A stretch of 64,000 bases of DNA, taken from Bacillota bacterium. Its GTDB lineage: Bacteria > Bacillota > Clostridia > Lachnospirales > CAG-274. The DNA lies in NCBI GenBank assembly GCA_017543265.1, contig JAFYGI010000060.1, positions 1 through 64,000 on the forward strand, in the 5' to 3' direction. Numbering within the stretch: the first letter of the stretch is position 1; every line of letters begins with the position of its first letter. Below the pieces are notes generated by a model. It was not told where the DNA came from. It saw nothing but the letters and a program-made list of their open reading frames with translations, and made no database searches. Positions 1-64,000 of this stretch are shown one piece after another. A program made the position numbers and the translations under genes.

Positions 1-1
1 A

Positions 2-1861
2 AAAGCAAAATACGAGCACGAGGCACAAATAAAACGCGAACAAGCCGAGCAGGAACGCCTTGCTGCCGAGCAGAAAAAGCTTGCAAAGGAGCAGGTCAAA
101 AACAGCCCGGAGCGCAAAGCAACAATTGGTATGATACTTGGTATTTGCTGTATCGTATTTGCTTTTACCGGTTTTGTTCCCGTGTTGTTGTTTATCCCCG
201 GTTTAGTGTATTCAATTAAGGGCTTAAAAGGTCAAAAAAAGGGGCAGGCCATTACCGGTATTGTTTGTAACGGTTTAATACTGTTAATTGTCATCTTCAG
301 TTTAATAGCGGGGTGGATTATGCCGCCAAGCCAATCATCTACCTCGGAAGATTCGACGGATGTTTCCGAGCAGATACAGGAATCCTCCGCGGATGAGGGC
401 GTTAATACACAAACGCAGCCAAACGAGCGTGCATCCATAGAAAACGATACAGAAGAAACAGTAAACGAAGAATTGCCAACAGATGATATTGTTGATGATA
501 CCGCCGTAACCGAGCAGCAGTATGAATATACGGAGGAAATTGCTCAGGCAGAAAATGTGCCGGGCATTACAGGCCCCCTTTTCAGTGACGAAACCGATGG
601 TGGCACAAGTTCGGAAGAAAAAGAAGCAGATACACAGGATAAGCCTTATATTTTTAAGTATGCCAAGAATGTTGGGGAAATAACAAAATCCGTTTCACAG
701 TACGAATATAATAAAAATCCCTACTATAAGGAAGGCCTTCAAAAATATGTTGATTTTTACAACAGCGCATTGGCCGCCAAAGGCAGCAAGCAAAAGCTGG
801 AAGTGATGGATACGGAAAAGGGTCTTGCGGATGCCGGCATTTCATGGGGGTTCAGGAAAAAACTGATGGCTCTCGAGGGCACCGACATAAGCAAATCCAA
901 GGATTTTAAGCGTGTTGCACAAGTCAAAGACAGTGGTTTCTTAGCAAGTTTTAAGGATGATTGGGATATTACCCGTTATGTGGTATCCGGAAGCAATTCC
1001 GACAAGAACGGATATTTCTATTACGGAAAGCTGAAAAAGGATAGACCTAACGGAGAGGGAGCCATATTCCTGAAGACGGATTACGGTGCCATACTTCAAT
1101 ATGCGGGAAAATTTTCCGACGGACAGTATTCGGGTAACGGCGTGAAAATGTCCGAAGCTTCTGTTTTGCAAATGGTTGCTACAGGCCAGCTTGCGGAACC
1201 TATTGCCAACATTCCCGCAATAAAGGCTAAATTCAAAAAGAATTTGCCTAACGGTAAAATGATCTCTTACAGTGAGGATGTTGCCTCGCTGTACTATTTG
1301 ACGCGCTATCCTTTTGCGACCGCTTATACGCAGTATTCGTACAGAAATGAGAGCGGGAAAGTATTGGATGCGTTTTATGAAAACTGCCCGTTTTACGAGT
1401 ATTTCCTTTATGATTTTTCAAACATGATGAATAACAAAAGTGATCAATGTCATATCGTAAAAATAGATTATCCGTACATCAAGCCCAACATCATTTACGA
1501 GGGTAACGCCAAAGACGGAAAATTTGATGGAAAAGGCAAAAAATACACAGAGCTGGGGGTTCTTCTTTTTGACGGAAAATTCAAAAACGATGAATTTTAT
1601 AACGGCAAATTGTATTATGCAAATTCAACTCAATTAAGATATAAAGGCGGTATGAACGGATATGCCCTTAACGGAAGCGGCACTTTGTATAACATTGACG
1701 GCAGTAAGAAAGACGCGGGCAAATTTAAAAATCAAAGCATAAGCATGGAGTCGGACAAGCCGTTCAGCGATTACTTTGATAATGCTGTAAATAATGTTGG
1801 CTTTGAAAATCTTTTCAGTACCCCGGCGAATGCAGATAGTATATTTGCCGCCGCAAATTAG
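2..1861 (+). CDS. MORN-repeat membrane protein with DUF4190-like segment, 5' partial
   Basis: The reading frame is open from the first bases of the window, so the gene starts further left. The first ~43 visible residues are a Glu/Lys/Gln-rich coiled-coil-like stretch. A methionine at 131 lies inside the following hydrophobic segment and is unlikely to be the start. Two membrane spans with a Gly/Lys turn (GLKGQKKGQA) follow, typical of DUF4190-like domains. Then comes a long acidic Ser/Thr/Glu linker. The C-terminal half has MORN-like motifs (YYGKLKKDRPNGEGA, YEGNAKDGKFDGKGKKY, LFDGKFKNDEFYNGKLYY). MORN repeats often bind lipid or protein, so a membrane-anchored scaffold is plausible, but no function is known. 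A terminator follows the stop. Confidence 0.7.
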   Translation, partial: KAKYEHEAQIKREQAEQERLAAEQKKLAKEQVKNSPERKATIGMILGICCIVFAFTGFVPVLLFIPGLVYSIKGLKGQKKGQAITGIVCNGLILLIVIFSLIAGWIMPPSQSSTSEDSTDVSEQIQESSADEGVNTQTQPNERASIENDTEETVNEELPTDDIVDDTAVTEQQYEYTEEIAQAENVPGITGPLFSDETDGGTSSEEKEADTQDKPYIFKYAKNVGEITKSVSQYEYNKNPYYKEGLQKYVDFYNSALAAKGSKQKLEVMDTEKGLADAGISWGFRKKLMALEGTDISKSKDFKRVAQVKDSGFLASFKDDWDITRYVVSGSNSDKNGYFYYGKLKKDRPNGEGAIFLKTDYGAILQYAGKFSDGQYSGNGVKMSEASVLQMVATGQLAEPIANIPAIKAKFKKNLPNGKMISYSEDVASLYYLTRYPFATAYTQYSYRNESGKVLDAFYENCPFYEYFLYDFSNMMNNKSDQCHIVKIDYPYIKPNIIYEGNAKDGKFDGKGKKYTELGVLLFDGKFKNDEFYNGKLYYANSTQLRYKGGMNGYALNGSGTLYNIDGSKKDAGKFKNQSISMESDKPFSDYFDNAVNNVGFENLFSTPANADSIFAAAN

Positions 1862-1922
1862 TTATTGGTCGTTCAAATCATAATTTTTGTATTACAAAGC
1901 AGGTATTTTCGGAAACAAAAAA

Positions 1923-1951
1923 ACAGGCGGGAGTGTTTTACTTCCGCCTGT
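1923..1951 (+). terminator. Intrinsic terminator after MORN gene
   Basis: The arm ACAGGCGGGAGT pairs with ACTTCCGCCTGT, with one G-T wobble, around a 5-base loop, and is followed by an AT-rich TAATTTATTT tail. Confidence 0.75.
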
Positions 1952-1993
1952 AATTTATTTGGCTGATATTTTTTTGTGTCGGACAATTAGAAA

Positions 1994-2023
1994 TTGACAA
2001 CGGTATGTCACTTACTGTATAAT
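1994..2023 (+). promoter_or_regulatory. Sigma-A-type promoter for HD-GYP gene
   Basis: TTGACA and TATAAT are both perfect consensus hexamers, separated by 18 bases. The coding start is 49 bases downstream of the -10 box. Confidence 0.8.
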
Positions 2024-2071
2024 TACAGTATAGATCGTTTTCCGCTTTAAAGCACATTAGGAGGAAACATT

Positions 2072-4525
2072 ATGTCATACGATAATCTTGAAAATATTTT
2101 ATCTCTGCTTTGCACGATAGCGGGACTTTTATATTGTGTCTTTAAATACATAGATACCCCGAGACGAGGCTACAGGTGTCTTATCGTCTTTTTCCTTGCG
2201 GACTTTTTAAGCGAGTATTACTGGACTATATACGAGCTTATAATGCACTCGCATCCCAATGTGTCCGAATTTGTGGCATATCTGGGCTGGAATATCGGCT
2301 ATTTGTTCCTTTTGATCGCTGTGTATCTGATGAAGCGCAAGGAGACAAGGCGCTTTTTCCATCCGATTATCCTTCTGCCCGTGTTGATAAATGTTCCGCA
2401 GTATTTTCTTTACATCAAATACGGCGGTGTGCTTAACAATTTATGGGAGGTCAGCGTTACCACAGCAACATCTGTCTTATGTATGCAGGAGATAATGTTC
2501 TATTATAAAAGCAAGCGCAAGCCTAAGGTGTTCCCGTGGTTTTTTGCGATACTTCTGGCGTACATGGCGGCCAATTACGGTATGTGGACGGCATCGTGCT
2601 TTGATTGGAAAAGCGAGCTTTTAAATCCGTATTTTTACTGTTCGATTGCGGGCTCGGTGATAAAGATATTGCTTGTATTCGGCGCAGGAAAGCATTATGC
2701 GGCCAGGGCGCGTAGAAAGGAAACAAAAAGTGCGTCTGTATTAAGGTTTCAGGTGCTGCTGCAAGCTATAGTGTCGATCGTTATTATCGGTATCTGTGCC
2801 ATGGGCTTTTTTACCGCATTTATGATAAAAAACACCATGACGGGGGATAACAGCATTTTCCGCAGCGAGGATCAGCTTGTTATCTACCTGTTTACGATAT
2901 CGGCCATCCTGATATTGCTTATACTTTCCCTTATCTATGTGCTGACTACACGTTATCACCGCATAATGGAAAGCGGAAAAAAGATGAGTGAGGGCAAGCG
3001 CAGCCGTCTCAATTTTATCTTTACTATCGTTGTTACACTTGCGCTGATGATATTTACCGTGGTATACAACAACGTGATGCTTTATAACGCCTCCGTTATC
3101 AGCGTGTACGAGGACGGAAAGGAAGAAATAAAGACCGCAGCCACGGAGATTGAAAATTATCTTGCCGTTGCTTCCACAACGCTGCGCGTAGAGGCGGACA
3201 GCGTTGACCTTTTGGCGAAGAGCGGGGCATCCACGCAGGAGCTGACGCAGTTTATAATGGATCAGACCACGCTGCAGGCGGAGCAGTTTGACGAGAACTT
3301 CACGGGTATATATGCCTATATCAACGGTCAATATCTGGACGGCCTTTCATGGGAGCCGCCCGAGGGCTATGAGCCGACGGAAAGAGACTGGTACAAAACT
3401 GCGGTGGAGGCAAACGGGGAAATAGTTATCGTTTCGCCCTACGTTGATGCGCAGACGGGCTCCGTCGTTATAACCATAGGCAAAATGATCTCGGACACCG
3501 AGGGCGAGCCGCTGCACAATGTAGTCTGTCTGGATGTTATCGTAAACCATATCAAGGATGTTACACAGACAATGGAGATAGCGGGGAAAGGCTACGGAAT
3601 GTTGGTCAATTCGGACGGCTTTATCGTTGCGCACAGGGATGAAGAAAACAACGGCCTGAACTTTGGGGATGTTTACGACAAGGCGCTTCTCGGCCGCATA
3701 GTCAACGCAGATACCAACAGAATAAAAACAACGATAAACGACGAGGACTGTACGCTGTTTGTATCGCCCGTTATGGAGCAATGGTATGCGGTGCTGGTCG
3801 TTGAAAACACAAAGCTGTATGAGGACACCTATTTGCAGCTTGTTGTTAATATAATGGTATCGCTTATAACCTTCTGTCTTATAACCTTCTTTTATTATAT
3901 CGGCTATAAAAACGAGCAGTTTTACGGCAACAGGGTGGAGGAGCTTAACCTCCAGGTCGTTGGTGCGCTTGCGGCCGCAATAGATGCAAAGGACAACTAT
4001 ACAAACGGCCATTCATCAAGGGTTGCGGAGTATGCAAAGATGATAGCGGCACGCTCCGGCTACTCCAAGGCGGAGCAGGACGAGATATACATGATGGGTC
4101 TTTTGCACGATGTCGGTAAGATAGGCGTGCCCGATGAGGTCATCAACAAGCCGTCCAAGCTTACCGAGGACGAGTATGAGCTGATAAAAAAGCACCCCGC
4201 AATAGGATGCAGCATACTTGGCAGTATCAAGGGCAGACCCAAGCTTGCAGCGGCTGCAAGGTGGCATCACGAACGTTACGGCGGCGGGGGCTATCCCGAC
4301 GGCATAGCGGGTGAGCAGATACCCGAGGAGGCAAGGATAGTTGCCGTGGCGGATGCTTACGATGCTATGACCAGCAGGCGCAGCTACCGTGATGTAATGC
4401 CACAGGATAAGGTGCTGGAAGAAATAAGAAACGGAAGCGGTACACAGTTTGACCCGAAGTTTGCACAGATAATGATAAAAATGATAGAGGAAGATCCCAG
4501 CTATTCCATGCGGGAAAAATACTGA
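2072..4525 (+). CDS. Membrane HD-GYP domain protein with extracellular CACHE-like sensor
   Basis: Predicted signalling enzyme. Residues ~1-215 hold about seven hydrophobic spans, followed by further spans near 225-335. An extracytoplasmic dCACHE-like region occupies about 340-586 (ERDWYKTAVEANGEIVIVSP is typical), with a closing span near 590-612. The C-terminal HD-GYP domain runs from ~625. It has the HD pair in LLHDVGKIGVP (~677) and the signature HHERYGGGGYPDG (~731), then ARIVAVADAYDAM. HD-GYP proteins usually hydrolyse cyclic di-GMP or another cyclic dinucleotide; the substrate here is inferred. The start is set by AGGAGG 8 bases upstream. It has its own promoter and terminator, so it is monocistronic. 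It lies next to the pilus locus, but no direct link is shown. Confidence 0.88.
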   Translation: MSYDNLENILSLLCTIAGLLYCVFKYIDTPRRGYRCLIVFFLADFLSEYYWTIYELIMHSHPNVSEFVAYLGWNIGYLFLLIAVYLMKRKETRRFFHPIILLPVLINVPQYFLYIKYGGVLNNLWEVSVTTATSVLCMQEIMFYYKSKRKPKVFPWFFAILLAYMAANYGMWTASCFDWKSELLNPYFYCSIAGSVIKILLVFGAGKHYAARARRKETKSASVLRFQVLLQAIVSIVIIGICAMGFFTAFMIKNTMTGDNSIFRSEDQLVIYLFTISAILILLILSLIYVLTTRYHRIMESGKKMSEGKRSRLNFIFTIVVTLALMIFTVVYNNVMLYNASVISVYEDGKEEIKTAATEIENYLAVASTTLRVEADSVDLLAKSGASTQELTQFIMDQTTLQAEQFDENFTGIYAYINGQYLDGLSWEPPEGYEPTERDWYKTAVEANGEIVIVSPYVDAQTGSVVITIGKMISDTEGEPLHNVVCLDVIVNHIKDVTQTMEIAGKGYGMLVNSDGFIVAHRDEENNGLNFGDVYDKALLGRIVNADTNRIKTTINDEDCTLFVSPVMEQWYAVLVVENTKLYEDTYLQLVVNIMVSLITFCLITFFYYIGYKNEQFYGNRVEELNLQVVGALAAAIDAKDNYTNGHSSRVAEYAKMIAARSGYSKAEQDEIYMMGLLHDVGKIGVPDEVINKPSKLTEDEYELIKKHPAIGCSILGSIKGRPKLAAAARWHHERYGGGGYPDGIAGEQIPEEARIVAVADAYDAMTSRRSYRDVMPQDKVLEEIRNGSGTQFDPKFAQIMIKMIEEDPSYSMREKY

Positions 4526-4530
4526 TAAAA

Positions 4531-4560
4531 AAGCCCCAAAACGCTATGTTTTGGGGCTTT
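4531..4560. terminator. Bidirectional terminator between HD-GYP gene and sortase operon
   Basis: AAGCCCCAAAAC pairs perfectly with GTTTTGGGGCTT around GCTAT. There are A's on the left and T's on the right, so it can serve both convergent genes. Confidence 0.85.
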
Positions 4561-5747
4561 TATTGCGGCTGTGTCTGCTCGAGATCCTTTGGGTGCTCGC
4601 CTCTGTACCTGAAAAATACTATATCGGCCAGAAGTGCTGCACCGAATACGGCAAGCAATACCTTTGTGTTTTCGTCCATTATCGTCATGCTTCCGTGAAG
4701 ATACTGGGTCTTTGCAAATATATATGCGGAAAATGCCGCACATACTATTTCCGCGGCCGTGCCTGCGGCTATCTTTATCTCAAAGTGTCTCAGATCCCTT
4801 GCTACCTTGGGTGAGGTGTCCTTAAGCTGCCTTGACATACTTGCCGCATAGACAAACTGATAGTATTTCCTTGCGGTAAATACAAAGGGCATAAATGTCA
4901 AAAACGTAAACACAACGCACAAAAGGTCGAGCAAAGACCAGCTTTTGGCGGTGGTATAGTGTCCCTTTGCTATCCTTTTCGGTGCTGGGGGCTCTTCCTG
5001 CAGGATCGTGGCCTGTGTTATGGGTGTGAGCGAGGCAAAAACCACCGATCTGCCGTTTGTCAGGGAGTCCGTACAGGTCGAAAAGGCTATTATCTTGTCA
5101 AGGGACGTATCGTTTTTGAATATCATACTGTTTTTTGCGATGTATTCCAGCATTTCGCTGTGCCCCTGTGCGGAAGGTATATCCTTGAAATAGATAAATT
5201 CGTCGTAAGCATCGGTCCGCATTACAGCAAATATCTTAATGCCGTAATTATGCTCGGGGCTCATCAGTATTCCGTCCCTGTGTGCATTGAAAAAGGCTTC
5301 ATCCGTGTATTTTTCTATATCGCCGAACATTGCGCCGTTATCCATGTGATGACCGTAGATAAGGTTGTAGCTGTCCGAAAAGTCGGCGCTGTTTTGCGTC
5401 CGCAGATACAGCGAGCCCGTAAGCGAGCTTTTGCCGTAAATATCCTTGTTGATATATTCAAGGTCGTTGTCGCCGTGGAGCACGGGATAATCTATATTTG
5501 TGTCGTTTATGGTAAGCCAGGCGACCGTGTCGGGGTTAAGCGCCAAAATATCCGTAAAGCCAAGCTTTGTTTCTTTCAGCGAGGGCTTGTACTGCTGCAG
5601 GTCCACGGAGGAAAAGGCCATTTTCCCTTTGCAGAAATTATCATACAGTACATAACCGCTGAATAACAGCATGACCACAGCGATAAATGTGATGATAAGG
5701 CCGAGCAATTTGTCGCACACGTCGAAAAAACCGCGTATTATTTTCAT
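4560..5747 (-). CDS. Class B sortase with C-terminal membrane extension (pilus polymerase candidate)
   Basis: Membrane transpeptidase expected to cleave sorting signals and join pilin subunits. An N-terminal anchor spans residues ~12-33. The sortase fold covers ~60-245, with catalytic His133 in IYGHHMDNG, Cys225 in FSTCTD and Arg233 in NGRSVVFASL; this layout is class B. Two more hydrophobic spans near 270-295 and 355-385 form a C-terminal extension absent from the short iron-acquisition SrtB enzymes, making it ~395 residues. Its start overlaps the stop of the SipA-like gene (ATGA), so the two are translationally coupled. Gene order pilin, sipA-like, sortase matches the streptococcal FCT pilus logic, in which a class B sortase polymerises the FctA pilin. 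The role is inferred from context. Confidence 0.88.
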   Translation of the reverse strand: MKIIRGFFDVCDKLLGLIITFIAVVMLLFSGYVLYDNFCKGKMAFSSVDLQQYKPSLKETKLGFTDILALNPDTVAWLTINDTNIDYPVLHGDNDLEYINKDIYGKSSLTGSLYLRTQNSADFSDSYNLIYGHHMDNGAMFGDIEKYTDEAFFNAHRDGILMSPEHNYGIKIFAVMRTDAYDEFIYFKDIPSAQGHSEMLEYIAKNSMIFKNDTSLDKIIAFSTCTDSLTNGRSVVFASLTPITQATILQEEPPAPKRIAKGHYTTAKSWSLLDLLCVVFTFLTFMPFVFTARKYYQFVYAASMSRQLKDTSPKVARDLRHFEIKIAAGTAAEIVCAAFSAYIFAKTQYLHGSMTIMDENTKVLLAVFGAALLADIVFFRYRGEHPKDLEQTQPQ

Positions 5748-6253
5748 AGATTTGTTCGCCTCATTATAGTTATGACCGTGCCAAGGATCTCACTTTTTTT
5801 GACGGGGCCGTAATAACGGCTGTCCTCGCCGTTTCTCCTTTGGTCTACAAGCACAAAGCAGGTATCGGGCTCAAGCGTGATGGGGTAGTCCACAAAGCCC
5901 TCGAACCGCGGGGTCTCGTAAAAAATGTTGTTTTCGTACACGCTGTGTCCGTTTATGACAAGACGGTTATTGTCGGTGATGTCCACAGTGTCCCCACCGA
6001 CAGCCACAACGCGGCCCACATATACCGTGTTGTTCTTTTTAAGCACGGCAATATCCTGTGCCTTCATGTCCGTGTCAAGTCTGTAGTAGAGCAGCAGATC
6101 GCCCGAATCTATACGGGGATACATATCGTTGTTGGGCGCGTGCAAAAGCCCGAATACCCAACCGTACATAAGCCACAGCGCCGTTATAAGGACAAAGGCG
6201 TGTATAAGAAATTTCTGGGGCTGATCCATAGGCCCTTTTTCCTTTTTTTTCAT
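5744..6253 (-). CDS. SipA-like pseudo-signal peptidase, pilus assembly factor
   Basis: Signal peptidase I fold of ~169 residues with an N-terminal membrane span. Start chosen at 6253 (MKKKEK), with AGGAG 8 bases upstream; an ATG nine codons earlier lacks such a site. Family boxes are recognisable: box B reads NNDMYPRI where active enzymes have SMxP, box D reads YVGRVVAVGGDTV where active enzymes have KR, and box E reads EDSRYYGPV. The catalytic Ser is thus Asp43 and the Lys is Gly80. In Streptococcus pyogenes SipA the dyad is likewise replaced, as I recall by Asp48 and Gly85, the same 37-residue spacing. SipA is needed for pilus polymerisation and lacks peptidase activity. I infer a non-proteolytic pilin chaperone or sortase cofactor, cotranscribed with pilin and sortase. 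Confidence 0.85.
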   Translation of the reverse strand: MKKKEKGPMDQPQKFLIHAFVLITALWLMYGWVFGLLHAPNNDMYPRIDSGDLLLYYRLDTDMKAQDIAVLKKNNTVYVGRVVAVGGDTVDITDNNRLVINGHSVYENNIFYETPRFEGFVDYPITLEPDTCFVLVDQRRNGEDSRYYGPVKKSEILGTVITIMRRTNL

Positions 6254-6280
6254 CGGGAGCTCTCCTTGCCTGTAAAACAT

Positions 6281-6307
6281 AACGGGTGAACATCAAGCCC
6301 ACCCGTT
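6281..6307 (-). other. Intercistronic hairpin in pilus operon
   Basis: Perfect 8-bp arms AACGGGTG and CACCCGTT lie between the pilin stop and the sipA-like start. On the minus strand only a weak T run (ATGTTTTACA) follows. It could attenuate read-through or stabilise the upstream pilin mRNA, giving more pilin than assembly enzymes. The function is inferred. Confidence 0.5.
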
Positions 6308-6381
6308 ACACTTTTGATTATCGGCCGCCTGTGAAGAATTGTCGGCGTTCAGCCGAAAACACAATTTTCAAAGGTGCCTTT

Positions 6382-7707
6382 TTATATTTTTCTTGTGTCC
6401 TTGTTTTTATCCTTTGTTTTGCCTGCAAGCATAAACAGCAGACCCGCAAAGGCTGCAAGGATGATAAACGGTATAAATCTCAGGATTATGCCCGTGGGAG
6501 AAACCGCATCCAGCTTGTTTGTAAACTTACAAAATCTGCGGCTTTCATCGGCTACGGTACCGGTCACGCTTGACGAGTTGTTTGCCGTTTCGTAATTACA
6601 TACATGAACGGGGGTAGCGGAAAGCGATACGGTGCCGCCCGATGCCACGCCCGTAAAGTCAAAGAATGTTTCATCCGGTTCGTTTTCGGTGGTGTTGTCC
6701 TTGATGTAATTCGCTTTTACCATATATGTTTCCAGCGTATTGTTATGCTCGGTGTAATTGAACGTTGCGTGAGGGTTAAGACCTCTTATTACCAATGCAT
6801 CGTTATGCTTTAACGAGACCTGCGTAAGACCCGTGTCGCCCGCTGCCACATACTGCCAGCGGCTGTCGTTGTCCGCAAGCCTGGGGCCTCTTTCGGAATT
6901 GTCGTCTATCGGATATACAGCATAATAATAGGGCTTGCCGTTGTTATTAAGCGATATGTCAAAGGTAAAGGAGTGGGTCTTGTCACCCATGGCACCCGTT
7001 ACGACCTTTTTAAGCATGGTAGCGTAGTTGCGGTAGGAATCGTATCCGTTTCCGTCTCCCTCGATATATCCGGAACTCTTGCCTGTTTCACTATAGCTTG
7101 CGGCATTTGAGTTGTGCAGGACATAGCCGCTTACCTCGTAGCCGCTGTCGTCCGACTTGGCGTTGACATATACATCAAGATATCTTGTTGTAAGATAATC
7201 GGCTCCGTTTGCGCCGTGTCTTGATATACCCGCGGTGTAAAGATCCGAGGTAGTGGTAGCATCCGTAAGCTTATAGCGGTATACGCCGGGTCTTGAAAAT
7301 TTGGTGGGATCGATGGTCACGGTTATGTATCTGACTGTCTCGCCGGGCGAGCGAACTTCGCTTTCCGAAGAACTAAATATAGGCTGACCCGTTACGCTTG
7401 CGCTGTTTGCGGGGCCTGCCGCAACCGCAATGGCACCCACCGTCGATCCGTCCGCAGGTGTTACGGGTTCAATGGTAAAGTTGTATTCTATATCGGGTGG
7501 ATAGAGGGTAAGGGATACACCCGCAGCGTAGATAAGCGTTACGCCCTTGGGGATATTGACCACATTGCCGCCGTCGGCCTTGCCCGTTTCGGACAGGGTG
7601 TTAGTCGGCGGGTCTGCAAATGCCGATAACGGGAATGCCGAAATAAGCATCACAACGGCAACCGCCGCCATAAGTATTTTTGCAAGTTTAGATAATGTCG
7701 TTTTCAT
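6382..7707 (-). CDS. FctA/Spy0128-like major pilin with VSPTG sorting signal
   Basis: Secreted pilus backbone candidate of 441 residues. A signal peptide spans 1-31, ending ...FPLSAFA. The first domain (~45-200) has the FctA-type pattern NFTIEPVTP, PGVYRYKLTD and TTRYLDVYVNAK, as in pilins with intramolecular Lys-Asn isopeptide bonds. The second domain begins KKVVTGAMGDKTHSFTFDI and ends with a Cys/Asn-rich stretch. The C-terminus is VSPTG (402-406), a hydrophobic span and a Lys/Arg tail. PTG-type signals are used by class B pilus sortases, and one lies downstream. An AGGAGG site precedes the ATG. First gene of the leftward pilus operon. The isopeptide bonds are inferred, not shown. Confidence 0.85.
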   Translation of the reverse strand: MKTTLSKLAKILMAAVAVVMLISAFPLSAFADPPTNTLSETGKADGGNVVNIPKGVTLIYAAGVSLTLYPPDIEYNFTIEPVTPADGSTVGAIAVAAGPANSASVTGQPIFSSSESEVRSPGETVRYITVTIDPTKFSRPGVYRYKLTDATTTSDLYTAGISRHGANGADYLTTRYLDVYVNAKSDDSGYEVSGYVLHNSNAASYSETGKSSGYIEGDGNGYDSYRNYATMLKKVVTGAMGDKTHSFTFDISLNNNGKPYYYAVYPIDDNSERGPRLADNDSRWQYVAAGDTGLTQVSLKHNDALVIRGLNPHATFNYTEHNNTLETYMVKANYIKDNTTENEPDETFFDFTGVASGGTVSLSATPVHVCNYETANNSSSVTGTVADESRRFCKFTNKLDAVSPTGIILRFIPFIILAAFAGLLFMLAGKTKDKNKDTRKI

Positions 7708-7831
7708 AGAAAGCCCTCCTTTTTATCTGATATTATCCGTTGGTTGGTTAAAAGATGCGATCGGATACCGTTCCCTCCAAACGATACCGACCATAAAAGT
7801 ACAGCTTAACACGTTACAATATTCTACTGTA

Positions 7832-7860
7832 ATTCTATCACACCGATAGGTGTAAGTCAA
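7832..7860 (-). promoter_or_regulatory. Pilus operon promoter with dyad in the spacer
   Basis: On the minus strand, TTGACT, a 17-base spacer and TAGAAT. The spacer holds an inverted repeat, ACACC-N4-GGTGT (7840-7853), which sits between the hexamers as an operator would. The 5' untranslated region is about 120 bases. Confidence 0.7.
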
Positions 7861-7967
7861 CAGTTTTAATAATCAAAACGTATATTTTTACCGATTTTTG
7901 TACAAATCACACAAAAAAAGGTATTAAACATTTAACAAAATGCCTTGGTTTTTTTGTGTGCGTAATA

Positions 7968-7996
7968 TTGAAAAAACATCCGTATTTTGATATAAT
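7968..7996 (+). promoter_or_regulatory. Adhesin gene promoter
   Basis: TTGAAA, 17 bases, then TATAAT, about 115 bases upstream of the adhesin start and divergent from the pilin promoter. Confidence 0.75.
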
Positions 7997-8008
7997 CAAT
8001 GTAAGGGT

Positions 8009-8060
8009 ATGGGCATGACCCATTAAGGCAGCCGCCGCCTTTTTCGGCGGAGGGACTGCC
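8009..8060 (+). other. Structured 5' leader of adhesin mRNA
   Basis: Two stacked potential hairpins: ATGGG/CCCAT (8009-8023), then GGCAG and CCGCCG pairing with CGGCGG and CTGCC (8027-8060), with an AGGGA bulge. There is no U run, so it is not a terminator. I do not recognise a riboswitch class. Confidence 0.5.
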
Positions 8061-8092
8061 GGGGATAATGAACTATGACCGCCGTAACGCAA

Positions 8093-8101
8093 GGGGGGGG
8101 G
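8093..8101 (+). repeat. Poly-G tract (9 G) at adhesin ribosome binding site
   Basis: Nine consecutive G's lie eight bases before the ATG at 8110, and inside an upstream in-frame extension that starts at 8068. Such tracts slip during replication; a phase-variation role is inferred. Confidence 0.9.
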
Positions 8102-8109
8102 TGGATCGT

Positions 8110-11100
8110 ATGAAACTCAACTTAAAAAGGCGTATTGTAAGTGCAGCGGCAGCTGTGTCGATAATGGTATCGGCTGTGCTTTCGCCCGTGAATGTGTATT
8201 CGCAGGACGAGTGCGATCTGCCGCAGACCGCCGAGATCGTACAGGATGCGGAGTCTGCCGATGATACGCAGTTAATTGAAGAATACCCCGATACACCCGA
8301 GGATAACGATATCCCGGAAGACGGGGAGAGTGCGCCCGTTTTGCGTGAGACCGATATAGAGGCAGAGATAACGACGACCGCCGTTTGCAGCGAGTCGGAC
8401 GGCGATGAGGACAGCGCCCGCGCGGACGGCGTGAGTGACAGCGTAATTACAGGCGGGGGCAGTCTTACGGCCTTTGTTGAAAACGAATATAAAATAACAC
8501 TTGCCTATGACAGCGATGCGGGCATACCCGAGGGTGCGCAGCTTCGTGTTGCGGCCGTACAGCGGGACGACTATGTGTCCGCTGCCGCAGATGCACTTGA
8601 TCTGGCGGAGGACGACTATGTTTTATACACCAGATTTTTTGATATAACGATACTTATGGACGGCACGGAGATAGAGCCGCTTTCGCCCGTTACCGTAACG
8701 GCGGAGCTTCTCGATATGGACGGCGGGGCGGAGGCTCTGCAGGTGGTGCATATCGACGGGGACGGCGCTGTGCCCGTTGAAAGCAGCGTGACGGACGAGG
8801 CCGAGGTCGTGTTTGAGGCCGAGTCGTTTTCGGTATACGGCTTCAGCAGCGTTTTGCATACGGTTTATACGGAACAGTCCGATATTGCGGACATCACGCT
8901 TTACAGCACCGGCGACAGCGTGGACTTTGCGGAGGAATCGATTTTTGTTGAGCCTCCCGAGGAGGGCATAGAGCCGTCAAAGTCTTTTGTGCTTGCGAAC
9001 ACAGATGCGGCGGAGGACACAAGGCTTTGGGTCAAGGCCGAACAGGGCAGCGGAGAGCTTCCGAAGGGTCAAAGCTGTGCGCTTTACAGCGTGCTTGACG
9101 GTAATGCGGGCAATGTAATAATTGAAAATATCGCCGAAAGCGACGGGCTTGTTGCTGTGGACAGCGGCTCGGACGGCGTTGTGCTTATGATAGATACGGG
9201 TTATCGCCGCCTTAATTTCGAGCTGGAGCCAAAGACGGGCACAGCCGTTACTCTGGACGGACTTATGCCCCGTAATGCACAGGCAAAGGCGGTGGATGCC
9301 GCCGACAAATACGGCGAGTATACCATAGCGGCCTGCGATATCACCATTTTGGACGGCAAAAACGAGTATCAGCCCTGTGAGGAACATCCCGTATCGGTGA
9401 CCATAACCGATCCTGCCATAACCCCGAATGAGGGTCTTGGCCTGTGGCATATAAAGGACAACGGCGAAAGAGAGCAGATAACGGATTTTACGGCCGAAAA
9501 CGGCAAAATAAGCTTTACCGCCAAGGGATTCAGCGTATATGAGATAGTGCAGGGCCCCGAACCGTATGAGCCCGATACCCTTTTGCGTGCGGCCACCCTT
9601 GATGAGATCAAGCCCGAAAACGGCAAGGATAAGGGCTTTTATCTGTCCGTAGGCAAAGGGACCAATGGCGGTGCATGTTACTTCAGAAATGTTTTGAACA
9701 CCAAGGCAAGCAACGGTGCGGTCTTTTACATAACCGATAGTCTGGATATACAGGCAGGTGCCGTATGGTATTTTGAACAGGTATCGGCAGATGACAATAC
9801 CTACCGTGTTTACACCTATCCGGCGCTTACGCCCGAAACCAAGAATTATATTTTAAGAAAAACAGACGGTACCGGCAACGCGGTAGACCTGACGACAGAC
9901 CCTACCTTGGCTGTTGTATTTGAAATGCAGGGCTCCGGCGGCTTGTTCTATATGAAGGACAGCACAGGCGACAAGTATTTGCAGTATTCAAACAGCGGAG
10001 GGGGCATAAGGTTTTACGACGGCACGGGCGATGACAAAAACAGTAAGATAGCGCTGACCTATGCCTCGGTTATGAATGTGCCGGACGATTATTACGGCTT
10101 TGACGGCAAGACCTGCGCCCTGATACACGCAAGCACTTCAAACGGCATTACCACGGGCTACGGTCCGACGACAACGGCGGCAGCGGATGCGACCCGCCTG
10201 CGTGCCGAGGATGTGGTAGTAAAGATAAACGGCTACGACCATACGAGCGAATTGTATGTTACGCTGTCGGGCGGGGACCTGGCAATGTTTACTTTCCACA
10301 CGGTGGGCGGGGACAGGTACCTTTTGTCAACAACTATAGGTGAAGATACAAAATATCTTAAGATAGAGGAGTCGGCGCTTTCGTTTGTTGACGAGGACGA
10401 GGCCTCCGAAATAACGGTCGTTCCGGGCAAGGGCGATTACAGCGGCAGGATAAGGCTTGTTTACAAGGGCATAAATCTGGCCTATACAAACAAAACATTT
10501 TATGCAAGCGCCAACGGCGGCGCATGGCTCTGGCCTGCACTGCCGTCGAGCTATCAGGACGACGATTTTGTTATCTATTCCGCAAAGAAGGCAAGCGTAT
10601 CCAATAAAAACATTACCACGGGCAGCGAGATAATCGTCTATACCCGTATCTGGAACGATGCCGAGTCAAGATATGATTTTTATGCCGTAAATCATGACGG
10701 TACCCTTGTACCCTGCTATGAGCGCGGTAATTCCATAATGTGGATAGGCAGCAAAATAAATACGCTTTTGTGGGAATTTACGGAGTATACCTATGCCGAC
10801 GGCACTCCGAACCATTATTACGAGTTTTATAACCCGTATTCGGGTAAGTACCTTGCACCGCAGATGTCGTCGCAGGAGGGCGGACAGGTGCTTTCGGACA
10901 ATACGATAGGCGTAAATCTTCCGGGCAGAAAAAGCGACGGCTATTATACGCAGATAACGGCGTGGGACGACCCGTATTATGCGTATGCAAGCTTAAAGGC
11001 GGACGGCACGGAAAAATTGACATCATGCCACCGCTTTGACAACGACACGGCGACATTCTACTTTGCATCCATGGAGCCGATCGCATCGCAGGATCTTACG

Positions 11101-14100
11101 GAGATAGAGACTGTTGACAACGGCGAGTACGGTATTAAAATGAGAATGGTGGATTTTAACGGCGAATTGGTAAAAATTGGCAGTACAACATCCACAAAAA
11201 AACAGAACGACGTAATGGGCGAGTCCACATATACGAACGGCAAGGTCGGCAGATACGGCCTGCTTAAAACCGATATGACGGCGGGCTATCCCACGGCAAA
11301 GCTGACGGGGAAATCCCTTTCGGAGCTTTTTAACGAGTCGGAGCCGGTAAACCACCTGTTTATAGAAAGTACGCACAGAGCCAGCGGCTATTTTGAATAT
11401 GACAGCTGTCAGAATTTTGCTACCCTGATCGGAGGCAGCGGGCAGCCGGAATACGCAAGGGACGAGGACAATAACCTGCTGACCGATGAAGACGGAGAAA
11501 ATTATTACAACTTTAAGGTCTACAAGGAACTGGGTACGATAGATACCGGTGTGAAAGACAGTTACAAGCACGGACAGTTTATGCCGTATAATACCATATC
11601 TCCGGATGTTTTTTCCGAGAAAAATCCCGAAAACCTCCTCGATGCGGAGCAAAATCCTCTGCCGGAGACCGACCCGCGCAAATATGAGCCGCTGTGCAAG
11701 ATAGCTTCCCCCGACTATTACTTCGGTATGGAGCTTGCAGCGGGCTTTGTACAGACACCGAGCGGCAAGGATGCATGGGATCACGATATTATATTTGAGT
11801 TTACGGGCGACGACGATTTCTGGCTGTATGTTGACGGCGAGCTCGTTATCGACCTGGGCGGCATACATTCCGCGATCCCCGGCAGCGTAAACTTTAAAAC
11901 GGGAGAGGTAAACGTAAACAACTGTACAGGCAAAAGCTCGGAGATAAACAGGATATACAATACCATCTACACCCAGCATAATGAAAACGCAACACAGCAG
12001 CAGCTTACCGACTTCAGAAATATGCTTTATAAGCCGGGCGGCAAAAACGACCCGCAGCCCAATACGCTTACGCTTAAGGAAATATTTGCGGCCAACTTCA
12101 TTTCGCGCTACTTTGCGGAGCATCCCGACGCATCCGCGGACGAGGCTTATACACAGGCCTGCGCATATATCGGCGGATATTTTGAGGCCGATGCGAACGG
12201 AACATACGGCTGTGAGGATATTTTCAAGGATTACTCGACGCACGAAATGAAAATATTCTATATGGAGCGCGGCGCGGGTGCATCAAACCTGCATATGCGT
12301 TTTAACCTCAGTGACGTTAAGCCCGGACAGGTCGTGCTTTCAAAGGAACTTGAGGGCTCCAGCGATATAGATTTCAGCCTTGTGCGTTATCCTTATCAGA
12401 TATGGTATAAGCCCGAAAATTCCACATCGCAGGAAAATGACGGCTATATCCTGCTGGGCAATGTTCCCGCGAGCGGCGGCGATCAGGGCGAGATATATGT
12501 TACCGACCCTACGTCGAATGCACCTGTTGATTTTCGGTCGTCATATACCGTGCGCGATGTGACAAACGGCGATATAACATACGAAAATGTATATTTCCTT
12601 AATCCGGGCAAGAAAATGGCGATAACCTTCCCGAGTGAGCTGATAGGCTACTATATCGTGGAATGCGGTGTTAACAAGGATGTTTATTCGAGCGTTTACG
12701 GCAATAATGTCGAGCTTGCGCCCACGGATACCGCAAATGTCTATTATAAGGATTATGCGGTAAGCAAGATGTCCGTTAAGGAAAGACCGAGCGTCAATAT
12801 CAAAAACGTGGTCGATTCGTCAGCGCTGCGTACTCTTTCCATTAAAAAGAATTTGTACAGCGAGCTTGTTGACGAAAACGATGTAATATACAGCGGTGCA
12901 AGAGACCCCGTCAAGGACGCAAGAGCAGATGCGTGCCTGCTTAGCAGGGACGACGATGATACCGAGTTCAGCTTCCGTCTGTATCTTGGCGATACAGAAA
13001 GCAGCATAGATTCTTTGCCTTACGCAAATATGCACAAATACAGGGTAAAGGACGAGAACGGCAATTACTGTAAATGGGTGAGAGGTACGGGCTTTGTATC
13101 AACTGGCAAAAATGATCTTTCACAGTTTACCGATGAGGAAGAATTGTCCGTGACCTTCGAGACCTCCATGAACGGTTCTATCTCGAAGATACCTGCGGGC
13201 TTTACGGTGGAGGTGCCGGGCATTCTGGTCGGCACAAAATTCAGGGTCGAGGAAAGGGAAAACGAGCTTCCAAAGGGCTACAGACTGATGCAGTACGAGC
13301 GTATCGACGGCACCTATCTGCTGACCGAGGGCGATACACCCAATGCGGGTGTGATACGCGCCAACTCCTCGCCGAAAATGACGATAAAAAACAGGCGCGG
13401 CTGGGGTCTTACGGCACAAAAATTCTGGTCGGACGACGGATATGTCGGCTGGCATTATCCGGTATATATTGCCGTATATATCAAAAACGGCAGTACGGAA
13501 GAATTGCTTCCCGGCACGGTAAGGGAGATAACAAAGGATTCGTTATCGGCCTACTATTACTTTGACGAGCTGGAAAGCGGCCATACGTTCGCGGACTATG
13601 TCGTGCGCGAGGTCACGCTTGATGACCCGCACTATGACGGCAGCGGCGCTTTGGTGTATAACGGCACACCCGTAAAGGTTGACAGCGGTGCCTTTGTAAA
13701 TGTGGATGTACAGCAGGTAAACCTTTCGGATACCAATGTATATAATTACGAATATGCCGTGACCTACGAGCAGGGTACGGCTTCGGGCGCACGGGGCGCA
13801 AAGGCGATAGTCAATGTCCGCACCGACAAAGTATACAACACACGAAGCGGCGGCATAATGATAGACCTGGGCGCATACAAGGCGGTAAATGCGGCGACAA
13901 ACATGGTCGCACAGCCGCTGGCGGGCGGCAAATTCAAGCTCACGCTTTACCGCACGACCGACCCCGAAAAGACTGTTTATACACAGCAGGCAAGCTATGA
14001 CTTTGTTACGGGAAGCGACGGTATCGTGACTATCCTCTACAACTTCATGCGCAAGACCGATGCGATGGATGCGTATTATTTGCTGGAGGAGATACAGTCT

Positions 14101-15117
14101 CCCGCAGGCTATGTCGGCATTTCACATCCCGTGAAGTTTGATGTGGAAAAGGTGAACGGCGTTGATGTTGTTACCCTGTACGATGATGAAAACGGTGACT
14201 GGAAGGCTATCAATGCAAGGCCGGACGATGATGACGTGCTTATAGCCAATTTGAATATCTTTAACAAGCCGTTTAACTTCCGTGCCATCAAGTTTGAGGC
14301 AGGAAACTCCGCAAATACGCTCGGCAGTGTAGTTTTTGCCCTGTACAGACAGGTAAAGGGCGGCAACGGTGCAGGGGTGAAGGATTACAGGCCCATAAGC
14401 GGATACGAGCATCTCGAGACCGATGCCGAGGGCGTTATCGACAAGATAAATCAGGAGCTTGAACTGGGTACTTATTACCTGACGGAGCTTTCTCCGCTGA
14501 CGGGCTTTGAAAATCTTCTCGGCGATATCATATTTACCGTTACGGAGCTCGGCGGCGTAACTCTTGTATCGGCACCTGCAGGGGTGGAGCTGAACGAGGA
14601 CATGGACGAATCGGGTATGAAAACTCTGGATCTCAGTATCCCGAACAGAAGAAACACCGTGGATGCATACATAACCGTACATAAAACCGTAGCGGGCAAT
14701 ATGGGCGATAAGAACAAGGAGTTTACGTTCACGTTTACCGTTGACGGCGCGGCCGCAGGTGCTTTGTTCGTCTGGACAAAAAACGGCACGGCGCAGACGT
14801 CGATCCATTCGGGCGAAACATTTACATTAAAGCACGGCGATACGGCTGTCTTTACCGTAACAAACGGCAGGACCGTCACAATAACCGAGACCGCCGAGGG
14901 CTATACGACAACCTTCAAAAAGGGCAGCGATGCGGAGACAGACGGCAGCAGTATCAGCTTTACCGTTGCGGGCGATACGACAGTTGAGGTCACAAACACG
15001 CTCAACATGGCAGTTCCAACGGATGTTGCGCATCATACTGCCGCATTTGCCATCTTGTTTATGTTTGCGGTATTAAGCATTATCATTAAAATAAAAGAAA
15101 ACGGTATCGGCAGATAA
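8110..15117 (+). CDS. Giant pilus-associated adhesin: fibro-slime domain, CnaB/SpaA domains, AVPTD anchor
   Basis: Secreted surface protein of ~2335 residues. Start 8110 (MKLNLKRR) gives a clean signal peptide; an in-frame ATG at 8068 would add 14 residues with a poor signal. The N-terminal part has two similar modules ending in a ...F(E/T)A(E/K)xFSVY motif. The middle (~500-1080) has aromatic-rich modules I cannot assign. A fibro-slime/PA14-like domain lies at ~1086-1407 (DDDFWLYVDGELVIDLGG, YFGMELAAGF, MRFNLSDVKPG). Then come a CnaB domain (~1762, WGLTAQKFWSDDG), SpaA domains (~1937, ~2056) and an FctA-type terminal domain (~2186, HKTVAGNMGDKNKEFTF). The end is AVPTD (~2301), a membrane span and a short basic tail, a variant class B-type sorting signal. 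Its position opposite the pilin-sortase operon suggests a tip adhesin comparable to Cpa. Confidence 0.85.
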   Translation: MKLNLKRRIVSAAAAVSIMVSAVLSPVNVYSQDECDLPQTAEIVQDAESADDTQLIEEYPDTPEDNDIPEDGESAPVLRETDIEAEITTTAVCSESDGDEDSARADGVSDSVITGGGSLTAFVENEYKITLAYDSDAGIPEGAQLRVAAVQRDDYVSAAADALDLAEDDYVLYTRFFDITILMDGTEIEPLSPVTVTAELLDMDGGAEALQVVHIDGDGAVPVESSVTDEAEVVFEAESFSVYGFSSVLHTVYTEQSDIADITLYSTGDSVDFAEESIFVEPPEEGIEPSKSFVLANTDAAEDTRLWVKAEQGSGELPKGQSCALYSVLDGNAGNVIIENIAESDGLVAVDSGSDGVVLMIDTGYRRLNFELEPKTGTAVTLDGLMPRNAQAKAVDAADKYGEYTIAACDITILDGKNEYQPCEEHPVSVTITDPAITPNEGLGLWHIKDNGEREQITDFTAENGKISFTAKGFSVYEIVQGPEPYEPDTLLRAATLDEIKPENGKDKGFYLSVGKGTNGGACYFRNVLNTKASNGAVFYITDSLDIQAGAVWYFEQVSADDNTYRVYTYPALTPETKNYILRKTDGTGNAVDLTTDPTLAVVFEMQGSGGLFYMKDSTGDKYLQYSNSGGGIRFYDGTGDDKNSKIALTYASVMNVPDDYYGFDGKTCALIHASTSNGITTGYGPTTTAAADATRLRAEDVVVKINGYDHTSELYVTLSGGDLAMFTFHTVGGDRYLLSTTIGEDTKYLKIEESALSFVDEDEASEITVVPGKGDYSGRIRLVYKGINLAYTNKTFYASANGGAWLWPALPSSYQDDDFVIYSAKKASVSNKNITTGSEIIVYTRIWNDAESRYDFYAVNHDGTLVPCYERGNSIMWIGSKINTLLWEFTEYTYADGTPNHYYEFYNPYSGKYLAPQMSSQEGGQVLSDNTIGVNLPGRKSDGYYTQITAWDDPYYAYASLKADGTEKLTSCHRFDNDTATFYFASMEPIASQDLTEIETVDNGEYGIKMRMVDFNGELVKIGSTTSTKKQNDVMGESTYTNGKVGRYGLLKTDMTAGYPTAKLTGKSLSELFNESEPVNHLFIESTHRASGYFEYDSCQNFATLIGGSGQPEYARDEDNNLLTDEDGENYYNFKVYKELGTIDTGVKDSYKHGQFMPYNTISPDVFSEKNPENLLDAEQNPLPETDPRKYEPLCKIASPDYYFGMELAAGFVQTPSGKDAWDHDIIFEFTGDDDFWLYVDGELVIDLGGIHSAIPGSVNFKTGEVNVNNCTGKSSEINRIYNTIYTQHNENATQQQLTDFRNMLYKPGGKNDPQPNTLTLKEIFAANFISRYFAEHPDASADEAYTQACAYIGGYFEADANGTYGCEDIFKDYSTHEMKIFYMERGAGASNLHMRFNLSDVKPGQVVLSKELEGSSDIDFSLVRYPYQIWYKPENSTSQENDGYILLGNVPASGGDQGEIYVTDPTSNAPVDFRSSYTVRDVTNGDITYENVYFLNPGKKMAITFPSELIGYYIVECGVNKDVYSSVYGNNVELAPTDTANVYYKDYAVSKMSVKERPSVNIKNVVDSSALRTLSIKKNLYSELVDENDVIYSGARDPVKDARADACLLSRDDDDTEFSFRLYLGDTESSIDSLPYANMHKYRVKDENGNYCKWVRGTGFVSTGKNDLSQFTDEEELSVTFETSMNGSISKIPAGFTVEVPGILVGTKFRVEERENELPKGYRLMQYERIDGTYLLTEGDTPNAGVIRANSSPKMTIKNRRGWGLTAQKFWSDDGYVGWHYPVYIAVYIKNGSTEELLPGTVREITKDSLSAYYYFDELESGHTFADYVVREVTLDDPHYDGSGALVYNGTPVKVDSGAFVNVDVQQVNLSDTNVYNYEYAVTYEQGTASGARGAKAIVNVRTDKVYNTRSGGIMIDLGAYKAVNAATNMVAQPLAGGKFKLTLYRTTDPEKTVYTQQASYDFVTGSDGIVTILYNFMRKTDAMDAYYLLEEIQSPAGYVGISHPVKFDVEKVNGVDVVTLYDDENGDWKAINARPDDDDVLIANLNIFNKPFNFRAIKFEAGNSANTLGSVVFALYRQVKGGNGAGVKDYRPISGYEHLETDAEGVIDKINQELELGTYYLTELSPLTGFENLLGDIIFTVTELGGVTLVSAPAGVELNEDMDESGMKTLDLSIPNRRNTVDAYITVHKTVAGNMGDKNKEFTFTFTVDGAAAGALFVWTKNGTAQTSIHSGETFTLKHGDTAVFTVTNGRTVTITETAEGYTTTFKKGSDAETDGSSISFTVAGDTTVEVTNTLNMAVPTDVAHHTAAFAILFMFAVLSIIIKIKENGIGR

Positions 15118-15186
15118 ATTTGTGTTTTAAGAGGAAGTTATGTAACATTTTTACTATACTTTTCGTTAAATAAATAACACAATAAC

Positions 15187-15230
15187 AAAACGGGAAAATA
15201 ACCAACAGTTGGCTTGTTTTCCCGTTTTTT
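15187..15230 (+). terminator. Terminator after adhesin
   Basis: AAAACGGGAAAA pairs perfectly with TTTTCCCGTTTT across an 18-base loop, followed by TT. An inner CCAAC/GTTGG dyad lies in the loop. Confidence 0.8.
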
Positions 15231-15311
15231 GTTGTAAAAAAAGCACTAAATAAATGGTAAAAATACACAAAAAAAAGTAAAAATATCATTAATCTGTTTC
15301 TGTGAAAAACC

Positions 15312-15340
15312 TTGACCCTATGTTTATGTTATCTTATAAT
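15312..15340 (+). promoter_or_regulatory. Promoter of xylanase gene
   Basis: TTGACC, 17 bases, then TATAAT, 50 bases before the start codon. Confidence 0.75.
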
Positions 15341-15390
15341 AATATTGTAAGATTTTTGAAAAACTTTTGCAAAATAGGGAGGAATTTTTT

Positions 15391-17781
15391 ATGAAGATCA
15401 AGGCATCGGTCAGACGACTGGTTTCCGCAATTCTTGCAAGTGCTATGCTGATACCCAACATGGGCATTAATGTAAGCGCTGCAAGCACATGTACCGTAAA
15501 CGCAGACAAGACCTATCAGACGATAGACGGCTTCGGCGGCATCAACCTTCCCGAGTGGATCTCACAGGGCGATATGACAGCCGCACAGGTACAAAAGGCA
15601 TTTGGTAACGGCAACGATGAGTTGGGACTTACCATCCTGCGTATTTATGTAAGTGACAACAGCAATGATTGGTATCGTGCAGTACCTACAGCAAAGCGTG
15701 CACAGGCACTCGGCGCAAAGGTATTCGCTACACCGTGGAACCCTCCGGCAAGCATGAGAACAAACGGCCAGGGCAATATCCAGACAGGTAAATATCAGCT
15801 CAGAAAAGACAAGTGGGCAGATTATGCAAAGCACCTCAACAATTATGTAAAATATATGGAAGGACAGGGCATCAACCTTTACTCTGTTTCAATACAGAAC
15901 GAGCCCGACTACGCAGCAGAGTGGACATACTGGAGCGCAAGCGACCTTGCAAGCTTCGCAGCACAGTACGGCAAGACTGTTACCAACGGAACAAAAGCAA
16001 AGCTTATGTCTCCCGAGAGCTTCCAGTACAGAAAAGACATCTACAATGCAATTTTAAATAACTCTACAGCAAAGAACAATATCGGTGTTTGGGGCACACA
16101 CTTCTACGGCACACCCAGATCGTGGATGGACTTCCCCGCACTTGAAAACTCCGGCAAGCCTATCTGGATGACCGAGGTTTATGTTCCCAACAGTGACAGC
16201 AATTCGGCTAACAGATGGCCCGAGGCTCTTCAGGTTTCCGAGAACATCCACAACGGTCTTGTTGTAGGTAACCTCAGCGCTTATGTATGGTGGTACATCC
16301 GCCGCGGCTACAGCCCCATGACAGAAGACGGCAAGCTCTCCAAGAGAGGCTACTGCATGGCTCAGTATTCAAAGTTCGTTCGTCCCGGCGATGTTCGTGT
16401 TGACGTAACAGAGCAGCCTGCAAGCAACGTTTATGTTTCGGCATATAAGAACAACAAAAATCAGGTTACTATCGTTGCGGTAAACAACAGCGACAGCGGC
16501 TATACACAGGCATTCTCGCTTGGCAACAAGAAGATCAGCGATGTTGACAGATGGCGTACATCTTCAAACGAAAATCTTGCAAAGACAGATAACCTTTCCT
16601 ACAGCGGCAGCGGCTTCAACGCACAGCTTCCCGCACGCAGCGTTTCCACATTCGTTGTAACACTCGGCGGTTCAAGCTCAAGCAGCAGCAACAATAATAA
16701 CAACAATAATAACAACAACTCAGGCTCTTCATCCAGCAGCAGCGGTACACAGCCCAACGATTACGGCTGGTACTTCGACAGCACATTTGAGAGCGGTACA
16801 GACAGCTGGTCGGGCAGAGGCGCAGCAAGCGTTGCATCAAGCTCAAGCCAGAAGTATGTTGGCAGCAAATCTCTTTATGTATCGGGCAGAACAGCTACAT
16901 GGAACGGTGCATCAAAGTCTCTTGACACAGCAACCTATGTACCCGGCAAGGCGTACAGCTTCAGCACAAATGTTAAGTATACAAGCGGCAACAATACAGA
17001 GCCTTTCTACCTGAAGCTTCAGTATGATGCAAACGGCTCAACACATTACGCTTCCATCGCAGAGGCAACAGTTTCAAAGGGCAGCTGGACACAGCTTGCA
17101 AACAAGAACTTTACAATACCTTCGGGTGCAAGCAATATGCAGCTTTATGTAGAAACAGGCAGCACAAAGTGTGACTTCTACATGGACGAAGCTATCGTTG
17201 CAAAGGCAGGCACAACTATCAGCGGTGCAGGCAGCGGCTCAAGTTCTTCAAGTTCAAGCAGCAGCAACAATAACAACAATAACAGCAACACAAATACAGG
17301 CAACACAAACACAGGCAGCACAACAAGCGGCGAGTGGAAGTCCAAGAGCTGGAACTTCTCCGACTCACAGTTCAACGGCCTGCGTACAGTAACAAGCAAC
17401 GTTACTATCGACGGTATCACGCTTCTTGCAAACAGCAGCAAGCCCGTATCCGTTCCTTCCGCACCTCAGACATTAGACGGCACAACATATAAGTATTGCC
17501 TTGCTCTGGGCGGCGGCGGAAACATGACATACCGTGCTGTAAGAGTACCCGTAAGCGGCTCTACAGTATTAAAGATCACTGCTAAATCAACAGGCAGCGA
17601 TACAAGAACACTTCTTGTTGTAAACGACAGCGGCCAGCAGGTTGGCTCTATCGACGTAAACGGTACACTTGCAACAGGTCAGGTTACGATCAACGGCAAC
17701 GGCAACCTTTACATCTACTCCAAGAAAAACGGTATCAACATCTACAAGATGCAGATAGATACAACAGGTTCTATCCAGTAA
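15391..17781 (+). CDS. GH30 (subfamily 8-type) glucuronoxylanase with CBM22-like domain
   Basis: Secreted xylan-degrading enzyme of 796 residues. Start 15391 is preceded by GGGAGG at 8 bases; a TTG at 15367 is less likely. After the signal peptide (ending NVSA) the GH30 catalytic domain has acid/base Glu171 in IQNEPDY and nucleophile Glu262 in WMTEVYV. The loop YIRRGYSP ... SKRGYCMAQYSKFVRPG resembles subfamily 8 enzymes, in which an Arg binds the 4-O-methylglucuronate branch. An Asn/Ser linker leads to a CBM22-like module (~457-608), a second Ser/Asn/Thr linker, and a C-terminal β-sandwich-like module (~649-796) I cannot name. There is no dockerin or anchor, so it is probably free. Codon use (ACA, GCT, AAG, AAC) is more biased than in neighbours, which suggests high expression. 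Confidence 0.9.
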   Translation: MKIKASVRRLVSAILASAMLIPNMGINVSAASTCTVNADKTYQTIDGFGGINLPEWISQGDMTAAQVQKAFGNGNDELGLTILRIYVSDNSNDWYRAVPTAKRAQALGAKVFATPWNPPASMRTNGQGNIQTGKYQLRKDKWADYAKHLNNYVKYMEGQGINLYSVSIQNEPDYAAEWTYWSASDLASFAAQYGKTVTNGTKAKLMSPESFQYRKDIYNAILNNSTAKNNIGVWGTHFYGTPRSWMDFPALENSGKPIWMTEVYVPNSDSNSANRWPEALQVSENIHNGLVVGNLSAYVWWYIRRGYSPMTEDGKLSKRGYCMAQYSKFVRPGDVRVDVTEQPASNVYVSAYKNNKNQVTIVAVNNSDSGYTQAFSLGNKKISDVDRWRTSSNENLAKTDNLSYSGSGFNAQLPARSVSTFVVTLGGSSSSSSNNNNNNNNNNSGSSSSSSGTQPNDYGWYFDSTFESGTDSWSGRGAASVASSSSQKYVGSKSLYVSGRTATWNGASKSLDTATYVPGKAYSFSTNVKYTSGNNTEPFYLKLQYDANGSTHYASIAEATVSKGSWTQLANKNFTIPSGASNMQLYVETGSTKCDFYMDEAIVAKAGTTISGAGSGSSSSSSSSSNNNNNNSNTNTGNTNTGSTTSGEWKSKSWNFSDSQFNGLRTVTSNVTIDGITLLANSSKPVSVPSAPQTLDGTTYKYCLALGGGGNMTYRAVRVPVSGSTVLKITAKSTGSDTRTLLVVNDSGQQVGSIDVNGTLATGQVTINGNGNLYIYSKKNGINIYKMQIDTTGSIQ

Positions 17782-17797
17782 TATCATTACAAACAAA

Positions 17798-17824
17798 AAT
17801 ACGGGGTCTTCGGATCCCGTATTT
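17798..17824 (+). terminator. Terminator after xylanase
   Basis: ATACGGGGTC-TTCG-GATCCCGTAT, a 10-bp stem with one wobble and a UUCG tetraloop, followed by TTTATTT. Confidence 0.9.
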
Positions 17825-17853
17825 TATTTGGCAGATCAGTCTTTTACAAAATG

Positions 17854-17873
17854 GGAAATTGCCTGCAATTTCC
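17854..17873. repeat. 20-bp near-perfect dyad between xylanase and spoIVB
   Basis: GGAAATTGC-CT-GCAATTTCC, two perfect 9-bp arms. The loop is too short for an ordinary terminator and no T run follows. An operator or small RNA stem is possible. The rest of the 17825-18032 gap holds only AT-rich sequence and a weak sigma-G-like pair (GAATA 17916-17920, CATAAAA 17938-17944). Confidence 0.5.
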
Positions 17874-18032
17874 GATGTTATGATTATGCAGCAGAAATAT
17901 ATTTTTGCATAATACGAATATCAGTTGGCGGCAAGTCCATAAAAAGTTTTTTTCATAATTTTACAAAGCATAATACCGTCTTTTTGTACAAACATTAAAG
18001 GAGTACCCAATACAAAAAGGCGGTGTTTTATT

Positions 18033-19265
18033 ATGAAAAAAATTGCTGTGCCGATATTGGCATTTATTATATTTACGGCTGCATACAGCTATTTTTTACC
18101 CGACAGCATAAACATAGAGCAGGATACAAACTCCGCACTGGAGTTTTTTTTGCCGCTTCGCGCCAGTATAAGCGGCGGTGATGTACAGGTACTTAATATC
18201 AACAATGCGCCTGCGGCCGAAAACGAAAACTTTAATGCCTCGGGCAGCGTGCTAAGGGGCATAAAAAGCGGCAGTATGCAGCTTTCGTTAAGCCTTTTCG
18301 GTGTGCCTATAAAAAAGGTGGATCTTAATGTTCTGCCGCAGGAGGAGTATATTGCCTCGGGCGAGACCGTGGGCATAGTGCTGGACACGGACGGTGTGCT
18401 GGTGCTGGGCACGGGCAGGGTGCGTGACAGCCTCGGAAATGTGTATGAGCCGTGCAGGGGCGTTCTCAGAAGCGGTGACATGATAAAAAGCGTCAACGGC
18501 GTTAAGACCAACAGCAAGGAAGAGCTTATGGCCGCAGTAAAAAGCGACCCGAATATAACCAAAATAGAGACAAAGCGCATGGGTGAAATAAGTGTAAAGC
18601 CCGTAATTTCCGAGGACGGCTCGCCCATGATAGGGCTGTGGGTGCGCGACAGTACGCAGGGCATAGGCACGGTCACTTATTTCAGAAAAAACGACGGTGC
18701 CTTTGGCGCATTGGGACACCCCGTAACGGATGTCGATACGGGCGAATTGATGCAGATAAGAAACGGCAGGCTGTATCCCGTTAAAATGGGCAGTATAGTC
18801 AGGGGCGAAAAGGGCACGGCAGGCGAGCTGTCGGGACAAAATGACGACAGCGGCGGTGCAATAGGCAATATAAGCAAAAACTGCGGCACGGGCGTATACG
18901 GCACGCTGACCCAAGGCGGCAAAAGCAGGATGCAGTCGGCGGCTGTGCCCGTTGCGCTGAAGGGCCGTGTACACAAGGGGCCTGCAAGCATATTGGCCGA
19001 TGTGGACGGAAAAGGCGTTAAGGAATACAAAATAGAGATAGAGAGCATAAACCTGCTTGGCAAGAACACGGCAAAGGGCATGACGATAAGAGTCACCGAC
19101 CCCGAGCTTATCGAAAAAACAGGTGGGATAGTGCAGGGCATGAGCGGCAGCCCGATATTGCAAAACGGCTGTCTGATAGGTGCCGTGACCCATGTGTTCA
19201 TACATGACCCGACCAAGGGTTACGGGATTTTTATTGAAAATATGCTGGCGGAGAGCCGGAATTGA
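18033..19265 (+). CDS. spoIVB: SpoIVB sporulation serine peptidase
   Basis: 410 residues with an N-terminal membrane segment, a PDZ-like region (~110-190: CRGVLRSGDMIKSVNGVKTNSKEEL) and an S55 peptidase domain. His229 lies in ALGHPVTD and the catalytic Ser in GMSGSPI near residue 371. The known role is made in the forespore and crosses to the intermembrane space, where SpoIVB cuts SpoIVFA and frees SpoIVFB to process pro-sigma-K. Here it stands alone, with AAAGGCGG as the ribosome site. A tentative sigma-G-like promoter lies at 17916-17944. Its presence argues the organism belongs to a sporulating lineage. Identification is firm on motifs and length. Confidence 0.95.
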   Translation: MKKIAVPILAFIIFTAAYSYFLPDSINIEQDTNSALEFFLPLRASISGGDVQVLNINNAPAAENENFNASGSVLRGIKSGSMQLSLSLFGVPIKKVDLNVLPQEEYIASGETVGIVLDTDGVLVLGTGRVRDSLGNVYEPCRGVLRSGDMIKSVNGVKTNSKEELMAAVKSDPNITKIETKRMGEISVKPVISEDGSPMIGLWVRDSTQGIGTVTYFRKNDGAFGALGHPVTDVDTGELMQIRNGRLYPVKMGSIVRGEKGTAGELSGQNDDSGGAIGNISKNCGTGVYGTLTQGGKSRMQSAAVPVALKGRVHKGPASILADVDGKGVKEYKIEIESINLLGKNTAKGMTIRVTDPELIEKTGGIVQGMSGSPILQNGCLIGAVTHVFIHDPTKGYGIFIENMLAESRN

Positions 19266-19273
19266 CAAAACAC

Positions 19274-19301
19274 AAAGGCAGCGCACAAACACGCTGCCTT
19301 T
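19274..19301. terminator. Bidirectional terminator spoIVB/lysA
   Basis: AAAGGCAGCG pairs with CGCTGCCTTT around an 8-base loop. A T-rich flank lies on the right and A's on the left, so it serves both convergent genes. Confidence 0.85.
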
Positions 19302-19307
19302 TGTATT

Positions 19308-20552
19308 TTATTTAAGCGGTATTAAATTTCTTGTAAGATCCTCGAAGGTGTCGCGCTTTCTGGTCAGGACGACCTCGCCGTTTTCGCGGATAAGTATTTC
19401 CGCGGGACGCAGGCGGTTGTTATAATTTGATGCCATTGAAAAGCCGTAAGCACCCGCGTCAAGTACGCCGATTATATCGCCCTCCGTTACCTTGGGAAGA
19501 ACTCTGTCATGTGCAATTATGTCGCCGCTTTCGCAGATATTGCCGACTACCGTTATTTCCTCGGTCTCGGTGCTGTCGTTGTATACCTCGATATCGTGGT
19601 GAGAGTCGTACATAGCGGGGCGGATAAGTACGTTAAAGCCAAGGTCGGTACCCGCAAACTTATGTACATTGTTTTGCTTTACCGCGTGTACGGTACCCAG
19701 AAGCACGCTGCACTCGGCGGAGATATAACGGCCGGGCTCTACCTTGAATGTGAGCTGCTTGCCGTATTCCTCTGCAAAGTCAAAAAGTATTTTTGAAAGC
19801 TTTTCACCCAGATCCTTCAGGTCAAGACGGGGCTGGTCGTTAAGCTTTTCGTAGGGGATGCCGAAGCCGCCGCCAAGGTCTACAAATTCAAGGTCGTCAA
19901 ACTGCTTTGCAATGTTTAAAATGGCCTTAACGCCCTCTATATACTTGTCGCCGTCCATAAAAAGCGAGCCGATGTGCTGGTTGATGCCGACAAGCTTTAA
20001 GTCGTATTTTTTAAGTATCTGCTTGAATTCGGGGATGTATTCGGGGTTGATGGCAAACTTTGTCTTTTTGCCCGCCGTTACCACCTTTTCGTGATGGCCT
20101 GCGCCCACGCCGCCGTTAAAGCGTGCGGCTACCTTTCCGCCGGGATTGAGCTGTCCGTACTGCTCAAGCTGCGAGAGTGAGTCCACACTCAATGTGATAT
20201 TGTGGTCGATGGCATACTGCATTTCCTCCTTGGAAACATTGTTGCTGATAAAGAATAGCTGCTCGGGCTTGAAGCCTGCCATAAATTCAACGTGTGCTTC
20301 GCCGGGGCTCATTGCGTCCACGTTAAGACCCTCCTCGCGTACTATCTGCAAAAAGGCAAGGTTGTTGTTTGCCTTGGTGGAGTAGTTTACGCTGAAATTG
20401 GGGTATGTTACAAGATTTTTTATCTCACGGCATCTTTCGCGCAGTATACGCTCGTTATAAACATAGAGTGGTGTGCCGTATTCCTCTGCAAGCTTTTTGG
20501 GGTCGTTTCCCTGAAAAAAGTTTACGCTGTCCGTTACCTTTGAATTTGACAT
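19308..20552 (-). CDS. lysA: Diaminopimelate decarboxylase
   Basis: Last step of lysine synthesis: meso-diaminopimelate to L-lysine and CO2, cytoplasmic, PLP-dependent. 414 residues, usual for the family. The PLP lysine is Lys60 in NYSTKANNN. Also visible are HIGS (phosphate loop region), GGGFGIPY, the substrate-binding EPGRY, CESGD and the C-terminal DAGAYGFSMASNYN. AAGGAG lies 11 bases before the ATG. It follows aroC by 37 bases on the same strand, so the two probably form an amino-acid biosynthesis operon. Confidence 0.96.
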   Translation of the reverse strand: MSNSKVTDSVNFFQGNDPKKLAEEYGTPLYVYNERILRERCREIKNLVTYPNFSVNYSTKANNNLAFLQIVREEGLNVDAMSPGEAHVEFMAGFKPEQLFFISNNVSKEEMQYAIDHNITLSVDSLSQLEQYGQLNPGGKVAARFNGGVGAGHHEKVVTAGKKTKFAINPEYIPEFKQILKKYDLKLVGINQHIGSLFMDGDKYIEGVKAILNIAKQFDDLEFVDLGGGFGIPYEKLNDQPRLDLKDLGEKLSKILFDFAEEYGKQLTFKVEPGRYISAECSVLLGTVHAVKQNNVHKFAGTDLGFNVLIRPAMYDSHHDIEVYNDSTETEEITVVGNICESGDIIAHDRVLPKVTEGDIIGVLDAGAYGFSMASNYNNRLRPAEILIRENGEVVLTRKRDTFEDLTRNLIPLK

Positions 20553-20589
20553 TGTCTTTTGCTCTCCTTTGTGATTTATTCTTAAAGTT

Positions 20590-21696
20590 CTATTGCTTGC
20601 TGCAGTAAATTTTCTTTACGTTGTCTATCCTTGCCGACATATTCATAAGCAGAAGATCGACAAGTGTTATCGCCGTCATGGCCTCGACTACGATGACCGC
20701 ACGCGGTACAACGATTGGGTCGTGTCTGCCTTTTATCTCTATTTGCGTGTTTTCCTTTTTGCTGTTTACGGTCTGCTGCGGCTGTGCTATCGACGGGGTA
20801 GGCTTGAATGCTGCCCTTAATATCAGCTCGCTGCCGTCGGAAATGCCGCCCAGTATGCCGCCCGCGTTGTTTGTACGCTTGCCGATAACGCCGTTTTCGG
20901 CACAGAAACTGTCGTTGTTTTGGCTGCCGTATATTTTTGCCGCCTCAAACCCAAGCCCGAACTCGACACCCTTTACGGCACCTATTGAAAACATTGCCCT
21001 GCCGAGACTTGCGTCCAGCTTGTCAAACACGGGCTCACCTATGCCTGCGGGCAGACCGCCGACACGGCATTCTATAACGCCGCCCACGCTGTCAAGGCTG
21101 TTTATTGCCTTGTCAAGCAGCTCCGCCGCCTTTTGCGCCGCGTTTTTGTCGGGCATTACAACGGGGTTGTTAAATCTTTCGTCAAGGTCAAAATTGTTTC
21201 GGTCTATCTCTATCCCGTTTACGGAAACGGTGTAGGCATCAACGCTTATATCAAGGCTTGCAAGTATCTTTCTTGCGACCGCGCCCGCCGCCACCCTTGC
21301 AAGCGTTTCCCTTGCGGATGAGCGCCCGCCGCCGCGGTAGTCACGAAAGCCGTATTTTGCCTCAAAGCCGTAGTCGGCGTGACCGGGACGGTAAACATCG
21401 CAGATGGCCGAATAATCACGCGACCGCTGGTCGGTGTTTAAAACCATCAGCGAAATGGGCGTTCCCGTGGTCTTGCCGTCAAACACACCCGACATTATCC
21501 CTATTTTGTCGGCCTCGCTTCTTTGCGTGGTGTATCGGCTCTGACCCGGCCTGCGCCTGTCCATATCGCGCTGTATATCCTCCTCGCAAAGAGGGATGCC
21601 TGCGGGACAGCCGTCTATCACGACACCCAGGCCGCGGCCGTGTGACTCGCCCCAGGTGGTTATTTTAAATATATTGCCGTAGGTGGAACCGGACAT
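20590..21696 (-). CDS. aroC: Chorismate synthase
   Basis: Converts 5-enolpyruvylshikimate-3-phosphate to chorismate using reduced FMN, the end of the shikimate pathway. Start taken at 21696 (MSGSTYGNIF), which aligns with the universal STYGNxFxxxTWGESHG opening; an upstream 32-residue extension in frame has no ribosome site and is not family-like. Signatures RRPGQSRYTTQRSEADKI, HADYGFEAKYGFRDYRGGGRSSARETLARVAAGAVA and GGILGGISDG are present. Length ~368 is normal. AAAGGAGATG precedes the start. First gene of the aroC-lysA operon. Confidence 0.96.
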   Translation of the reverse strand: MSGSTYGNIFKITTWGESHGRGLGVVIDGCPAGIPLCEEDIQRDMDRRRPGQSRYTTQRSEADKIGIMSGVFDGKTTGTPISLMVLNTDQRSRDYSAICDVYRPGHADYGFEAKYGFRDYRGGGRSSARETLARVAAGAVARKILASLDISVDAYTVSVNGIEIDRNNFDLDERFNNPVVMPDKNAAQKAAELLDKAINSLDSVGGVIECRVGGLPAGIGEPVFDKLDASLGRAMFSIGAVKGVEFGLGFEAAKIYGSQNNDSFCAENGVIGKRTNNAGGILGGISDGSELILRAAFKPTPSIAQPQQTVNSKKENTQIEIKGRHDPIVVPRAVIVVEAMTAITLVDLLLMNMSARIDNVKKIYCSKQ

Positions 21697-21763
21697 AAAT
21701 ACTAAACATCTCCTTTTGATGTTGAAATAATTACAGATATGTGTTAAAATAAATTCAGATAAT

Positions 21764-21792
21764 AGTATAACACGTTTTTTGTCGTTTGACAA
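21764..21792 (-). promoter_or_regulatory. Promoter of aroC-lysA
   Basis: Minus strand TTGTCA, 17 bases, TATACT, about 70 bases before the aroC start. Confidence 0.7.
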
Positions 21793-21850
21793 TGGTTATT
21801 TTTAAAATTTGCAAGATTTACATATAAAAAATTCATTTTGGAGAAGCACA

Positions 21851-22594
21851 ATGTATATAGAAAGTTCACAAAATAAAATAATCAAGCAGATAAACAGCCT
21901 TAAACAAAAAAAATACCGCGACAAAACAGGGCTGTTTATTGTGGAGGGCGAGCGGCTTATAAGCGAATGCAGCCCCGTGTATGTGCTTGCAAGGGAGGAT
22001 TATGCGGGCGACCTTAGCCGATATGACAGGGTATACACCGTGTCTTCCGCCGTATTTGACAAAATATCCGACACCGTGAGTCCCCAGGGCATACTTGGGG
22101 TGTGCAGTATACCCCAAAATGATATAAATGAGTTTGACTGCGGGGAAAATGCCTTTGTTGTCATACTTGAAAGGGTGGCAGACCCCGGCAATCTGGGCAC
22201 GATAATACGCACGGCGGATGCGGCGGGCGCGGATGCGGTGATCTTGTCCGAGGGCTGTGCAGACCCCTATAATTTAAAGACCATACGCAGTACGATGGGC
22301 TCCGTCTTTCATTTGCCCGTGTACAGAAACGCAAATTTGCGGGATTTTTTGAAAAACACGGGGATAAAGACCCTTGCCGCGCATTTAAAGGGCACAAAAA
22401 GCTGCTATGACACGGATATGAGGGGCAGTATCGGCATAATCATAGGCAACGAGGCAAACGGCCTGAGCGATGAAATATCGGGGCTTGCAAGCGAGCTTGT
22501 GAAAATACCCATGCCCGGCAGGGCGGAGTCCATGAATGCCGCCGTTGCCGCAGGAATACTGATATACGAGGCAGTCAGACAGCGTATGGGCTGA
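21851..22594 (+). CDS. SpoU/TrmH-family 2'-O-methyltransferase (RlmB/TsnR-like)
   Basis: SPOUT RNA methyltransferase using S-adenosylmethionine, likely on 23S rRNA. Start 21851 is preceded by TTGGAGAAG; an upstream TTG is rejected. The N-terminal substrate-binding part begins with IKQINSLKQKKYRDKTGLFIVEGERLI. The three family motifs follow: DPGNLGTIIRTADAAGA with the key Arg, GIIIGNEANGLSD, and IPMPGRAESMNAAVAAGILIYEA. 248 residues, normal. The target nucleotide cannot be read from sequence. A PAP2 gene and comEB follow closely on the same strand (26 and 4 bases), so a three-gene unit is likely. Confidence 0.9.
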   Translation: MYIESSQNKIIKQINSLKQKKYRDKTGLFIVEGERLISECSPVYVLAREDYAGDLSRYDRVYTVSSAVFDKISDTVSPQGILGVCSIPQNDINEFDCGENAFVVILERVADPGNLGTIIRTADAAGADAVILSEGCADPYNLKTIRSTMGSVFHLPVYRNANLRDFLKNTGIKTLAAHLKGTKSCYDTDMRGSIGIIIGNEANGLSDEISGLASELVKIPMPGRAESMNAAVAAGILIYEAVRQRMG

Positions 22595-22620
22595 CGGCAC
22601 GCAAAAGAAAGTGAGAATGT

Positions 22621-23565
22621 ATGGATATCGAATATTTATTGTTGTTGCAAAAATTCCGAGAGGCGACAAACGAGATATTGACACCGTTTTTTGAGGATCT
22701 GTCCATGTTTGCGGTAGCGTGGCTTTTTGTCATTCCCGCATTTATTTATTGGTGTACGGACAAAAAGGCGGGGCTTTATGTGCTGTTTTCGTTTTATATG
22801 AGCATTGCAATAAATGCCGTCGTTAAGCTGACGGCCTGTATTTACCGCCCGTGGATAAGGGATGCGCGTGTAGTGCCCGCAGGTGATGCGATAACCACGG
22901 CAACGGGCTATTCATTTCCCAGCGGACATACCTCGACCGCTGTGCCGATATACGGCGGTCTGGCGCTGACAAACGGCAAAAAACACAAAATTACCGCCGC
23001 CGTGTGCGTGATACTTGCGCTTTTGACGATGTTTTCGCGTAATTATCTGGGTGTGCATACGCCGCAGGATGTTCTTACGGGCTGCCTTGTGGGTTGTCTG
23101 TCGCTGACCGCCGCATCCAAAATTTTTGCTTACCTTGAAATACATCCCGAAAAGGAGAATGCTTTTCTTATCGCGGGTTTTGTTTTGGGCTGGCTTGCGC
23201 TGCTCTACATAAGCGTAAAACCCTATCCTATGGATTATTTTGGTGGCGAACTGCTTGTAGACCCCAAAAAGATGATGAAGGACGGCTTTGGAGATATAGG
23301 CGCGTTTATTGCCTTTTGTGCTGCACGTTTTACGGAGAAAAAGTATGTGGATTTTAAAAACACGGGGCTTGATGCAAAAGGTGTGGTGACGGGCGTTATC
23401 GGTATTTTAATAGTGCAGCTTTTCAGAAAGTACGGGGGACCGTGGCTTGATGAGGTGCTGGGTATACATTGGGGACATTTTGTGTCAAACTTTGTTGTTG
23501 TGTTTTATATCGTGGCGGGCTTTCCTGCGGTGATAAAGATGATATATTCCAAAAAAGTGAGGTAG
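22621..23565 (+). CDS. PAP2-family membrane phosphatase
   Basis: Integral membrane lipid or polyprenyl phosphatase, 314 residues with about seven hydrophobic spans. The three acid-phosphatase motifs are present: KLTACIYRPW (C1, K-x6-RP type), PSGHTS (C2, ~residue 101) and SRNYLGVHTPQD (C3, ~residue 140). Members dephosphorylate phosphatidate, undecaprenyl pyrophosphate or similar lipids; which one cannot be told. A C-terminal extension of ~130 residues with three more spans is longer than the minimal family. GTGAG serves as ribosome site. Confidence 0.85.
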   Translation: MDIEYLLLLQKFREATNEILTPFFEDLSMFAVAWLFVIPAFIYWCTDKKAGLYVLFSFYMSIAINAVVKLTACIYRPWIRDARVVPAGDAITTATGYSFPSGHTSTAVPIYGGLALTNGKKHKITAAVCVILALLTMFSRNYLGVHTPQDVLTGCLVGCLSLTAASKIFAYLEIHPEKENAFLIAGFVLGWLALLYISVKPYPMDYFGGELLVDPKKMMKDGFGDIGAFIAFCAARFTEKKYVDFKNTGLDAKGVVTGVIGILIVQLFRKYGGPWLDEVLGIHWGHFVSNFVVVFYIVAGFPAVIKMIYSKKVR

Positions 23566-23569
23566 TGAC

Positions 23570-24025
23570 ATGGAAAGAATAAGCTGGGACGAATATTTTA
23601 TGAGTATGGCGGAACTTGCAAGCAGACGTTCCACCTGTATAAGACGGCAGGTGGGGGCGGTCATAGTAAAGGATCATCAGCTGCTTGCAACGGGATATAA
23701 CGGCGCACCCAAGGGGCTGCCCAACTGCTGTGACCTGAACAGCTGTTTAAGGCAGGAACTGGGCATACCGAGCGGCGAAAGACACGAGCTTTGCCGTGCT
23801 GTCCATGCGGAAAACAACGCCATCACGCAATGCGCCGTAAACGGCGTAAGCTGCAAGGGCGGTACGCTTTATGTTACCGACAGCCCGTGCAATATGTGCC
23901 TTAAACAGATAATAAACGCGGGTATTGTGCGCATAGTTGCGGGCAAAATGTACCCCGATAAGCTGAGTGAGGAACTGTTGAGGGACAGCGGGATATTGTT
24001 TGAGGTGTATAATAAGGATGCGTAA
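23570..24025 (+). CDS. comEB: dCMP deaminase
   Basis: Zinc enzyme converting dCMP to dUMP for thymidylate synthesis. 151 residues. Zinc ligands are His79 (VHAENNA, with catalytic Glu81), Cys107 and Cys110 (SPCNMC). An extra Cys-rich loop (LPNCCDLNSCLRQ) is typical of ComEB-type dCMP deaminases. The gene starts 4 bases after the PAP2 stop. The terminator stem overlaps its own stop codon. Confidence 0.93.
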   Translation: MERISWDEYFMSMAELASRRSTCIRRQVGAVIVKDHQLLATGYNGAPKGLPNCCDLNSCLRQELGIPSGERHELCRAVHAENNAITQCAVNGVSCKGGTLYVTDSPCNMCLKQIINAGIVRIVAGKMYPDKLSEELLRDSGILFEVYNKDA

Positions 24026-24036
24026 AGCATCCTTTT
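24014..24036 (+). terminator. Terminator of the methyltransferase-PAP2-comEB unit
   Basis: AAGGATGC-GTAAA-GCATCCTT then TTTT. The loop contains the comEB stop codon. A's upstream are few, so it is mainly a plus-strand terminator. Confidence 0.9.
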
Positions 24037-24279
24037 TTATTTTATTTCCTGATCGAGTGTTTTAAAATAATCGGTATCAAAAAAATCACACAGGTCTATT
24101 TCCATGCCGTCACATATTTTTTTTATGGTCGAAACAGTCGGCTTTAAGCTTTTTTTACTTACTATGTTGTTAAGTGTGGATTGCGTTATGCCGCAAATTG
24201 TAGACAGCTTATTCAGCGTTATGTTTTTTTCGGTGCAAATTTCGTAAATTCTTTTTATTATTGCTTCATTTAATGTCAT
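24037..24279 (-). CDS. Small XRE-family HTH regulator
   Basis: 80-residue single-domain DNA-binding protein. The helix-turn-helix is visible in NKLSTICGITQSTLNNIVSKKS followed by PTVSTIKKICDGMEIDLCDFF, the standard Cro/C1 arrangement. There is no ligand or peptidase domain. GGGGTGAG precedes the ATG. It is divergent from the pectate lyase gene, and the 140-base gap contains repeated half-sites overlapping the lyase promoter, so local control of the lyase plus autoregulation is likely. The ligand or signal is unknown. Confidence 0.85.
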   Translation of the reverse strand: MTLNEAIIKRIYEICTEKNITLNKLSTICGITQSTLNNIVSKKSLKPTVSTIKKICDGMEIDLCDFFDTDYFKTLDQEIK

Positions 24280-24306
24280 AGTCTCACCCCATATAATTTT
24301 ATAGTA

Positions 24307-24337
24307 TTAACCGTAAATAGTTTAACCGTACACGGTT
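24307..24337. promoter_or_regulatory. Operator-like repeats between XRE regulator and pectate lyase
   Basis: TTAACCGTA occurs at 24307-24315 and again at 24322-24330 (15-base period). The second copy forms a perfect dyad, AACCGT-AC-ACGGTT (24324-24337), whose right arm overlaps the -35 box of the lyase promoter. Confidence 0.65.
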
Positions 24338-24364
24338 GACAAATCACATTTAAAGTGTTAAAAT
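24336..24364 (+). promoter_or_regulatory. Pectate lyase promoter
   Basis: TTGACA, 17 bases, then TAAAAT. The -35 box lies inside the dyad described above, so bound regulator would block it. Confidence 0.75.
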
Positions 24365-24419
24365 AATTAAAATGGTTTTTGGATAGAACTTTTTGACAAA
24401 ATAATAAAAGGGGTGTAGG

Positions 24420-27400
24420 ATGATGAAAATCAAAAGGTTTTTAAGTGGAATTATGGCAGCATTTTTTATTATTGGGAACACAGATATTGTGACGATTTCT
24501 GCTTCGGAAGCGGGCGAACTGCCTGCCTTCCCCGGTGCTGAGGGCGGCGGTATGTATTCGCTGGGAGCGAGGGCAGCGAATACTATCGAAGTGTATCACG
24601 TTACCAACCTTAACGACAGCGGTACGGGCTCTTTCCGTGATGCTGTATCAAAGGGCAACAGGATAGTTGTATTTGATGTTGCGGGAAATGTCAAACTTGA
24701 AAAGATATTGGAAATAAAAAATATAGACAATATAACGATACTCGGTCAGACCGCGCCCGGCGAGGGTATCTGTATCGGCGGGGAAAGCGTATTGTTTTCG
24801 GCGTGCGACAATGTAATTTTGCGCTATCTTCGTATACGTCCCGGTGATACCTGCTATTCACAGGAGGACGGACTTGGTGTGCGAAAGTGTACAAATTTCA
24901 TTGTTGATCATTGCTCGGTAAGCTGGTCTGTGGATGAGTGTCTTTCTGCTTACGAAAACAAGGATTTTACCGCACAATACTGCATTATAAGTGAAAGCCT
25001 TAATTATTCAAATCACAGCAAGGGAGCCCATGGCTACGGCGGTATTTGGGGCGGTATAAATGCAAGTTTCCACCATAACCTTATATCCTCGCACAAAAGC
25101 CGTATGCCGAGGATAGGCACAAGCGCGACCGTACATTCTTACAATGATACGCCCGACTATGAAAGCCTTGTGGATATCAGAAATAATGTATTTTACAACT
25201 GGCGTGATGAAGCGGGCTACGGCGGTGAAAACGGCGTAAGGGTAAATATTGTAAACAACTACTACAAGCCGTCATCAATAGCAAAACATATCCGTTTTTA
25301 TGAGGTGTGGCAAGGCTCGAAGAAAAGCGGAACAACAATTCACGTTGATGGAAATATTATGGAAGGCAAAGATAATATTACCGAAAACAACTGGCTTGGA
25401 GTTACAAATATCAATTACGGAACAAAATGCGAAAGCATTTCCGACGGGTTTACGGACGACAGCGGCAGGTTATGGCCTAACGACCAATATATAAACGATT
25501 TTTCGGTAAATACCCAAACAACGGAAGATGCTTATAATACTGTTTTGGAAAATGTCGGCGCAAGCTATTACAGGGACGATACCGACCAAAGGATAATAAA
25601 CGATGTTATAAACGGCACTATGCAGACAGGGCATACTTCGGGCTATGGACTTATCGATTCTCCCGAGGATGTGGGCGGTTATTCGCCGCTGCACGGTGCA
25701 AAAAAAGCTGATACAGATAATGACGGAATACCCGACAAATGGGAACAGGCAAACAGTCTTGACCCCAACGCTTTTGACAGCACCAATATTGCCGCAAACG
25801 GTTATACAAACCTTGAAAACTATGCAAATGACATAATAAAAGGTCATAGCGAAAAATATGATGTTGATTTTGATGAATTAAAAGCATTAATAAAAAAAGC
25901 AGAGAATGCCGACCCTATGTTTTTTGCTGTAAAGGATTGGGAAACCCTGCAAAATAAACTTGCACAGGCAAAAAATGTATATGACCTTACCGCTCCGACA
26001 CAGGCGCAGGTAGATAATGCGGCTGCCGAATTAAGAACCGCACTTGATACACTTATTATGTCTGACGAGGAATATCTTAAAGCCGCAATAGAAAAAGCCG
26101 AGCTGACGGACACCGTGCCTTATACAAAGGAAAGTGTCGAGGTGATGAATAACGCCGTTTCGGACGGGAAAAAAGCACTTGAAGAAAAGAACGAGGAAAA
26201 CTATAAAACATTGGCCGATAATATTTATTCTGCGATCAATTCCTTGAAATACGGCACGAAAAAGTCACTTCTTGACGAGATAGACCGCATAAAAGCAATG
26301 GATCTAAGCTATTTGACAGAGGACTCTCAAAGCAGAATAAAAACCGCTTTGAATAATGCCGAAAAGGTCTATAAAAACGCTGATGCAACAGATGAAGAAA
26401 TAGATCTCGCAGTACAAAGTGTTATTGAAATAGTAACTCTCGGAAGATATGAACGCAAGAACAAAGGTGAAGTTGTTGCTTTGCAGGATTTTGAATCCGA
26501 CGAAAATACGGAAGTTTTCCATTCAAATTCCGGAAACTACAGGATAATTACAACGCAAGGTACGGGTTCAAATCAAACATCGGTAGCGACCAATGAAGCT
26601 ATGGGCAGCAACAGTTCCTGGCCTTATGTATGCGATTTTCCGTATACTCCCGAACATTTTATTGTATCGGTAGATTTAAAAGTTGATAAGTTGGAAAACA
26701 AGAGTTACCCGTTGACATTAGATCCCTACAAGACAGTAAGCGATACTTATCTTGAAAGTATGGAACGATATATATCGGCATTTGACGATTGGGGGACATT
26801 GTCAATAGAAGTTGATAAGAAAAAGGGTATTATACGATATTATATAAATGATATACAGATAGACGAAGAACGAATATCCTCGCCTGATTTCAATAGTGCT
26901 TATTTAATGAGAAACAATAGCAGCGATATTATTTTTTATGATAATTTCACATTAACAGCACTTGATAACGAAAGATTTGTAATAGGTGATGCCGATGCAG
27001 ACGGAGTTTTGACTGCAAGTGATTCGGCAGAGGTTTTGCAGAAGGTATTGGTCGGTTCATATAAAATGCCCATAGAAAGCAAGACCGACGATTATCTGTA
27101 TTATGTAGACACGGATGCGGACGGTGTTTTGACTGCAAGCGATTCGGCTGTTATCTTACAAAAGGTTTTGGTCGGCACATATAAAATGCCTGCCGAATCA
27201 ATAACCACAACGGAGATCACAACCGAAACCACTACCGAACTAACGACCGAAGAAACTACAACCGAAACAACGACCGAAATAATAACAGGCGATGAGCATT
27301 ATCCGTATATAACACCTAACGGAACAATATTTGTAGACCTTGTAAACGGTATGATAGTCGGCTGTGCGGATGATTATACGGGCGGCACCTTGCCCGAGAC

Positions 27401-27806
27401 GGTGAAAGGTGTGCCGATAAACTGTATTGGCTCGGATGCTTTTGGATCTTCAAATATTGAAGAGATAGTGATACCTCAAAATTATAATAAGGTGCAGGCA
27501 AATGCTTTCAGAGCTTGCACAAGCCTTAAAACCGTCGTTTTTGAAAACAACCCCAAAATGGCGATATACCGTTCGGCATTTGCGAATTGCAGAGCATTGG
27601 AAAGTGTCACATTACCCGATTCTTTAACAAGGCTGGATAACACATTTGATGGCTGTACAGCACTTAAAGAGCTTGTTATACCGACAAATACAACAGGCTT
27701 TTCGGGACTTATTGCCGCACCGGACTGCGTACTTTATGTAAGCAATCCGCAAGCGGAATTTTATGCTCAGCAATATGGTTATGAGTATGTGTATCAGACA
27801 AACTAA
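24420..27806 (+). CDS. Secreted pectate lyase with FIVAR repeats, dockerin and BspA-type LRR
   Basis: Modular 1128-residue pectin-degrading protein. After the signal peptide, a PL1-type parallel β-helix (~35-330) begins FPGAEGGG and has ITILGQTAPGEGICI, RPGDT..EDGLG and VDHCSVSWSVDECLS. A Ca-binding TDNDGIPDKWE segment (~430) follows, then three FIVAR-like helical repeats (~475-680), a jelly-roll-like part (~690-850) and a two-repeat type I dockerin (GDADADGVLTASDSAEVLQKVLVG and DTDADGVLTASDSAVILQKVLVG, ~858-920). A Thr/Glu linker leads to BspA-like leucine-rich repeats (~965-1125). The dockerin points to docking on a cohesin scaffold not in this window. It is unusual that the dockerin is internal, followed by LRRs. 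Start 24420 (or the next ATG) follows GGGGTGTAGG. Only 6 bases separate its stop from the convergent nagA-like stop. Confidence 0.88.
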   Translation: MMKIKRFLSGIMAAFFIIGNTDIVTISASEAGELPAFPGAEGGGMYSLGARAANTIEVYHVTNLNDSGTGSFRDAVSKGNRIVVFDVAGNVKLEKILEIKNIDNITILGQTAPGEGICIGGESVLFSACDNVILRYLRIRPGDTCYSQEDGLGVRKCTNFIVDHCSVSWSVDECLSAYENKDFTAQYCIISESLNYSNHSKGAHGYGGIWGGINASFHHNLISSHKSRMPRIGTSATVHSYNDTPDYESLVDIRNNVFYNWRDEAGYGGENGVRVNIVNNYYKPSSIAKHIRFYEVWQGSKKSGTTIHVDGNIMEGKDNITENNWLGVTNINYGTKCESISDGFTDDSGRLWPNDQYINDFSVNTQTTEDAYNTVLENVGASYYRDDTDQRIINDVINGTMQTGHTSGYGLIDSPEDVGGYSPLHGAKKADTDNDGIPDKWEQANSLDPNAFDSTNIAANGYTNLENYANDIIKGHSEKYDVDFDELKALIKKAENADPMFFAVKDWETLQNKLAQAKNVYDLTAPTQAQVDNAAAELRTALDTLIMSDEEYLKAAIEKAELTDTVPYTKESVEVMNNAVSDGKKALEEKNEENYKTLADNIYSAINSLKYGTKKSLLDEIDRIKAMDLSYLTEDSQSRIKTALNNAEKVYKNADATDEEIDLAVQSVIEIVTLGRYERKNKGEVVALQDFESDENTEVFHSNSGNYRIITTQGTGSNQTSVATNEAMGSNSSWPYVCDFPYTPEHFIVSVDLKVDKLENKSYPLTLDPYKTVSDTYLESMERYISAFDDWGTLSIEVDKKKGIIRYYINDIQIDEERISSPDFNSAYLMRNNSSDIIFYDNFTLTALDNERFVIGDADADGVLTASDSAEVLQKVLVGSYKMPIESKTDDYLYYVDTDADGVLTASDSAVILQKVLVGTYKMPAESITTTEITTETTTELTTEETTTETTTEIITGDEHYPYITPNGTIFVDLVNGMIVGCADDYTGGTLPETVKGVPINCIGSDAFGSSNIEEIVIPQNYNKVQANAFRACTSLKTVVFENNPKMAIYRSAFANCRALESVTLPDSLTRLDNTFDGCTALKELVIPTNTTGFSGLIAAPDCVLYVSNPQAEFYAQQYGYEYVYQTN

Positions 27807-27812
27807 ACGGGT

Positions 27813-28691
27813 TCAGCAATCGACCCCCATAAGCTTAAGACTGTTTTCAAGCACCGCTTCGGCGGTGCTTTTCCTGTCTGCGCCCGTAAAGCGGCAGAAG
27901 TTGTCAAGGGCTTTTTGCATTGTAAGGCAGCTTCCCGCAAGTATGCCGCTCGTGCTCACGGTCTTGCCGTCAAAAAACACCTTTTTATTGCAGAAATCGT
28001 ATTCGCCTGGGCTTGACTGCATGGCGCTCATGGCATCGGTCACAAGTATTATATTTTTTATCCCGACGGTTTTGTATACCATGTTTACCGTGTCGGGGCT
28101 CAAGTGAAAGCCGTCACATATCAATTCGCACGGCAGACCTGAAAGCAGAGCGGTCTGCACGATGGAGCCGTTTCTGTGATGTATGCCCCGCATGGCGTTA
28201 AAAAGATGGGTAAAACCCGATGCGCCCGCTTCTATTGCCTTATGCGTCATGGTGCCGTCGTCGCTGCTGTGCCCGAGTGTGACCGCGCCGCCGCTTTCGG
28301 TGACATATTTTATAAAATCTATGGCCTTTTCGGCCTCGGGAGCAACGGTAAAGCGCAGTTTGAGCCCGTATTTTGCAAGTGTGTCATAAAGTGTCGTATC
28401 ACAGGGAATAATATGTTCAAGCGGCAGTACACCGCATTTTTGCGGACTGATAAACGGCCCCTCTATGTGTACGCCTATTATTTCGGGGCAGACCTTTGCG
28501 GCCTCGGCGATAACGCTTACACGCGCCTCCAATACGGGCAGGGTATCGCCCACAAGTGTCGGTGTCCAGTATTTTACGCCGTCATTTTTTAATTTTTGCG
28601 ATAAAAGTATGATCTCGCCGCTGTCGGCTTTCATCAGGTCTATGCCGTACCCGCCGTGTATGTGCAGGTCCGCAAGTATAGGTGCAGTCAT
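27813..28691 (-). CDS. nagA: N-acetylglucosamine-6-phosphate deacetylase, barrel-only form
   Basis: Amidohydrolase removing acetate from GlcNAc-6-P. Motifs: LADLHIHGGYGID at the very N-terminus, metal ligand Glu in GVHIEGPFISP, TLGHSSDD, THLFNAMRGIHHR, ICDGFHLSP and the catalytic Asp in VTDAMSA. At 292 residues it is ~90 shorter than typical NagA. It begins directly at the HxH strand and ends before the usual C-terminal β-strands, so the small β-sandwich domain is missing at both ends. All catalytic residues are present, so it may be active. It has its own consensus promoter. A role in cell-wall or host glycan aminosugar use is inferred. Confidence 0.82.
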   Translation of the reverse strand: MTAPILADLHIHGGYGIDLMKADSGEIILLSQKLKNDGVKYWTPTLVGDTLPVLEARVSVIAEAAKVCPEIIGVHIEGPFISPQKCGVLPLEHIIPCDTTLYDTLAKYGLKLRFTVAPEAEKAIDFIKYVTESGGAVTLGHSSDDGTMTHKAIEAGASGFTHLFNAMRGIHHRNGSIVQTALLSGLPCELICDGFHLSPDTVNMVYKTVGIKNIILVTDAMSAMQSSPGEYDFCNKKVFFDGKTVSTSGILAGSCLTMQKALDNFCRFTGADRKSTAEAVLENSLKLMGVDC

Positions 28692-28721
28692 GGGTCATTC
28701 TCCGTTCTTTTGATTGATTAT

Positions 28722-28750
28722 ATTATAGGTAAACACATAAGGTTTGTCAA
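28722..28750 (-). promoter_or_regulatory. nagA promoter
   Basis: Minus strand TTGACA, 17 bases, TATAAT: perfect consensus, about 30 bases before the start codon. Confidence 0.85.
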
Positions 28751-28776
28751 GCGGTGCGGATATGCAATAAAAAAAT

Positions 28777-28790
28777 CGAACATTTTTTCG
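28777..28790. promoter_or_regulatory. LexA (SOS) box candidate upstream of polY
   Basis: CGAACATTTTTTCG matches the Gram-positive LexA palindrome CGAAC-N4-GTTCG at all but one base of its ten fixed positions. It lies just upstream of a weak -35 (TGTACA) and -10 (TAAAAT) pair, 68 bases before the polymerase start. Confidence 0.65.
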
Positions 28791-28858
28791 ATTTTTCTCT
28801 GTACAAATGACATAAGATGTGTTAAAATGTATGTATGAAAGAAACGGAGGGGCTTAAA

Positions 28859-30235
28859 ATGAAACAAAGATATTATGCGGCGATAGACCTTAAATCGTTT
28901 TATGCCTCCGTGGAGTGCGTTGACAGGGGGCTTGACCCGCTTAAGGCACATCTTGTGGTGGCGGATGTGTCAAGGACGGAAAAGACCATTTGTCTTGCTG
29001 TATCGCCTGCGCTTAAGGCCTTTGGCATATCGGGGCGCGCAAGGCTGTTTGAGGTGATACACACGCTGGAGCAGATAAAAAAGCGCACGGGCAGGCAGAT
29101 AGACTATATTGCCGCCGTGCCGCGTATGCAGCGCTATATAGAGGTGTCGTCGGAGATATACTCCATATATTTAAAATATGTTGCGCCCGAGGATATACAA
29201 ATTTACAGCGTGGACGAGGTATTTATAGACCTTACGGCATATCTTTTTGCCTACGGCTGCGATCCGCGGGAGTTTGTCTCAAAGCTTGTAAGAGAGGTGT
29301 TTGCGCAAACGGGCATCACCGCAACGGCGGGCGTGGGCACAAATCTGTATCTGGCCAAGATAGCCATGGACATTGTCGCAAAGCATACCGAGCCCGATGA
29401 AAACGGCGTAAGAGCGGCCTTTCTTGATGAAAACCTGTACAGAAAAACGCTGTGGGCTCACCGTCCGCTGACGGATTTCTGGCGTATAGGGCAGGGCACC
29501 GCAAAACGCCTTGAAAAGCATGGTATGTATACAATGGGCGATATTGCGCGTGTCAGCCTGAAAAATGAGGAGCTTTTGTACAAGCTTTTCGGGATAGATG
29601 CGGAGATACTTACGGACCATGCCTGGGGCATAGAGCCTGTAGGCATATCGGATATAAAAAATTACCGTCCGTCGGCAAACTCGCTCAGCTCGGGTCAGGT
29701 TTTGTCCTGCCCGTATGAGTATAAAAAGGCGCGTGTAATAGTTATCGAAATGACAGATAAGCTGGTGCTGGAAATGGTGGAGCATGAATTGGCGGCGGAC
29801 TCCGTAACGCTTGAGATAGGCTATGACAGGGAAAATACGGACAGCGGCAGATATAAAGGTAGGACCGTGACAGACCGCTACGGCAGAAGTGTGCCCGTAC
29901 ACGCACACGGCACCGTCGGGTTCGGGCGGCATACGGACTCGTCAAAGGAGATAATATCGCGCACCGCAGAGCTTTTTGACAGGATAGCCGATCCGTCGCT
30001 CACCGTGCGCAGGATAACCGTTACGGCCAATAACGTACTGCCCGAAAGCGAAACGGCCGTACAGCTTGATATATTTACCGCCGTTGAGGGAAGAGAAAAG
30101 GAAAAACGCCTGCAAAAGGCAGAAATAGAGCTTAAAAGAAAGTACGGCGGCAATGCCGTTTTAAGGGGAATAAGCTTTACCGAGGGCGCGACCGCACGGG
30201 AACGCAACAGTCATATAGGCGGGCATAAGGCATAG
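28859..30235 (+). CDS. Y-family DNA polymerase (UmuC/UvrX-like)
   Basis: Translesion synthesis polymerase of ~458 residues. Start 28859 (MKQRYYAAID) follows CGGAGGGG; an ATG eight codons upstream lacks a site. Palm-domain acids are in AAIDLKSFYASVEC and in YSVDEVFIDLT. The helix-hairpin-helix region is WRIGQGTAKRLEKHGMYTMGDIA, and the little-finger domain follows. It resembles the UvrX/YqjW group common on phages and plasmids more than chromosomal DinB. It is followed after 11 bases by a YolD-like gene, its usual partner, and preceded by a LexA-like box, so SOS induction is likely. Confidence 0.9.
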   Translation: MKQRYYAAIDLKSFYASVECVDRGLDPLKAHLVVADVSRTEKTICLAVSPALKAFGISGRARLFEVIHTLEQIKKRTGRQIDYIAAVPRMQRYIEVSSEIYSIYLKYVAPEDIQIYSVDEVFIDLTAYLFAYGCDPREFVSKLVREVFAQTGITATAGVGTNLYLAKIAMDIVAKHTEPDENGVRAAFLDENLYRKTLWAHRPLTDFWRIGQGTAKRLEKHGMYTMGDIARVSLKNEELLYKLFGIDAEILTDHAWGIEPVGISDIKNYRPSANSLSSGQVLSCPYEYKKARVIVIEMTDKLVLEMVEHELAADSVTLEIGYDRENTDSGRYKGRTVTDRYGRSVPVHAHGTVGFGRHTDSSKEIISRTAELFDRIADPSLTVRRITVTANNVLPESETAVQLDIFTAVEGREKEKRLQKAEIELKRKYGGNAVLRGISFTEGATARERNSHIGGHKA

Positions 30236-30246
30236 GGAGTGATAAA

Positions 30247-30666
30247 ATGGATTACAGCGATATAATGGATAAAAAGCGGCCGGAGCATATAAACGATGAT
30301 TTTTCCGCCAGACACCCGCGTATGTCTGTTGGGAACCGTGCAAAGATATTTTCCCCATTTGCAACACTTAAAAGCCATGCGCCCCACGCCAGACGCAGGG
30401 AAAGACAGACGGTATGCAGGATAGAGCTTTCACCCGAGGATGCACAGATACTTAACGAAAGGCTTGTTATGCTGGCCGAAAGGCTGCGCACGGGCGAGGA
30501 TACCACCGCCGCCGTGACCTATTTTGTGCCCGACAGCGAGCGAAAGGGTGAGGGCAGCTATACCACCGTAAAGGGCAGGGTAAAGAAAATATGCCCGGAG
30601 CTTGGTTATATAAAAACGGACGATACCGTCATTTTGATAGAGAATATTTATGGGATAAGCATATAA
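30247..30666 (+). CDS. YolD-like protein, partner of Y-family polymerase
   Basis: 139 residues. The N-terminal part includes RPEHINDDFSARHPRMSVGNRAKIFSPF, a family-like stretch, and the C-terminal half is β-rich (TTVKGRVKKICPELGYIKTDD). YolD-like proteins are commonly encoded with UmuC/UvrX polymerases in Firmicutes and have been proposed as UmuD-like accessory subunits. The pairing here is the main support. AGGGAGTG serves as ribosome site, and a strong terminator follows directly after the stop. Confidence 0.8.
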   Translation: MDYSDIMDKKRPEHINDDFSARHPRMSVGNRAKIFSPFATLKSHAPHARRRERQTVCRIELSPEDAQILNERLVMLAERLRTGEDTTAAVTYFVPDSERKGEGSYTTVKGRVKKICPELGYIKTDDTVILIENIYGISI

Positions 30667-30694
30667 AAACGGCGCATGGTGTATGCGCCGTTTT
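30666..30694. terminator. Bidirectional terminator yolD/gltX
   Basis: AAAACGGCGCAT pairs perfectly with ATGCGCCGTTTT around a 5-base loop, with A's and T's on both sides. Confidence 0.92.
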
Positions 30695-30696
30695 GG

Positions 30697-32130
30697 TCAA
30701 CTTAATAATTCTATGCCCTTTTCAAGGCGGCGTATGGTCTCATCCTTGCCAAGGAGCACACAAAGCTCGGTAGCACCGCAGGGTGAGGTGGGCTTGCCGC
30801 TCAAGGCGGTTCTTATCGGCCAAAGTATCTGACCGTTTTTGATCTCCATTTCTTTGGCAAGCGCAACCAGATTTTCATAAAGTGCATCGTTTGTCCACTC
30901 GGTCTGCTCTTTAAGGAAAGGTACGGCCTTTTCAAGGCTTACAAGAGAGTTTTCAAGCGTGGTCTTCATCTTTTTGTGGATATAAAGCTCGGGTGAATAT
31001 TCGGGGAGAGTATCTACAAAATCCACCATTTCGGCGATATCGTTAAAGGTGCCTATACGGCTTTGGATAAAGCCCGCAAGCATTTTAAGGTCAACAGGCG
31101 ACTTAACGCTTTCTTTAAGGTAGGGCAGGGCGGCCTCGTAAAACTTGTCCGCATCCATTTTTTTGATATATTCGCCGTTCATCCATGTAAGCTTTACAAT
31201 GTCAAATATAGCGGGGGACTTGCTAAGACCCTTTATATCAAATATCTTTATAAGCTCGTCCATTGTGAATATCTCCTGATTAATGGACGGAGACCAGCCC
31301 AGAAGTGCGATATAGTTTATTATCGCCTCGGGAAGATAGCCCTTTGCCACAAGGTCCTGGAAGGAAGCATCGCCGTTTCGCTTGCTGAGCTTATGGTGCT
31401 GATCCTTCATAACGGCAGGCAGGTGGATATATGTGGGTATATCCCAGCCGAATGCCTCGTAAAGCAGGTTGTACTTGGGTGTGGAGGAAAGATACTCGCT
31501 GCCGCGTACAACGTGTGTGATATTCATTAAATGGTCGTCGATAACATTTGCAAAGTTGTAGGTGGGGTAGCCGTCGGCCTTTATAAGTATCTGATCCTCA
31601 AGCTCGGAATTATCGACGGTTATGCTGCCGTAAACCTCGTCATGGAAGGTAGTGGTGCCGTCCTTTATCTTCTGGCGTATTACAAAGGGCACGCCGTTTT
31701 TAAGGTTTTGCTCTATTTCCTCCTTGGAAAGAGAAAGACAATGACGGTCGTAATGTGTTATGGTCTCGCTGCCTGCCTCTGTTTTCAGGCTGTCAAGGCG
31801 CTCCTTGGTGCAAAAGCAGTAGTAGGCCTCGCCCTTTTCGATAAGCTGCTTTGCGTATTCGATGTAGTCGTTTTTACGCTCACTTTGTACATAGGGGCCA
31901 TAATCTCCGCCGATGTCGGGACCCTCGTCGTGCGTGATGCCGCTCATTTCAAGTGTTTTGTATATAACGTCCGTTGCGCCTTCCACAAAACGCTCCTGGT
32001 CGGTGTCCTCTATCCTTAAAATAAAGCTGCCGCCCTGCGACTTGGCTATCAAAAACTCATAAAGCGCGGTGCGCAGATTGCCGATGTGCATATAACCCGT
32101 GGGACTGGGTGCAAAACGTGTTCTTATCAT
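30697..32130 (-). CDS. gltX: Glutamyl-tRNA synthetase
   Basis: Class I aminoacyl-tRNA synthetase charging tRNA-Glu. 477 residues. The HIGH-type motif is in [21 protein letters not shown], and the KMSKS-type motif in [23 protein letters not shown] and WILRGxEYLSS-like [14 protein letters not shown] are present. The C-terminal anticodon-binding helical domain ends [22 protein letters not shown] precedes the ATG by 8 bases. Monocistronic, between its own promoter and a strong terminator. It could be discriminating or non-discriminating; this is not decidable here. Confidence 0.97.
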
Positions 32131-32208
32131 ATCGTAAACTCCTTAATAAATAATACGGGGACTTTTGAAATTTGCATAGTTATAATTTTCAAAAACACCC
32201 ACTATGGA

Positions 32209-32237
32209 ATTATATCATAGTTTTTGGGCAAAAGCAA
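32209..32237 (-). promoter_or_regulatory. gltX promoter
   Basis: Minus strand TTGCTT, 17 bases, TATAAT, about 80 bases before the start. Confidence 0.6.
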
Positions 32238-32331
32238 TATTGAGTTTCCCTGTTTTTTTGCGGAGCGGGTGTGCGCCGCAAATCCGTGTCATCCGCTTCA
32301 TTTGCCGATGCCGTGGACAAATCGTGCAAAT

Positions 32332-32365
32332 AAAAACCGCCGCCTTTCCTTTCGGATCGGCGGCG
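32332..32365 (-). terminator. Terminator of the small dockerin gene
   Basis: Minus strand CGCCGCC ... GGCGGCG followed by GTTTTTATTT, 40 bases beyond the stop. The rest of the 32238-32404 gap shows nothing else. Confidence 0.75.
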
Positions 32366-32404
32366 CGGTTATTGTCGGGATGTATATTTCCCAAGATAAA
32401 GTCC

Positions 32405-32950
32405 TTATTGAAGTATCGCTATCACGTCCAGCATATCTATACTGCTGTCAACGTGGATATCCGCCGCCGCAAGCTGCTGCGGTGTAAGGTATGCCGTACC
32501 GCTCAGATACGAGAGCAAAAGCCTGGCATCAAGCTCGTCTACGACCTTATCGCCGTTTATATCGCCTGCCGAGAATACCCTTACACCGTAGAATGCGATT
32601 ATCCTCTCCGCGGGGGTATCTATATCGGCACCGCCCACGCGCACAATATACGTCTTTGCCGTATTCGTCCATGACGCGGGCGCAAAGGAAAAGCTGAATT
32701 TATTATCGGTCACGGCAGCGTTGAACTGGTCGATATATATCATATCCTTTGAATATGTCGCATCGTTATATTCACAGGCAAGCACGGTTATATTTTCGCC
32801 TGCCGATGCTTCGCTCAATGTGCATTCCACCTTGACCGTGCCGTTTGTATCCTGCTCGGCCTTTGTGACGGAGACCTCTGCGGCAGATACCGCCGTGCAA
32901 AGCGACAGAAGGGCCGCAGCACTCAAAAGGCCGCAAATTATTTTTCTCAT
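32405..32950 (-). CDS. Small secreted dockerin protein
   Basis: 181 residues: a signal peptide (1-23, ending AVSA), a ~90-residue β-rich domain of unknown type (EVSVTKAEQDTNGTVKVECTLSEA ...), then a type I dockerin. The first Ca loop is canonical (GDINGDKVVDELDARLLLSYLSG). The second (ADIHVDSSIDMLDVIAIL) lacks the usual Gly, and the protein ends immediately after it. No catalytic domain is evident, so it may be a binding or structural module recruited to a cohesin scaffold. It has its own promoter and is divergent from the 2202-residue secreted protein; a joint role is possible but unproven. Confidence 0.85.
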   Translation of the reverse strand: MRKIICGLLSAAALLSLCTAVSAAEVSVTKAEQDTNGTVKVECTLSEASAGENITVLACEYNDATYSKDMIYIDQFNAAVTDNKFSFSFAPASWTNTAKTYIVRVGGADIDTPAERIIAFYGVRVFSAGDINGDKVVDELDARLLLSYLSGTAYLTPQQLAAADIHVDSSIDMLDVIAILQ

Positions 32951-32991
32951 ATCGGCTCACCTCATTTCAGATCAAATCCGGTTATGCTATG

Positions 32992-33020
32992 ATTATAACA
33001 GATACGGCCTGTGATTTCAA
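32992..33020 (-). promoter_or_regulatory. Promoter of small dockerin gene
   Basis: Minus strand TTGAAA, 17 bases, TATAAT, about 40 bases before the start. Confidence 0.8.
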
Positions 33021-33092
33021 GCATAAATTACAAAAAATGTCGTAAAAATTACACGGTTTTATACATCTTTACGAAAAAACTTATCCAAATAC

Positions 33093-33121
33093 TTGAAATT
33101 TAATGTGCAATATGATAAAAT
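33093..33121 (+). promoter_or_regulatory. Promoter of 2202-residue secreted protein gene
   Basis: TTGAAA, 17 bases, TAAAAT, 80 bases before the start. Confidence 0.7.
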
Positions 33122-33201
33122 GAAGCTATATTATATAGTGTCGATAAAATCACACAAAGTATACATGAGCGTTAATATAATATGAAAGGAAGGGTGAATA
33201 T

Positions 33202-36200
33202 ATGAAAGACCTGAAATTAAGGAGAATAGCGGCATTTGTTATGGCGTTGGTAATGCTTATGCCGTTTGTCTGCGTACCCGTAAGTGCCGAGACACTGCCC
33301 ACCTTTACGGTGGAAAGCACGAGTGTCACGGACGGCTATGTAAATTTGACCGTTGATATGCACGATTACCCCAGTAATGTTATGTGGATCAGGGTGGAGA
33401 GATGCGACGGCAGCGGTGCAATATTTAATTATTACCCGTCGCCGTGGTTTGATGAAAACGGGAAATTTGTCGATTACTATGCAATGACCTCACCCGTTAC
33501 GCTAAGGGTACCCTTGCCGGACTACGGCATATACCGTATAAATCCGGAGGGTTATAAGCAAAGCAACGGGCAAAGTTGGCAATGCGCTGCAATTCAGATA
33601 TCATATTTATCCTCGTCGGTATCGACGGCAACATCGGCAGGCATACGTCAGCTTGAACCGAATGTCAATAATACCTATTATCAAGTTGTCGGGGATGCGC
33701 CTACGGATGACGGAGTTTATATATTGAACAAAAACGGCGATTACAAGTATGCCGTTTACTGTAATGCGCCTTACCATGAGGCACAGCAGGCCGTATATAT
33801 ATCATCGGGCGGCAGTGTTCTCAAAACCGAAGCACTTACATGGAAAGCCTCCGAAAAGATCTGGGGCGGTGCGACCTATGCGGCGGCGGATTTCCCCGAT
33901 GCGGCAAAGATAGAGTTCCAAGCCGTTCGCGACCCGTCAAAAAAGATAAGTATAGATATAAGCAGGGTAACGATAGGCAGCGTGGGCTCGGTAAGCTTTA
34001 CAACAAATGCCTATGATTACTCCTATCAATGCCTTGCATCGTACATATCAAGAGCGTATTCCGGCGTTGTACAGCTTAACGAGCTTGCCACTGTCGTAAG
34101 CAAAAGCGAAGAGAGCTATAGCGCTTATGTACGGGGAAACAGCGGGGTATTCACAACCTCCTGCGGAAATTTCACCGAAGTCGGTTCGGAGGTAGTGGAC
34201 ATGACCGCGGGCGGCTGGAGAAATGCCGCAGGCACGGGTGAGGACGATATATGGACGACCCCTGCGCTGTATCATTACGCCCCGTCCGGAACAACGGTAA
34301 ATATCAGCATAGATGCGGCAGGCGCAAGCAAGATCGTTGCCGCACTTATATACAAAAGCAAGGACGGAAAGGAAGTTACCGTAGAGCATGAGTACAGCGG
34401 CTCGGCGGCTATTACCGTGCCGAGTGATGCAATGCAGCTTTTGTATGTTGAAGCGCGTGTATATAACGAGCGCGGCGAGGTTTCCGCGACCCAAAAAACA
34501 AAGCTTGAAAACTACTATTGCAGTAACTTTGTGGAATTTACCAATGTTCCCGACAGCGTATGCAATTTCACATCGTACAAGAATATGGACGGTTATTTCC
34601 GCGGCTTTGAAAAGCGTACCTCGCAGGGCGGCTTTGTGCTTACGGTAACGGACAGCGCGGGCAAGACATACCGTACCTACCTTGCAAACACAAAAAGATA
34701 TAAGTTTGATCCCAATTGGAATGTGAAAGGCAGCACAAGGAAAACCACATCGGGCTGGGATATTTATCCGTATTTTTCATACGGTACATCTATGCTTGGA
34801 AGTAATGTCCCGTCATACGAAATGGGCGGTACCATGCCAAATCTTTCTGTCGGCAAATGCACCTACGAGCTTACCTCGGACGGCAGACACGTCACATCGG
34901 GTACATTTACCGTAACGGGCGAGTTTGGTCAGAAAGTGGCTCTTAACGACATACCCGAACAGTATCAGAGCTTTCAGGTAAATGTTTCAAGTGCATCGGC
35001 AAACGGCGGCAAGGAAATACCCGTCGAGGTCGTAATGGATATAACCACTCCCGACGGTCAGACCAATAGGATAAGCAGCCCCGCAAGCGACAGCAAGCCG
35101 GCATTTATCCCGTTTTTGCCCGTTGGCAGCAAAATAAAGGCAGCGGTAAGCTACGATGCGGATGCTTATCCGTTTATAAAGGGCGTTTCGCCCGCAAACG
35201 GCGAATATACGCTGGTTTACGATAATGACCACCAACAGAGTCTTGATTTTGCCTTTGAAGCTATTGCAAAGCGCAGTATAACGGGCAGGACGGTCACGGG
35301 TACGGGTGCGGACAAAAAAACCGTGCCCTATGCAAATATCGTGGTAAGCCAGCCCATAACACGAAATGACGGCTCGTCCTACACACATAAAACGGTGGTA
35401 ACAAGTGACGAAAACGGCGATTTTACCATTCCCGATGCCTATGCGGGCTATGCGGGTACCGTGGAGATAAGGGCAAACGGCTTTAATGTAGTGGAAAAAA
35501 GCATTGATGCGGGCACCGCAGCGGCTGCGCTCGGCGAAACGGCGCTGGATTATTTCGGCACCTACTGCATAATTCCTTCACTTAAAAGCGAACCCGTAAA
35601 ATTGCTCGGCACGGACGGCAAGAGCGAAAAGAACTTTGACGGCAAGGAGATTGGAAACGAGCTTGGCGGCGAACTGCTTGATGCCGATACCGCACTTTTG
35701 CAGGTGGAAAGCATAGAAATAGGCGGCACGAAGTATTACCGCAATACGGACTGGTTTGAAAGCGTGGAGGGCGGACAAAGCATAATCAACTTTAAAAACG
35801 TATCCATACTTTCATCCGCGGCGGCAAATAAAAAGAAAGTGACCGTGCATTACAAAAAGCCCGCGGACGGTATATTTGAGATAAACGGCGTTAAAATGAC
35901 ATTAAGAAGCTTTGATGTAACGTCGGATTTTGACTCAAACAACACCATAGAGGCTGCGGCGATAGCCTACAGACCCGAGGGAGAGGTCAAGGTGACGGCT
36001 GTGGACGCGGACAGCGAAAACAAGGTGGGCTATGCGGTATTGTCGGACGGCATTGTTTCGTATACCGACGATAACGGCGAAGCACAGCAGGATATCAATG
36101 TTTTGAGCTGGGCAGGCGGCAAGGGCGAATTATCCGTTCACTATGACAAGGCCGCTTACAGCTCGGGCAAAAGCATCAAGCTGTATACCTTTAACGTGGG

Positions 36201-39200
36201 TGACGAGGATGCAAGGGTAATGACACAGATGCTGAAAAATGGCAGACCAAAGCTGGCATTATCCTCCGGTGCGATAAAGGCAACAGATGTGAAGCTTGCC
36301 GAAAACAGCATAATTTCCGCAGGCGACCTTAGCCCGCAGGGAACATACTCCGATATAGCTATGGGACCCTACAGCTTTGATTATATGCTTTCACCCTACA
36401 GCGAGGACGTAAATCTGGTCGAGGTGCGCGGTGTCCTTTCAAAAAGAGATACATCGTGCAGGGAGACCGTTTCCTCCGTAAGTATTGACAGCGGTGCGGC
36501 AATAGTTGTAAACGGTACGCAGTCCTCAGACGACGGCGTGTGGAACAATAAACAGTTTGAGTCGGGACAGTACAAAAATATCGTAAGTGCGCCCGTATAT
36601 GCACTTGTTCCGTATAAATCGGGCACGTCAGAGGTCGATTTTACAATAAAGGTAAATTATCAGAACAACGATACAAAGGCTAAAAGCTCCGACGTTTACA
36701 GGATAAGCGACGAGGTGCTCAACTTTGATATAACCGTTGCGGAAAATGTGAGCATGACCGATGAAATGGCAAAATCGGGCTGGGATGAGAGCAGACCGTT
36801 TGAGCCGTGGAAGCTTGGCATAAACATTGCGGCATATAAGAGCAGCGACCAGCGGGAAAATGTTATCACCGTATGGGACAACGGTACGGCAATAGGCACG
36901 CTGAACGCAAACGAGCTTGACGGCGCGGCCGAGAGAAAATTTGCCCTGACGGATATGTATACACCCCAGACACACACCATATACGCAACAAGGGAGCAAA
37001 AGCAGGGCAGCGGATATGTCACCGTATCCACACCTAAGAGATATACTTTTGTTTCGGCAAGCAAAAAGGATGTTTTTGCGGGCGATTATGTATGGTATCA
37101 TAACGGCAGTGTACATAGGGGCAGGATATCCATCAACCCCAACGCAAGAAGCATAATCGTATTCTGGGTGTATGGTGCGCTGTCAACGGATGTTGACTCG
37201 GTCGGCCTTAAAATAGACGGCTACAGGAGCAGGGCGGCGGTGCATCTTATCGATGATGCGGCAAACAATAAAAGCTGCTGGAGCGTGGCAGACGACGGGC
37301 TTGACCTTAAACCGTATTTAAATAGCAACAATACGCTTGACGATAATAAGGTCATAGAGCTGGCAAATACGCACGGTATAATGACAGGCAAAAGCACAGA
37401 CCTGGAGGCATGGATATCATGCACGCTGCCGGGCGTATCGACGACCGACAGAGAAACGCTCAGGGAAAAGGCATTCAGAAGCTATTACGAGTTAAGGGGA
37501 CTTAATGTACCCGATAACGACACAAAAATAGAAATGATAGAGGAGCTGACGGACGAGGAACTGGCGGAGTATGTCAGCGGCGAAAGAAAGGATCTTCCCA
37601 AGGAAATATCCGAGCTTAGCTACACGCTATCTACAAGTGCGGACGGCAAGGTGTTTACCTATACGGCGGCACCTACGGCATCTATCCCGCAGACGAGCCT
37701 TACCATTGATCTGAGTGACGACAGGGAGTATTCGCTTTACGAGCTTTTCCATACTTTGGAGCTGGAGCGTGCGGGACAGACCGATGACGAGGGCTATGAG
37801 ATACATTGGACAATGACCGATTCGGCTCAGGGCTACACGCTTGAAAGAGTGGCGACAAAGCATGAGACATTGACCGTAAACGGTAGGACACAGTATCATA
37901 CCGTGATGAAAAAGACGGTTTATCTTCCCTCCGAGGTCAAGGATGCGCTGTACAGCGCAGCGGGCATAGGAAGTGTGTCGGCATACGCAGCAGCGGAGGA
38001 TGCGCCTGTTATGGCCTTTGCTTCGGGCAAGACCACAAAGGCAAAGACGGATGCGCAAAAGAAGGATCCCCTGCTTAAACGCGGCTACAATGTAGTCAAT
38101 GAGGTATACTCCTATGTGGATCTTCACAGCACTATCCAACAGATAAAGTGTATCAACGAATTCCGCAAGGCGGGCGTAACAGACCCGAAGATATTGAAGC
38201 TTGCGGAAAATGCGGGCTATATCCCCGAATCCATAGGCACAGCGGCAAGTGTGCTTTCGGTTGCGGATTATGCCTACACGGTAAGCCAAGGCCCGTCCGG
38301 AAAAGCGGGCGACGAGCTTTGGAATATGCTTTCACAGGTAAAGGATCTTAGTGTAAGACAAAGCCTTTCACACGATATTCTGGATTATGAGAACCTGCGT
38401 GCGGAAAGCTACGAGCTTGACTGCTATGTTAAGGGTGCGACCACGGCAGGCGGTATTGTCAACAGCCCGCCCGTAAAGATAGGTCTTTTCCTCGGCTCAA
38501 GGCTTTACGATAGTATAAGGGGCTGGTCAAACGAGTACCAGAGCGATACCTACAACACCATAAGAAAATCCATTGAGGATCAGGTGAGAGCAGAGAACTA
38601 CAAGCAGCAGTATAAAGCAGCAAGAGCGGAGATAGAAGCGCGTATCAGAAAGACCTTCGGCAACAGCATGAGCCAGAAAGCACTTCAGGAAGAAATAAGC
38701 AAATACTGGGTGCTTACAAAGGTCAACGGCAGGCTGAAATATGTTTTCCATACCAAGCTGCCAAAGAAAAATATGTACATCGACCCATCGGGTTATGTAT
38801 TTGAGGCTGTTGAGGACAACAGAGTCGGCGGCATAACCGCGACCATTTATCAGGCGGACGACAAGGGCGAGTTTAATTTGCCGTGGGAAGACCCATTTGA
38901 GGAGGGTGCCCAGGAAAATCCGCAGATAACGGCCTCGGGCGAGGGCGACCTCGGCGGACGCTATGGCTGGATGGTTCCGAGCGGAGACTGGAAGGTCAAA
39001 TTTACCGATAAAAACAAAAAGTACAGGGATGCGGAGACTGTTATCATTCAGGTACCGCCCGAACATACAAATGTCAATATCGGTCTTATGTCGGACGAAA
39101 CACCTACAGTCAGGATGGAGACAAAGAGCGGGAAAATAGTCCTTACCTTTAACAAGTATATGCGTCTTGATACCCTTGTAAGAGCGGGTGCATCGCAGAC

Positions 39201-39810
39201 GATAACGCTTGATGCACAGGGAACGCAGACAGGCAGCAAAAACACATCCACAAGCTATGAGGATGAGAGTTTTGGATATGACAAGTTTGCAATTTCGTTC
39301 TATACTTCGACAGGCAAGCAGATAAAGGGTATCGTAAGATTCCCCGACAAGGAAAGAAATACGGGATATACCCCCGACTCACCTTATCAGACCGACTGGA
39401 TATACTGCGACTACTTTGCCAAAACTGCGGTATTTACACCGACGGACGGTTCAAGTTTAAGCGGTGCGGCAATGAAGATAGGCGAGGGTATAACAAGCTA
39501 TTCGGGTATTGCGCTTCCCGCCGATACCGAGGCGATAAGCACGGCGGTGCTCGAGGTGACAAAGACCTCGTCCGCAAACGGCTCGGCAAGCTATTCGGCA
39601 GGACTTAATACAGGTGAAAAGTGTGTTATCATCGCAGCATCGTATAATACCGACGGCACGATATATGCAGTCAAAACAGCCTATACATCGGACGGCAAGG
39701 CGGATGTTACGGTAGATGTACCGTACTCCGGCGCAAAGGTCATAATCAGAACGTGGGATTCGTTAAGCAGCATGAAGGCGCTTTCCGACCCCGTACAGAC
39801 AACAGGCTGA
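33202..39810 (+). CDS. Giant secreted multidomain protein, function unknown
   Basis: 2202 residues with a signal peptide (1-29, ending VPVSA). No sorting motif, dockerin or C-terminal membrane span, so it is probably released or held non-covalently. The bulk is β-rich, Ig-like sequence. A carboxypeptidase-regulatory-like module lies at ~691-770 (ITGRTVTG ... VTSDENGDFTIPDAYAG). A helical region (~1630-1840, RKSIEDQVRAENYKQQYKAARAEIE) interrupts the β domains. At ~1859-1960 is a recurrent secreted-protein module (YIDPSGYVFEAVEDNRVGGI ... RYGWMVPSGDWKVKF). The end (~2115-2202) is a small β domain closing with VIIRTWDSLSSMKAL, a tail I recall from other clostridial secreted enzymes. I see no catalytic signature. 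Start follows AAGGAAGG. It is divergent from the small dockerin gene. Confidence 0.8.
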   Translation: MKDLKLRRIAAFVMALVMLMPFVCVPVSAETLPTFTVESTSVTDGYVNLTVDMHDYPSNVMWIRVERCDGSGAIFNYYPSPWFDENGKFVDYYAMTSPVTLRVPLPDYGIYRINPEGYKQSNGQSWQCAAIQISYLSSSVSTATSAGIRQLEPNVNNTYYQVVGDAPTDDGVYILNKNGDYKYAVYCNAPYHEAQQAVYISSGGSVLKTEALTWKASEKIWGGATYAAADFPDAAKIEFQAVRDPSKKISIDISRVTIGSVGSVSFTTNAYDYSYQCLASYISRAYSGVVQLNELATVVSKSEESYSAYVRGNSGVFTTSCGNFTEVGSEVVDMTAGGWRNAAGTGEDDIWTTPALYHYAPSGTTVNISIDAAGASKIVAALIYKSKDGKEVTVEHEYSGSAAITVPSDAMQLLYVEARVYNERGEVSATQKTKLENYYCSNFVEFTNVPDSVCNFTSYKNMDGYFRGFEKRTSQGGFVLTVTDSAGKTYRTYLANTKRYKFDPNWNVKGSTRKTTSGWDIYPYFSYGTSMLGSNVPSYEMGGTMPNLSVGKCTYELTSDGRHVTSGTFTVTGEFGQKVALNDIPEQYQSFQVNVSSASANGGKEIPVEVVMDITTPDGQTNRISSPASDSKPAFIPFLPVGSKIKAAVSYDADAYPFIKGVSPANGEYTLVYDNDHQQSLDFAFEAIAKRSITGRTVTGTGADKKTVPYANIVVSQPITRNDGSSYTHKTVVTSDENGDFTIPDAYAGYAGTVEIRANGFNVVEKSIDAGTAAAALGETALDYFGTYCIIPSLKSEPVKLLGTDGKSEKNFDGKEIGNELGGELLDADTALLQVESIEIGGTKYYRNTDWFESVEGGQSIINFKNVSILSSAAANKKKVTVHYKKPADGIFEINGVKMTLRSFDVTSDFDSNNTIEAAAIAYRPEGEVKVTAVDADSENKVGYAVLSDGIVSYTDDNGEAQQDINVLSWAGGKGELSVHYDKAAYSSGKSIKLYTFNVGDEDARVMTQMLKNGRPKLALSSGAIKATDVKLAENSIISAGDLSPQGTYSDIAMGPYSFDYMLSPYSEDVNLVEVRGVLSKRDTSCRETVSSVSIDSGAAIVVNGTQSSDDGVWNNKQFESGQYKNIVSAPVYALVPYKSGTSEVDFTIKVNYQNNDTKAKSSDVYRISDEVLNFDITVAENVSMTDEMAKSGWDESRPFEPWKLGINIAAYKSSDQRENVITVWDNGTAIGTLNANELDGAAERKFALTDMYTPQTHTIYATREQKQGSGYVTVSTPKRYTFVSASKKDVFAGDYVWYHNGSVHRGRISINPNARSIIVFWVYGALSTDVDSVGLKIDGYRSRAAVHLIDDAANNKSCWSVADDGLDLKPYLNSNNTLDDNKVIELANTHGIMTGKSTDLEAWISCTLPGVSTTDRETLREKAFRSYYELRGLNVPDNDTKIEMIEELTDEELAEYVSGERKDLPKEISELSYTLSTSADGKVFTYTAAPTASIPQTSLTIDLSDDREYSLYELFHTLELERAGQTDDEGYEIHWTMTDSAQGYTLERVATKHETLTVNGRTQYHTVMKKTVYLPSEVKDALYSAAGIGSVSAYAAAEDAPVMAFASGKTTKAKTDAQKKDPLLKRGYNVVNEVYSYVDLHSTIQQIKCINEFRKAGVTDPKILKLAENAGYIPESIGTAASVLSVADYAYTVSQGPSGKAGDELWNMLSQVKDLSVRQSLSHDILDYENLRAESYELDCYVKGATTAGGIVNSPPVKIGLFLGSRLYDSIRGWSNEYQSDTYNTIRKSIEDQVRAENYKQQYKAARAEIEARIRKTFGNSMSQKALQEEISKYWVLTKVNGRLKYVFHTKLPKKNMYIDPSGYVFEAVEDNRVGGITATIYQADDKGEFNLPWEDPFEEGAQENPQITASGEGDLGGRYGWMVPSGDWKVKFTDKNKKYRDAETVIIQVPPEHTNVNIGLMSDETPTVRMETKSGKIVLTFNKYMRLDTLVRAGASQTITLDAQGTQTGSKNTSTSYEDESFGYDKFAISFYTSTGKQIKGIVRFPDKERNTGYTPDSPYQTDWIYCDYFAKTAVFTPTDGSSLSGAAMKIGEGITSYSGIALPADTEAISTAVLEVTKTSSANGSASYSAGLNTGEKCVIIAASYNTDGTIYAVKTAYTSDGKADVTVDVPYSGAKVIIRTWDSLSSMKALSDPVQTTG

Positions 39811-39824
39811 AAATAAATAAAAAA

Positions 39825-39883
39825 GGGGCTGATACAGCCCCGTGTGCGGCCCCGTACCAAAATGTGCGGGGTCGTATTTTTTT
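39825..39883 (+). terminator. Double terminator after giant secreted protein
   Basis: A first hairpin, GGGGCTG-ATA-CAGCCCC (39825-39841), is followed by an 11-bp stem (39847-39857 with 39864-39874, two wobbles) and TATTTTTTT. Confidence 0.88.
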
Positions 39884-39920
39884 GTCAATCTTTGTATGCC
39901 GCCCGATATGCGTCGGTCGT

Positions 39921-40889
39921 TTATCTGTTTTCCTCCCACAGCTTTACGGCCTCGTCAAGCCAGCCGTCTGCCTGTGAATATTCACCGAGACCTATGCCGT
40001 GTCCGCCGCTTTCGACGGGGCGGAAAATATGTTTTACGCTGTTTTTTTGCATTGTTTCCGCGGCCTGCTCCGCATAGCAAAACAGAACGGTCATGTCATC
40101 CCTGCAATGCCACAGGTAAAATGCGGGATAGCCCGCTGTAAGCTTGTCTGTTATGTCGTACTTTTCAAGGTCGGCCTCTGTCCAGTTTTTGCCGAGTAAA
40201 AGTGCGGCAAGCTTGTCCATGACTTCCTGTGGCATATTGTCCACCTTTAGCCTTAAAAGCGGATAGCCGCCCATTATACAGGCGGGCAGGGGGAGGGAAT
40301 AAGCGGGCGCGCCAAGCTCCTTTGTGCCGAAAGCGGCCGCGATATATCCGCCCGCCGAAAAGCCCATAACGCTGTAGCCGTCCTTGCTCACACCAAGCTT
40401 TGAGGCATTTTCAAGTATATATCCGACCGCCGCCGCAAGGTCATCCATGGGCAGGGGAAACGGCACCGCAAGACGGTAATTGAGTATAAAGCAGTTATAG
40501 CCGAGCTTATTGAGGGCCGCCGCCGGCGGAAAACTTTCCTTGAAATGGCAAAGTGATGTAAAATAACCGCCCGCGCAGATGACAACAAAGGGCATATCCT
40601 TTTTACCCTTCATAAAAATAAGCTTTGCCTGCTTTTTGGTGGGGTCGGCCTCCTTTTGCTGTGAAGAGTATATCTCGATAAGGCCGAGACCGCCCTTTTT
40701 CGCAAGGCTGTCCGTATATTCCGCGCCGGAGGCTATGCTTTTGGCTATCCAGCTGGGGCGGTGCTCCTGCATTTGCGCAAGTGTCATATCAAGGTCGGGT
40801 ATGGGACAGCCGCCCGTAAGATAGGGCGCAATGTCCGAAAGTGAGGGGAGTGACAAAATGTCGTTAAAGGTTGAATTTTCGGTTATCAT
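39921..40889 (-). CDS. Alpha/beta-hydrolase, acetyl-esterase-like
   Basis: 322 residues, no signal peptide, so cytoplasmic. The fold is clear: an oxyanion-region stretch CAGGYFTSL, nucleophile Ser in GFSAGGYIA (~residue 171), acid Asp in WHCRDDMTV, and His in SGGHGIGLG near the end. It is related to the BD-FAE/acetyl xylan esterase-like lipase group that deacetylates sugars or short esters. The substrate is unknown; intracellular deacetylation of imported xylo-oligosaccharides would fit the xylanase in this window but is speculation. GGAGAG ribosome site. It lies downstream of the ABC pair on the same strand, 69 bases away. Confidence 0.8.
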   Translation of the reverse strand: MITENSTFNDILSLPSLSDIAPYLTGGCPIPDLDMTLAQMQEHRPSWIAKSIASGAEYTDSLAKKGGLGLIEIYSSQQKEADPTKKQAKLIFMKGKKDMPFVVICAGGYFTSLCHFKESFPPAAALNKLGYNCFILNYRLAVPFPLPMDDLAAAVGYILENASKLGVSKDGYSVMGFSAGGYIAAAFGTKELGAPAYSLPLPACIMGGYPLLRLKVDNMPQEVMDKLAALLLGKNWTEADLEKYDITDKLTAGYPAFYLWHCRDDMTVLFCYAEQAAETMQKNSVKHIFRPVESGGHGIGLGEYSQADGWLDEAVKLWEENR

Positions 40890-40958
40890 ATTTTCTCTCC
40901 TTTCCCGAATATCCGTTTTGCGGTATATCCTGCGGCGTGAAAAAGAACGGCCGCTTTT

Positions 40959-42743
40959 TTATTCGCTGAACTGGTTCATATAAAGCTCGTGATAGAAGCC
41001 GCGTTTTTGCATAAGCTCTTTGTGACTGCCGCGCTCTATTATCTCGCCGTCACGCAGGACTGCGATAAGGTCTGCGTTTCGTATGGTGGAAAGACGGTGA
41101 GCTATCACAAAGCTGGTGCGTCCTTTCATAAGTGTAAGCATGGCCTGCTGTATCTTTACCTCGGTGCGTGTATCGACATTGCTTGTCGCCTCGTCAAGTA
41201 TAAGTATGGACGGGTCGGCAAGTATGGTGCGGGCAATGGCCAGCATCTGCTTTTGTCCCTGGCTTATGGTGTCGGAGTCCTCGGACAAAACGGTGTCATA
41301 GCCCTGCGGCAGTCGCCTTATAAACTCGTGTGCATTTGCAAGTATGGCGGCCTCCTTGACCTGTGCGGCAGTCGCATCGGGACGGCCGTAGGCGATGTTT
41401 TCGTATATCGTGCCGGAAAAAAGATAGGTGTCCTGCAAAACTATGCCCAGCCTTTTGCGCAGGGAACTGCGCTTTAAATCGAAAATATTTTTTCCGTCGA
41501 TGGATATTTTGCCCTTTTGTATGTCGTAAAAGCGCGTAAGCAGGTTGATGATAGTGGTCTTGCCCGCACCAGTGGGGCCGACAAGGGCTATGGTCTGGCC
41601 CGGCTTTGCGTAAAGGTTTATATCCTTTAATATGGGTGTGCCCTCAACATAGGAAAAGTCCACGTTTTCAAAGTCTACACGTCCCTTTACGTCCGTAAGC
41701 TCCACGGCGTTTTCAAGGTCCGCGGGCTCGGGGTCCATCTCCATAATGTCAAATATACGCTCCGCACCCGCAACAGCGGAAAGGAGTGTATTGAAAAGCT
41801 GCGATATTTCGCTGAACGGACGCGCAAACTGTCTTGAATAAAGCAAAAAAGAGGTTATAACACCCAGATTTATGTTCATAAGTGCGCCCGCAATGGCAAC
41901 AAAGCCGTAGCTCAGGTTGTTTATAAAGGTCGATACGGGCCCCATTATGCCCGAGGAGACCTGTGCCTTTACGCCTATGTCCTTCAGGGAGGTGTTTACC
42001 GTGTCAAGCCTTTCGATAACATCGTTTTCCTTTACAAAGACCTTTATTACCTTCTGACCCGTTATGCTTTCTTCTATCAGGCCGTTAAGCTCACCCAGCA
42101 CCTTTTGCTGCTGCTTGAAATAAACGCGGGAGTGCTTTGTGATAAGATGCGTTGCCGCAAGAAGCGCGGGTATGGTCAAAACCGTTACAAGCGTAAGGCG
42201 CGGGCTGTAGCGGAGCATAAAATAAAGTATGCCGCAGATAGTGAATAAACTGCTTATAAGCTGTGATATACCTGCGTTAAGTGCATTTGATACCGTGTCC
42301 ACATCATTTGTTATTCGGCTCATTATATCGCCGCGTGCGGTGGTGTCAAAAAATTTAAGCGGAAGCACCTGAAGCTTGTCAAACAGGTCACGGCGCAGGT
42401 CGGTAACGGTATGCTGTGCCAGATTGACGGCAAGCCTCAGCTGTGTCCAGCTGAATAAAGCAGACAGCATATAGATAAACGCAAGGCGCAAAAGTGCCGT
42501 TTTAAGTCCGTCAAAATCACCCGGGATGATGTAATCGTCTATGGTGCTGCCTATAAGACCCGTACCGCGCAGGTTTATAATGGTGGAGGCGATAACAAAT
42601 ACGACCACAAGGATAAGCTTAAAACGGTGCTTGCCGACGTATTTCCAGAGTCTTGCGACTGTTTTGCCGATATTTTTTGGTTTTTCGACGGCTGCGCCGC
42701 GGTTGCCGCGGTGACGTCCGCCGGGTATTGTCGGTCCTGCCAT
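40959..42743 (-). CDS. ABC exporter half-transporter (subunit B, canonical NBD acid)
   Basis: 594 residues: a cytoplasmic Arg/Gly-rich start, six membrane spans (~35-320), then a nucleotide-binding domain. Walker A is GPTGAGKTT, the signature is ISQGQKQ (non-canonical; usual LSGGQ) and Walker B is ILILDEATSNVD with the catalytic Glu. The H-loop is IAHRLSTI. It pairs with the upstream gene, whose stop overlaps this start by one base (TGATG). Together they look like a heterodimeric multidrug or lipid exporter of the BmrCD/TM287-288 type. The substrate is unknown. Confidence 0.9.
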   Translation of the reverse strand: MAGPTIPGGRHRGNRGAAVEKPKNIGKTVARLWKYVGKHRFKLILVVVFVIASTIINLRGTGLIGSTIDDYIIPGDFDGLKTALLRLAFIYMLSALFSWTQLRLAVNLAQHTVTDLRRDLFDKLQVLPLKFFDTTARGDIMSRITNDVDTVSNALNAGISQLISSLFTICGILYFMLRYSPRLTLVTVLTIPALLAATHLITKHSRVYFKQQQKVLGELNGLIEESITGQKVIKVFVKENDVIERLDTVNTSLKDIGVKAQVSSGIMGPVSTFINNLSYGFVAIAGALMNINLGVITSFLLYSRQFARPFSEISQLFNTLLSAVAGAERIFDIMEMDPEPADLENAVELTDVKGRVDFENVDFSYVEGTPILKDINLYAKPGQTIALVGPTGAGKTTIINLLTRFYDIQKGKISIDGKNIFDLKRSSLRKRLGIVLQDTYLFSGTIYENIAYGRPDATAAQVKEAAILANAHEFIRRLPQGYDTVLSEDSDTISQGQKQMLAIARTILADPSILILDEATSNVDTRTEVKIQQAMLTLMKGRTSFVIAHRLSTIRNADLIAVLRDGEIIERGSHKELMQKRGFYHELYMNQFSE

Positions 42744-44473
42744 CAGTCCTCATCCTCCTTTTGTATCTGCGTATTGTAAATGTCGCTGTATAATTCGCAG
42801 GTTTTAAGAAGTTCCTCGTGCGTGCCGACTGCGGCAATGGTGCCGCCGTGTATTACGGCTATCTTATCCGCACCCATGATAGAGGATATCTTTTGTGCTA
42901 TGATTATTTTTGTGGTGCCGTTAAGGCGTGTGGCAAGACCCTCGCGTATCTTTTTTTCGGTGCCCGTATCTACGGCGCTGGTGCTGTCGTCAAATATAAG
43001 TATACGCGGGTCTTTAAGCAGCGTTCTGGCAATGGAAAGGCGCTGCTTCTGACCGCCGCTCAGGTTTACGCCGCCTTGACCAAGTACGGTGTCAAAGCCG
43101 TCTTTAAATGCCGTTACAAACTCGTATGCGCCCGCCGTTTCGCAGGCTGCCTTTACCTGTGCATCGGTGGCGTTTTCGTTGCCCCAACGCAGGTTTTCGG
43201 CTATTGTGCCCGAAAAGAGCAGGGCTTTTTGCAAAACTATGCCTATGCTTTTTCTTAAATAGTCAAGGGATATTTTTCTTACATCAACGCCGTCTATGGT
43301 GACACTGCCGTCCGAAACATCGTAAAGGCGCGGTATAAGGTTGACAAGCGTGGACTTGCCCGCACCGGTTTCGCCCAGTATGCCCACGGTCTCGCCGGGC
43401 TCTATGGTAAGGTTTATGTTTTCAAGCACGGGGTCGCCCGTACTCATGGGATAAGAAAAGCTCACATTGCTGAAAACTATCCTGCCGCTTTTTATAACAT
43501 CCGTCTGCGCATCGGGGTCATCGACTATATCGTAATCGGTGTCAAGAACCTCGTTGATACGGTCGGTGCAGGCGCGTACACGCGATATCATCATTATTAT
43601 CATACTTGCCATCATAAGTGACATAAGTATCTGTGTTATGTAAGTAAGGTACTGCATAAGGTCGCCCTTTGACATTACGCCCGAGGCGACAAAATGCCCG
43701 CCGCGCCACACGATAAGCAGCATAGCGGTATTAAGCACAATGGTCATAACGGGCATCATCATTGTAATTGCGCGGAACGCCTTGATGGTGATGTTCATAA
43801 GCTCGTCGTTTGCCTCGCGGAATTTTTCTTTTTCCTTATCCTCGCGTACAAAGGCCTTTACAACGCGGATGCCCGCAAGGTTTTCGCGCATGACGGTATT
43901 GATCTTGTCAATGCTCAGCTGTACACGGCGAAAGAGCGGAAAGCTGACCGAAATAAGGGCGGAGATGACACAGACCATAATAAAAAGACCCGCAAAAAGA
44001 ATGACGGTAAGCTGTGCATTTATGCTTAATGCCATGGCCAGACCGCCTATCATTATCATGGGTGAGCGCACAAGACCGCGCAGACACATGGTAACTATCT
44101 GCTGGAGCTGGGTAATGTCGTTGGTAAGACGTGTGATAAGCGATGATGTGTGAAATTTATCAAGATTTACAAAGGAAAACCCCTGTATATGGCGGAACAT
44201 TTTTTCGCGTATGTCTGCGCCGAAATACATGGCGGACTTGCTGGCGTAGTATGCGCCGCCCACACCGCCGAATGCGCCGATAAATGCGCAAAGAACAACA
44301 AGCACGCCCATTACGGCTATAAAGGCCGTGTCGTGGTTGGCCATGCCGTAGTCTACGATAAGTGCCATTATTTTGGGGATAACAAGCTCGCTCAATACCT
44401 CCAGTATCATAAGCAGAGGCGCAAGCATAGCCCAAAGCTTATAGGGCTTCATATATTTAAGCAGTTTGACCAT
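42743..44473 (-). CDS. ABC exporter half-transporter (subunit A, degenerate catalytic site)
   Basis: 576 residues, six membrane spans then a nucleotide-binding domain. Walker A is GETGAGKST and the signature is a canonical LSGGQKQ, but Walker B reads ILIFDDSTSAVD, with Asp where active sites have Glu, and the H-loop His is replaced by Gln (IIIAQKISSI). These are hallmarks of the degenerate partner in heterodimeric exporters, in which one of two ATP sites is inactive; the other half lies immediately downstream. CGGAGG ribosome site and own promoter. First gene of a two- or three-gene operon. Confidence 0.92.
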   Translation of the reverse strand: MVKLLKYMKPYKLWAMLAPLLMILEVLSELVIPKIMALIVDYGMANHDTAFIAVMGVLVVLCAFIGAFGGVGGAYYASKSAMYFGADIREKMFRHIQGFSFVNLDKFHTSSLITRLTNDITQLQQIVTMCLRGLVRSPMIMIGGLAMALSINAQLTVILFAGLFIMVCVISALISVSFPLFRRVQLSIDKINTVMRENLAGIRVVKAFVREDKEKEKFREANDELMNITIKAFRAITMMMPVMTIVLNTAMLLIVWRGGHFVASGVMSKGDLMQYLTYITQILMSLMMASMIIMMISRVRACTDRINEVLDTDYDIVDDPDAQTDVIKSGRIVFSNVSFSYPMSTGDPVLENINLTIEPGETVGILGETGAGKSTLVNLIPRLYDVSDGSVTIDGVDVRKISLDYLRKSIGIVLQKALLFSGTIAENLRWGNENATDAQVKAACETAGAYEFVTAFKDGFDTVLGQGGVNLSGGQKQRLSIARTLLKDPRILIFDDSTSAVDTGTEKKIREGLATRLNGTTKIIIAQKISSIMGADKIAVIHGGTIAAVGTHEELLKTCELYSDIYNTQIQKEDED

Positions 44474-44515
44474 TTTAAACCTCCGAAAAGACTATTGTTT
44501 CCAAAACATAGCTTT

Positions 44516-44545
44516 ATTATATTATTTTTAAAAGCCCGTTGTCAA
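44516..44545 (-). promoter_or_regulatory. ABC operon promoter
   Basis: Minus strand TTGACA, 18 bases, TATAAT, about 40 bases before the start codon. Confidence 0.82.
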
Positions 44546-44554
44546 GAGAAAAGA

Positions 44555-44595
44555 AAATAAAATGACCCCTCCGTTACGGAGGGGTCATTTTATTT
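44555..44595 (-). terminator. 19-bp perfect terminator after coiled-coil gene
   Basis: The 19-base arms 44555-44573 and 44577-44595 are exact complements with a TTA loop; the core is GACCCCTCCG/CGGAGGGGTC flanked by A/T. It overlaps the stop region of the coiled-coil protein gene and separates it from the ABC promoter. Confidence 0.93.
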
Positions 44596-46102
44596 AATTT
44601 TGACCATCGGTAGGTACGCGGTAAACACCGGGTTTACGGGGCTGATCCGACATTTTGTCGGGAGTGGGCACGCGGTAAACGCCGGGCTTGCGGGGCTGAT
44701 CTGCCGAATTTTCGGGCAATGACGACGGCGCAAGTGTCTTTGCGGGCTCCAGATAGCTCTTGGGAGCAGGGATGCCTGCCGTTTCCTTGCCTGCACTCAG
44801 GCCTGTCTTGATAGCTACCTCCGACTGGGGTGTCTGCGGGTTGTTGAAACCCGAACGAACACGGCTGAGGATGTCGGGTGTACCGCCCATAGAGGACTGA
44901 GCGGGCTGCTCGGGATTGCCGAAACCTGCCTTAACACGGCTTAAAATATCCGTATTGCTGCCGCCCGTAGAAGACTGAGCGGGCTGCTCGGGATTGCCGA
45001 AGCCTGCCTTAACGCGGCTTAAAATATCTGTATTGCTGCCGCCCATAGAGGACTGAGCGGGCTGCTCGGGATTGCCAAAACCTGCCTTAACACGGCTTAA
45101 AATGTCCGTACCGCCCGATGTCGAGCCGAGAGAGGACTGAGGTGTTACGGGAGTAACGGGTCTTGCATTGAATTTTGAAAAGCCCGTAGATGCTGCGGGA
45201 TCGGCGTTGAGACCGCCCTGTGTGGCTGCTGCGGGGGAAACGGGAGCTTCTTCTGCCTTGGGTTCCTCAGCGGGAGTTTCTTCTGCTTTTTCCTCTGCCT
45301 TAGGCTCTTCAGCGGGAGCTTCCTCTGCCTTAGGTTCCTCAGCGGGAGTTTCTTCTGCTTTTTCCTCTGCCTTGGGTTCCTCTGCGGGTGTCTCTTCAGC
45401 GGCGGGAGCTTCTTCTGCCTTGGGTTCTTCAGCGGAAGCTTCTTCCGTCTTGGCTTCCTCTTCTGCGGGAGCCTCTGCCTTTACCTCGGGCACGGGAACA
45501 GCCTTGGGCTCCATAAGCTCGTCTGCAAGCTCTGTTATCTTGTCAAGGTGTGTACCTATATCTTCTATATTGTTTTTCTGAGCTTCGCCGATATACTTAT
45601 CACGAAGTGCCTGATATTCCTCAACTATGCCCGAATTGAATATTTTTTCAAAAAATGCGTCGTAGTCATCGGAAAAGCTGTTGATTAATTCGCGCTGTTG
45701 TGATATATTTGATTTAATGTCGTCGAACTGCTCTTTTGCGTTCGTGCGAAGAGATGCCGCAAGGTCGTTTGCCTCGGCAAGTATCCTGGCCTTTTCGGCC
45801 TCGGCCTCGGCAACTGCCTTTGCATGGACAGTCTTGCTTTCTGCGGTGAGGGTCTCAGCCTCGATCTTTGCATCGGCAATTATTTTTTCTGCCTCCGCTT
45901 TGGCGCTGTCGATGACCTTTTTTGCATCCTCGGTGGATGCCTTGATCATGTTGTCAGCGGCACGCTGCGCACTTAACATTGCATTGGCGATGGTTGCGGA
46001 TTGGTCCTTGAACACCTTGATTTGCTGCTCGAGATTATCTATGTGCTTATCAACCTCGACAGTTTCGTAACCGCCCTTTTTGTTAAATGTAAAGTTTGCC
46101 AT
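44594..46102 (-). CDS. DivIVA-like coiled-coil protein with repeat-rich tail
   Basis: 502 residues. Start 46102 (MANFTFNKKGGYE) follows GGGGGCG; the upstream in-frame extension is rejected. The N-terminal ~210 residues resemble the DivIVA group: FNKKGGYETVEVDKHIDNLEQQI, then a long Ala/Glu/Lys coiled coil. Next comes a Pro/Glu/Ala-rich linker with PAEEPKAEE-type units, then four 26-residue repeats containing DILSRVKAGFGNPEQPAQSS. The end has two copies of DQPRKPGVYRVPT, one 4 residues from the C-terminus. DivIVA proteins mark curved membrane at septa and poles. The repeats could be short binding motifs for partner proteins. Polar or division localisation is inferred. Own promoter with an adjacent dyad. 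Confidence 0.75.
   Translation of the reverse strand: MANFTFNKKGGYETVEVDKHIDNLEQQIKVFKDQSATIANAMLSAQRAADNMIKASTEDAKKVIDSAKAEAEKIIADAKIEAETLTAESKTVHAKAVAEAEAEKARILAEANDLAASLRTNAKEQFDDIKSNISQQRELINSFSDDYDAFFEKIFNSGIVEEYQALRDKYIGEAQKNNIEDIGTHLDKITELADELMEPKAVPVPEVKAEAPAEEEAKTEEASAEEPKAEEAPAAEETPAEEPKAEEKAEETPAEEPKAEEAPAEEPKAEEKAEETPAEEPKAEEAPVSPAAATQGGLNADPAASTGFSKFNARPVTPVTPQSSLGSTSGGTDILSRVKAGFGNPEQPAQSSMGGSNTDILSRVKAGFGNPEQPAQSSTGGSNTDILSRVKAGFGNPEQPAQSSMGGTPDILSRVRSGFNNPQTPQSEVAIKTGLSAGKETAGIPAPKSYLEPAKTLAPSSLPENSADQPRKPGVYRVPTPDKMSDQPRKPGVYRVPTDGQN
44836..45112 (-). repeat. Tandem 78-bp coding repeat in coiled-coil protein
   Basis: Three units at a 78-base period plus one of 75, encoding DILSRVKAGFGNPEQPAQSSMGG variants. 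The DNA is nearly identical between units, so copy number may vary between strains. Confidence 0.85.
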
Positions 46103-46135
46103 AAATACGCCCCCTAATCTTTGGTTTTTTATTAT

Positions 46136-46178
46136 GTTATTATAATAACAGTATAGCACTTTTCGGAAAAATATGCAA
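46136..46178 (-). promoter_or_regulatory. Promoter of coiled-coil gene with start-site palindrome
   Basis: Minus strand TTGCAT, 17 bases, TATACT (46150-46178). Immediately downstream is a perfect 14-base palindrome, GTTATTATAATAAC (46136-46149), covering the expected start of transcription, where a repressor could bind. Confidence 0.7.
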
Positions 46179-46213
46179 CAGAAAAGTTAAAAATTATTGG
46201 GCATCTATAAAAA

Positions 46214-46242
46214 TTGACCGATTTAGGTGAAAAATGTATATC
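46214..46242 (+). promoter_or_regulatory. Promoter of tadA-HAD / helicase operon
   Basis: TTGACC, 17 bases, TATATC, about 75 bases before the start codon. Confidence 0.55.
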
Positions 46243-46315
46243 CGTAGGGAATATGCCGTGATTTTGGCAGGGAAAAGGCCGAAATTCCGGGAGATATGTA
46301 AAAAGGAAGAAAAAA

Positions 46316-47431
46316 ATGGAACACGAATATTATATGCGCCTTGCGCTGGAGCAGGCAAATAAAGCAAAACAGCTTGGTGAGATACCGATAGGCTGTGTTA
46401 TAGTACGCGGGGACGAGGTTATAGGCCGCGGCTACAATCTGAGGATGAACAAAAACAATGCCCTTGCCCATGCGGAGATAATGGCAATAAATGAGGCCTG
46501 CGACAATATAGGCGACTGGAGGCTGGAGGAGTGTACGCTGTATGTAACGGTGGAGCCCTGTCCCATGTGTACGGGCGCGATATTGCAGGCAAGGATACCG
46601 CGCGTGGTCTACGGTACGCACAATAAAAAGGCGGGCTGTGTCGGCTCTATATACGACCTGTTGTCGGATAAGCGCTTTAACCATACCGCGGAGGTGACAA
46701 GCGGTGTGCTGGGGGAAAAGTGCGCGGCGGTGATGAAGGATTTTTTCAAAGAGTTCAGAAAACGCGAAAAACAGGGATTTATATTTGATTTTGACGGTAC
46801 CATTGCGGACTCGTCCTATGTGTGGGAAAAGGTGGACAGCGACTTTTTTAAGGCGCACGGCATGGAAATACCGTCAGATTACGGCGAAAAGATAAGCACG
46901 ATGAGCTTTTACGAGGGTGCCGTTTTTACAAAAAACACCTATAATATAGAAGAAAGTGTTGAGGAAATAATGGCGGGCTGGCATGACGGTGCCGTGCATG
47001 AGTACGAGCGCAATGTTAAGCTTAAGCCCTATGTGGTGGAGTATATACGCTTTTTGAAGCGCAAAAGCTTTAAGGTGGGACTTGCAACGGCATCCAATCC
47101 GGAGTTTTATCTGCCCGTGCTTAAAAAATATGCCATTACGGAGTGCTTTGATGCCTTTGCCGACGGCAAGCTGGGTCTTCCCAACAAGGAAAACCCCGAT
47201 ATTTATCTGAAATGTGCGGAGATGATGGGTGTGGAGCCGAAAAACTGCACCGTTTACGAGGATATACCGCAGGGGATAAAAAGCGCAAAAACAGCGGGCA
47301 TGACCGCGATAGGCGTATTTGACGAAAGAAGCGTGCACAGGCACGACGGTGTAAAGGCTGCCGCAGACAGGTATATAACGGGCTTTAAAGAGGAGCTGGA
47401 GTCCATGACGGACCACAGAAAGGACAAATAA
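46316..47431 (+). CDS. TadA tRNA adenosine deaminase fused to HAD-family phosphatase
   Basis: Two enzymes in one 371-residue chain. Residues 1-150 are TadA, which makes inosine at the wobble position of tRNA-Arg: zinc His52 and Glu54 in AHAEIMA, Cys82 and Cys85 in EPCPMC. Residues ~154-371 are a HAD superfamily hydrolase of the β-phosphoglucomutase-like subgroup: FIFDFDGTIADS (nucleophile Asp158, acid Asp160), a helical cap, GLATAS (motif II), KENPDIYLKCAEMMG (motif III Lys) and VYEDIPQGIKSAKTAGM (motif IV). The join is seamless, with no stop or frameshift. The HAD substrate is unknown. The DEAD-box helicase gene starts directly at its stop codon, so an RNA-related operon is likely. Confidence 0.9.
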   Translation: MEHEYYMRLALEQANKAKQLGEIPIGCVIVRGDEVIGRGYNLRMNKNNALAHAEIMAINEACDNIGDWRLEECTLYVTVEPCPMCTGAILQARIPRVVYGTHNKKAGCVGSIYDLLSDKRFNHTAEVTSGVLGEKCAAVMKDFFKEFRKREKQGFIFDFDGTIADSSYVWEKVDSDFFKAHGMEIPSDYGEKISTMSFYEGAVFTKNTYNIEESVEEIMAGWHDGAVHEYERNVKLKPYVVEYIRFLKRKSFKVGLATASNPEFYLPVLKKYAITECFDAFADGKLGLPNKENPDIYLKCAEMMGVEPKNCTVYEDIPQGIKSAKTAGMTAIGVFDERSVHRHDGVKAAADRYITGFKEELESMTDHRKDK

Positions 47432-48991
47432 ATGGAAAACATAAGATTTGAGGATCTGGCCGTTTCGCCGCAGCTTAAAAGGGCTGCTGCGGACATGGGC
47501 TTTGAGTTTGCAACGCCCATACAGGCTAAAACGATAGATGCCATACTTGACGGAAAGGACGTTATAGGTCAGGCAAAAACGGGCTCGGGCAAGACGGCGG
47601 CGTTTGCGCTGCCCTGTATAGAACGCATCGACCCCGATGACGATAGTTTGCAGGCGGTGATACTTTCGCCCACAAGAGAGCTGGCAATGCAGATATGCAC
47701 GGAGATAAGAAAGCTGCTTAAATACACGGACAACATAAAAACCGCGGCGGTATACGGCGGACAGCCCATAATAGAGCAGATAAAGGTTTTGAGAAAGGGT
47801 GTGCAGATAGTGGTGGGCACGCCCGGACGTGTGATAGACCATATAAAGCGGCATACGCTAAAGATGCAGAATGTGGGCTATGTCGTGCTTGACGAGGCCG
47901 ATGAGATGCTGAACATGGGCTTCAGAGAGGATATGGAGAAAATACTCAAAAAAATACCGGGCGACAGGCAGACCCTGCTGTTTTCGGCCACCATGCCAAA
48001 GGCGATAAAGGATATTGCGCAGTCCTATCTTAACGATCCCGTACACATAAAAGCGGAAGAGGAAAAGACGGCAATGCCCGACATAGCCCAGTTTTACACC
48101 GAGATAAAGGAAAAGACCAAGCCCGAAGCACTGTGCCGTATGCTGGAGTATTATTCGCCCGCGCTTGCAATGGTATTTTGCAATACCAAAAAAAGGGTGG
48201 ATGAGGTTACGGATATGCTGAAAAGCCGTGGGTTTTCGGCGGCGGGGCTGCACGGGGACATGGATCAGCCAAAGCGCGACAAGGTGATGAAAAAATTCCG
48301 CACGGGCAGGGCAAACATACTGGTTGCGACCGATGTTGCCGCAAGAGGGCTTGATATTGAAAATGTGGAGCTTGTGCTGAACTACGATGTGCCGCTTGAA
48401 GAGGAATACTATGTGCACAGAGTGGGCAGGACGGGCCGTGCGGGCAGGACGGGTACCGCAGTCAGCCTTGTGGCGGGCAAGGAAGTCAACAGGATGCGTG
48501 CGATAGCGGGCTATACCAAAAAGAAAATAAAGCTTATGCCGCTGCCTTCCTACAGCGATATTGCCGACAACAGGATAAAAAAGACCGTGGAGGCGGCAAA
48601 GGAAATGTCGCACACGGAGCTTGGGAAATATCTGGAAACGGTGGAAAAGCTGGCGCAAAACGAGATGTCGCCCGTATTGCTTGCCGCAGCGCTGCTTAAA
48701 ATGGCGGCCGGCACGGACGGCGAGGATACGGAGATCCTTAGCGGCGGTCCCGAGGTCAGGGTCATATATATAGACGCAGGCAGCAGGGACGGCATAAGGA
48801 TAAAGGACGTTCTTGGCGCCATAGCGGGTGAATGCGGCATACAGGGCAGCGTTATAGGCGATATAGAGGTGCTTGAGGATCATACGCTTGTGGAAATACC
48901 GCGAAAATATGTCCGTGATGTGCTGAAGGGCATGAAGGGCAAGAAAATAAAGAAAAAAAGCGCCAGAATGAGCCTGGTGTCGGATGATTGA
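47432..48991 (+). CDS. DEAD-box RNA helicase with C-terminal DbpA-type RNA-binding domain
   Basis: 519 residues. Motifs in order: Q motif (FATPIQ, ~26-31), Walker A AKTGSGKT (48-55), PTRELA (80-85), DEAD (154-157), SAT (185-187), then the second RecA domain with ATDVAARGLDIENV and HRVGRTGRAGRTG. The C-terminal ~70 residues (EVRVIYIDAGSRDGIRIKDVLGAIAGECGI ...) match the DbpA/CsdA RNA-binding fold, ending in a basic KGKKIKKKS tail. It is similar to CshA/DeaD proteins in ribosome assembly or mRNA turnover. It begins immediately after the tadA-HAD stop with no gap. Confidence 0.95.
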   Translation: MENIRFEDLAVSPQLKRAAADMGFEFATPIQAKTIDAILDGKDVIGQAKTGSGKTAAFALPCIERIDPDDDSLQAVILSPTRELAMQICTEIRKLLKYTDNIKTAAVYGGQPIIEQIKVLRKGVQIVVGTPGRVIDHIKRHTLKMQNVGYVVLDEADEMLNMGFREDMEKILKKIPGDRQTLLFSATMPKAIKDIAQSYLNDPVHIKAEEEKTAMPDIAQFYTEIKEKTKPEALCRMLEYYSPALAMVFCNTKKRVDEVTDMLKSRGFSAAGLHGDMDQPKRDKVMKKFRTGRANILVATDVAARGLDIENVELVLNYDVPLEEEYYVHRVGRTGRAGRTGTAVSLVAGKEVNRMRAIAGYTKKKIKLMPLPSYSDIADNRIKKTVEAAKEMSHTELGKYLETVEKLAQNEMSPVLLAAALLKMAAGTDGEDTEILSGGPEVRVIYIDAGSRDGIRIKDVLGAIAGECGIQGSVIGDIEVLEDHTLVEIPRKYVRDVLKGMKGKKIKKKSARMSLVSDD

Positions 48992-49102
48992 GAAACAGTA
49001 CTTTTGCGGCAAAAATGAGATTAGTTTTATAAAAAAACATTTTTTGTTTAAAACAACCAAAATTTATTAATTTTTTGTTAAGATTATTAAAAACATTTAA
49101 TA

Positions 49103-49131
49103 TTGATTAACTTTTTGAAAAGTGTTATAAT
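49103..49131 (+). promoter_or_regulatory. Promoter of LPQTG surface protein gene
   Basis: TTGATT, 17 bases, TATAAT, about 170 bases upstream of the start, giving a long leader. It lies in the 312-base gap after the helicase gene. Confidence 0.65.
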
Positions 49132-49140
49132 GTTTTCAAG

Positions 49141-49263
49141 CGGGGATAGTATACCCCGAATATAATGTTCGGTATTGTTCTACGGATTAAAGGCCGTTTT
49201 GGAATATCGGGGGTTTATACAAGGGCTGAGGCTCAAAAAATAAGCCGCTGTGACGGCTTATTT
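49141..49263 (+). other. Structured 5' leader with terminator-like hairpin before LPQTG gene
   Basis: The leader begins with CGGGG...CCCCG (49141-49158) and ends with a perfect 9-bp stem AATAAGCCG-CTGTGA-CGGCTTATT (49239-49262) followed by TGTG, a weak T run. The middle (49165-49235) is GC-patchy but matches no riboswitch consensus I can recall. The last hairpin could be an attenuator, or a terminator for read-through from the helicase operon. Confidence 0.45.
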
Positions 49264-49303
49264 GTGTATTATTAAAAAATAAATAAAGGGGGAATGAAAC
49301 TGT

Positions 49304-52300
49304 ATGAAAAAAGACAGATTACCAAAGAGAAGTCTTAAAAGAACGGTTCTTTCTATGGTCATGGCAGTTGCTATGGTTTTTGGAAACATCGGCTTTGACA
49401 CTCGTGTTGTAAATGTTAAGACAGTTGAAGCTGCGGTACCCACCAAACAGGATGCTGCAAGTGCGGTAAACTACAGTACAATATTGGGTCGTGCTGTGGA
49501 ATACGGCATTTTGGTCGAAAACTTCAATAAGTTCAGTCATTTTGAGTCTACTATAGCTACATACAGCTATAAGGGTAATGACAATGATGACATTGACCTT
49601 ACTGCAACCGGTACGGCGCAGGTAATGATAGGTCAATTTGTTGACGATGAAGAAAACGGAGTTTATTCGGAGCTTAGCTTTGACGACCGCAGTTCGACAC
49701 ATTACACAAAGTATATCAATGTTGAAGCACCCAAGGAGGTTCTTGACAGAGTTACACGCAGAAGCGAAAATATGGCTGAGCTTGTAAAAAAAGAGACCGA
49801 TATAAGTGCAATAAGAAACAACATTACAAGAATGCTCAATAATGTTTCCGAAAAATCGGAAATGTTATCGCAAAAGGCGAACAGCAGCGAGTATGCTGCG
49901 GATCTTTCGGAGATCGGCAAGCTTGACGGAAAGTACTATCTTGATCTGACAGATCCCGTATATGACGGAAAGGTCGTTTACGTCAATGCAGACGAAAATG
50001 ATCCCGAGGGTCAGAAGCTTCTTTCCAAGATAAGTGAAACAGAGGGCTTATATATAAAGAAGAAGTCCGATACGGTGGTCGTTATCAATATAGATTCCGC
50101 ACAGCCGAGAACACTTCAAAAGTACATTGTTGAGACGGAAAACGGTGTTGAAAACACTTATACCGACCACAGCGGCTCACAGACTGCTGCAAATGAATTC
50201 AGAGATAAAGAAATAGCGCAGAAGATAATATGGAATTTACCTAATGCTACCGAGGTAAGACTTAATACAACGGTAGGTACATTCCTTATCCCCAACAAGG
50301 ATGCTGTGATAGAGCTGGAGGGTTCATCCGGCGGCTGGATAGCTTCCGGCGGTACATTTAATCTGCGTCAGGAGTGGCATTACATCTATAAGGGTGTAAG
50401 CGAAAATACAAACTCCGATGAAAAGGGTCAGATACACTTTGCCGCAAGAAAAGCGTTTACTGATAGGTATGACGGCAAAAATACGGCAGAGAACACATCG
50501 GTATCGTTAAAGAAGGGTGATTATACATTCAGCTTTTACGAGACGGGTGCGGATTATCAGACAGACGGCGTAGTGCCGATACAAAACGATGTTGTCAATG
50601 AAGACTCCAGCAAGATAAAATTCCCTATCCTCAGTTTCTTCACAACTGCGGAATCCGCCGAAACCGGTGCAGGTAAATATCTTGTGGAAGACGGCAATAC
50701 AAATACCTACTACTTTGTTATAAAAGAAAACGACGCAGGCAAGGTCAGTGACAAGGGAATAACATATTCCGACGGCGAGATCGATATTGAGCTTAAAGCT
50801 ACCAATAAAGCAGGCGTGCTTTCATACGAGGTAAGTACAAAGACTTATCTTAAATCAGAAAAGAGCGACGAAAATCTGTACAAGGTAAACGATAAGGTCG
50901 ATATGTCCGGTATAGAGTTCTCTCTCGGTGCTTTCTTTAACTTGGTAAAGCCGACGGTTGAGATAAGCAAGGTAGACCAGTTTGGTGCAGAGGTCGTTGG
51001 CGCACAGCTCAGACTTATGTCAAACGACAGATCCGTTACATTTGACAAGAATAATGTATCGGGCGGCAGCAGTTGGATGGTATATGATGAATCGGCTCCC
51101 TACAGCAACTATTGGAACCCGAATTGGTGGGCATCAACGGGCAAGCTGATAGAGTGGAAGTCTATAGAGGGTGCAAATGCCGTTATCAAGGACATACCCG
51201 ACGGTACATATACCCTTACCGAATACTTGACTCCGGATGATTACGAAAAATCAGAGGACGTTACCTTTACGGTACAAAACGGCAAGGTCGTAAGCGTTAA
51301 CGGCGGTAAAGCGGTCAACAACAAAATTATAATGACCGACAAGAATGTCAAGAAAGCCGATATTGAGGTCAGCAAGGTTGACCTTGCGGGCGACGAGGTA
51401 GAGGGCGCACTTGTTTCCATACAGTATAGGTCTACAGACGGTACTAATTGCGATTTTGTTGCCGAGGTCGGCGACAGCGGTGCGCAGATCAAAAATCAGA
51501 GTACCGACTATATCCAGTGGCAGTCCGGCAGCAAGGGTCCCGTTAAGCTTAAAAACCTCCCCGCAGGTACATATACGTTCCGCGAGGATACGGCACCTGC
51601 AGGCTACAGCAAGGTAACGGAATTTACCTTTACCGTAGAAGGCGGCAGGATAAAGGACGTAAACAGCACGGAGGCCAAGAAGGACGGCGACAACAAGCTT
51701 ATCGTTACAGATAAGGACAACGTTGTAATAAGCAAGCAGGCGCTTGGCAATACAGACGGCAGCGAGCTTCCCGGAGCATCTATGTCTCTTAAGGGTATTG
51801 ACGAGTGGAATTATCCGATAAATTACTATGGTTTCTACGGTTATTCCGACCAGTCTATCCCTGTTGACTGCGGAAACGGCGACCTTACATGGAATGCCGA
51901 TGAAAACGCATGGACATGGACATCGGGCAGCAAGCCTCAGGAATTCAGAAATCTTAAGGACGGTACATATACCATCCATGAGGATGTTAACGGTGTCCCC
52001 GCAGGCTATAAGGTATCAAACGATATTACCTTTACCTTAAAGGACGGCAAGGTGACATCCGCAGAATTTAACGGTGCTCCTCTTGATTACAGCAAAAATA
52101 CTGTAATTATGTATGATGAGGCAGGCGAAAACACTACAAAGGATGTTGTTATAAGCAAGGTAGATGTTGGCGGTAAGAATCTTGAAAACGCAAGACTTAC
52201 ACTTATCGTGACAGATGCTGATAACAAAGATGTCAACATAAAGGATGTTATAACAGACCTTAAAAATGCAGACAGTATTGAATGGGGCGACAGCTCCGTA

Positions 52301-55300
52301 TCATGGACATCTACTAAAAAAGCAGCTATTGCTACATTCCCTGCTGTGGGCAAATACAATGCTACGCTTAAAGAGGATGCGGCTCCCGCCGGCTATCAGG
52401 TAGCATCGGATGTAAGCTTTGTACTTGAAGACGGCAAGTTAAAGGATGCAGACGACAAGGATTTAGAAAAGGTCGTGATGAAAGATTACGCCAAGAAGGA
52501 CGTTTCTATCAGCAAGAAGTCTGCTGTTGACCAGTCGGAGCTTAAGGGCGCAGAGCTTACACTTACGGGTGTTGATAAGTTCGGTGATGAAGTTAAATTT
52601 GACTCCGACCAGATAGAGACAGGCGAAGGTGCCGAAAAGCTTTGCGACGGCAAGCAGCTTACATCTCTTAAGTGGTCATCGGGTACAACGGCTACTTTGA
52701 TAAAGGGTCTTTCGGACGGTACCTATACATTGAGCGAGGATAACGCTCCCCGCGGCTACAAGGTTGCGGACAGTGTTACATTTGAGATAGAGAACGGCGA
52801 GATCGTTTCGGGTGATACCGATATGATCGATGAACTCAACAAGACAGATGTAAACCTCAGCAAGAAATCCGCTGCCGACAGCAGCGAGCTGAAGGGTGCT
52901 GTACTTACTCTTACGGGTACCGATTTTGCGGGCAATACCGTATCGTTTACAAAGGACAATGTACAGCTTGGCTCCGAAGCAAAGGAAGGCACCTACGGTG
53001 AAACACTTTCTTGGACATCGGGCAGCAGTTCTACATTGGTTAAGAATCTTCCCGACGGTGAGTATGTACTTCACGAGGATACAGCTCCTCTCGGCTATGT
53101 TAAGAACACCGATGTAAGCTTTAAGATACAAAACGGTAAGCTTGTTAAGGACGTTGGCGTTTCAGTCGATACCAATACCGTAGCCATCGTTGATGATGTT
53201 GCAAAGACAGATGTTACAATAAGCAAGCAGACTGTTTCCAACAGCGGCGAGAATAACGAGCTGAAGGGTGCTGTACTGACACTTACCGGTACAGATTACG
53301 AAGGAAACGGTGTGGTATTCAAAGAAGAAGACATAACGCTTGGCAGAAATGCGCAGCCCGGTTCATACGGCAGTACGCTTTCCTGGACATCCGGCGAAAG
53401 CCCCACACAGGTCAACAATCTTCCCGACGGACATTATGTACTTGTGGAAGATACTGCACCTTTGGGTTATGTTAAGGCTACATCTATAGAGTTCAGCATC
53501 AAAAACGGTGAGGTTTACGATGCAGAAGACAATCCTGTGACTTCAAGCACTATTGTTATGGTAGACGAGGTCGCAAGTACGGATGTTGCGATAAGCAAGA
53601 CATCGGCAGCCGACAGCAGTGAACTTAAGGGTGCAAAGCTTACCCTTACAGGCGTTGATTACAATAAGGATGCTGTAGTATTTGATGAATCCAATTTAGA
53701 GCTTGCAAAGGATGCGGAAAATCCCACATACGGCAGCTCGCTTTCATGGACGTCGGGCAGCAGTGAGACACTTGTCAAGAACCTTCCCGACGGTACATAT
53801 ACACTTACCGAGGATGCGGCTCCCGCAGGTTATAACAAGACGAGTGCAATAACATTCGGCATTAAAAACGGTGTTGTTGTGGATGCAACAGGCAAGGAAA
53901 TATCAGACAAGAAGATCGTTATGGTCGATGAACTTACAAAGACCGATGTAACGATCAGCAAGATATCCGCTGCAACAACAAGCGAGCTCAGCGGTGCTAT
54001 TCTTCAGCTTACAGGTACTGATTTTGCGGACAATAAGGTAGTATTTACCGAAAAGAACATTAAGCTTGGCGAGGGTGCGGGCAATGCATCCTACGGCGAT
54101 GTGCTTCAGTGGACTTCCGGCAATGCACCTACACTTGTTAAGGATATACCTGACGGTACATATACACTTACCGAGCATCAGGCACCCGATAATTACGAGA
54201 TTGCGGAGTCTATAACATTTGTTGTTAAAAACGGCAAGGTATATGATGTAGACGGCAGCGAGATCACAGACAAGAAGATAGTTATGGAGGATAAGCTTAA
54301 GGAAACGACAACAGAGTCAACTACCGAAAGCACGACCACAACTGTTACAACAACTACCGAGACCACTACAACATCGGAAACTTCCACAAAGAAGAGCGGC
54401 TCGGACGATGAGTCAAAGACTACAACTCAGACTACATCGGAAACAACTTCGGAGACAACATCCGAGACTACGTCCGAGACAACTTCGGAAGCTACATCGG
54501 AGTCAACATCCGAGGCAACTTCAGAGGAAACATCGGAGGCTACATCGGAAGCAACTTCGGAGGAAACTTCGGAAGCTACTACTGCATCTGAGGCAACAAC
54601 TCAGACCGATACAGAGACTACATCAAAGGAGCCTTCGGGTGAAGATTCAACCGAAGCAACAACAGAGTCTCCCAGCGATGATAATACATCGAGCAGTACA
54701 ACAACTACCGAAACAACTACGGAGTCGACCACCGAAACAACTACGGAGTCTACTACAGAAACGACTACGGAGACCACAACAGAGTCTACTACGGAAACAA
54801 CAACGCAGACAACTGTTGAAACTACTACCGAGTCTACTACAGAAACAACAACAGAAGCTACAACAGAGTCAACAACACAGACCACTACAAAGAGAAGCGG
54901 CGATGATGATGTTGACAGAACAACAACGGAGTCTACTACAGAAGCTACGACCGAAGCCACAACTGTAACAACGACAGAGGCTACTACCGAGGCAACGACT
55001 GTAACAACACAGACAACTACCGAGGCAACGACCGAAGCTACTACAGAGAACACAACGGAGTCTACAACAGAGACTACAACAGAAGCTACTACCGAAACAA
55101 CAACACAGACTACGACCGAGGCTACAACAGAGGCTACAACAGAAACCACTACAGCCACAACAGAGTCTACTACCGTTTCGGAAACAACAACTACGGGCAC
55201 GACAGAGCCTTCATCGGAGGAGCCTTTGGGTGACAACACTACAGAAACACCTACCGAGGAGCATCACGGTGATAATACGTCAAGCAGCACAACGACCACA

Positions 55301-56197
55301 GAGACGACAACGGAAGCCACAACGGAGACTACCACCGAAGCAACCACAGAAACTACGACAGAGTCTACTTCGGAGTCTACAACAGAGGCTACAACAGAGA
55401 CTACCACATCGTCATCGGGCGGTCACGGTGTTGACAAGACAACAGAGGCTACAACAGAAGCGACGACCGAGGCTACAACGGAGGCTACTACAGAAGCAGC
55501 TACAAAGGCCACAACAGAGGCTACTACAGAAGCTACTACACAGGGTACAACAAGCTCGTCCGACAAGACAACGGAAGGCGCTACAGAGTCTACAACAACA
55601 AAAGATCATGCATCGGGTTCGGAGGACGTATCCAAGGATTCCACTACCGAGGCTACAACAGCTTCTTCGGGCGGCGGTTCATCCAGAAGAGACAGAGCAT
55701 CCTCTACAGATGATGAGAGCAGAGGTAAGAGCGGCGGTTCAAGTTCTCTTAACAGAGGATCGGGCAGCGACAGCGATACCAACAACGGTAGCGAGAACGA
55801 TGTAACGGATAATGTTACGGATGTTACAGACGAAAACACAAATACCGATAACAATAACGATGTTATTACTTCGGACAACACAAGCAGTGATTTCGTTGAC
55901 ACCGAGACCAGCGGCAGCAGCAATACAAGCGGCGGCAGCACAACAAACACAGTAGTTGATACACAGGAAGAGGTTGACAACAGCGCGTATGCTAATGCAG
56001 ACGGCAGCGGTTTCAGAAACAACAACATGACTACTGCAAACGCAAGTGCAAACAGCGGTAATCCCAATGCACCTGCAGCAGCACAGTCCAAGCTTCCTCA
56101 GACAGGCAGCCCTGTAGATACACAGACCATCTTTGGTTTTGGTGCATTACTTATGGCAGCCGGTGTATATCTGCTTAAGAAAAAGGCTGTAAGATAA
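49304..56197 (+). CDS. Giant LPQTG-anchored surface protein: choice-of-anchor-like head, nine SpaA-like repeats, Thr/Glu stalk
   Basis: 2297 residues, cell-wall anchored. A signal peptide is followed by a head domain (~45-380) whose end (WNLPNATEVRL ... GTFLIPNKDAVIE ... RQEWHYIYKG) resembles choice-of-anchor A adhesins. Nine SpaA/CnaB-like repeats (~549-1665) follow, each with (D)VxISK near the start and LPDGTYTLTEDxAPxGY near the end. These commonly form stabilising Lys-Asn isopeptide bonds. A stalk of ~465 residues rich in Thr, Glu and Ser (TTTETTTE, TSETTSE, TEATTE units) comes next, then a Gly/Ser/Asp/Asn stretch. The sorting signal is LPQTG (2264-2268), a membrane span and KKKAVR. It is a class A-type signal, so its sortase is probably elsewhere rather than the class B enzyme at 4560. 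GGGGG ribosome site. Codon use is biased like the xylanase gene. Confidence 0.93.
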   Translation: MKKDRLPKRSLKRTVLSMVMAVAMVFGNIGFDTRVVNVKTVEAAVPTKQDAASAVNYSTILGRAVEYGILVENFNKFSHFESTIATYSYKGNDNDDIDLTATGTAQVMIGQFVDDEENGVYSELSFDDRSSTHYTKYINVEAPKEVLDRVTRRSENMAELVKKETDISAIRNNITRMLNNVSEKSEMLSQKANSSEYAADLSEIGKLDGKYYLDLTDPVYDGKVVYVNADENDPEGQKLLSKISETEGLYIKKKSDTVVVINIDSAQPRTLQKYIVETENGVENTYTDHSGSQTAANEFRDKEIAQKIIWNLPNATEVRLNTTVGTFLIPNKDAVIELEGSSGGWIASGGTFNLRQEWHYIYKGVSENTNSDEKGQIHFAARKAFTDRYDGKNTAENTSVSLKKGDYTFSFYETGADYQTDGVVPIQNDVVNEDSSKIKFPILSFFTTAESAETGAGKYLVEDGNTNTYYFVIKENDAGKVSDKGITYSDGEIDIELKATNKAGVLSYEVSTKTYLKSEKSDENLYKVNDKVDMSGIEFSLGAFFNLVKPTVEISKVDQFGAEVVGAQLRLMSNDRSVTFDKNNVSGGSSWMVYDESAPYSNYWNPNWWASTGKLIEWKSIEGANAVIKDIPDGTYTLTEYLTPDDYEKSEDVTFTVQNGKVVSVNGGKAVNNKIIMTDKNVKKADIEVSKVDLAGDEVEGALVSIQYRSTDGTNCDFVAEVGDSGAQIKNQSTDYIQWQSGSKGPVKLKNLPAGTYTFREDTAPAGYSKVTEFTFTVEGGRIKDVNSTEAKKDGDNKLIVTDKDNVVISKQALGNTDGSELPGASMSLKGIDEWNYPINYYGFYGYSDQSIPVDCGNGDLTWNADENAWTWTSGSKPQEFRNLKDGTYTIHEDVNGVPAGYKVSNDITFTLKDGKVTSAEFNGAPLDYSKNTVIMYDEAGENTTKDVVISKVDVGGKNLENARLTLIVTDADNKDVNIKDVITDLKNADSIEWGDSSVSWTSTKKAAIATFPAVGKYNATLKEDAAPAGYQVASDVSFVLEDGKLKDADDKDLEKVVMKDYAKKDVSISKKSAVDQSELKGAELTLTGVDKFGDEVKFDSDQIETGEGAEKLCDGKQLTSLKWSSGTTATLIKGLSDGTYTLSEDNAPRGYKVADSVTFEIENGEIVSGDTDMIDELNKTDVNLSKKSAADSSELKGAVLTLTGTDFAGNTVSFTKDNVQLGSEAKEGTYGETLSWTSGSSSTLVKNLPDGEYVLHEDTAPLGYVKNTDVSFKIQNGKLVKDVGVSVDTNTVAIVDDVAKTDVTISKQTVSNSGENNELKGAVLTLTGTDYEGNGVVFKEEDITLGRNAQPGSYGSTLSWTSGESPTQVNNLPDGHYVLVEDTAPLGYVKATSIEFSIKNGEVYDAEDNPVTSSTIVMVDEVASTDVAISKTSAADSSELKGAKLTLTGVDYNKDAVVFDESNLELAKDAENPTYGSSLSWTSGSSETLVKNLPDGTYTLTEDAAPAGYNKTSAITFGIKNGVVVDATGKEISDKKIVMVDELTKTDVTISKISAATTSELSGAILQLTGTDFADNKVVFTEKNIKLGEGAGNASYGDVLQWTSGNAPTLVKDIPDGTYTLTEHQAPDNYEIAESITFVVKNGKVYDVDGSEITDKKIVMEDKLKETTTESTTESTTTTVTTTTETTTTSETSTKKSGSDDESKTTTQTTSETTSETTSETTSETTSEATSESTSEATSEETSEATSEATSEETSEATTASEATTQTDTETTSKEPSGEDSTEATTESPSDDNTSSSTTTTETTTESTTETTTESTTETTTETTTESTTETTTQTTVETTTESTTETTTEATTESTTQTTTKRSGDDDVDRTTTESTTEATTEATTVTTTEATTEATTVTTQTTTEATTEATTENTTESTTETTTEATTETTTQTTTEATTEATTETTTATTESTTVSETTTTGTTEPSSEEPLGDNTTETPTEEHHGDNTSSSTTTTETTTEATTETTTEATTETTTESTSESTTEATTETTTSSSGGHGVDKTTEATTEATTEATTEATTEAATKATTEATTEATTQGTTSSSDKTTEGATESTTTKDHASGSEDVSKDSTTEATTASSGGGSSRRDRASSTDDESRGKSGGSSSLNRGSGSDSDTNNGSENDVTDNVTDVTDENTNTDNNNDVITSDNTSSDFVDTETSGSSNTSGGSTTNTVVDTQEEVDNSAYANADGSGFRNNNMTTANASANSGNPNAPAAAQSKLPQTGSPVDTQTIFGFGALLMAAGVYLLKKKAVR
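54301..55690 (+). repeat. Low-complexity Thr/Ser/Glu coding repeats
   Basis: About 1.4 kb of degenerate ACA/ACT/GAG/GAA codon repeats encoding the stalk. It is interrupted three times by similar short islands (KKSGSDDES, KRSGDDDVD, SSGGHGVD), suggesting growth by duplication of larger blocks. Confidence 0.88.
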
Positions 56198-56261
56198 TAA
56201 ACGGCCATAATACGAGGTTTTGTTGATCGTTGAGATCGACAGTTGATACAAACCCGACAAG

Positions 56262-56297
56262 CGGTGTGCGTGAGCGATCATGCACACCGTTTTTTTG
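56262..56297 (+). terminator. Terminator after LPQTG gene
   Basis: CGGTGTGC ... GCACACCG with a 12-base loop followed by TTTTTTT. Confidence 0.9.
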
Positions 56298-56366
56298 TGA
56301 ATTTATGCACCAAACGCAAACTTGGTGCATAGAATATAGATGAGCAGGTAAAAGGGAGATGCCCCG

Positions 56367-56732
56367 ATGAATGATCTTGTCAGAATAACACAAAGCTTCG
56401 GTGACCCCGTCAGTCTTAAAAAGGATGCGGCAGAGGCGGCTGCATTGATAACACAGCATTTCAGGCAGAAATATGTTGCGCCCGTTAAAGGTGTCTATGC
56501 GGAAAAAAGGGCGGAATGTCTTGAAAAGCCAAGCCCGAATGTGGTGCTGCTGCAGGCGTGCAGGCCGTTTGTAAAAAATACGGCAATGCTTGACAAAATG
56601 ATAGAGAGCATGGCGGGCTGTGAGGCTGCGGCAGCCATGATAAAGGAGTATACGGGCAACAAGGAAAAGGGGGAACACAAGGCGGGCGAAAGCATGGCGT
56701 ATATCTTGCTTTTGGCGATGATTTTAAGGTGA
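56367..56732 (+). CDS. Hypothetical protein, 121 residues
   Basis: Not recognised. Predicted mostly helical and soluble, with three Cys (RAECLE, LQACRPF, MAGCEAA) and a hydrophobic C-terminal end (MAYILLLAMIL) that could be a short membrane or amphipathic segment. There is no signal peptide. AAAGGGAG lies 7-8 bases before the ATG, so it is probably expressed. It sits between the LPQTG gene terminator and the BlaI-like regulator. Confidence 0.65.
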   Translation: MNDLVRITQSFGDPVSLKKDAAEAAALITQHFRQKYVAPVKGVYAEKRAECLEKPSPNVVLLQACRPFVKNTAMLDKMIESMAGCEAAAAMIKEYTGNKEKGEHKAGESMAYILLLAMILR

Positions 56733-56751
56733 AAAGCTTAAATTAAAACTT

Positions 56752-56801
56752 TTATTATAATTATAATAACTGTTGACAAAAAGCGAAAAATGTCATAAAA
56801 T
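56752..56801 (+). promoter_or_regulatory. Promoter and dyads of the BlaI-like regulator operon
   Basis: TTGACA, 17 bases, TAAAAT (56773-56801). A perfect AT-only palindrome, TTATTATAATTATAATAA (56752-56769), abuts the -35 box. A second dyad, TGACA-N12-TGTCA (56774-56795), spans the core promoter. Either could be an autoregulatory operator. Confidence 0.7.
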
Positions 56802-56853
56802 AAAACTATGGGTTAGGGAGTTTGAACTTGGCTTAAGAATGGAGGAAAGCATA

Positions 56854-57252
56854 ATGACAAAAGTTACACTTACCGAGAAAGAATACGAAGTAATGGAGAT
56901 ATTGTGGAAGAGCGAGAAGCCTATGCTTGCAAGCGAAGTAACAAAAAAAGTAAGCCGCGCATCGGGTAACTCGACACATCATTTGCTTAACCGTCTTATG
57001 GAAAAGGGCGTTGTAAAGGTTGCCGGCAATGTGAAGATAGTTAAGGCACAGAGCAGATTATATGCCCCGGCATATACTACGGCGGAATATATCGCAATAC
57101 AGGCCGGAGAGATATTTAAGGCCACAACGGGCAAGTTTGATGTTAAAGATATGCTTGCCTGCCTTGTAAAAAAGAATAAGAACAAAAACGATGAGATCAT
57201 CAATGAAATAAAGGCATTTATAGACGAATACGAGAAAGGTATAGAGCAATAA
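56854..57252 (+). CDS. BlaI/MecI-family winged-helix regulator
   Basis: 132 residues. Start 56854 (MTKVTLTEKEYEVMEILWKS) follows GGAGGAAAG; the upstream extension has no site. The N-terminal winged helix matches BlaI/MecI/CopY (LTEKEYEVMEILW ... ASEVTKKVS ... STHHLLNRLMEKGVV), followed by a helical dimerisation tail. In known systems these repress an operon and are inactivated by a BlaR1-type sensor protease. Here the adjacent gene is a membrane protein without zinc-protease motifs, so the signal is different or elsewhere. The stop and next start overlap (TAATG). Confidence 0.85.
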   Translation: MTKVTLTEKEYEVMEILWKSEKPMLASEVTKKVSRASGNSTHHLLNRLMEKGVVKVAGNVKIVKAQSRLYAPAYTTAEYIAIQAGEIFKATTGKFDVKDMLACLVKKNKNKNDEIINEIKAFIDEYEKGIEQ

Positions 57253-58295
57253 TGTTCACTAATGAAAACATTATAAGATGCCGCAAAAAAATCAAAGCCA
57301 GGCTTGGTATAGGTATACTAAGCCTGTTTGTTATGCTTGCGGTACTGGGTGTGGTCGCATTTGAGGCTAAAAATAAAATGGCGGCCGAAAAGTCGATGGA
57401 AGAGGTGTATCAGGCGCTGTACGAAGCAGACAGGTACGATCCCGTACAGGTGGCGTATATAGATACACAGGAGGAGGTAGTATCCTTTGCGGGCACTGAT
57501 GACGAAAAAGAGCTTTACGATGTTGTTATGGACAAGGATGGCTTTTTATATGTACTAAAGTTGAGCGGCAAGCAGGAAAAGGCGATAAACGACAGCGTGG
57601 CGCAAACAGGCAGCGCACATATAAGGGGCGTTACATCGGAATTCAGAAACAGCGATGCAAGAAGGTTTTTGCTGGAGCAGATGCAGGAGGGTTATCCCGA
57701 GGAGAATATAACAGAGGAAAATCTGGACGACATTACGGGATATTTGCAGCTTAATGTCAAAAACATAAATATTTTAAGTGTTATGGGCAGCGCGAACGGC
57801 TGGTATGCACTTGCTTTAATAGTTGCCTTTATTGTGGCGGTTTTTCTGATACCGACAAGTATTTTTATGCTTGGCAAGGAAAAGAAGCTTGGCATGGATG
57901 AGGTAAAAATGCTGGATGAGGAGATGTCGGCAGGTGCGTCATGGATGCCTACGCTTGAGGCCTATGCAACGGAAAATTATGTTATAGGCGCCGGCAGCGG
58001 TGTGGTGCCGTGCAGATACAGCGATATACTGATGATATACAAGGAAGTACACCGCTATAACGGCATAAAGACCAGCGAGAATATAAAGGTGCTTGATAAA
58101 AGAGGCAATGTTATAGATATTGCAAACATATCCGTAAATTCCTTCCAGAGGATAAAGAGCGATGATATAAACAGCGAGCTGGAATATCTGGGCAACCGTA
58201 TCAGGGAGGCAAACGAAAATGTATATCTCGGATACAATCAACAGGTCTTGCGGGATCTGCAAAAACGTGCCAAAAATGGCGAATTTATGCAGTAG
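57252..58295 (+). CDS. Membrane protein of unknown function, coupled to BlaI-like gene
   Basis: 347 residues with two membrane spans (~19-38 and ~178-203) enclosing a ~140-residue loop that probably faces outside. The C-terminal ~140 residues are cytoplasmic and contain YVIGAGSGVVPCRYSDILMIYKEVHRYNG, which looks like a β-rich PH-like segment. No HExxH or penicillin-binding motif is present, so it is not BlaR1. The one-base-overlap start and shared promoter with the regulator suggest it is the regulator's partner, perhaps a sensor or a regulated membrane protein. Not recognised further. Confidence 0.72.
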   Translation: MFTNENIIRCRKKIKARLGIGILSLFVMLAVLGVVAFEAKNKMAAEKSMEEVYQALYEADRYDPVQVAYIDTQEEVVSFAGTDDEKELYDVVMDKDGFLYVLKLSGKQEKAINDSVAQTGSAHIRGVTSEFRNSDARRFLLEQMQEGYPEENITEENLDDITGYLQLNVKNINILSVMGSANGWYALALIVAFIVAVFLIPTSIFMLGKEKKLGMDEVKMLDEEMSAGASWMPTLEAYATENYVIGAGSGVVPCRYSDILMIYKEVHRYNGIKTSENIKVLDKRGNVIDIANISVNSFQRIKSDDINSELEYLGNRIREANENVYLGYNQQVLRDLQKRAKNGEFMQ

Positions 58296-58320
58296 ACAGA
58301 GGTTTTCTTCATTAATAAAA

Positions 58321-58520
58321 CATATAAAATCTGAAAAAATCTGTACAATTCTGTGAAAATCTGAAAAAATCTGTGAAAATCTGAAGAAAACATATAAAAT
58401 CTGTAAAAATCTGAAAAAAACCTTAAGAAAACGTAATTTTTCATTGACAATTCATTAATAAAACGTTGAAAAACGTTAAAAAACGTTGAAAAACGTTGAA
58501 AAACATATTGAAAACGTTGC
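58321..58520. repeat. 10-bp-phased A-tract arrays upstream of terminase genes
   Basis: From 58331 to 58420 CTG-starting units such as CTGAAAAAAT and CTGTGAAAAT recur every 10 bases, with CATATAAAAT at 58321 and 58391. From 58461 AAACGTTGAA recurs at an exact 10-base period four times (one copy AAACGTTAAA), plus another AAACGTTG at 58512. Phased A-tracts make curved DNA. Confidence 0.88.
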
Positions 58521-58536
58521 CCAACCGTGTTATAAT
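58508..58536 (+). promoter_or_regulatory. Promoter at the end of the A-tract array
   Basis: TTGAAA, 17 bases, TATAAT. The last AACGTT repeat lies in the spacer. Confidence 0.72.
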
Positions 58537-58555
58537 GGTATTGTGAAAAGTTGGC

Positions 58556-58588
58556 AAGGGACAGAAGATAACTTCTGTCCCTTTTGTT
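58556..58588 (+). terminator. Terminator about 13 bases after the expected transcription start
   Basis: AAGGGACAGAAG-ATAA-CTTCTGTCCCTT, a perfect 12-bp stem, then TTGTT. Most transcripts from the promoter just upstream would stop here, giving an RNA of ~45 bases, unless antitermination occurs. Confidence 0.85.
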
Positions 58589-58689
58589 ATGGTCAAGTTT
58601 GAAAATCTATTCAAAGCTTACGGCAATTTGTTGTGTAATGCGTGGAGTGATTTTCGGAGGCGGCCTTATTAAAAAAGGAAGGTGATAAA

Positions 58690-59109
58690 ATGGCATTGAC
58701 GCCAAAACGCAAAAGGTTCTGTGAAGAATATGTTAAGGACAAGGATGCCCATGCGGCTGCCGTAAGGGCGGGGTATGCGGAAAAAACGGCAAAAAATGCC
58801 GAAAAAAGCATATTGAACAATGTTGAGGTAAGGACATATCTTGCGGAACTGATGCAGGATGACAAGACTGCGGGCGCGGACGAGGTGATAGGATATCTTA
58901 GCTCGGTCATGCGCGGAAAGGAGAAAAACGAGGTGCTTGCACGCATAGGCGGCGGAGCGCAGAGCATTGCGGAAATTGATGTTTCGGCAAGGGAAAGGCT
59001 TAAAGCGGCCGAGCTTTTGGGCAAGCGCTACAATCTTTTCAAGGACAGTCTTGAGGTAAACGGTGTAACAAAGATAATATTTTCGGGCGAGGGTGAGTTG
59101 AGTGAATAA
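58690..59109 (+). CDS. Phage terminase small subunit
   Basis: 139 residues of the Terminase_2 type: an N-terminal DNA-binding helical region, LTPKRKRFCEEYVKDKDAHAAAVRAGYAEKTAKNAEKSI, then SARERLKAAELLGKRYNLF and a C-terminal tail. It recognises the phage packaging site and hands DNA to the large subunit. AAGGAAGGTG is the ribosome site. The curved array begins ~370 bases upstream, a plausible binding target. Its end overlaps the terL start by 8 bases. Confidence 0.9.
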   Translation: MALTPKRKRFCEEYVKDKDAHAAAVRAGYAEKTAKNAEKSILNNVEVRTYLAELMQDDKTAGADEVIGYLSSVMRGKEKNEVLARIGGGAQSIAEIDVSARERLKAAELLGKRYNLFKDSLEVNGVTKIIFSGEGELSE

Positions 59110-60337
59110 AATTTATCTGCCCGATGTTGTCGGAAGAGGCTATGCGGACTACTGGAGCTTTACGGGGCGATACCGTGTGTGCAAGGGCAGCCGTGCAAGC
59201 AAAAAAAGCAAAACGACGGCGCTTAACTTTATTTACAGGCTGATGAAATATCCGCAGGCTAATCTGCTGGTGGTTAGAAAGGTTTTTGCCACCCTCAAAG
59301 ACAGCTGCTACACCGAGCTTAAATGGGCTATACACCGCTTTGGCGCCGACAGCCTGTTTGAGTGCAAATTAAGTCCCCTGGAAATAGTGTATAAGCCTAC
59401 GGGACAAAAAATATTCTTCAGGGGTCTGGACGATCCTTTAAAAATAACCTCCATTACGGTATCTACGGGGGCACTTTGCTGGCTGTGGATAGAGGAGGCC
59501 TATGAGATAAACGACGAAAACGACTTTAATATGGTGGACGAGAGCATCAGAGGACAGGTGCCCGACGGACTTTTTAAACAGGTAACGCTGACTTTTAATC
59601 CATGGAATGAAAAGCATTGGATAAAGCGGCGTTTTTTTGATGCAAAGGATCCGGAGGTACTGGCCAAGACTACCAACTATATGATAAACGAGTTTTTGGA
59701 CGAAAGCGATATAAGGGTCTTTGAAGAAATGAAAAAAAACAACCCAAGGCGTTACCGTGTGGCCGGGTTGGGTGAATGGGGCATAGTTGAGGGACTGATA
59801 TACGAGCGCTGGGAGGAACGAAAGTTCAGGGTACGCGATATTGTAAACAGCGATACGCGGGCGGTGTTCGGGCTGGACTTTGGCTATACAAACGACCCGA
59901 CGGCCTTGTTCTGCGGCATAATAGACAAGGCGGCAAAGGAGATATATGTCTTTGACGAGCTGTACGAAAAGGCGCTTAGCACGGAGCAGACCGCGGCAAA
60001 GATCTGCGCGATGGGCTATGCGAAGGAAATAATAACGGCCGACAGTGCGGAGCCAAGAACCATAGACAGGCTGCGTGAACTGGGCATAAGGCGCATAAAG
60101 CCCGCACGCAAAGGACGCGACAGCATAAACTGCGGCATAGATTTTTTGCAGGACTACAAGATAATAATTGACCCGCGCTGTGAGAATTTTATAAGGGAAA
60201 TAGGAAATTACAGCTGGGAAAAGGACAGAACGGGCAGCAGGATAAACAAGCCCGCTGCGGGGTTCGATCATCTTATGGATGCAATGAGATATGCCGTGGA
60301 GGACTGTGCCGGGGGCGATATATTCAGTTTTTATTAG
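59102..60337 (+). CDS. Phage terminase large subunit
   Basis: 411 residues, PBSX/Terminase_3-like packaging motor. The N-terminal ATPase has an unusual Walker A-like CKGSRASKKSKTTA and Walker B LWIEEAYEI. The C-terminal RNase H-like nuclease has FGLDFGYTNDPTA (first Asp), TADSAEPRTI and HLMDAMRYAVED (last Asp). It starts with GTG, overlapping the terS end (GTGAATAAA). It cuts phage DNA and pumps it through the portal. Confidence 0.95.
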   Translation: MNKIYLPDVVGRGYADYWSFTGRYRVCKGSRASKKSKTTALNFIYRLMKYPQANLLVVRKVFATLKDSCYTELKWAIHRFGADSLFECKLSPLEIVYKPTGQKIFFRGLDDPLKITSITVSTGALCWLWIEEAYEINDENDFNMVDESIRGQVPDGLFKQVTLTFNPWNEKHWIKRRFFDAKDPEVLAKTTNYMINEFLDESDIRVFEEMKKNNPRRYRVAGLGEWGIVEGLIYERWEERKFRVRDIVNSDTRAVFGLDFGYTNDPTALFCGIIDKAAKEIYVFDELYEKALSTEQTAAKICAMGYAKEIITADSAEPRTIDRLRELGIRRIKPARKGRDSINCGIDFLQDYKIIIDPRCENFIREIGNYSWEKDRTGSRINKPAAGFDHLMDAMRYAVEDCAGGDIFSFY

Positions 60338-60352
60338 AAAGGGGGGAGAAAA

Positions 60353-61750
60353 ATGAACTATGCAAATGAAATGTATTGGCTTAAAAGGCTGGAGTACGGC
60401 AGACCGATGACATATACCGAGTATATCGGGCGGCAGATAAGGGAGTTTAAATGCTCGCAGACGTTAAAGGAAATGCTGGACGGTGAAAAATACTTTGCGG
60501 GTGCGCACGACATACTTAAAAGACGGCGCACCGTTATAGGCGGGGACGGAGAGCCCGTGCCCGTTGATAATCTGCCAAACAACAGGGTGGTGGACAACAG
60601 ATACAAGCGGCTTGTCACGCAGAAAAACAATTATCTGCTGGGCAGGCCGCTTGCCGTTTACAGCGAAAACAGAGAGTACGACAAGCTGCTTAACGAAATT
60701 TTCAACAAGGATTTTCAAAGGCTTATGCGTAATATAGGCGAGGATGCACTTAACTGCGGCCTTGGCTGGATGCACGTTTATATCGGGCAAGACGGAAAGC
60801 TTTGCTTCAGACGTTTTAAGCCTTACGAGATCATACCTGCATGGGCCGATGCCGAGCATACTGTTTTGGATCATGCGATAAGAATTTACGAGATAGTTTG
60901 CTACGAGGGCCGAAAAAGCAGGATAGAGGAAAAAATAGAGCTGTATGACAAAAACGGCGTTACCTACTACAAAATGAGCGGCGGCAGGCTCGTGCCCGAT
61001 GAGGACAGGCAGCCGCATTGCTATATGTCGTGCGGCGGCATGGATTACAACTGGCAGAGGATACCGCTTATTGCGTTTAAGTATAACGCAAAGGAGATAC
61101 CTCTTATAAAGAATGTAAAAACGCTGCAGGACGGCCTGAATATACTTATGAGTAATTTTCAAAACGGTATGGAGGAGGATGTGCGCAATACCATACTTGT
61201 ACTTAAAAATTACGACGGTGAAAATCTGGGTGAGTTCAGGCAAAACCTTGCGGCCTACGGTGCTGTCAAGGTGCGCACGGTGGACGGTGCCGAGGGTGCG
61301 GTGGAAACGCTGCGCATAGACGTAAACAGCGAAAACTACAAGCAGATAATAGAGCTGTTTAAAAGGGCGATAACCGAAAACGGCATGGGCTTTGATGCAA
61401 GCGAACTGCGAAACGGCGGAACGCCTAATCAAATGAACATACAAAGCGTATACAGCGACATAGACCTGGATGCAAACGGTATGGAAACGGAGTTTCAGGC
61501 TGCGTTTGAAAAGCTTTTGTGGTTTGTGGACACATATCTTTACAATACGGGCAAAGGCAGGTTTGACTGCGGTGCCGAGATAGTCTTTAACCGTGATATG
61601 CTTGTGGACGAAAGCAGCGTTATAGAAAACTGCGTTAAGTCAAACGGACTTATAAGCACCGAAACGGTGGTCAAAAATCATCCGTGGGTCAATGATGTAT
61701 GCGGTGAGATGAAAAGAATTACTCAGGAAAACAAAGGAAAGGAAGAGTGA
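60353..61750 (+). CDS. Phage portal protein, SPP1 gp6-like
   Basis: 465 residues. The N-terminal HDILKRRRTVIGGDGEPVPVDNLPNNRVVDNRYKRLVTQKNNYLLGRPL is characteristic of SPP1 gp6-type portals, as is NILMSNFQNGMEEDVRNTILVLKNY in the centre. It forms the dodecameric ring at one capsid vertex. A GGGGGGAG ribosome site lies 5 bases before the ATG. It is followed by a scaffold gene with no minor head (SPP1 gp7/Mu F-like) gene between. Confidence 0.93.
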   Translation: MNYANEMYWLKRLEYGRPMTYTEYIGRQIREFKCSQTLKEMLDGEKYFAGAHDILKRRRTVIGGDGEPVPVDNLPNNRVVDNRYKRLVTQKNNYLLGRPLAVYSENREYDKLLNEIFNKDFQRLMRNIGEDALNCGLGWMHVYIGQDGKLCFRRFKPYEIIPAWADAEHTVLDHAIRIYEIVCYEGRKSRIEEKIELYDKNGVTYYKMSGGRLVPDEDRQPHCYMSCGGMDYNWQRIPLIAFKYNAKEIPLIKNVKTLQDGLNILMSNFQNGMEEDVRNTILVLKNYDGENLGEFRQNLAAYGAVKVRTVDGAEGAVETLRIDVNSENYKQIIELFKRAITENGMGFDASELRNGGTPNQMNIQSVYSDIDLDANGMETEFQAAFEKLLWFVDTYLYNTGKGRFDCGAEIVFNRDMLVDESSVIENCVKSNGLISTETVVKNHPWVNDVCGEMKRITQENKGKEE

Positions 61751-61753
61751 TCT

Positions 61754-62152
61754 ATGAAAGAAAAACTTAAAGGGCTGGGTCTTAACGAACAGCAGACAAA
61801 GGCATTGGAAAAAATATTTCAGGAGCATGAGGCGCAGATAAAGGCGCTTAAGCTTGAAAATGCCGTAAATACCGCGCTTATATGTGCGGGAGCAAAAAAC
61901 AAAAAGGCTGTCAGGGCAATGCTTGAGCTGGACAACGCCGAGCTTGACGAAAACGGCATTGTAAAAGGTCTTGACGAACAGATAAAGGCGCTTAAAAAAA
62001 GCGACGGATATATGTTTGAGGAAAGGACAAAGTTTACGGGCGTTGTGCCCGGCGAAAGCAGGGACGGCCTTCCCGGCGGCAAAAACGTAAAGGATATGAC
62101 CTATACGGAGCTTGCCGCTTATCTTGAAAACAACCCTAATGCAGAAATTTAA
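61754..62152 (+). CDS. Phage capsid scaffold protein, GP20-like
   Basis: 132 residues, mainly a charged coiled coil (LNEQQTKALEKIFQEHEAQIKALKLENAV), then ALICAGAKNKKAVRAMLELDNAELDENGIVKGLDEQIKALKKSDGYMF, typical of Phage_GP20-type scaffolds located just before the capsid gene. It guides capsid assembly and leaves the mature head. It starts 3 bases after the portal stop. The short length is normal for small gut phages. Confidence 0.83.
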   Translation: MKEKLKGLGLNEQQTKALEKIFQEHEAQIKALKLENAVNTALICAGAKNKKAVRAMLELDNAELDENGIVKGLDEQIKALKKSDGYMFEERTKFTGVVPGESRDGLPGGKNVKDMTYTELAAYLENNPNAEI

Positions 62153-62170
62153 AAAAGGAGATGTAAAACT

Positions 62171-63379
62171 ATGACAAAATTTAATTCAAAAAGCTTTAAT
62201 CCGCAGGCGTTTGGTGCTTATGTGGAGAGAATACCCAATGTAACAAGAAGTGAGCTTGCACGCTCGGGCGCTGTGGGCGCAAACGAAAACGCAAGGGTCG
62301 CGCTGTCGGGACAGACGGGCTCGGTATATGCAAGGGTACCGTATTTTGGCAGGATCTCCGCGGCTACTTCGCAGAACAATGACGGCAGCAGCGATATAAG
62401 CGCGACCACGACCACTACCTTTGAGCAGGGTTTTGTGGTGGCATCGCGTATGGACAGCTGGACGGAAAGAAGCTTCAGCAAAAACATAACCGCAGGTGCC
62501 GATTTTATGGACAGCGTTGCCGCGCAGATAGCCGATTACAAGGCAGAGGTGAAGCAGGGCATACTGCTTAAAATGCTTAAGGGCATTTTCTCCATGAATA
62601 CGGTAGGCAACACGCTTGAAGCAAAGTCGGCTAAGGCCTTTGTTGAAAACCATACATACGATGTGACGGGCACACAGACTGGTCTTGTGGAGGCAACAAC
62701 GCTTAATTCCGCAATACAGCAGGCCTGCGGCGACAATATGGACGCATTCAAACTGGTGCTTATGCACTCGGTCGTTGCGACAAACCTTGAAAACCTTAAT
62801 CTTATGCGTTTTCTCCAGTACACCGATAATGACGGTATCACAAGAGACCTTAATATAGGCACATGGAACGGCAGAGTCGTACTTATTGACGACGGTATGC
62901 CCGTGGAAAATGTGGAGGCCGAGTATGCGCTGACAAGCGATGAGTCCATTGACAGCAGCAAGACCTATTACACAAGAAGCGGCAGCGGTACTGCGGAAAG
63001 TCCTTATGTATATACGGCGGTTGCCTCACCCGATGTGACCGATATTGCCACATATTACGAAATGACTGCCGCGGCTTACAAGGCATATACGACCTATGTG
63101 CTTGGCGAGGGTGCTGTCATACTTGACAACATCGGTGATTTTGTGCCCTATGAAATGAGCAGAAATCCTGCCAAAAACGGCGGCGAGGACACGCTTTTTG
63201 TACGCGACAGATATATCTGCGGTGTTGAAGGCATCAGCTTTGAAAAGCCTGTTTCGCTTACAGTTTCCGCGGCCAACAGCGACCTTGCGGACGGCGGCAA
63301 CTGGTGCGTGATAAACGACGGTGTTGATGCGATAGAGGACAAGTCCATTGCCATTGCAAGAATAATCTCGAAGGGCTGA
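62171..63379 (+). CDS. Phage major capsid protein (HK97-fold) with Ig-like insertion
   Basis: 402 residues. Position after scaffold and before connectors, and segments such as DNMDAFKLVLMHSVVATNLENLNLMRFLQYTD, support the major head subunit. Residues ~247-300 (ALTSDESIDSSKTYYTRSG ... YTAVASPDVTDIATYYEMT) look like a small β insertion between capsid halves, similar in pattern to modules I recall from other phage virion proteins. The AAAAAAGGAG ribosome site is strong. Its stop overlaps the next start (TGATG). Confidence 0.87.
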   Translation: MTKFNSKSFNPQAFGAYVERIPNVTRSELARSGAVGANENARVALSGQTGSVYARVPYFGRISAATSQNNDGSSDISATTTTTFEQGFVVASRMDSWTERSFSKNITAGADFMDSVAAQIADYKAEVKQGILLKMLKGIFSMNTVGNTLEAKSAKAFVENHTYDVTGTQTGLVEATTLNSAIQQACGDNMDAFKLVLMHSVVATNLENLNLMRFLQYTDNDGITRDLNIGTWNGRVVLIDDGMPVENVEAEYALTSDESIDSSKTYYTRSGSGTAESPYVYTAVASPDVTDIATYYEMTAAAYKAYTTYVLGEGAVILDNIGDFVPYEMSRNPAKNGGEDTLFVRDRYICGVEGISFEKPVSLTVSAANSDLADGGNWCVINDGVDAIEDKSIAIARIISKG

Positions 63380-63765
63380 TGCTTATGAGTACGCAAGAGG
63401 TAAAGGCGAGGCTTGAACAGCTTGGCTACGAGGTGACACAAAGCGACGAGGACGCAATAGAATATGCGGCGGACAGTATACAGGAGCGGATAAGGAACCT
63501 TTGCAATCAAAGCGAAGTACCGGACGAGCTTTACTACAAGTCGATAGATATGGCCTGCGGCGCCTTTTTATCGGGCAAAATGCTGCTTGGCGGCCTTGAC
63601 GAATACGACGAGTCAAACGGCAGGCTTATAAAGACGATATCGGAGGGCGACACCACTGTCACCTATGCCGAAAAAAAGAGCTGCGCAAAGCGTGTGGAGG
63701 AGCTTGTTAATTCGCTTAGCGTATCGGACGGCGAGATAATCTGCTGGCGCAGGCTTAAATGGTAA
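63379..63765 (+). CDS. Phage head-tail connector protein
   Basis: 128 residues, helical, with TQEVKARLEQLGYEVTQSDEDAIEYAADSIQERIRNLCN and a central MACGAFLSGKML. This fits gp6/gp15-type adaptor proteins that bind the portal, as expected directly after the capsid gene. The start could also be the ATG two codons later. Its identity rests mainly on position and general pattern. Confidence 0.7.
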   Translation: MLMSTQEVKARLEQLGYEVTQSDEDAIEYAADSIQERIRNLCNQSEVPDELYYKSIDMACGAFLSGKMLLGGLDEYDESNGRLIKTISEGDTTVTYAEKKSCAKRVEELVNSLSVSDGEIICWRRLKW

Positions 63766-63777
63766 GGAGTGGTCGGC

Positions 63778-64000
63778 ATGAGCATAAAGGATGCGCTTGA
63801 AAGCCTTTATACGGGCGAATGTGTTGTATATGTTATGGAGGATGTTACGCAGGACGGTATAACCACACAAACAAAAAAAGTTTTGTTTACGGGCAAATGC
63901 AGGCTGTCATACAACAAAAAGTACGGCAGTTTGCATGAAAGCGTGCAAACCGATACCTTTGCAAGGTCGGAGCAGACTATAAGGCTTTTCCTGGCAAATG
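63778..64000 (+). CDS. Probable phage head-closure/minor structural protein, 3' partial
   Basis: It opens with MSIKDALESLYTGECVVYVM after TAAGGAG and runs off the window with at least 74 residues. The visible part is β-rich (VLFTGKCRLSYNKKYG ... TDTFARSEQTIRLFLAN), like proteins that follow the connector and close the head. Family assignment is tentative. Confidence 0.6.
   Translation, partial: MSIKDALESLYTGECVVYVMEDVTQDGITTQTKKVLFTGKCRLSYNKKYGSLHESVQTDTFARSEQTIRLFLAN

What the first reader, a model, noticed from the sequence alone, without database searches (positions are those of the whole stretch)
5744..6253. Catalytically dead SipA-type signal peptidase in a clostridial pilus locus
The signal peptidase fold is intact, but the catalytic Ser is Asp43 and the Lys is Gly80, 37 residues apart. 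This is the same substitution and spacing as in streptococcal SipA (Asp/Gly), a pilus assembly factor without protease activity. Finding it with a class B sortase and an FctA-like pilin in a gut Clostridium suggests an FCT-like pilus machine outside streptococci, either ancient or transferred.
Basis: partly seen in the sequence, partly recalled or inferred. Interest (0 to 1): 0.8.

Follow-up and report, generated by a model that had tools for sequence, protein, structure and literature searches.

The report
SipA-like dead peptidase, clostridial pilus operon
An uncultured member of the Clostridia carries a signal peptidase that has lost its catalytic residues and that sits beside a pilin and a pilus-type sortase, matching the pilus-building gene set of Streptococcus pyogenes; comparison with other genomes shows this is a widespread clostridial pilus module and not a streptococcal speciality.

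Summary
Confirmed. Window 5744-6253 (-) encodes a 169-aa signal-peptidase-fold protein with Asp43/Gly80 at the Ser/Lys positions. Its best solved-structure match by sequence and by predicted fold is S. pyogenes SipA (4n31; E 2e-22; Z 19.8). Its neighbours match the other FCT parts: the pilin model matches Spy0128/FctA best and the sortase matches Spy0129 best. A second locus in the same genome has the streptococcal order sipA-fctA-srtB-fctB, with an FctB match.

All 28 SipA rows compared (S. pyogenes SipA included) have lost the catalytic Lys, and all 27 genomic regions read carry a class B sortase, against 0 of 21 regions around intact Ser/Lys signal peptidases. Asp/Gly itself is not the signature: the Ser site drifts (D, T, A, S, E, G, H). 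The gene is under strong purifying selection (dN/dS about 0.06).

Most likely it is a non-catalytic assembly factor, as SipA is. Its molecular action is unknown even in streptococci. Class B sortase plus signal peptidase pili outside streptococci have a precedent (C. perfringens VR-10B). Novelty: a new member of a known kind, with a tighter evolutionary rule. The host is an uncultured clostridial MAG, not the genus Clostridium. Direction of transfer is unresolved.

The parts
5744..6253 (-). sipA-like gene: N-terminal membrane helix (aa 11-33) and signal-peptidase fold with Asp43/Gly80 in place of Ser/Lys; 169 aa
4560..5747 (-). class B sortase, 395 aa, with a C-terminal extension (about aa 265-380) that reads as two further membrane segments; start codon overlaps the sipA stop (ATGA)
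   Evidence: TIGR03064 183 bits, over the cut-off; best solved match 3psq, the pilus sortase Spy0129; His and Cys motifs YGHH and FSTC read
6382..7707 (-). major pilin candidate, 441 aa: signal peptide, two immunoglobulin-like domains, sorting signal VSPTG, membrane helix, basic tail
   Evidence: DUF7601; predicted model matches Spy0128/FctA structures best; Lys54, Lys234, Glu320, Asn397 invariant in 9 homologues
8068..15117 (+). divergent giant surface protein (2349 aa), candidate tip adhesin: fibro-slime/PA14, SpaA and DUF7601 domains, C-terminal sorting-like signal AVPTD plus membrane helix; the start may be at an internal ATG near 8110
   Evidence: an alignable protein follows the sipA-pilin-srtB-fctB genes on the same strand in L108
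7708..8067 (.). divergent intergenic region with promoter-like sites facing each way (7968-7996 +, 11 of 12; 7860-7832 -, 10 of 12)
   Evidence: consensus matches only

Best explanation
The gene encodes a SipA-type pseudo-peptidase that helps a class B sortase polymerise an FctA-like pilin. The pilin, SipA and sortase would be made from one minus-strand operon, with SipA and sortase translationally coupled. A canonical Ser/Lys signal peptidase elsewhere in the genome would remove signal peptides. SipA, anchored by one membrane helix, would use the retained substrate cleft or another face of the fold to hold the pilin (its signal or sorting segment) or the sortase-pilin intermediate, so that the sortase joins the Thr of VSPTG to a lysine of the next pilin. 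The giant divergent protein would be the tip adhesin. Shown: fold (predicted), dyad loss, homology, gene context, selection. Inferred: absence of proteolysis, operon transcription, requirement for polymerisation, and the binding step, which is unknown even in S. pyogenes.
For: Best solved match SipA 4n31 by sequence (E 2.2e-22) and by fold (TM 0.84-0.88 to the target, Z 19.8 against 14.3 for the best active signal peptidase). Tree: 28 SipA rows on one side of a branch, including S. pyogenes SipA (98/83; 86/72 with the dyad columns removed). Context: class B sortase in 27 of 27 SipA-like regions, 0 of 21 Ser/Lys signal peptidase regions, Fisher p 4e-14. Sortase to Spy0129, pilin to Spy0128, second-locus minor pilin to FctB 3klq. 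Purifying selection. In S. pyogenes, SipA is essential for polymerisation, and mutating its Asp has no effect (PMC4049620). A canonical Ser/Lys LepB is present in the same genome (L003).
Against: The window locus lacks a recognisable FctB-like base pilin and has the order pilin-sipA-srtB, not sipA-pilin-srtB-fctB. The AlphaFold model of the pilin is only moderate (mean pLDDT 67, C-terminal part poor). One relative with an intact Ser/Lys pair (L088) lies in a SipA pilus locus, so a peptidase role for some family members is not excluded. In S. pyogenes no binding of SipA to pilin or sortase could be detected (PMC7900414).
Confidence: 0.82

Rival explanations
1. It is still a pilus-specific peptidase that uses other residues (for example Asp43 with a nearby base), cleaving the pilin precursor.
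For: The fold and box E are intact; an intact Ser/Lys relative (L088) sits in a SipA pilus locus.
Against: The residue at the Ser site changes at least 12 times within the clade and the Lys is never kept, which conserved chemistry would hardly tolerate. S. pyogenes SipA shows no cleavage, and its Asp to Ala mutant still works (PMC4049620).
Confidence: 0.06
2. The locus anchors single surface proteins to the wall and does not build a pilus; SipA helps secretion or anchoring.
For: Many class B sortases anchor single proteins; the window locus has no FctB-like base pilin; the sortase has an unusual C-terminal membrane extension.
Against: The sortase is closer to Spy0129 (147 bits) than to solved S. 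aureus and B. anthracis SrtB (78-88 bits). The pilin is a two-domain FctA-like protein with invariant Lys/Asn/Glu positions expected of internal isopeptide bonds. The own genome has a third class B sortase without sipA, a better candidate for that job.
Confidence: 0.1
3. A decaying signal peptidase copy that happens to sit in a surface-protein cluster.
For: Loss of both catalytic residues; G034 carries a broken copy of the cluster (L060).
Against: dN/dS about 0.06 between orthologues, box E invariant, the same association in 27 of 27 regions.
Confidence: 0.02

Closest known systems
SipA/LepA of the S. [quoted passage not shown]
   Same: Fold, Asp/Gly at the dyad positions 37 residues apart, membrane-anchored small protein, next to an FctA-type pilin and a class B sortase
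   Different: About 33-37% identical; the gene lies between pilin and sortase instead of before the pilin; no FctB or class C sortase seen in the cluster; host is an uncultured member of the Clostridia
C. [quoted passage not shown]
   Same: Clostridial pilus with a class B sortase and a signal peptidase gene; described by its authors as syntenic with streptococcal pilus loci; pilus visualised (PMC8088525)
   Different: The passages I read do not say whether its signal peptidase keeps the dyad, and I could not fetch that sequence; different adhesin
Own second locus G000:C3 (L013)
   Same: sipA-like (Thr/Gly), FctA-like pilin with LPTG, class B sortase, FctB-like minor pilin, in the S. pyogenes order
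   Different: Its SipA is only 32% identical to the window's; no giant adhesin seen before the contig ends
Type I signal peptidase (LepB/SipS)
   Same: Fold and box E
   Different: Ser and Lys both lost; signal peptidases with the dyad were not found near class B sortases (0 of 21 regions read)

Membership tests
SipA/LepA pilus assembly factor | Signal peptidase I fold closest to SipA | tested here: met
   E 2.2e-22; Z 19.8; next 14.3
SipA/LepA pilus assembly factor | Catalytic Ser and Lys absent at the dyad positions | tested here: met
   Asp43/Gly80 in the alignment with 33 Ser/Lys enzymes
SipA/LepA pilus assembly factor | Groups with S. pyogenes SipA apart from Ser/Lys signal peptidases | tested here: met
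   98/83; weaker, 86/72, without the dyad columns
SipA/LepA pilus assembly factor | Encoded with FctA-type pilin and class B sortase | tested here: met
SipA/LepA pilus assembly factor | No peptidase activity and required for pilin polymerisation | not testable with these tools
   needs a bench assay; known for S. pyogenes only (PMC4049620)
FCT-type pilus with class B sortase | Major pilin of the Spy0128/FctA two-domain fold with sorting signal | tested here: met
   fold match to 3b2m/3gle, E about 1e-9, all top 16 hits S. pyogenes major pilins; VSPTG tail; model confidence moderate
FCT-type pilus with class B sortase | Class B pilus sortase | tested here: met
   TIGR03064 over cut-off; best solved match Spy0129
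FCT-type pilus with class B sortase | FctB-like base pilin in the cluster | tested here: not met
   none among the ORFs flanking the window cluster; present in the second locus. The window locus is therefore called FCT-like, not filed as an FCT region
FCT-type pilus with class B sortase | Polymerised pilus on the cell | not testable with these tools
   needs immunoblot or electron microscopy
Active type I signal peptidase | Ser-Lys dyad | tested here: not met

The most novel reading that the evidence does not exclude
Lys-less SipA pseudo-peptidases are an ancient, Clostridia-wide, near-obligate partner of pilus-type class B sortases, in which the former active site drifts freely, and the streptococcal FCT pili are one offshoot of this clostridial module.
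Probability: 0.4. Interest if true: 0.55.

Novelty: new member of a known kind. Interest (0 to 1): 0.42.

Why it matters
Reviews of S. [quoted passage not shown] The clostridial set turns that into a testable rule (27 of 27 Lys-less SipA regions with a class B sortase; 0 of 21 regions around intact enzymes) and supplies the diversity needed to find which SipA surface co-varies with pilin or sortase. It also suggests that the exact Asp/Gly pair carries no function of its own, in agreement with the S. pyogenes mutants, and that uncultured Clostridia carry the machinery, sometimes in several copies per genome.

Tried and rejected
I could not fetch the C. perfringens VR-10B signal peptidase or further streptococcal SipA sequences, so their dyads and the direction of transfer were not tested. 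Plasmid hits (Paenibacillus, Finegoldia and others) are annotated lepB or leader peptidase; the two neighbourhoods opened list no sortase near the gene, and I did not pursue them. An apparent Asp/Lys signal peptidase in G010 (L020) was an alignment slip; it is Ser/Lys. No near match to the cluster in phage records. GC and third-position GC of the cluster do not stand out from the window, so composition gives no sign of recent transfer. In one search one outgroup row was mislabelled as pneumococcal; 4me8 is E. faecalis, and it was renamed.

Full report
What is there. Window 5744-6253 on the minus strand encodes a 169-residue protein that passes the Pfam Peptidase_S26 and NCBIfam signal peptidase I models. 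The serine of box B is Asp43 and the lysine of box D is Gly80; box E is intact. These are the positions of Asp48 and Gly85 in S. pyogenes SipA, also 37 residues apart (PMC4049620). The start at 6253 has a GGAGAG upstream, and the stop overlaps the next ATG as ATGA.

Comparison with solved proteins. By sequence the best PDB match is SipA 4n31 (E 2.2e-22); the best match that is not SipA, a signal peptidase, is at 1.6e-4. A model from 20 relatives (mean pLDDT 83.5) matches 4n31 first (TM to target 0.84 and 0.88), with VIA Z 19.8 over 131 residues against 14.3 for the best active enzyme. The model has one N-terminal helix at residues 11-33, consistent with a membrane anchor.

Neighbours. The next gene downstream is a class B sortase over the curated cut-off, whose best solved match is Spy0129 (3psq), the S. 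pyogenes pilus sortase (E 1e-41). Upstream is a 441-residue secreted protein with a VSPTG sorting signal. Its sequence resemblance to S. pyogenes pilins is weak, but the predicted model's top 16 matches are all S. pyogenes major pilins (E down to 1e-9). In an alignment of nine homologues Lys54, Lys234, Glu320 and Asn397 are invariant, and the position of Asp223 is Asp or Asn in the rows I checked by eye. From what is known of Spy0128, these are plausible internal isopeptide residues; this is inference. A divergent 2349-residue surface protein with fibro-slime/PA14, SpaA and DUF7601 domains is a tip adhesin candidate; an alignable protein follows the pilus genes on the same strand in L108.

The same genome holds a second, more canonical locus. 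At G000:C3 (L013) lie sipA-like (Thr/Gly), an LPTG pilin with DUF7601, a class B sortase and a minor pilin whose best solved match is S. pyogenes FctB (3klq, E 7e-7) and which carries PF12892. The order sipA-fctA-srt-fctB is, to my knowledge, that of the S. pyogenes FCT-2 operon. The genome also has a canonical Ser/Lys LepB (L003) and a third class B sortase without sipA.

How widespread. Searches of whole genomes with this protein found relatives that fall into two sets. In the SipA set, 26 rows plus the window and S. pyogenes SipA, none has the lysine; the lysine site is G, R, L, C or A, and the serine site is D, T, A, S, E, G or H. In the other set, 33 rows, all have Ser and Lys. The SipA set lies on one side of a branch with 98/83 support, falling to 86/72 when the dyad columns are left out. 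Members occur in at least 13 family-level groups; at the thresholds used, 13 of 391 genomes drawn from the class and 5 of 48 from the window's family carry one, excluding Ser/Lys hits. The distribution is therefore wide but patchy.

Association. I read the surroundings of 27 SipA-like loci and 21 Ser/Lys signal peptidase loci of similar length (mean 16.9 and 17.1 kb). A class B sortase was found in 27 of 27 and 0 of 21 (Fisher p 4e-14). The loci were found through SipA and not through the sortase. Several are near relatives, so the p-value overstates the independent evidence; the contrast does not depend on it. The most common order is sipA-pilin-srtB, often followed by an FctB-like gene; the window's group has pilin-sipA-srtB.

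Asp/Gly is not the signature. The serine site needs at least 12 changes on the tree and the lysine site 6, and holding all Asp/Gly proteins in one clade is rejected at p 0.034, which is marginal. Identity of the dyad residues between this protein and S. pyogenes SipA may thus be coincidence. This agrees with the S. pyogenes work: Asp to Ala or Ser changes had no effect, and the residues are not conserved in other species (PMC4049620). One close relative with intact Ser/Lys (L088) sits in a SipA pilus locus, and that paper mentions S. suis and S. agalactiae homologues with an intact dyad, so the rule is not absolute.

Selection. Between the window gene and its 85-86% identical orthologues dN is about 0.08 and dS about 1.2 to 1.5. 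The gene is maintained as a protein.

Mechanism. I take it to be a non-catalytic assembly factor for class B sortase-driven polymerisation, as shown genetically for S. pyogenes SipA. What SipA binds is unknown even there: pull-downs with pilin, sortase and peptides were negative (PMC7900414). Binding of a pilin segment in the old substrate cleft is the most economical guess, but a V to R change meant to block the cleft had no effect in S. pyogenes (PMC4049620), so a scaffold role through another face is about as likely.

Prior knowledge. The C. perfringens VR-10B pilus is a demonstrated clostridial pilus with a class B sortase and a signal peptidase gene, described as syntenic with streptococcal loci (PMC8088525). 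The idea of an FCT-like machine outside streptococci is thus not new. The papers I could search did not report loss of the dyad in clostridial homologues or the strict association, but the library lacks most subscription journals.

Verdict. Observation confirmed, interpretation supported with corrections. A new member of a known kind, with a useful general rule behind it.

Noticed in passing
L069 1-1716 (G251:C34, minus strand): One continuous frame joins a class B sortase to an FctA/FctB-like (PF12892) pilin domain with an NPQTS-like sorting signal: a natural sortase-minor pilin fusion, at a contig end.
   Followed up: partly
L065 9954-12182 and L067 10090-12426: The pilus sortases of related genomes (order-level kin, f9) carry MBG domains between the catalytic domain and a C-terminal membrane part like that of the window sortase.
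   Followed up: partly
window 4560-4950: The window sortase has a C-terminal extension of about 130 residues with two hydrophobic segments; weak FILTED-domain match (0.0028). The PDB matches cover only the catalytic part.
   Followed up: no
L060 6298-8997 (G034:C43): A second copy of the cluster in a same-genus genome looks degraded or misassembled: the pilin frame is cut to 163 aa next to an adhesin fragment and the sortase is split into two frames, while sipA is intact.
   Followed up: partly
L109 12443-13024 (G780:C45): A signal peptidase with intact Ser/Lys lies about 3 kb from a Lys-less SipA in a pilus locus and branches next to the SipA clade.
   Followed up: partly
window 33202-39810: A 2202-residue ORF with no Pfam match.
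   Followed up: no
window 49304-56197: A 2297-residue surface protein with eight SpaA-type domains.
   Followed up: no
window 15367-17781: A glycoside hydrolase family 30-like secreted protein with a carbohydrate-binding domain beside the pilus locus.
   Followed up: no

Follow-up and report, generated by a model that had tools for sequence, protein, structure and literature searches.

The A-tract array at positions 58320-58520 is probably an upstream region that activates the late promoter of a particle operon derived from a phage. The window (the whole analyzed stretch of DNA, 64,000 nucleotides) contains this promoter and the start of the operon, beginning with the gene for the terminase small subunit (terS). 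From comparison with other phage sequences, the array is most likely an overgrown form of the repeats, spaced at one helical turn, that are seen at ordinary phage late promoters. The genome to which the window belongs is designated G000, and the genomes compared with it carry similar handles.

Phased A-tracts and the promoter upstream of terS

The features of the region are as follows:

56773-57252, forward strand: BlaI/MecI-type repressor gene (Penicillinase_R); it accompanies the cluster in G000, G004, and G001
57252-58295, forward strand: gene for a 347-aa predicted membrane protein lacking any Pfam match; it accompanies the cluster in G000 and G004
58320-58421, forward strand: array block 1, about 9 units of TCTG plus A-tract (ACATATAAAATCTG, AAAATCTGAAAA) with a period of about 10 bp, defined from the sequence and TRF
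58461-58520, forward strand: array block 2, about 5 copies of AAAACGTTGA units with a period of 10 bp, reaching into the -35 element, defined with TRF
58508-58536, forward strand: promoter TTGAAA-N17-TATAAT with TG before the -10 element; TATAAT lies at 58531-58536, and conservation continues up to 58548 as TATAATGGTATTGTGAAA
58556-58583, forward strand: intrinsic-terminator hairpin AAGGGACAGAAG-ATAA-CTTCTGTCCCTT followed by TTGTT, in the leader between the promoter and terS
58690-59109, forward strand: terS (Terminase_2, phrog_51)
59102-60337, forward strand: terL
60353-63765, forward strand: SPP1-like portal, scaffold, major head protein, and head-tail adaptor genes, the start of the particle operon

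An earlier sequence-only reading had described an array of A-tracts phased at 10 bp and predicted to bend strongly, which ends in a promoter and lies 170-370 bases upstream of terS. All of this was confirmed. TRF recognized period 10 at 58326-58419 (9.4 copies, 71% matches) and at 58460-58504 (4.5 copies, 94% matches), and the region 58320-58520 shows the strongest A-tract periodicity of about 10.25 bp in the 64-kb window. The AAA periodicity (10-10.5 bp) of 58321-58520 was 5.25, the maximum of the window and above that of all 1000 dinucleotide shuffles, and the top positions all overlap or adjoin the array. With a Bolshoy-type wedge model, the predicted bend of the array was about 197 degrees per 200 bp against 67 ± 34 for shuffled sequences, and none of 1000 shuffles reached the value of the array. 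By this predicted curvature the array ranks second in the window, behind positions of about 32939-33138. That strongest predicted bend is located directly upstream of an open reading frame for a 2202-aa secreted protein (33202). The search of the array region for structured RNA with Rfam returned a single sub-threshold match on the opposite strand.

The promoter matches the consensus at 11 of 12 positions, and the distances to terS given by the sequence-only reading are correct. That reading did not contain the terminator hairpin, which has 12 pairs. The order of promoter and then terminator in the leader is possibly a conserved promoter-attenuator layout of phage late leaders, one for which there is no Rfam family.

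The particle gene cluster and its neighbors

The particle operon extends to contig position ~77702 and includes genes for contractile sheath, tube, baseplate, holin, and amidase; a proA-like host gene of the aldehyde dehydrogenase family comes after it. No integrase, lysogeny, or replication genes were found in the particle cluster by inspection of open reading frames and family scans, in which a few proteins had no match. Between G000 and G004, the particle genes show dN/dS of 0.03-0.16 at a synonymous divergence of 1-2, values which indicate purifying selection. The cluster would fit a long-kept, PBSX-like domesticated element.

Further upstream of the BlaI-family gene are genes for a SpaA-domain surface protein, a DEAD-box helicase, and a deaminase-HAD fusion. 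The SpaA-domain surface protein (49304-56197, 2297 aa) adjoins the element and has long Thr/Ser/Glu repeat tracts and an LPQTG-like C-terminus. In G001, which belongs to the same genus, the left flank is the same as in G000 (deaminase-HAD, helicase, SpaA protein, and BlaI), while the cluster has decayed and contains a recombinase-bearing insert. In G004, the BlaI-family gene, the membrane-protein gene, and the whole cluster are found together, and the further flanks differ from those of G000. The array was considered as an element boundary or att site; this was rejected, since in G004 the cluster is likewise joined by the two genes on the upstream side of the array, those for the BlaI-family and membrane proteins. 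The host boundary offered by the sequence-only reading as one alternative is unlikely for the same reason.

Orthologous terS promoters and the packaging reading

Two orthologous terS loci have readable upstream DNA, those of G004 and G001; the contig of G002 ends too close to terS. In G004, whose terS protein is 83% identical, the promoter and the hairpin are as in G000 and the A-tract units differ (ACACATAAAATCTGCAAAA). In G001, the promoter and the hairpin are present, the array is absent, and the predicted bend is no better than that of shuffles. The leader hairpin is retained in both genomes with altered bases. Of the two readable orthologous loci, one thus has the array and the other lacks it. 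No array was seen at the more distant terS loci examined.

The terS promoter of G001 instead has a 38-bp element (G001:C1:67135-67172) in common with the promoter of a DnaD-type gene in G002 (G002:C180:60-97), and this element has no other occurrence in six genomes. Like the extra copies of the array described below, it would link a particle operon with a replication-type gene by a shared control sequence, although here the two belong to different species rather than to a single genome.

The sequence-only reading favored a pac site, at which the small terminase wraps or selects bent DNA, the large terminase cuts nearby, and headful packaging starts. The cluster does have an SPP1-like terS and portal, the array is located 170-370 bp from terS, and in one model the TerS of SPP1-type phages selects DNA with an intrinsic bend (PMC4737164), in keeping with such a site. 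This reading draws on position and curvature. Against it, the array is missing at the orthologous terS of G001, three extra copies stand without a terminase and are each fused to a promoter at a fixed register, as described below, and a function in late transcription accounts for the same features. A pac site is thus very unlikely.

Other copies of the module and their register

The array together with its promoter, designated here as the module, was found at three more loci of G000 that have no terminase and that do not appear in the sequence-only reading:

C24, 52.6 kb: before a DnaD-like helicase-loader gene, which is itself cut by the contig end (L003:1984-2176)
C7, 63.8 kb: upstream of a RepA-like AAA_25 gene that has a frame break near the Walker A motif
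C32, 25.9 kb: only a terminator behind the promoter, and no gene behind the terminator

Two of the three extra modules precede replication genes of phage or plasmid type. Block 2 is present in C32 as well, and related blocks are present in C24 and C7. The predicted bends of all five modules (four of G000 and one of G004) are 176-208 degrees, and 0 of 1000 shuffles reached the value in each case. A survey of 392 genomes of the order turned up the strict module in G000 and G004 alone. A search for further arrays with ACATATAAAATCTGT gave mostly chance-level matches outside the known modules.

Several details of these loci were recorded. The frameshift of the RepA-like gene in C7 lies near Walker A (L004:1719-2267, L012:10541-11413), and relatives of this gene are intact in G001, G003, and G005, where their neighbors are relaxase-like genes or an HTH gene. 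In C32 (L002:1070-1380), TTTGCCCTT / GAACTGCCC units are repeated between the orphan promoter-terminator and a nadE-like gene.

The A-tract centers in the five modules are at about -30, -40, -50, -60, -70, (-80), -91, and -101 from the first base of TATAAT. Relative to the start site inferred from TATAAT, they are at about -42, -52, -62, and -72 in all five modules alike; since the modules share descent, their common register does not represent independent observations. The spacer bases between the A-tracts change among modules (TCTG, CGTTG, CGATG, CATAY). When the 60 bp before the -35 element were summed in phase over the five modules, the A-tract columns had 1.2-1.65 bits and most spacer columns 0.3-0.7 bits. 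It is the phase to the promoter that is conserved, not the sequence.

These observations bear on two other explanations. The units could be operators recognized specifically by a single DNA-binding protein, such as the product of the BlaI-family gene upstream, with their richness in A incidental and the curvature a by-product. A BlaI-family gene does stand beside the promoter in G000, G004, and G001, at the place where phages have their late activator, and the 38-bp element of the G001 terS and G002 DnaD-type genes is what a shared binding site would be expected to look like. However, the spacers vary even inside one genome, so that no clear conserved motif beyond AAAAC is seen, and no BlaI-type palindrome was recognized in the array by eye. 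This explanation is unlikely. Alternatively, the array could be a functionless, neutral relic, in which slippage-prone A-rich repeats have grown beside the promoters of defective prophages. The units are tandem, the RepA frame of C7 is broken, C32 has no gene behind its terminator, and the cluster copy of G001 is decayed, all of which would agree with neutrality. The promoter phase, however, has been kept between G000 and G004 despite the change of units and a synonymous divergence of 1-2, and the particle genes are under purifying selection (dN/dS 0.03-0.16). A neutral relic is highly improbable.

A class of phage late promoters with one-turn repeats

The promoter core TATAATGGTAKTGTGAAA followed by a terminator precedes terS/HNH genes in many Firmicutes phages, both in viral contigs and in genomes of the family. 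For the 23 non-redundant promoters, which were chosen by the promoter core, a terminator is present behind the promoter in 18 leaders, whereas shuffles gave a mean of 0.68 and a maximum of 3. Leaders with a terminator between the late promoter and the first gene include L094-L097, L049, L051, L056, L057, and L169. Ten of the 23 promoters have a direct repeat, 6 bp or longer, at offset 10, against a mean of 0.8 and a maximum of 6 in 400 runs of shuffling, with the qualification that the pattern was spotted in the same data before being tested. Offsets other than 10 showed no enrichment of direct repeats in these promoters. The offset-10 repeats are mostly found some 28 and 18 bp upstream of TATAAT.

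The late promoter of phage phi13 depends for its activity on direct repeats located between -107 and -42 (PMC13123087). In nine of the ten phages tested here, the gene just upstream belongs to PHROG 36/248, described as a transcriptional regulator/activator with a sigma-region-4-like HTH. The corresponding position in G000, directly upstream of the promoter, is occupied by the BlaI-family and membrane-protein genes instead, and no regulator of DUF1492, the one Ltr family searched for, was found in G000. The BlaI-family gene, being next to the promoter, is a candidate for the regulator.

The array itself has no nucleotide match in known phages, the TTGAAAAC form of the promoter was not found in viral contigs, and the terS relatives in viral contigs are distant. 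In one viral contig (L167:1757-1949), the late promoter is present in three tandem copies, 87 bp apart, before the HNH/terS region. In G014, a genome of another genus, four GGAACAAAAA units at 10 bp precede the same type of promoter (C213, L063:1445-1505). These four units look like a short, independent phased A-tract array.

Proposed function and its meaning

A transcription enhancer had been named by the sequence-only reading as an alternative. That alternative is supported by the array's ending at a promoter, by the fixed register of the A-tracts in five modules, and by the one-turn direct repeats that the same promoter class carries at the corresponding spot in other phages. As an upstream activating region, the array would raise late transcription by exposing curved and A-rich minor grooves along a single helix face. 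These could be contacted by the C-terminal domains of the RNA polymerase alpha subunits, by a DNA-binding activator or architectural protein, or by both, and the array would then take over from the repeats to which activators usually bind. Transcription would be restrained, until read-through, by the terminator that follows the promoter. The same control may operate at two or three unlinked loci of G000. The orthologous promoter of G001, which does without the array, counts against an activating function.

The curved-DNA module might also unite the particle operon with the unlinked genes of the DnaD-like helicase loader and the RepA-like ATPase in one dispersed regulon resembling that of a gene transfer agent (GTA). 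Such a regulon is doubtful, and its strict form is weakened by the RepA genes of other species, which lie in a mobilizable-element context and lack this promoter.

With late-gene control as the preferred function, the guess of a packaging site gives way to a testable statement. The class of late promoters defined by one-turn direct repeats, TATAATGGTAKTGTGAAA, a terminator, and terS/HNH can serve for locating late operons, along with their activators, in gut phages that lack annotation. In the putatively domesticated element, a long, intrinsically curved array seems to have taken the place of activator-bound repeats. If the unlinked copies are truly co-regulated, they would suggest a GTA-like system in a little-known genus of gut Bacillota.

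Comparison with known systems

PBSX-like defective prophages and GTAs resemble the cluster in having particle and lysis genes, a contractile tail, purifying selection, and no integrase or lysogeny genes. As for their fixed chromosomal place, the flank in G001 is the same but the cluster is decayed, and the flanks in G004 are different. The cluster also differs from them in that replication-type genes at two other places share its promoter.

The pac sites of SPP1 and SF6 are similar in that bent, repeat-bearing DNA adjoins terS in a cluster with an SPP1 portal. They are dissimilar in that the array has three further copies without terS, is missing at one orthologous terS, and is tied to a promoter.

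Late promoters of the Ltr/RinA/Alt type are known from Gram-positive phages, for example P23 of phi13, the terS promoter of phi11, and TP901-1. Like them, the promoter analyzed here lies immediately before terS and the operon of structural genes, has a SigA-like -10 element, and is preceded by tandem direct repeats. Where they have about four repeats, however, it has about 200 bp of A-tract units at 10-bp spacing. It also departs from them in its near-consensus -35 element, its extra unlinked copies, and a BlaI-family gene in the place of a DUF1492/Ltr gene.

Firmicutes also have UP elements and promoters with phased A-tracts, such as plc of Clostridium perfringens and Alu156 of phage SPO1, in which the A-tracts abut the -35 element and are centered near -42 and -52. 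The array likewise has A-tracts near these two positions, in phase with its promoter, but at about 18 turns it is far longer, and it is common to several unlinked phage-derived loci. In the Q/tR' system of phage lambda, a terminator lies behind the late promoter, a layout like that of the leader described here.
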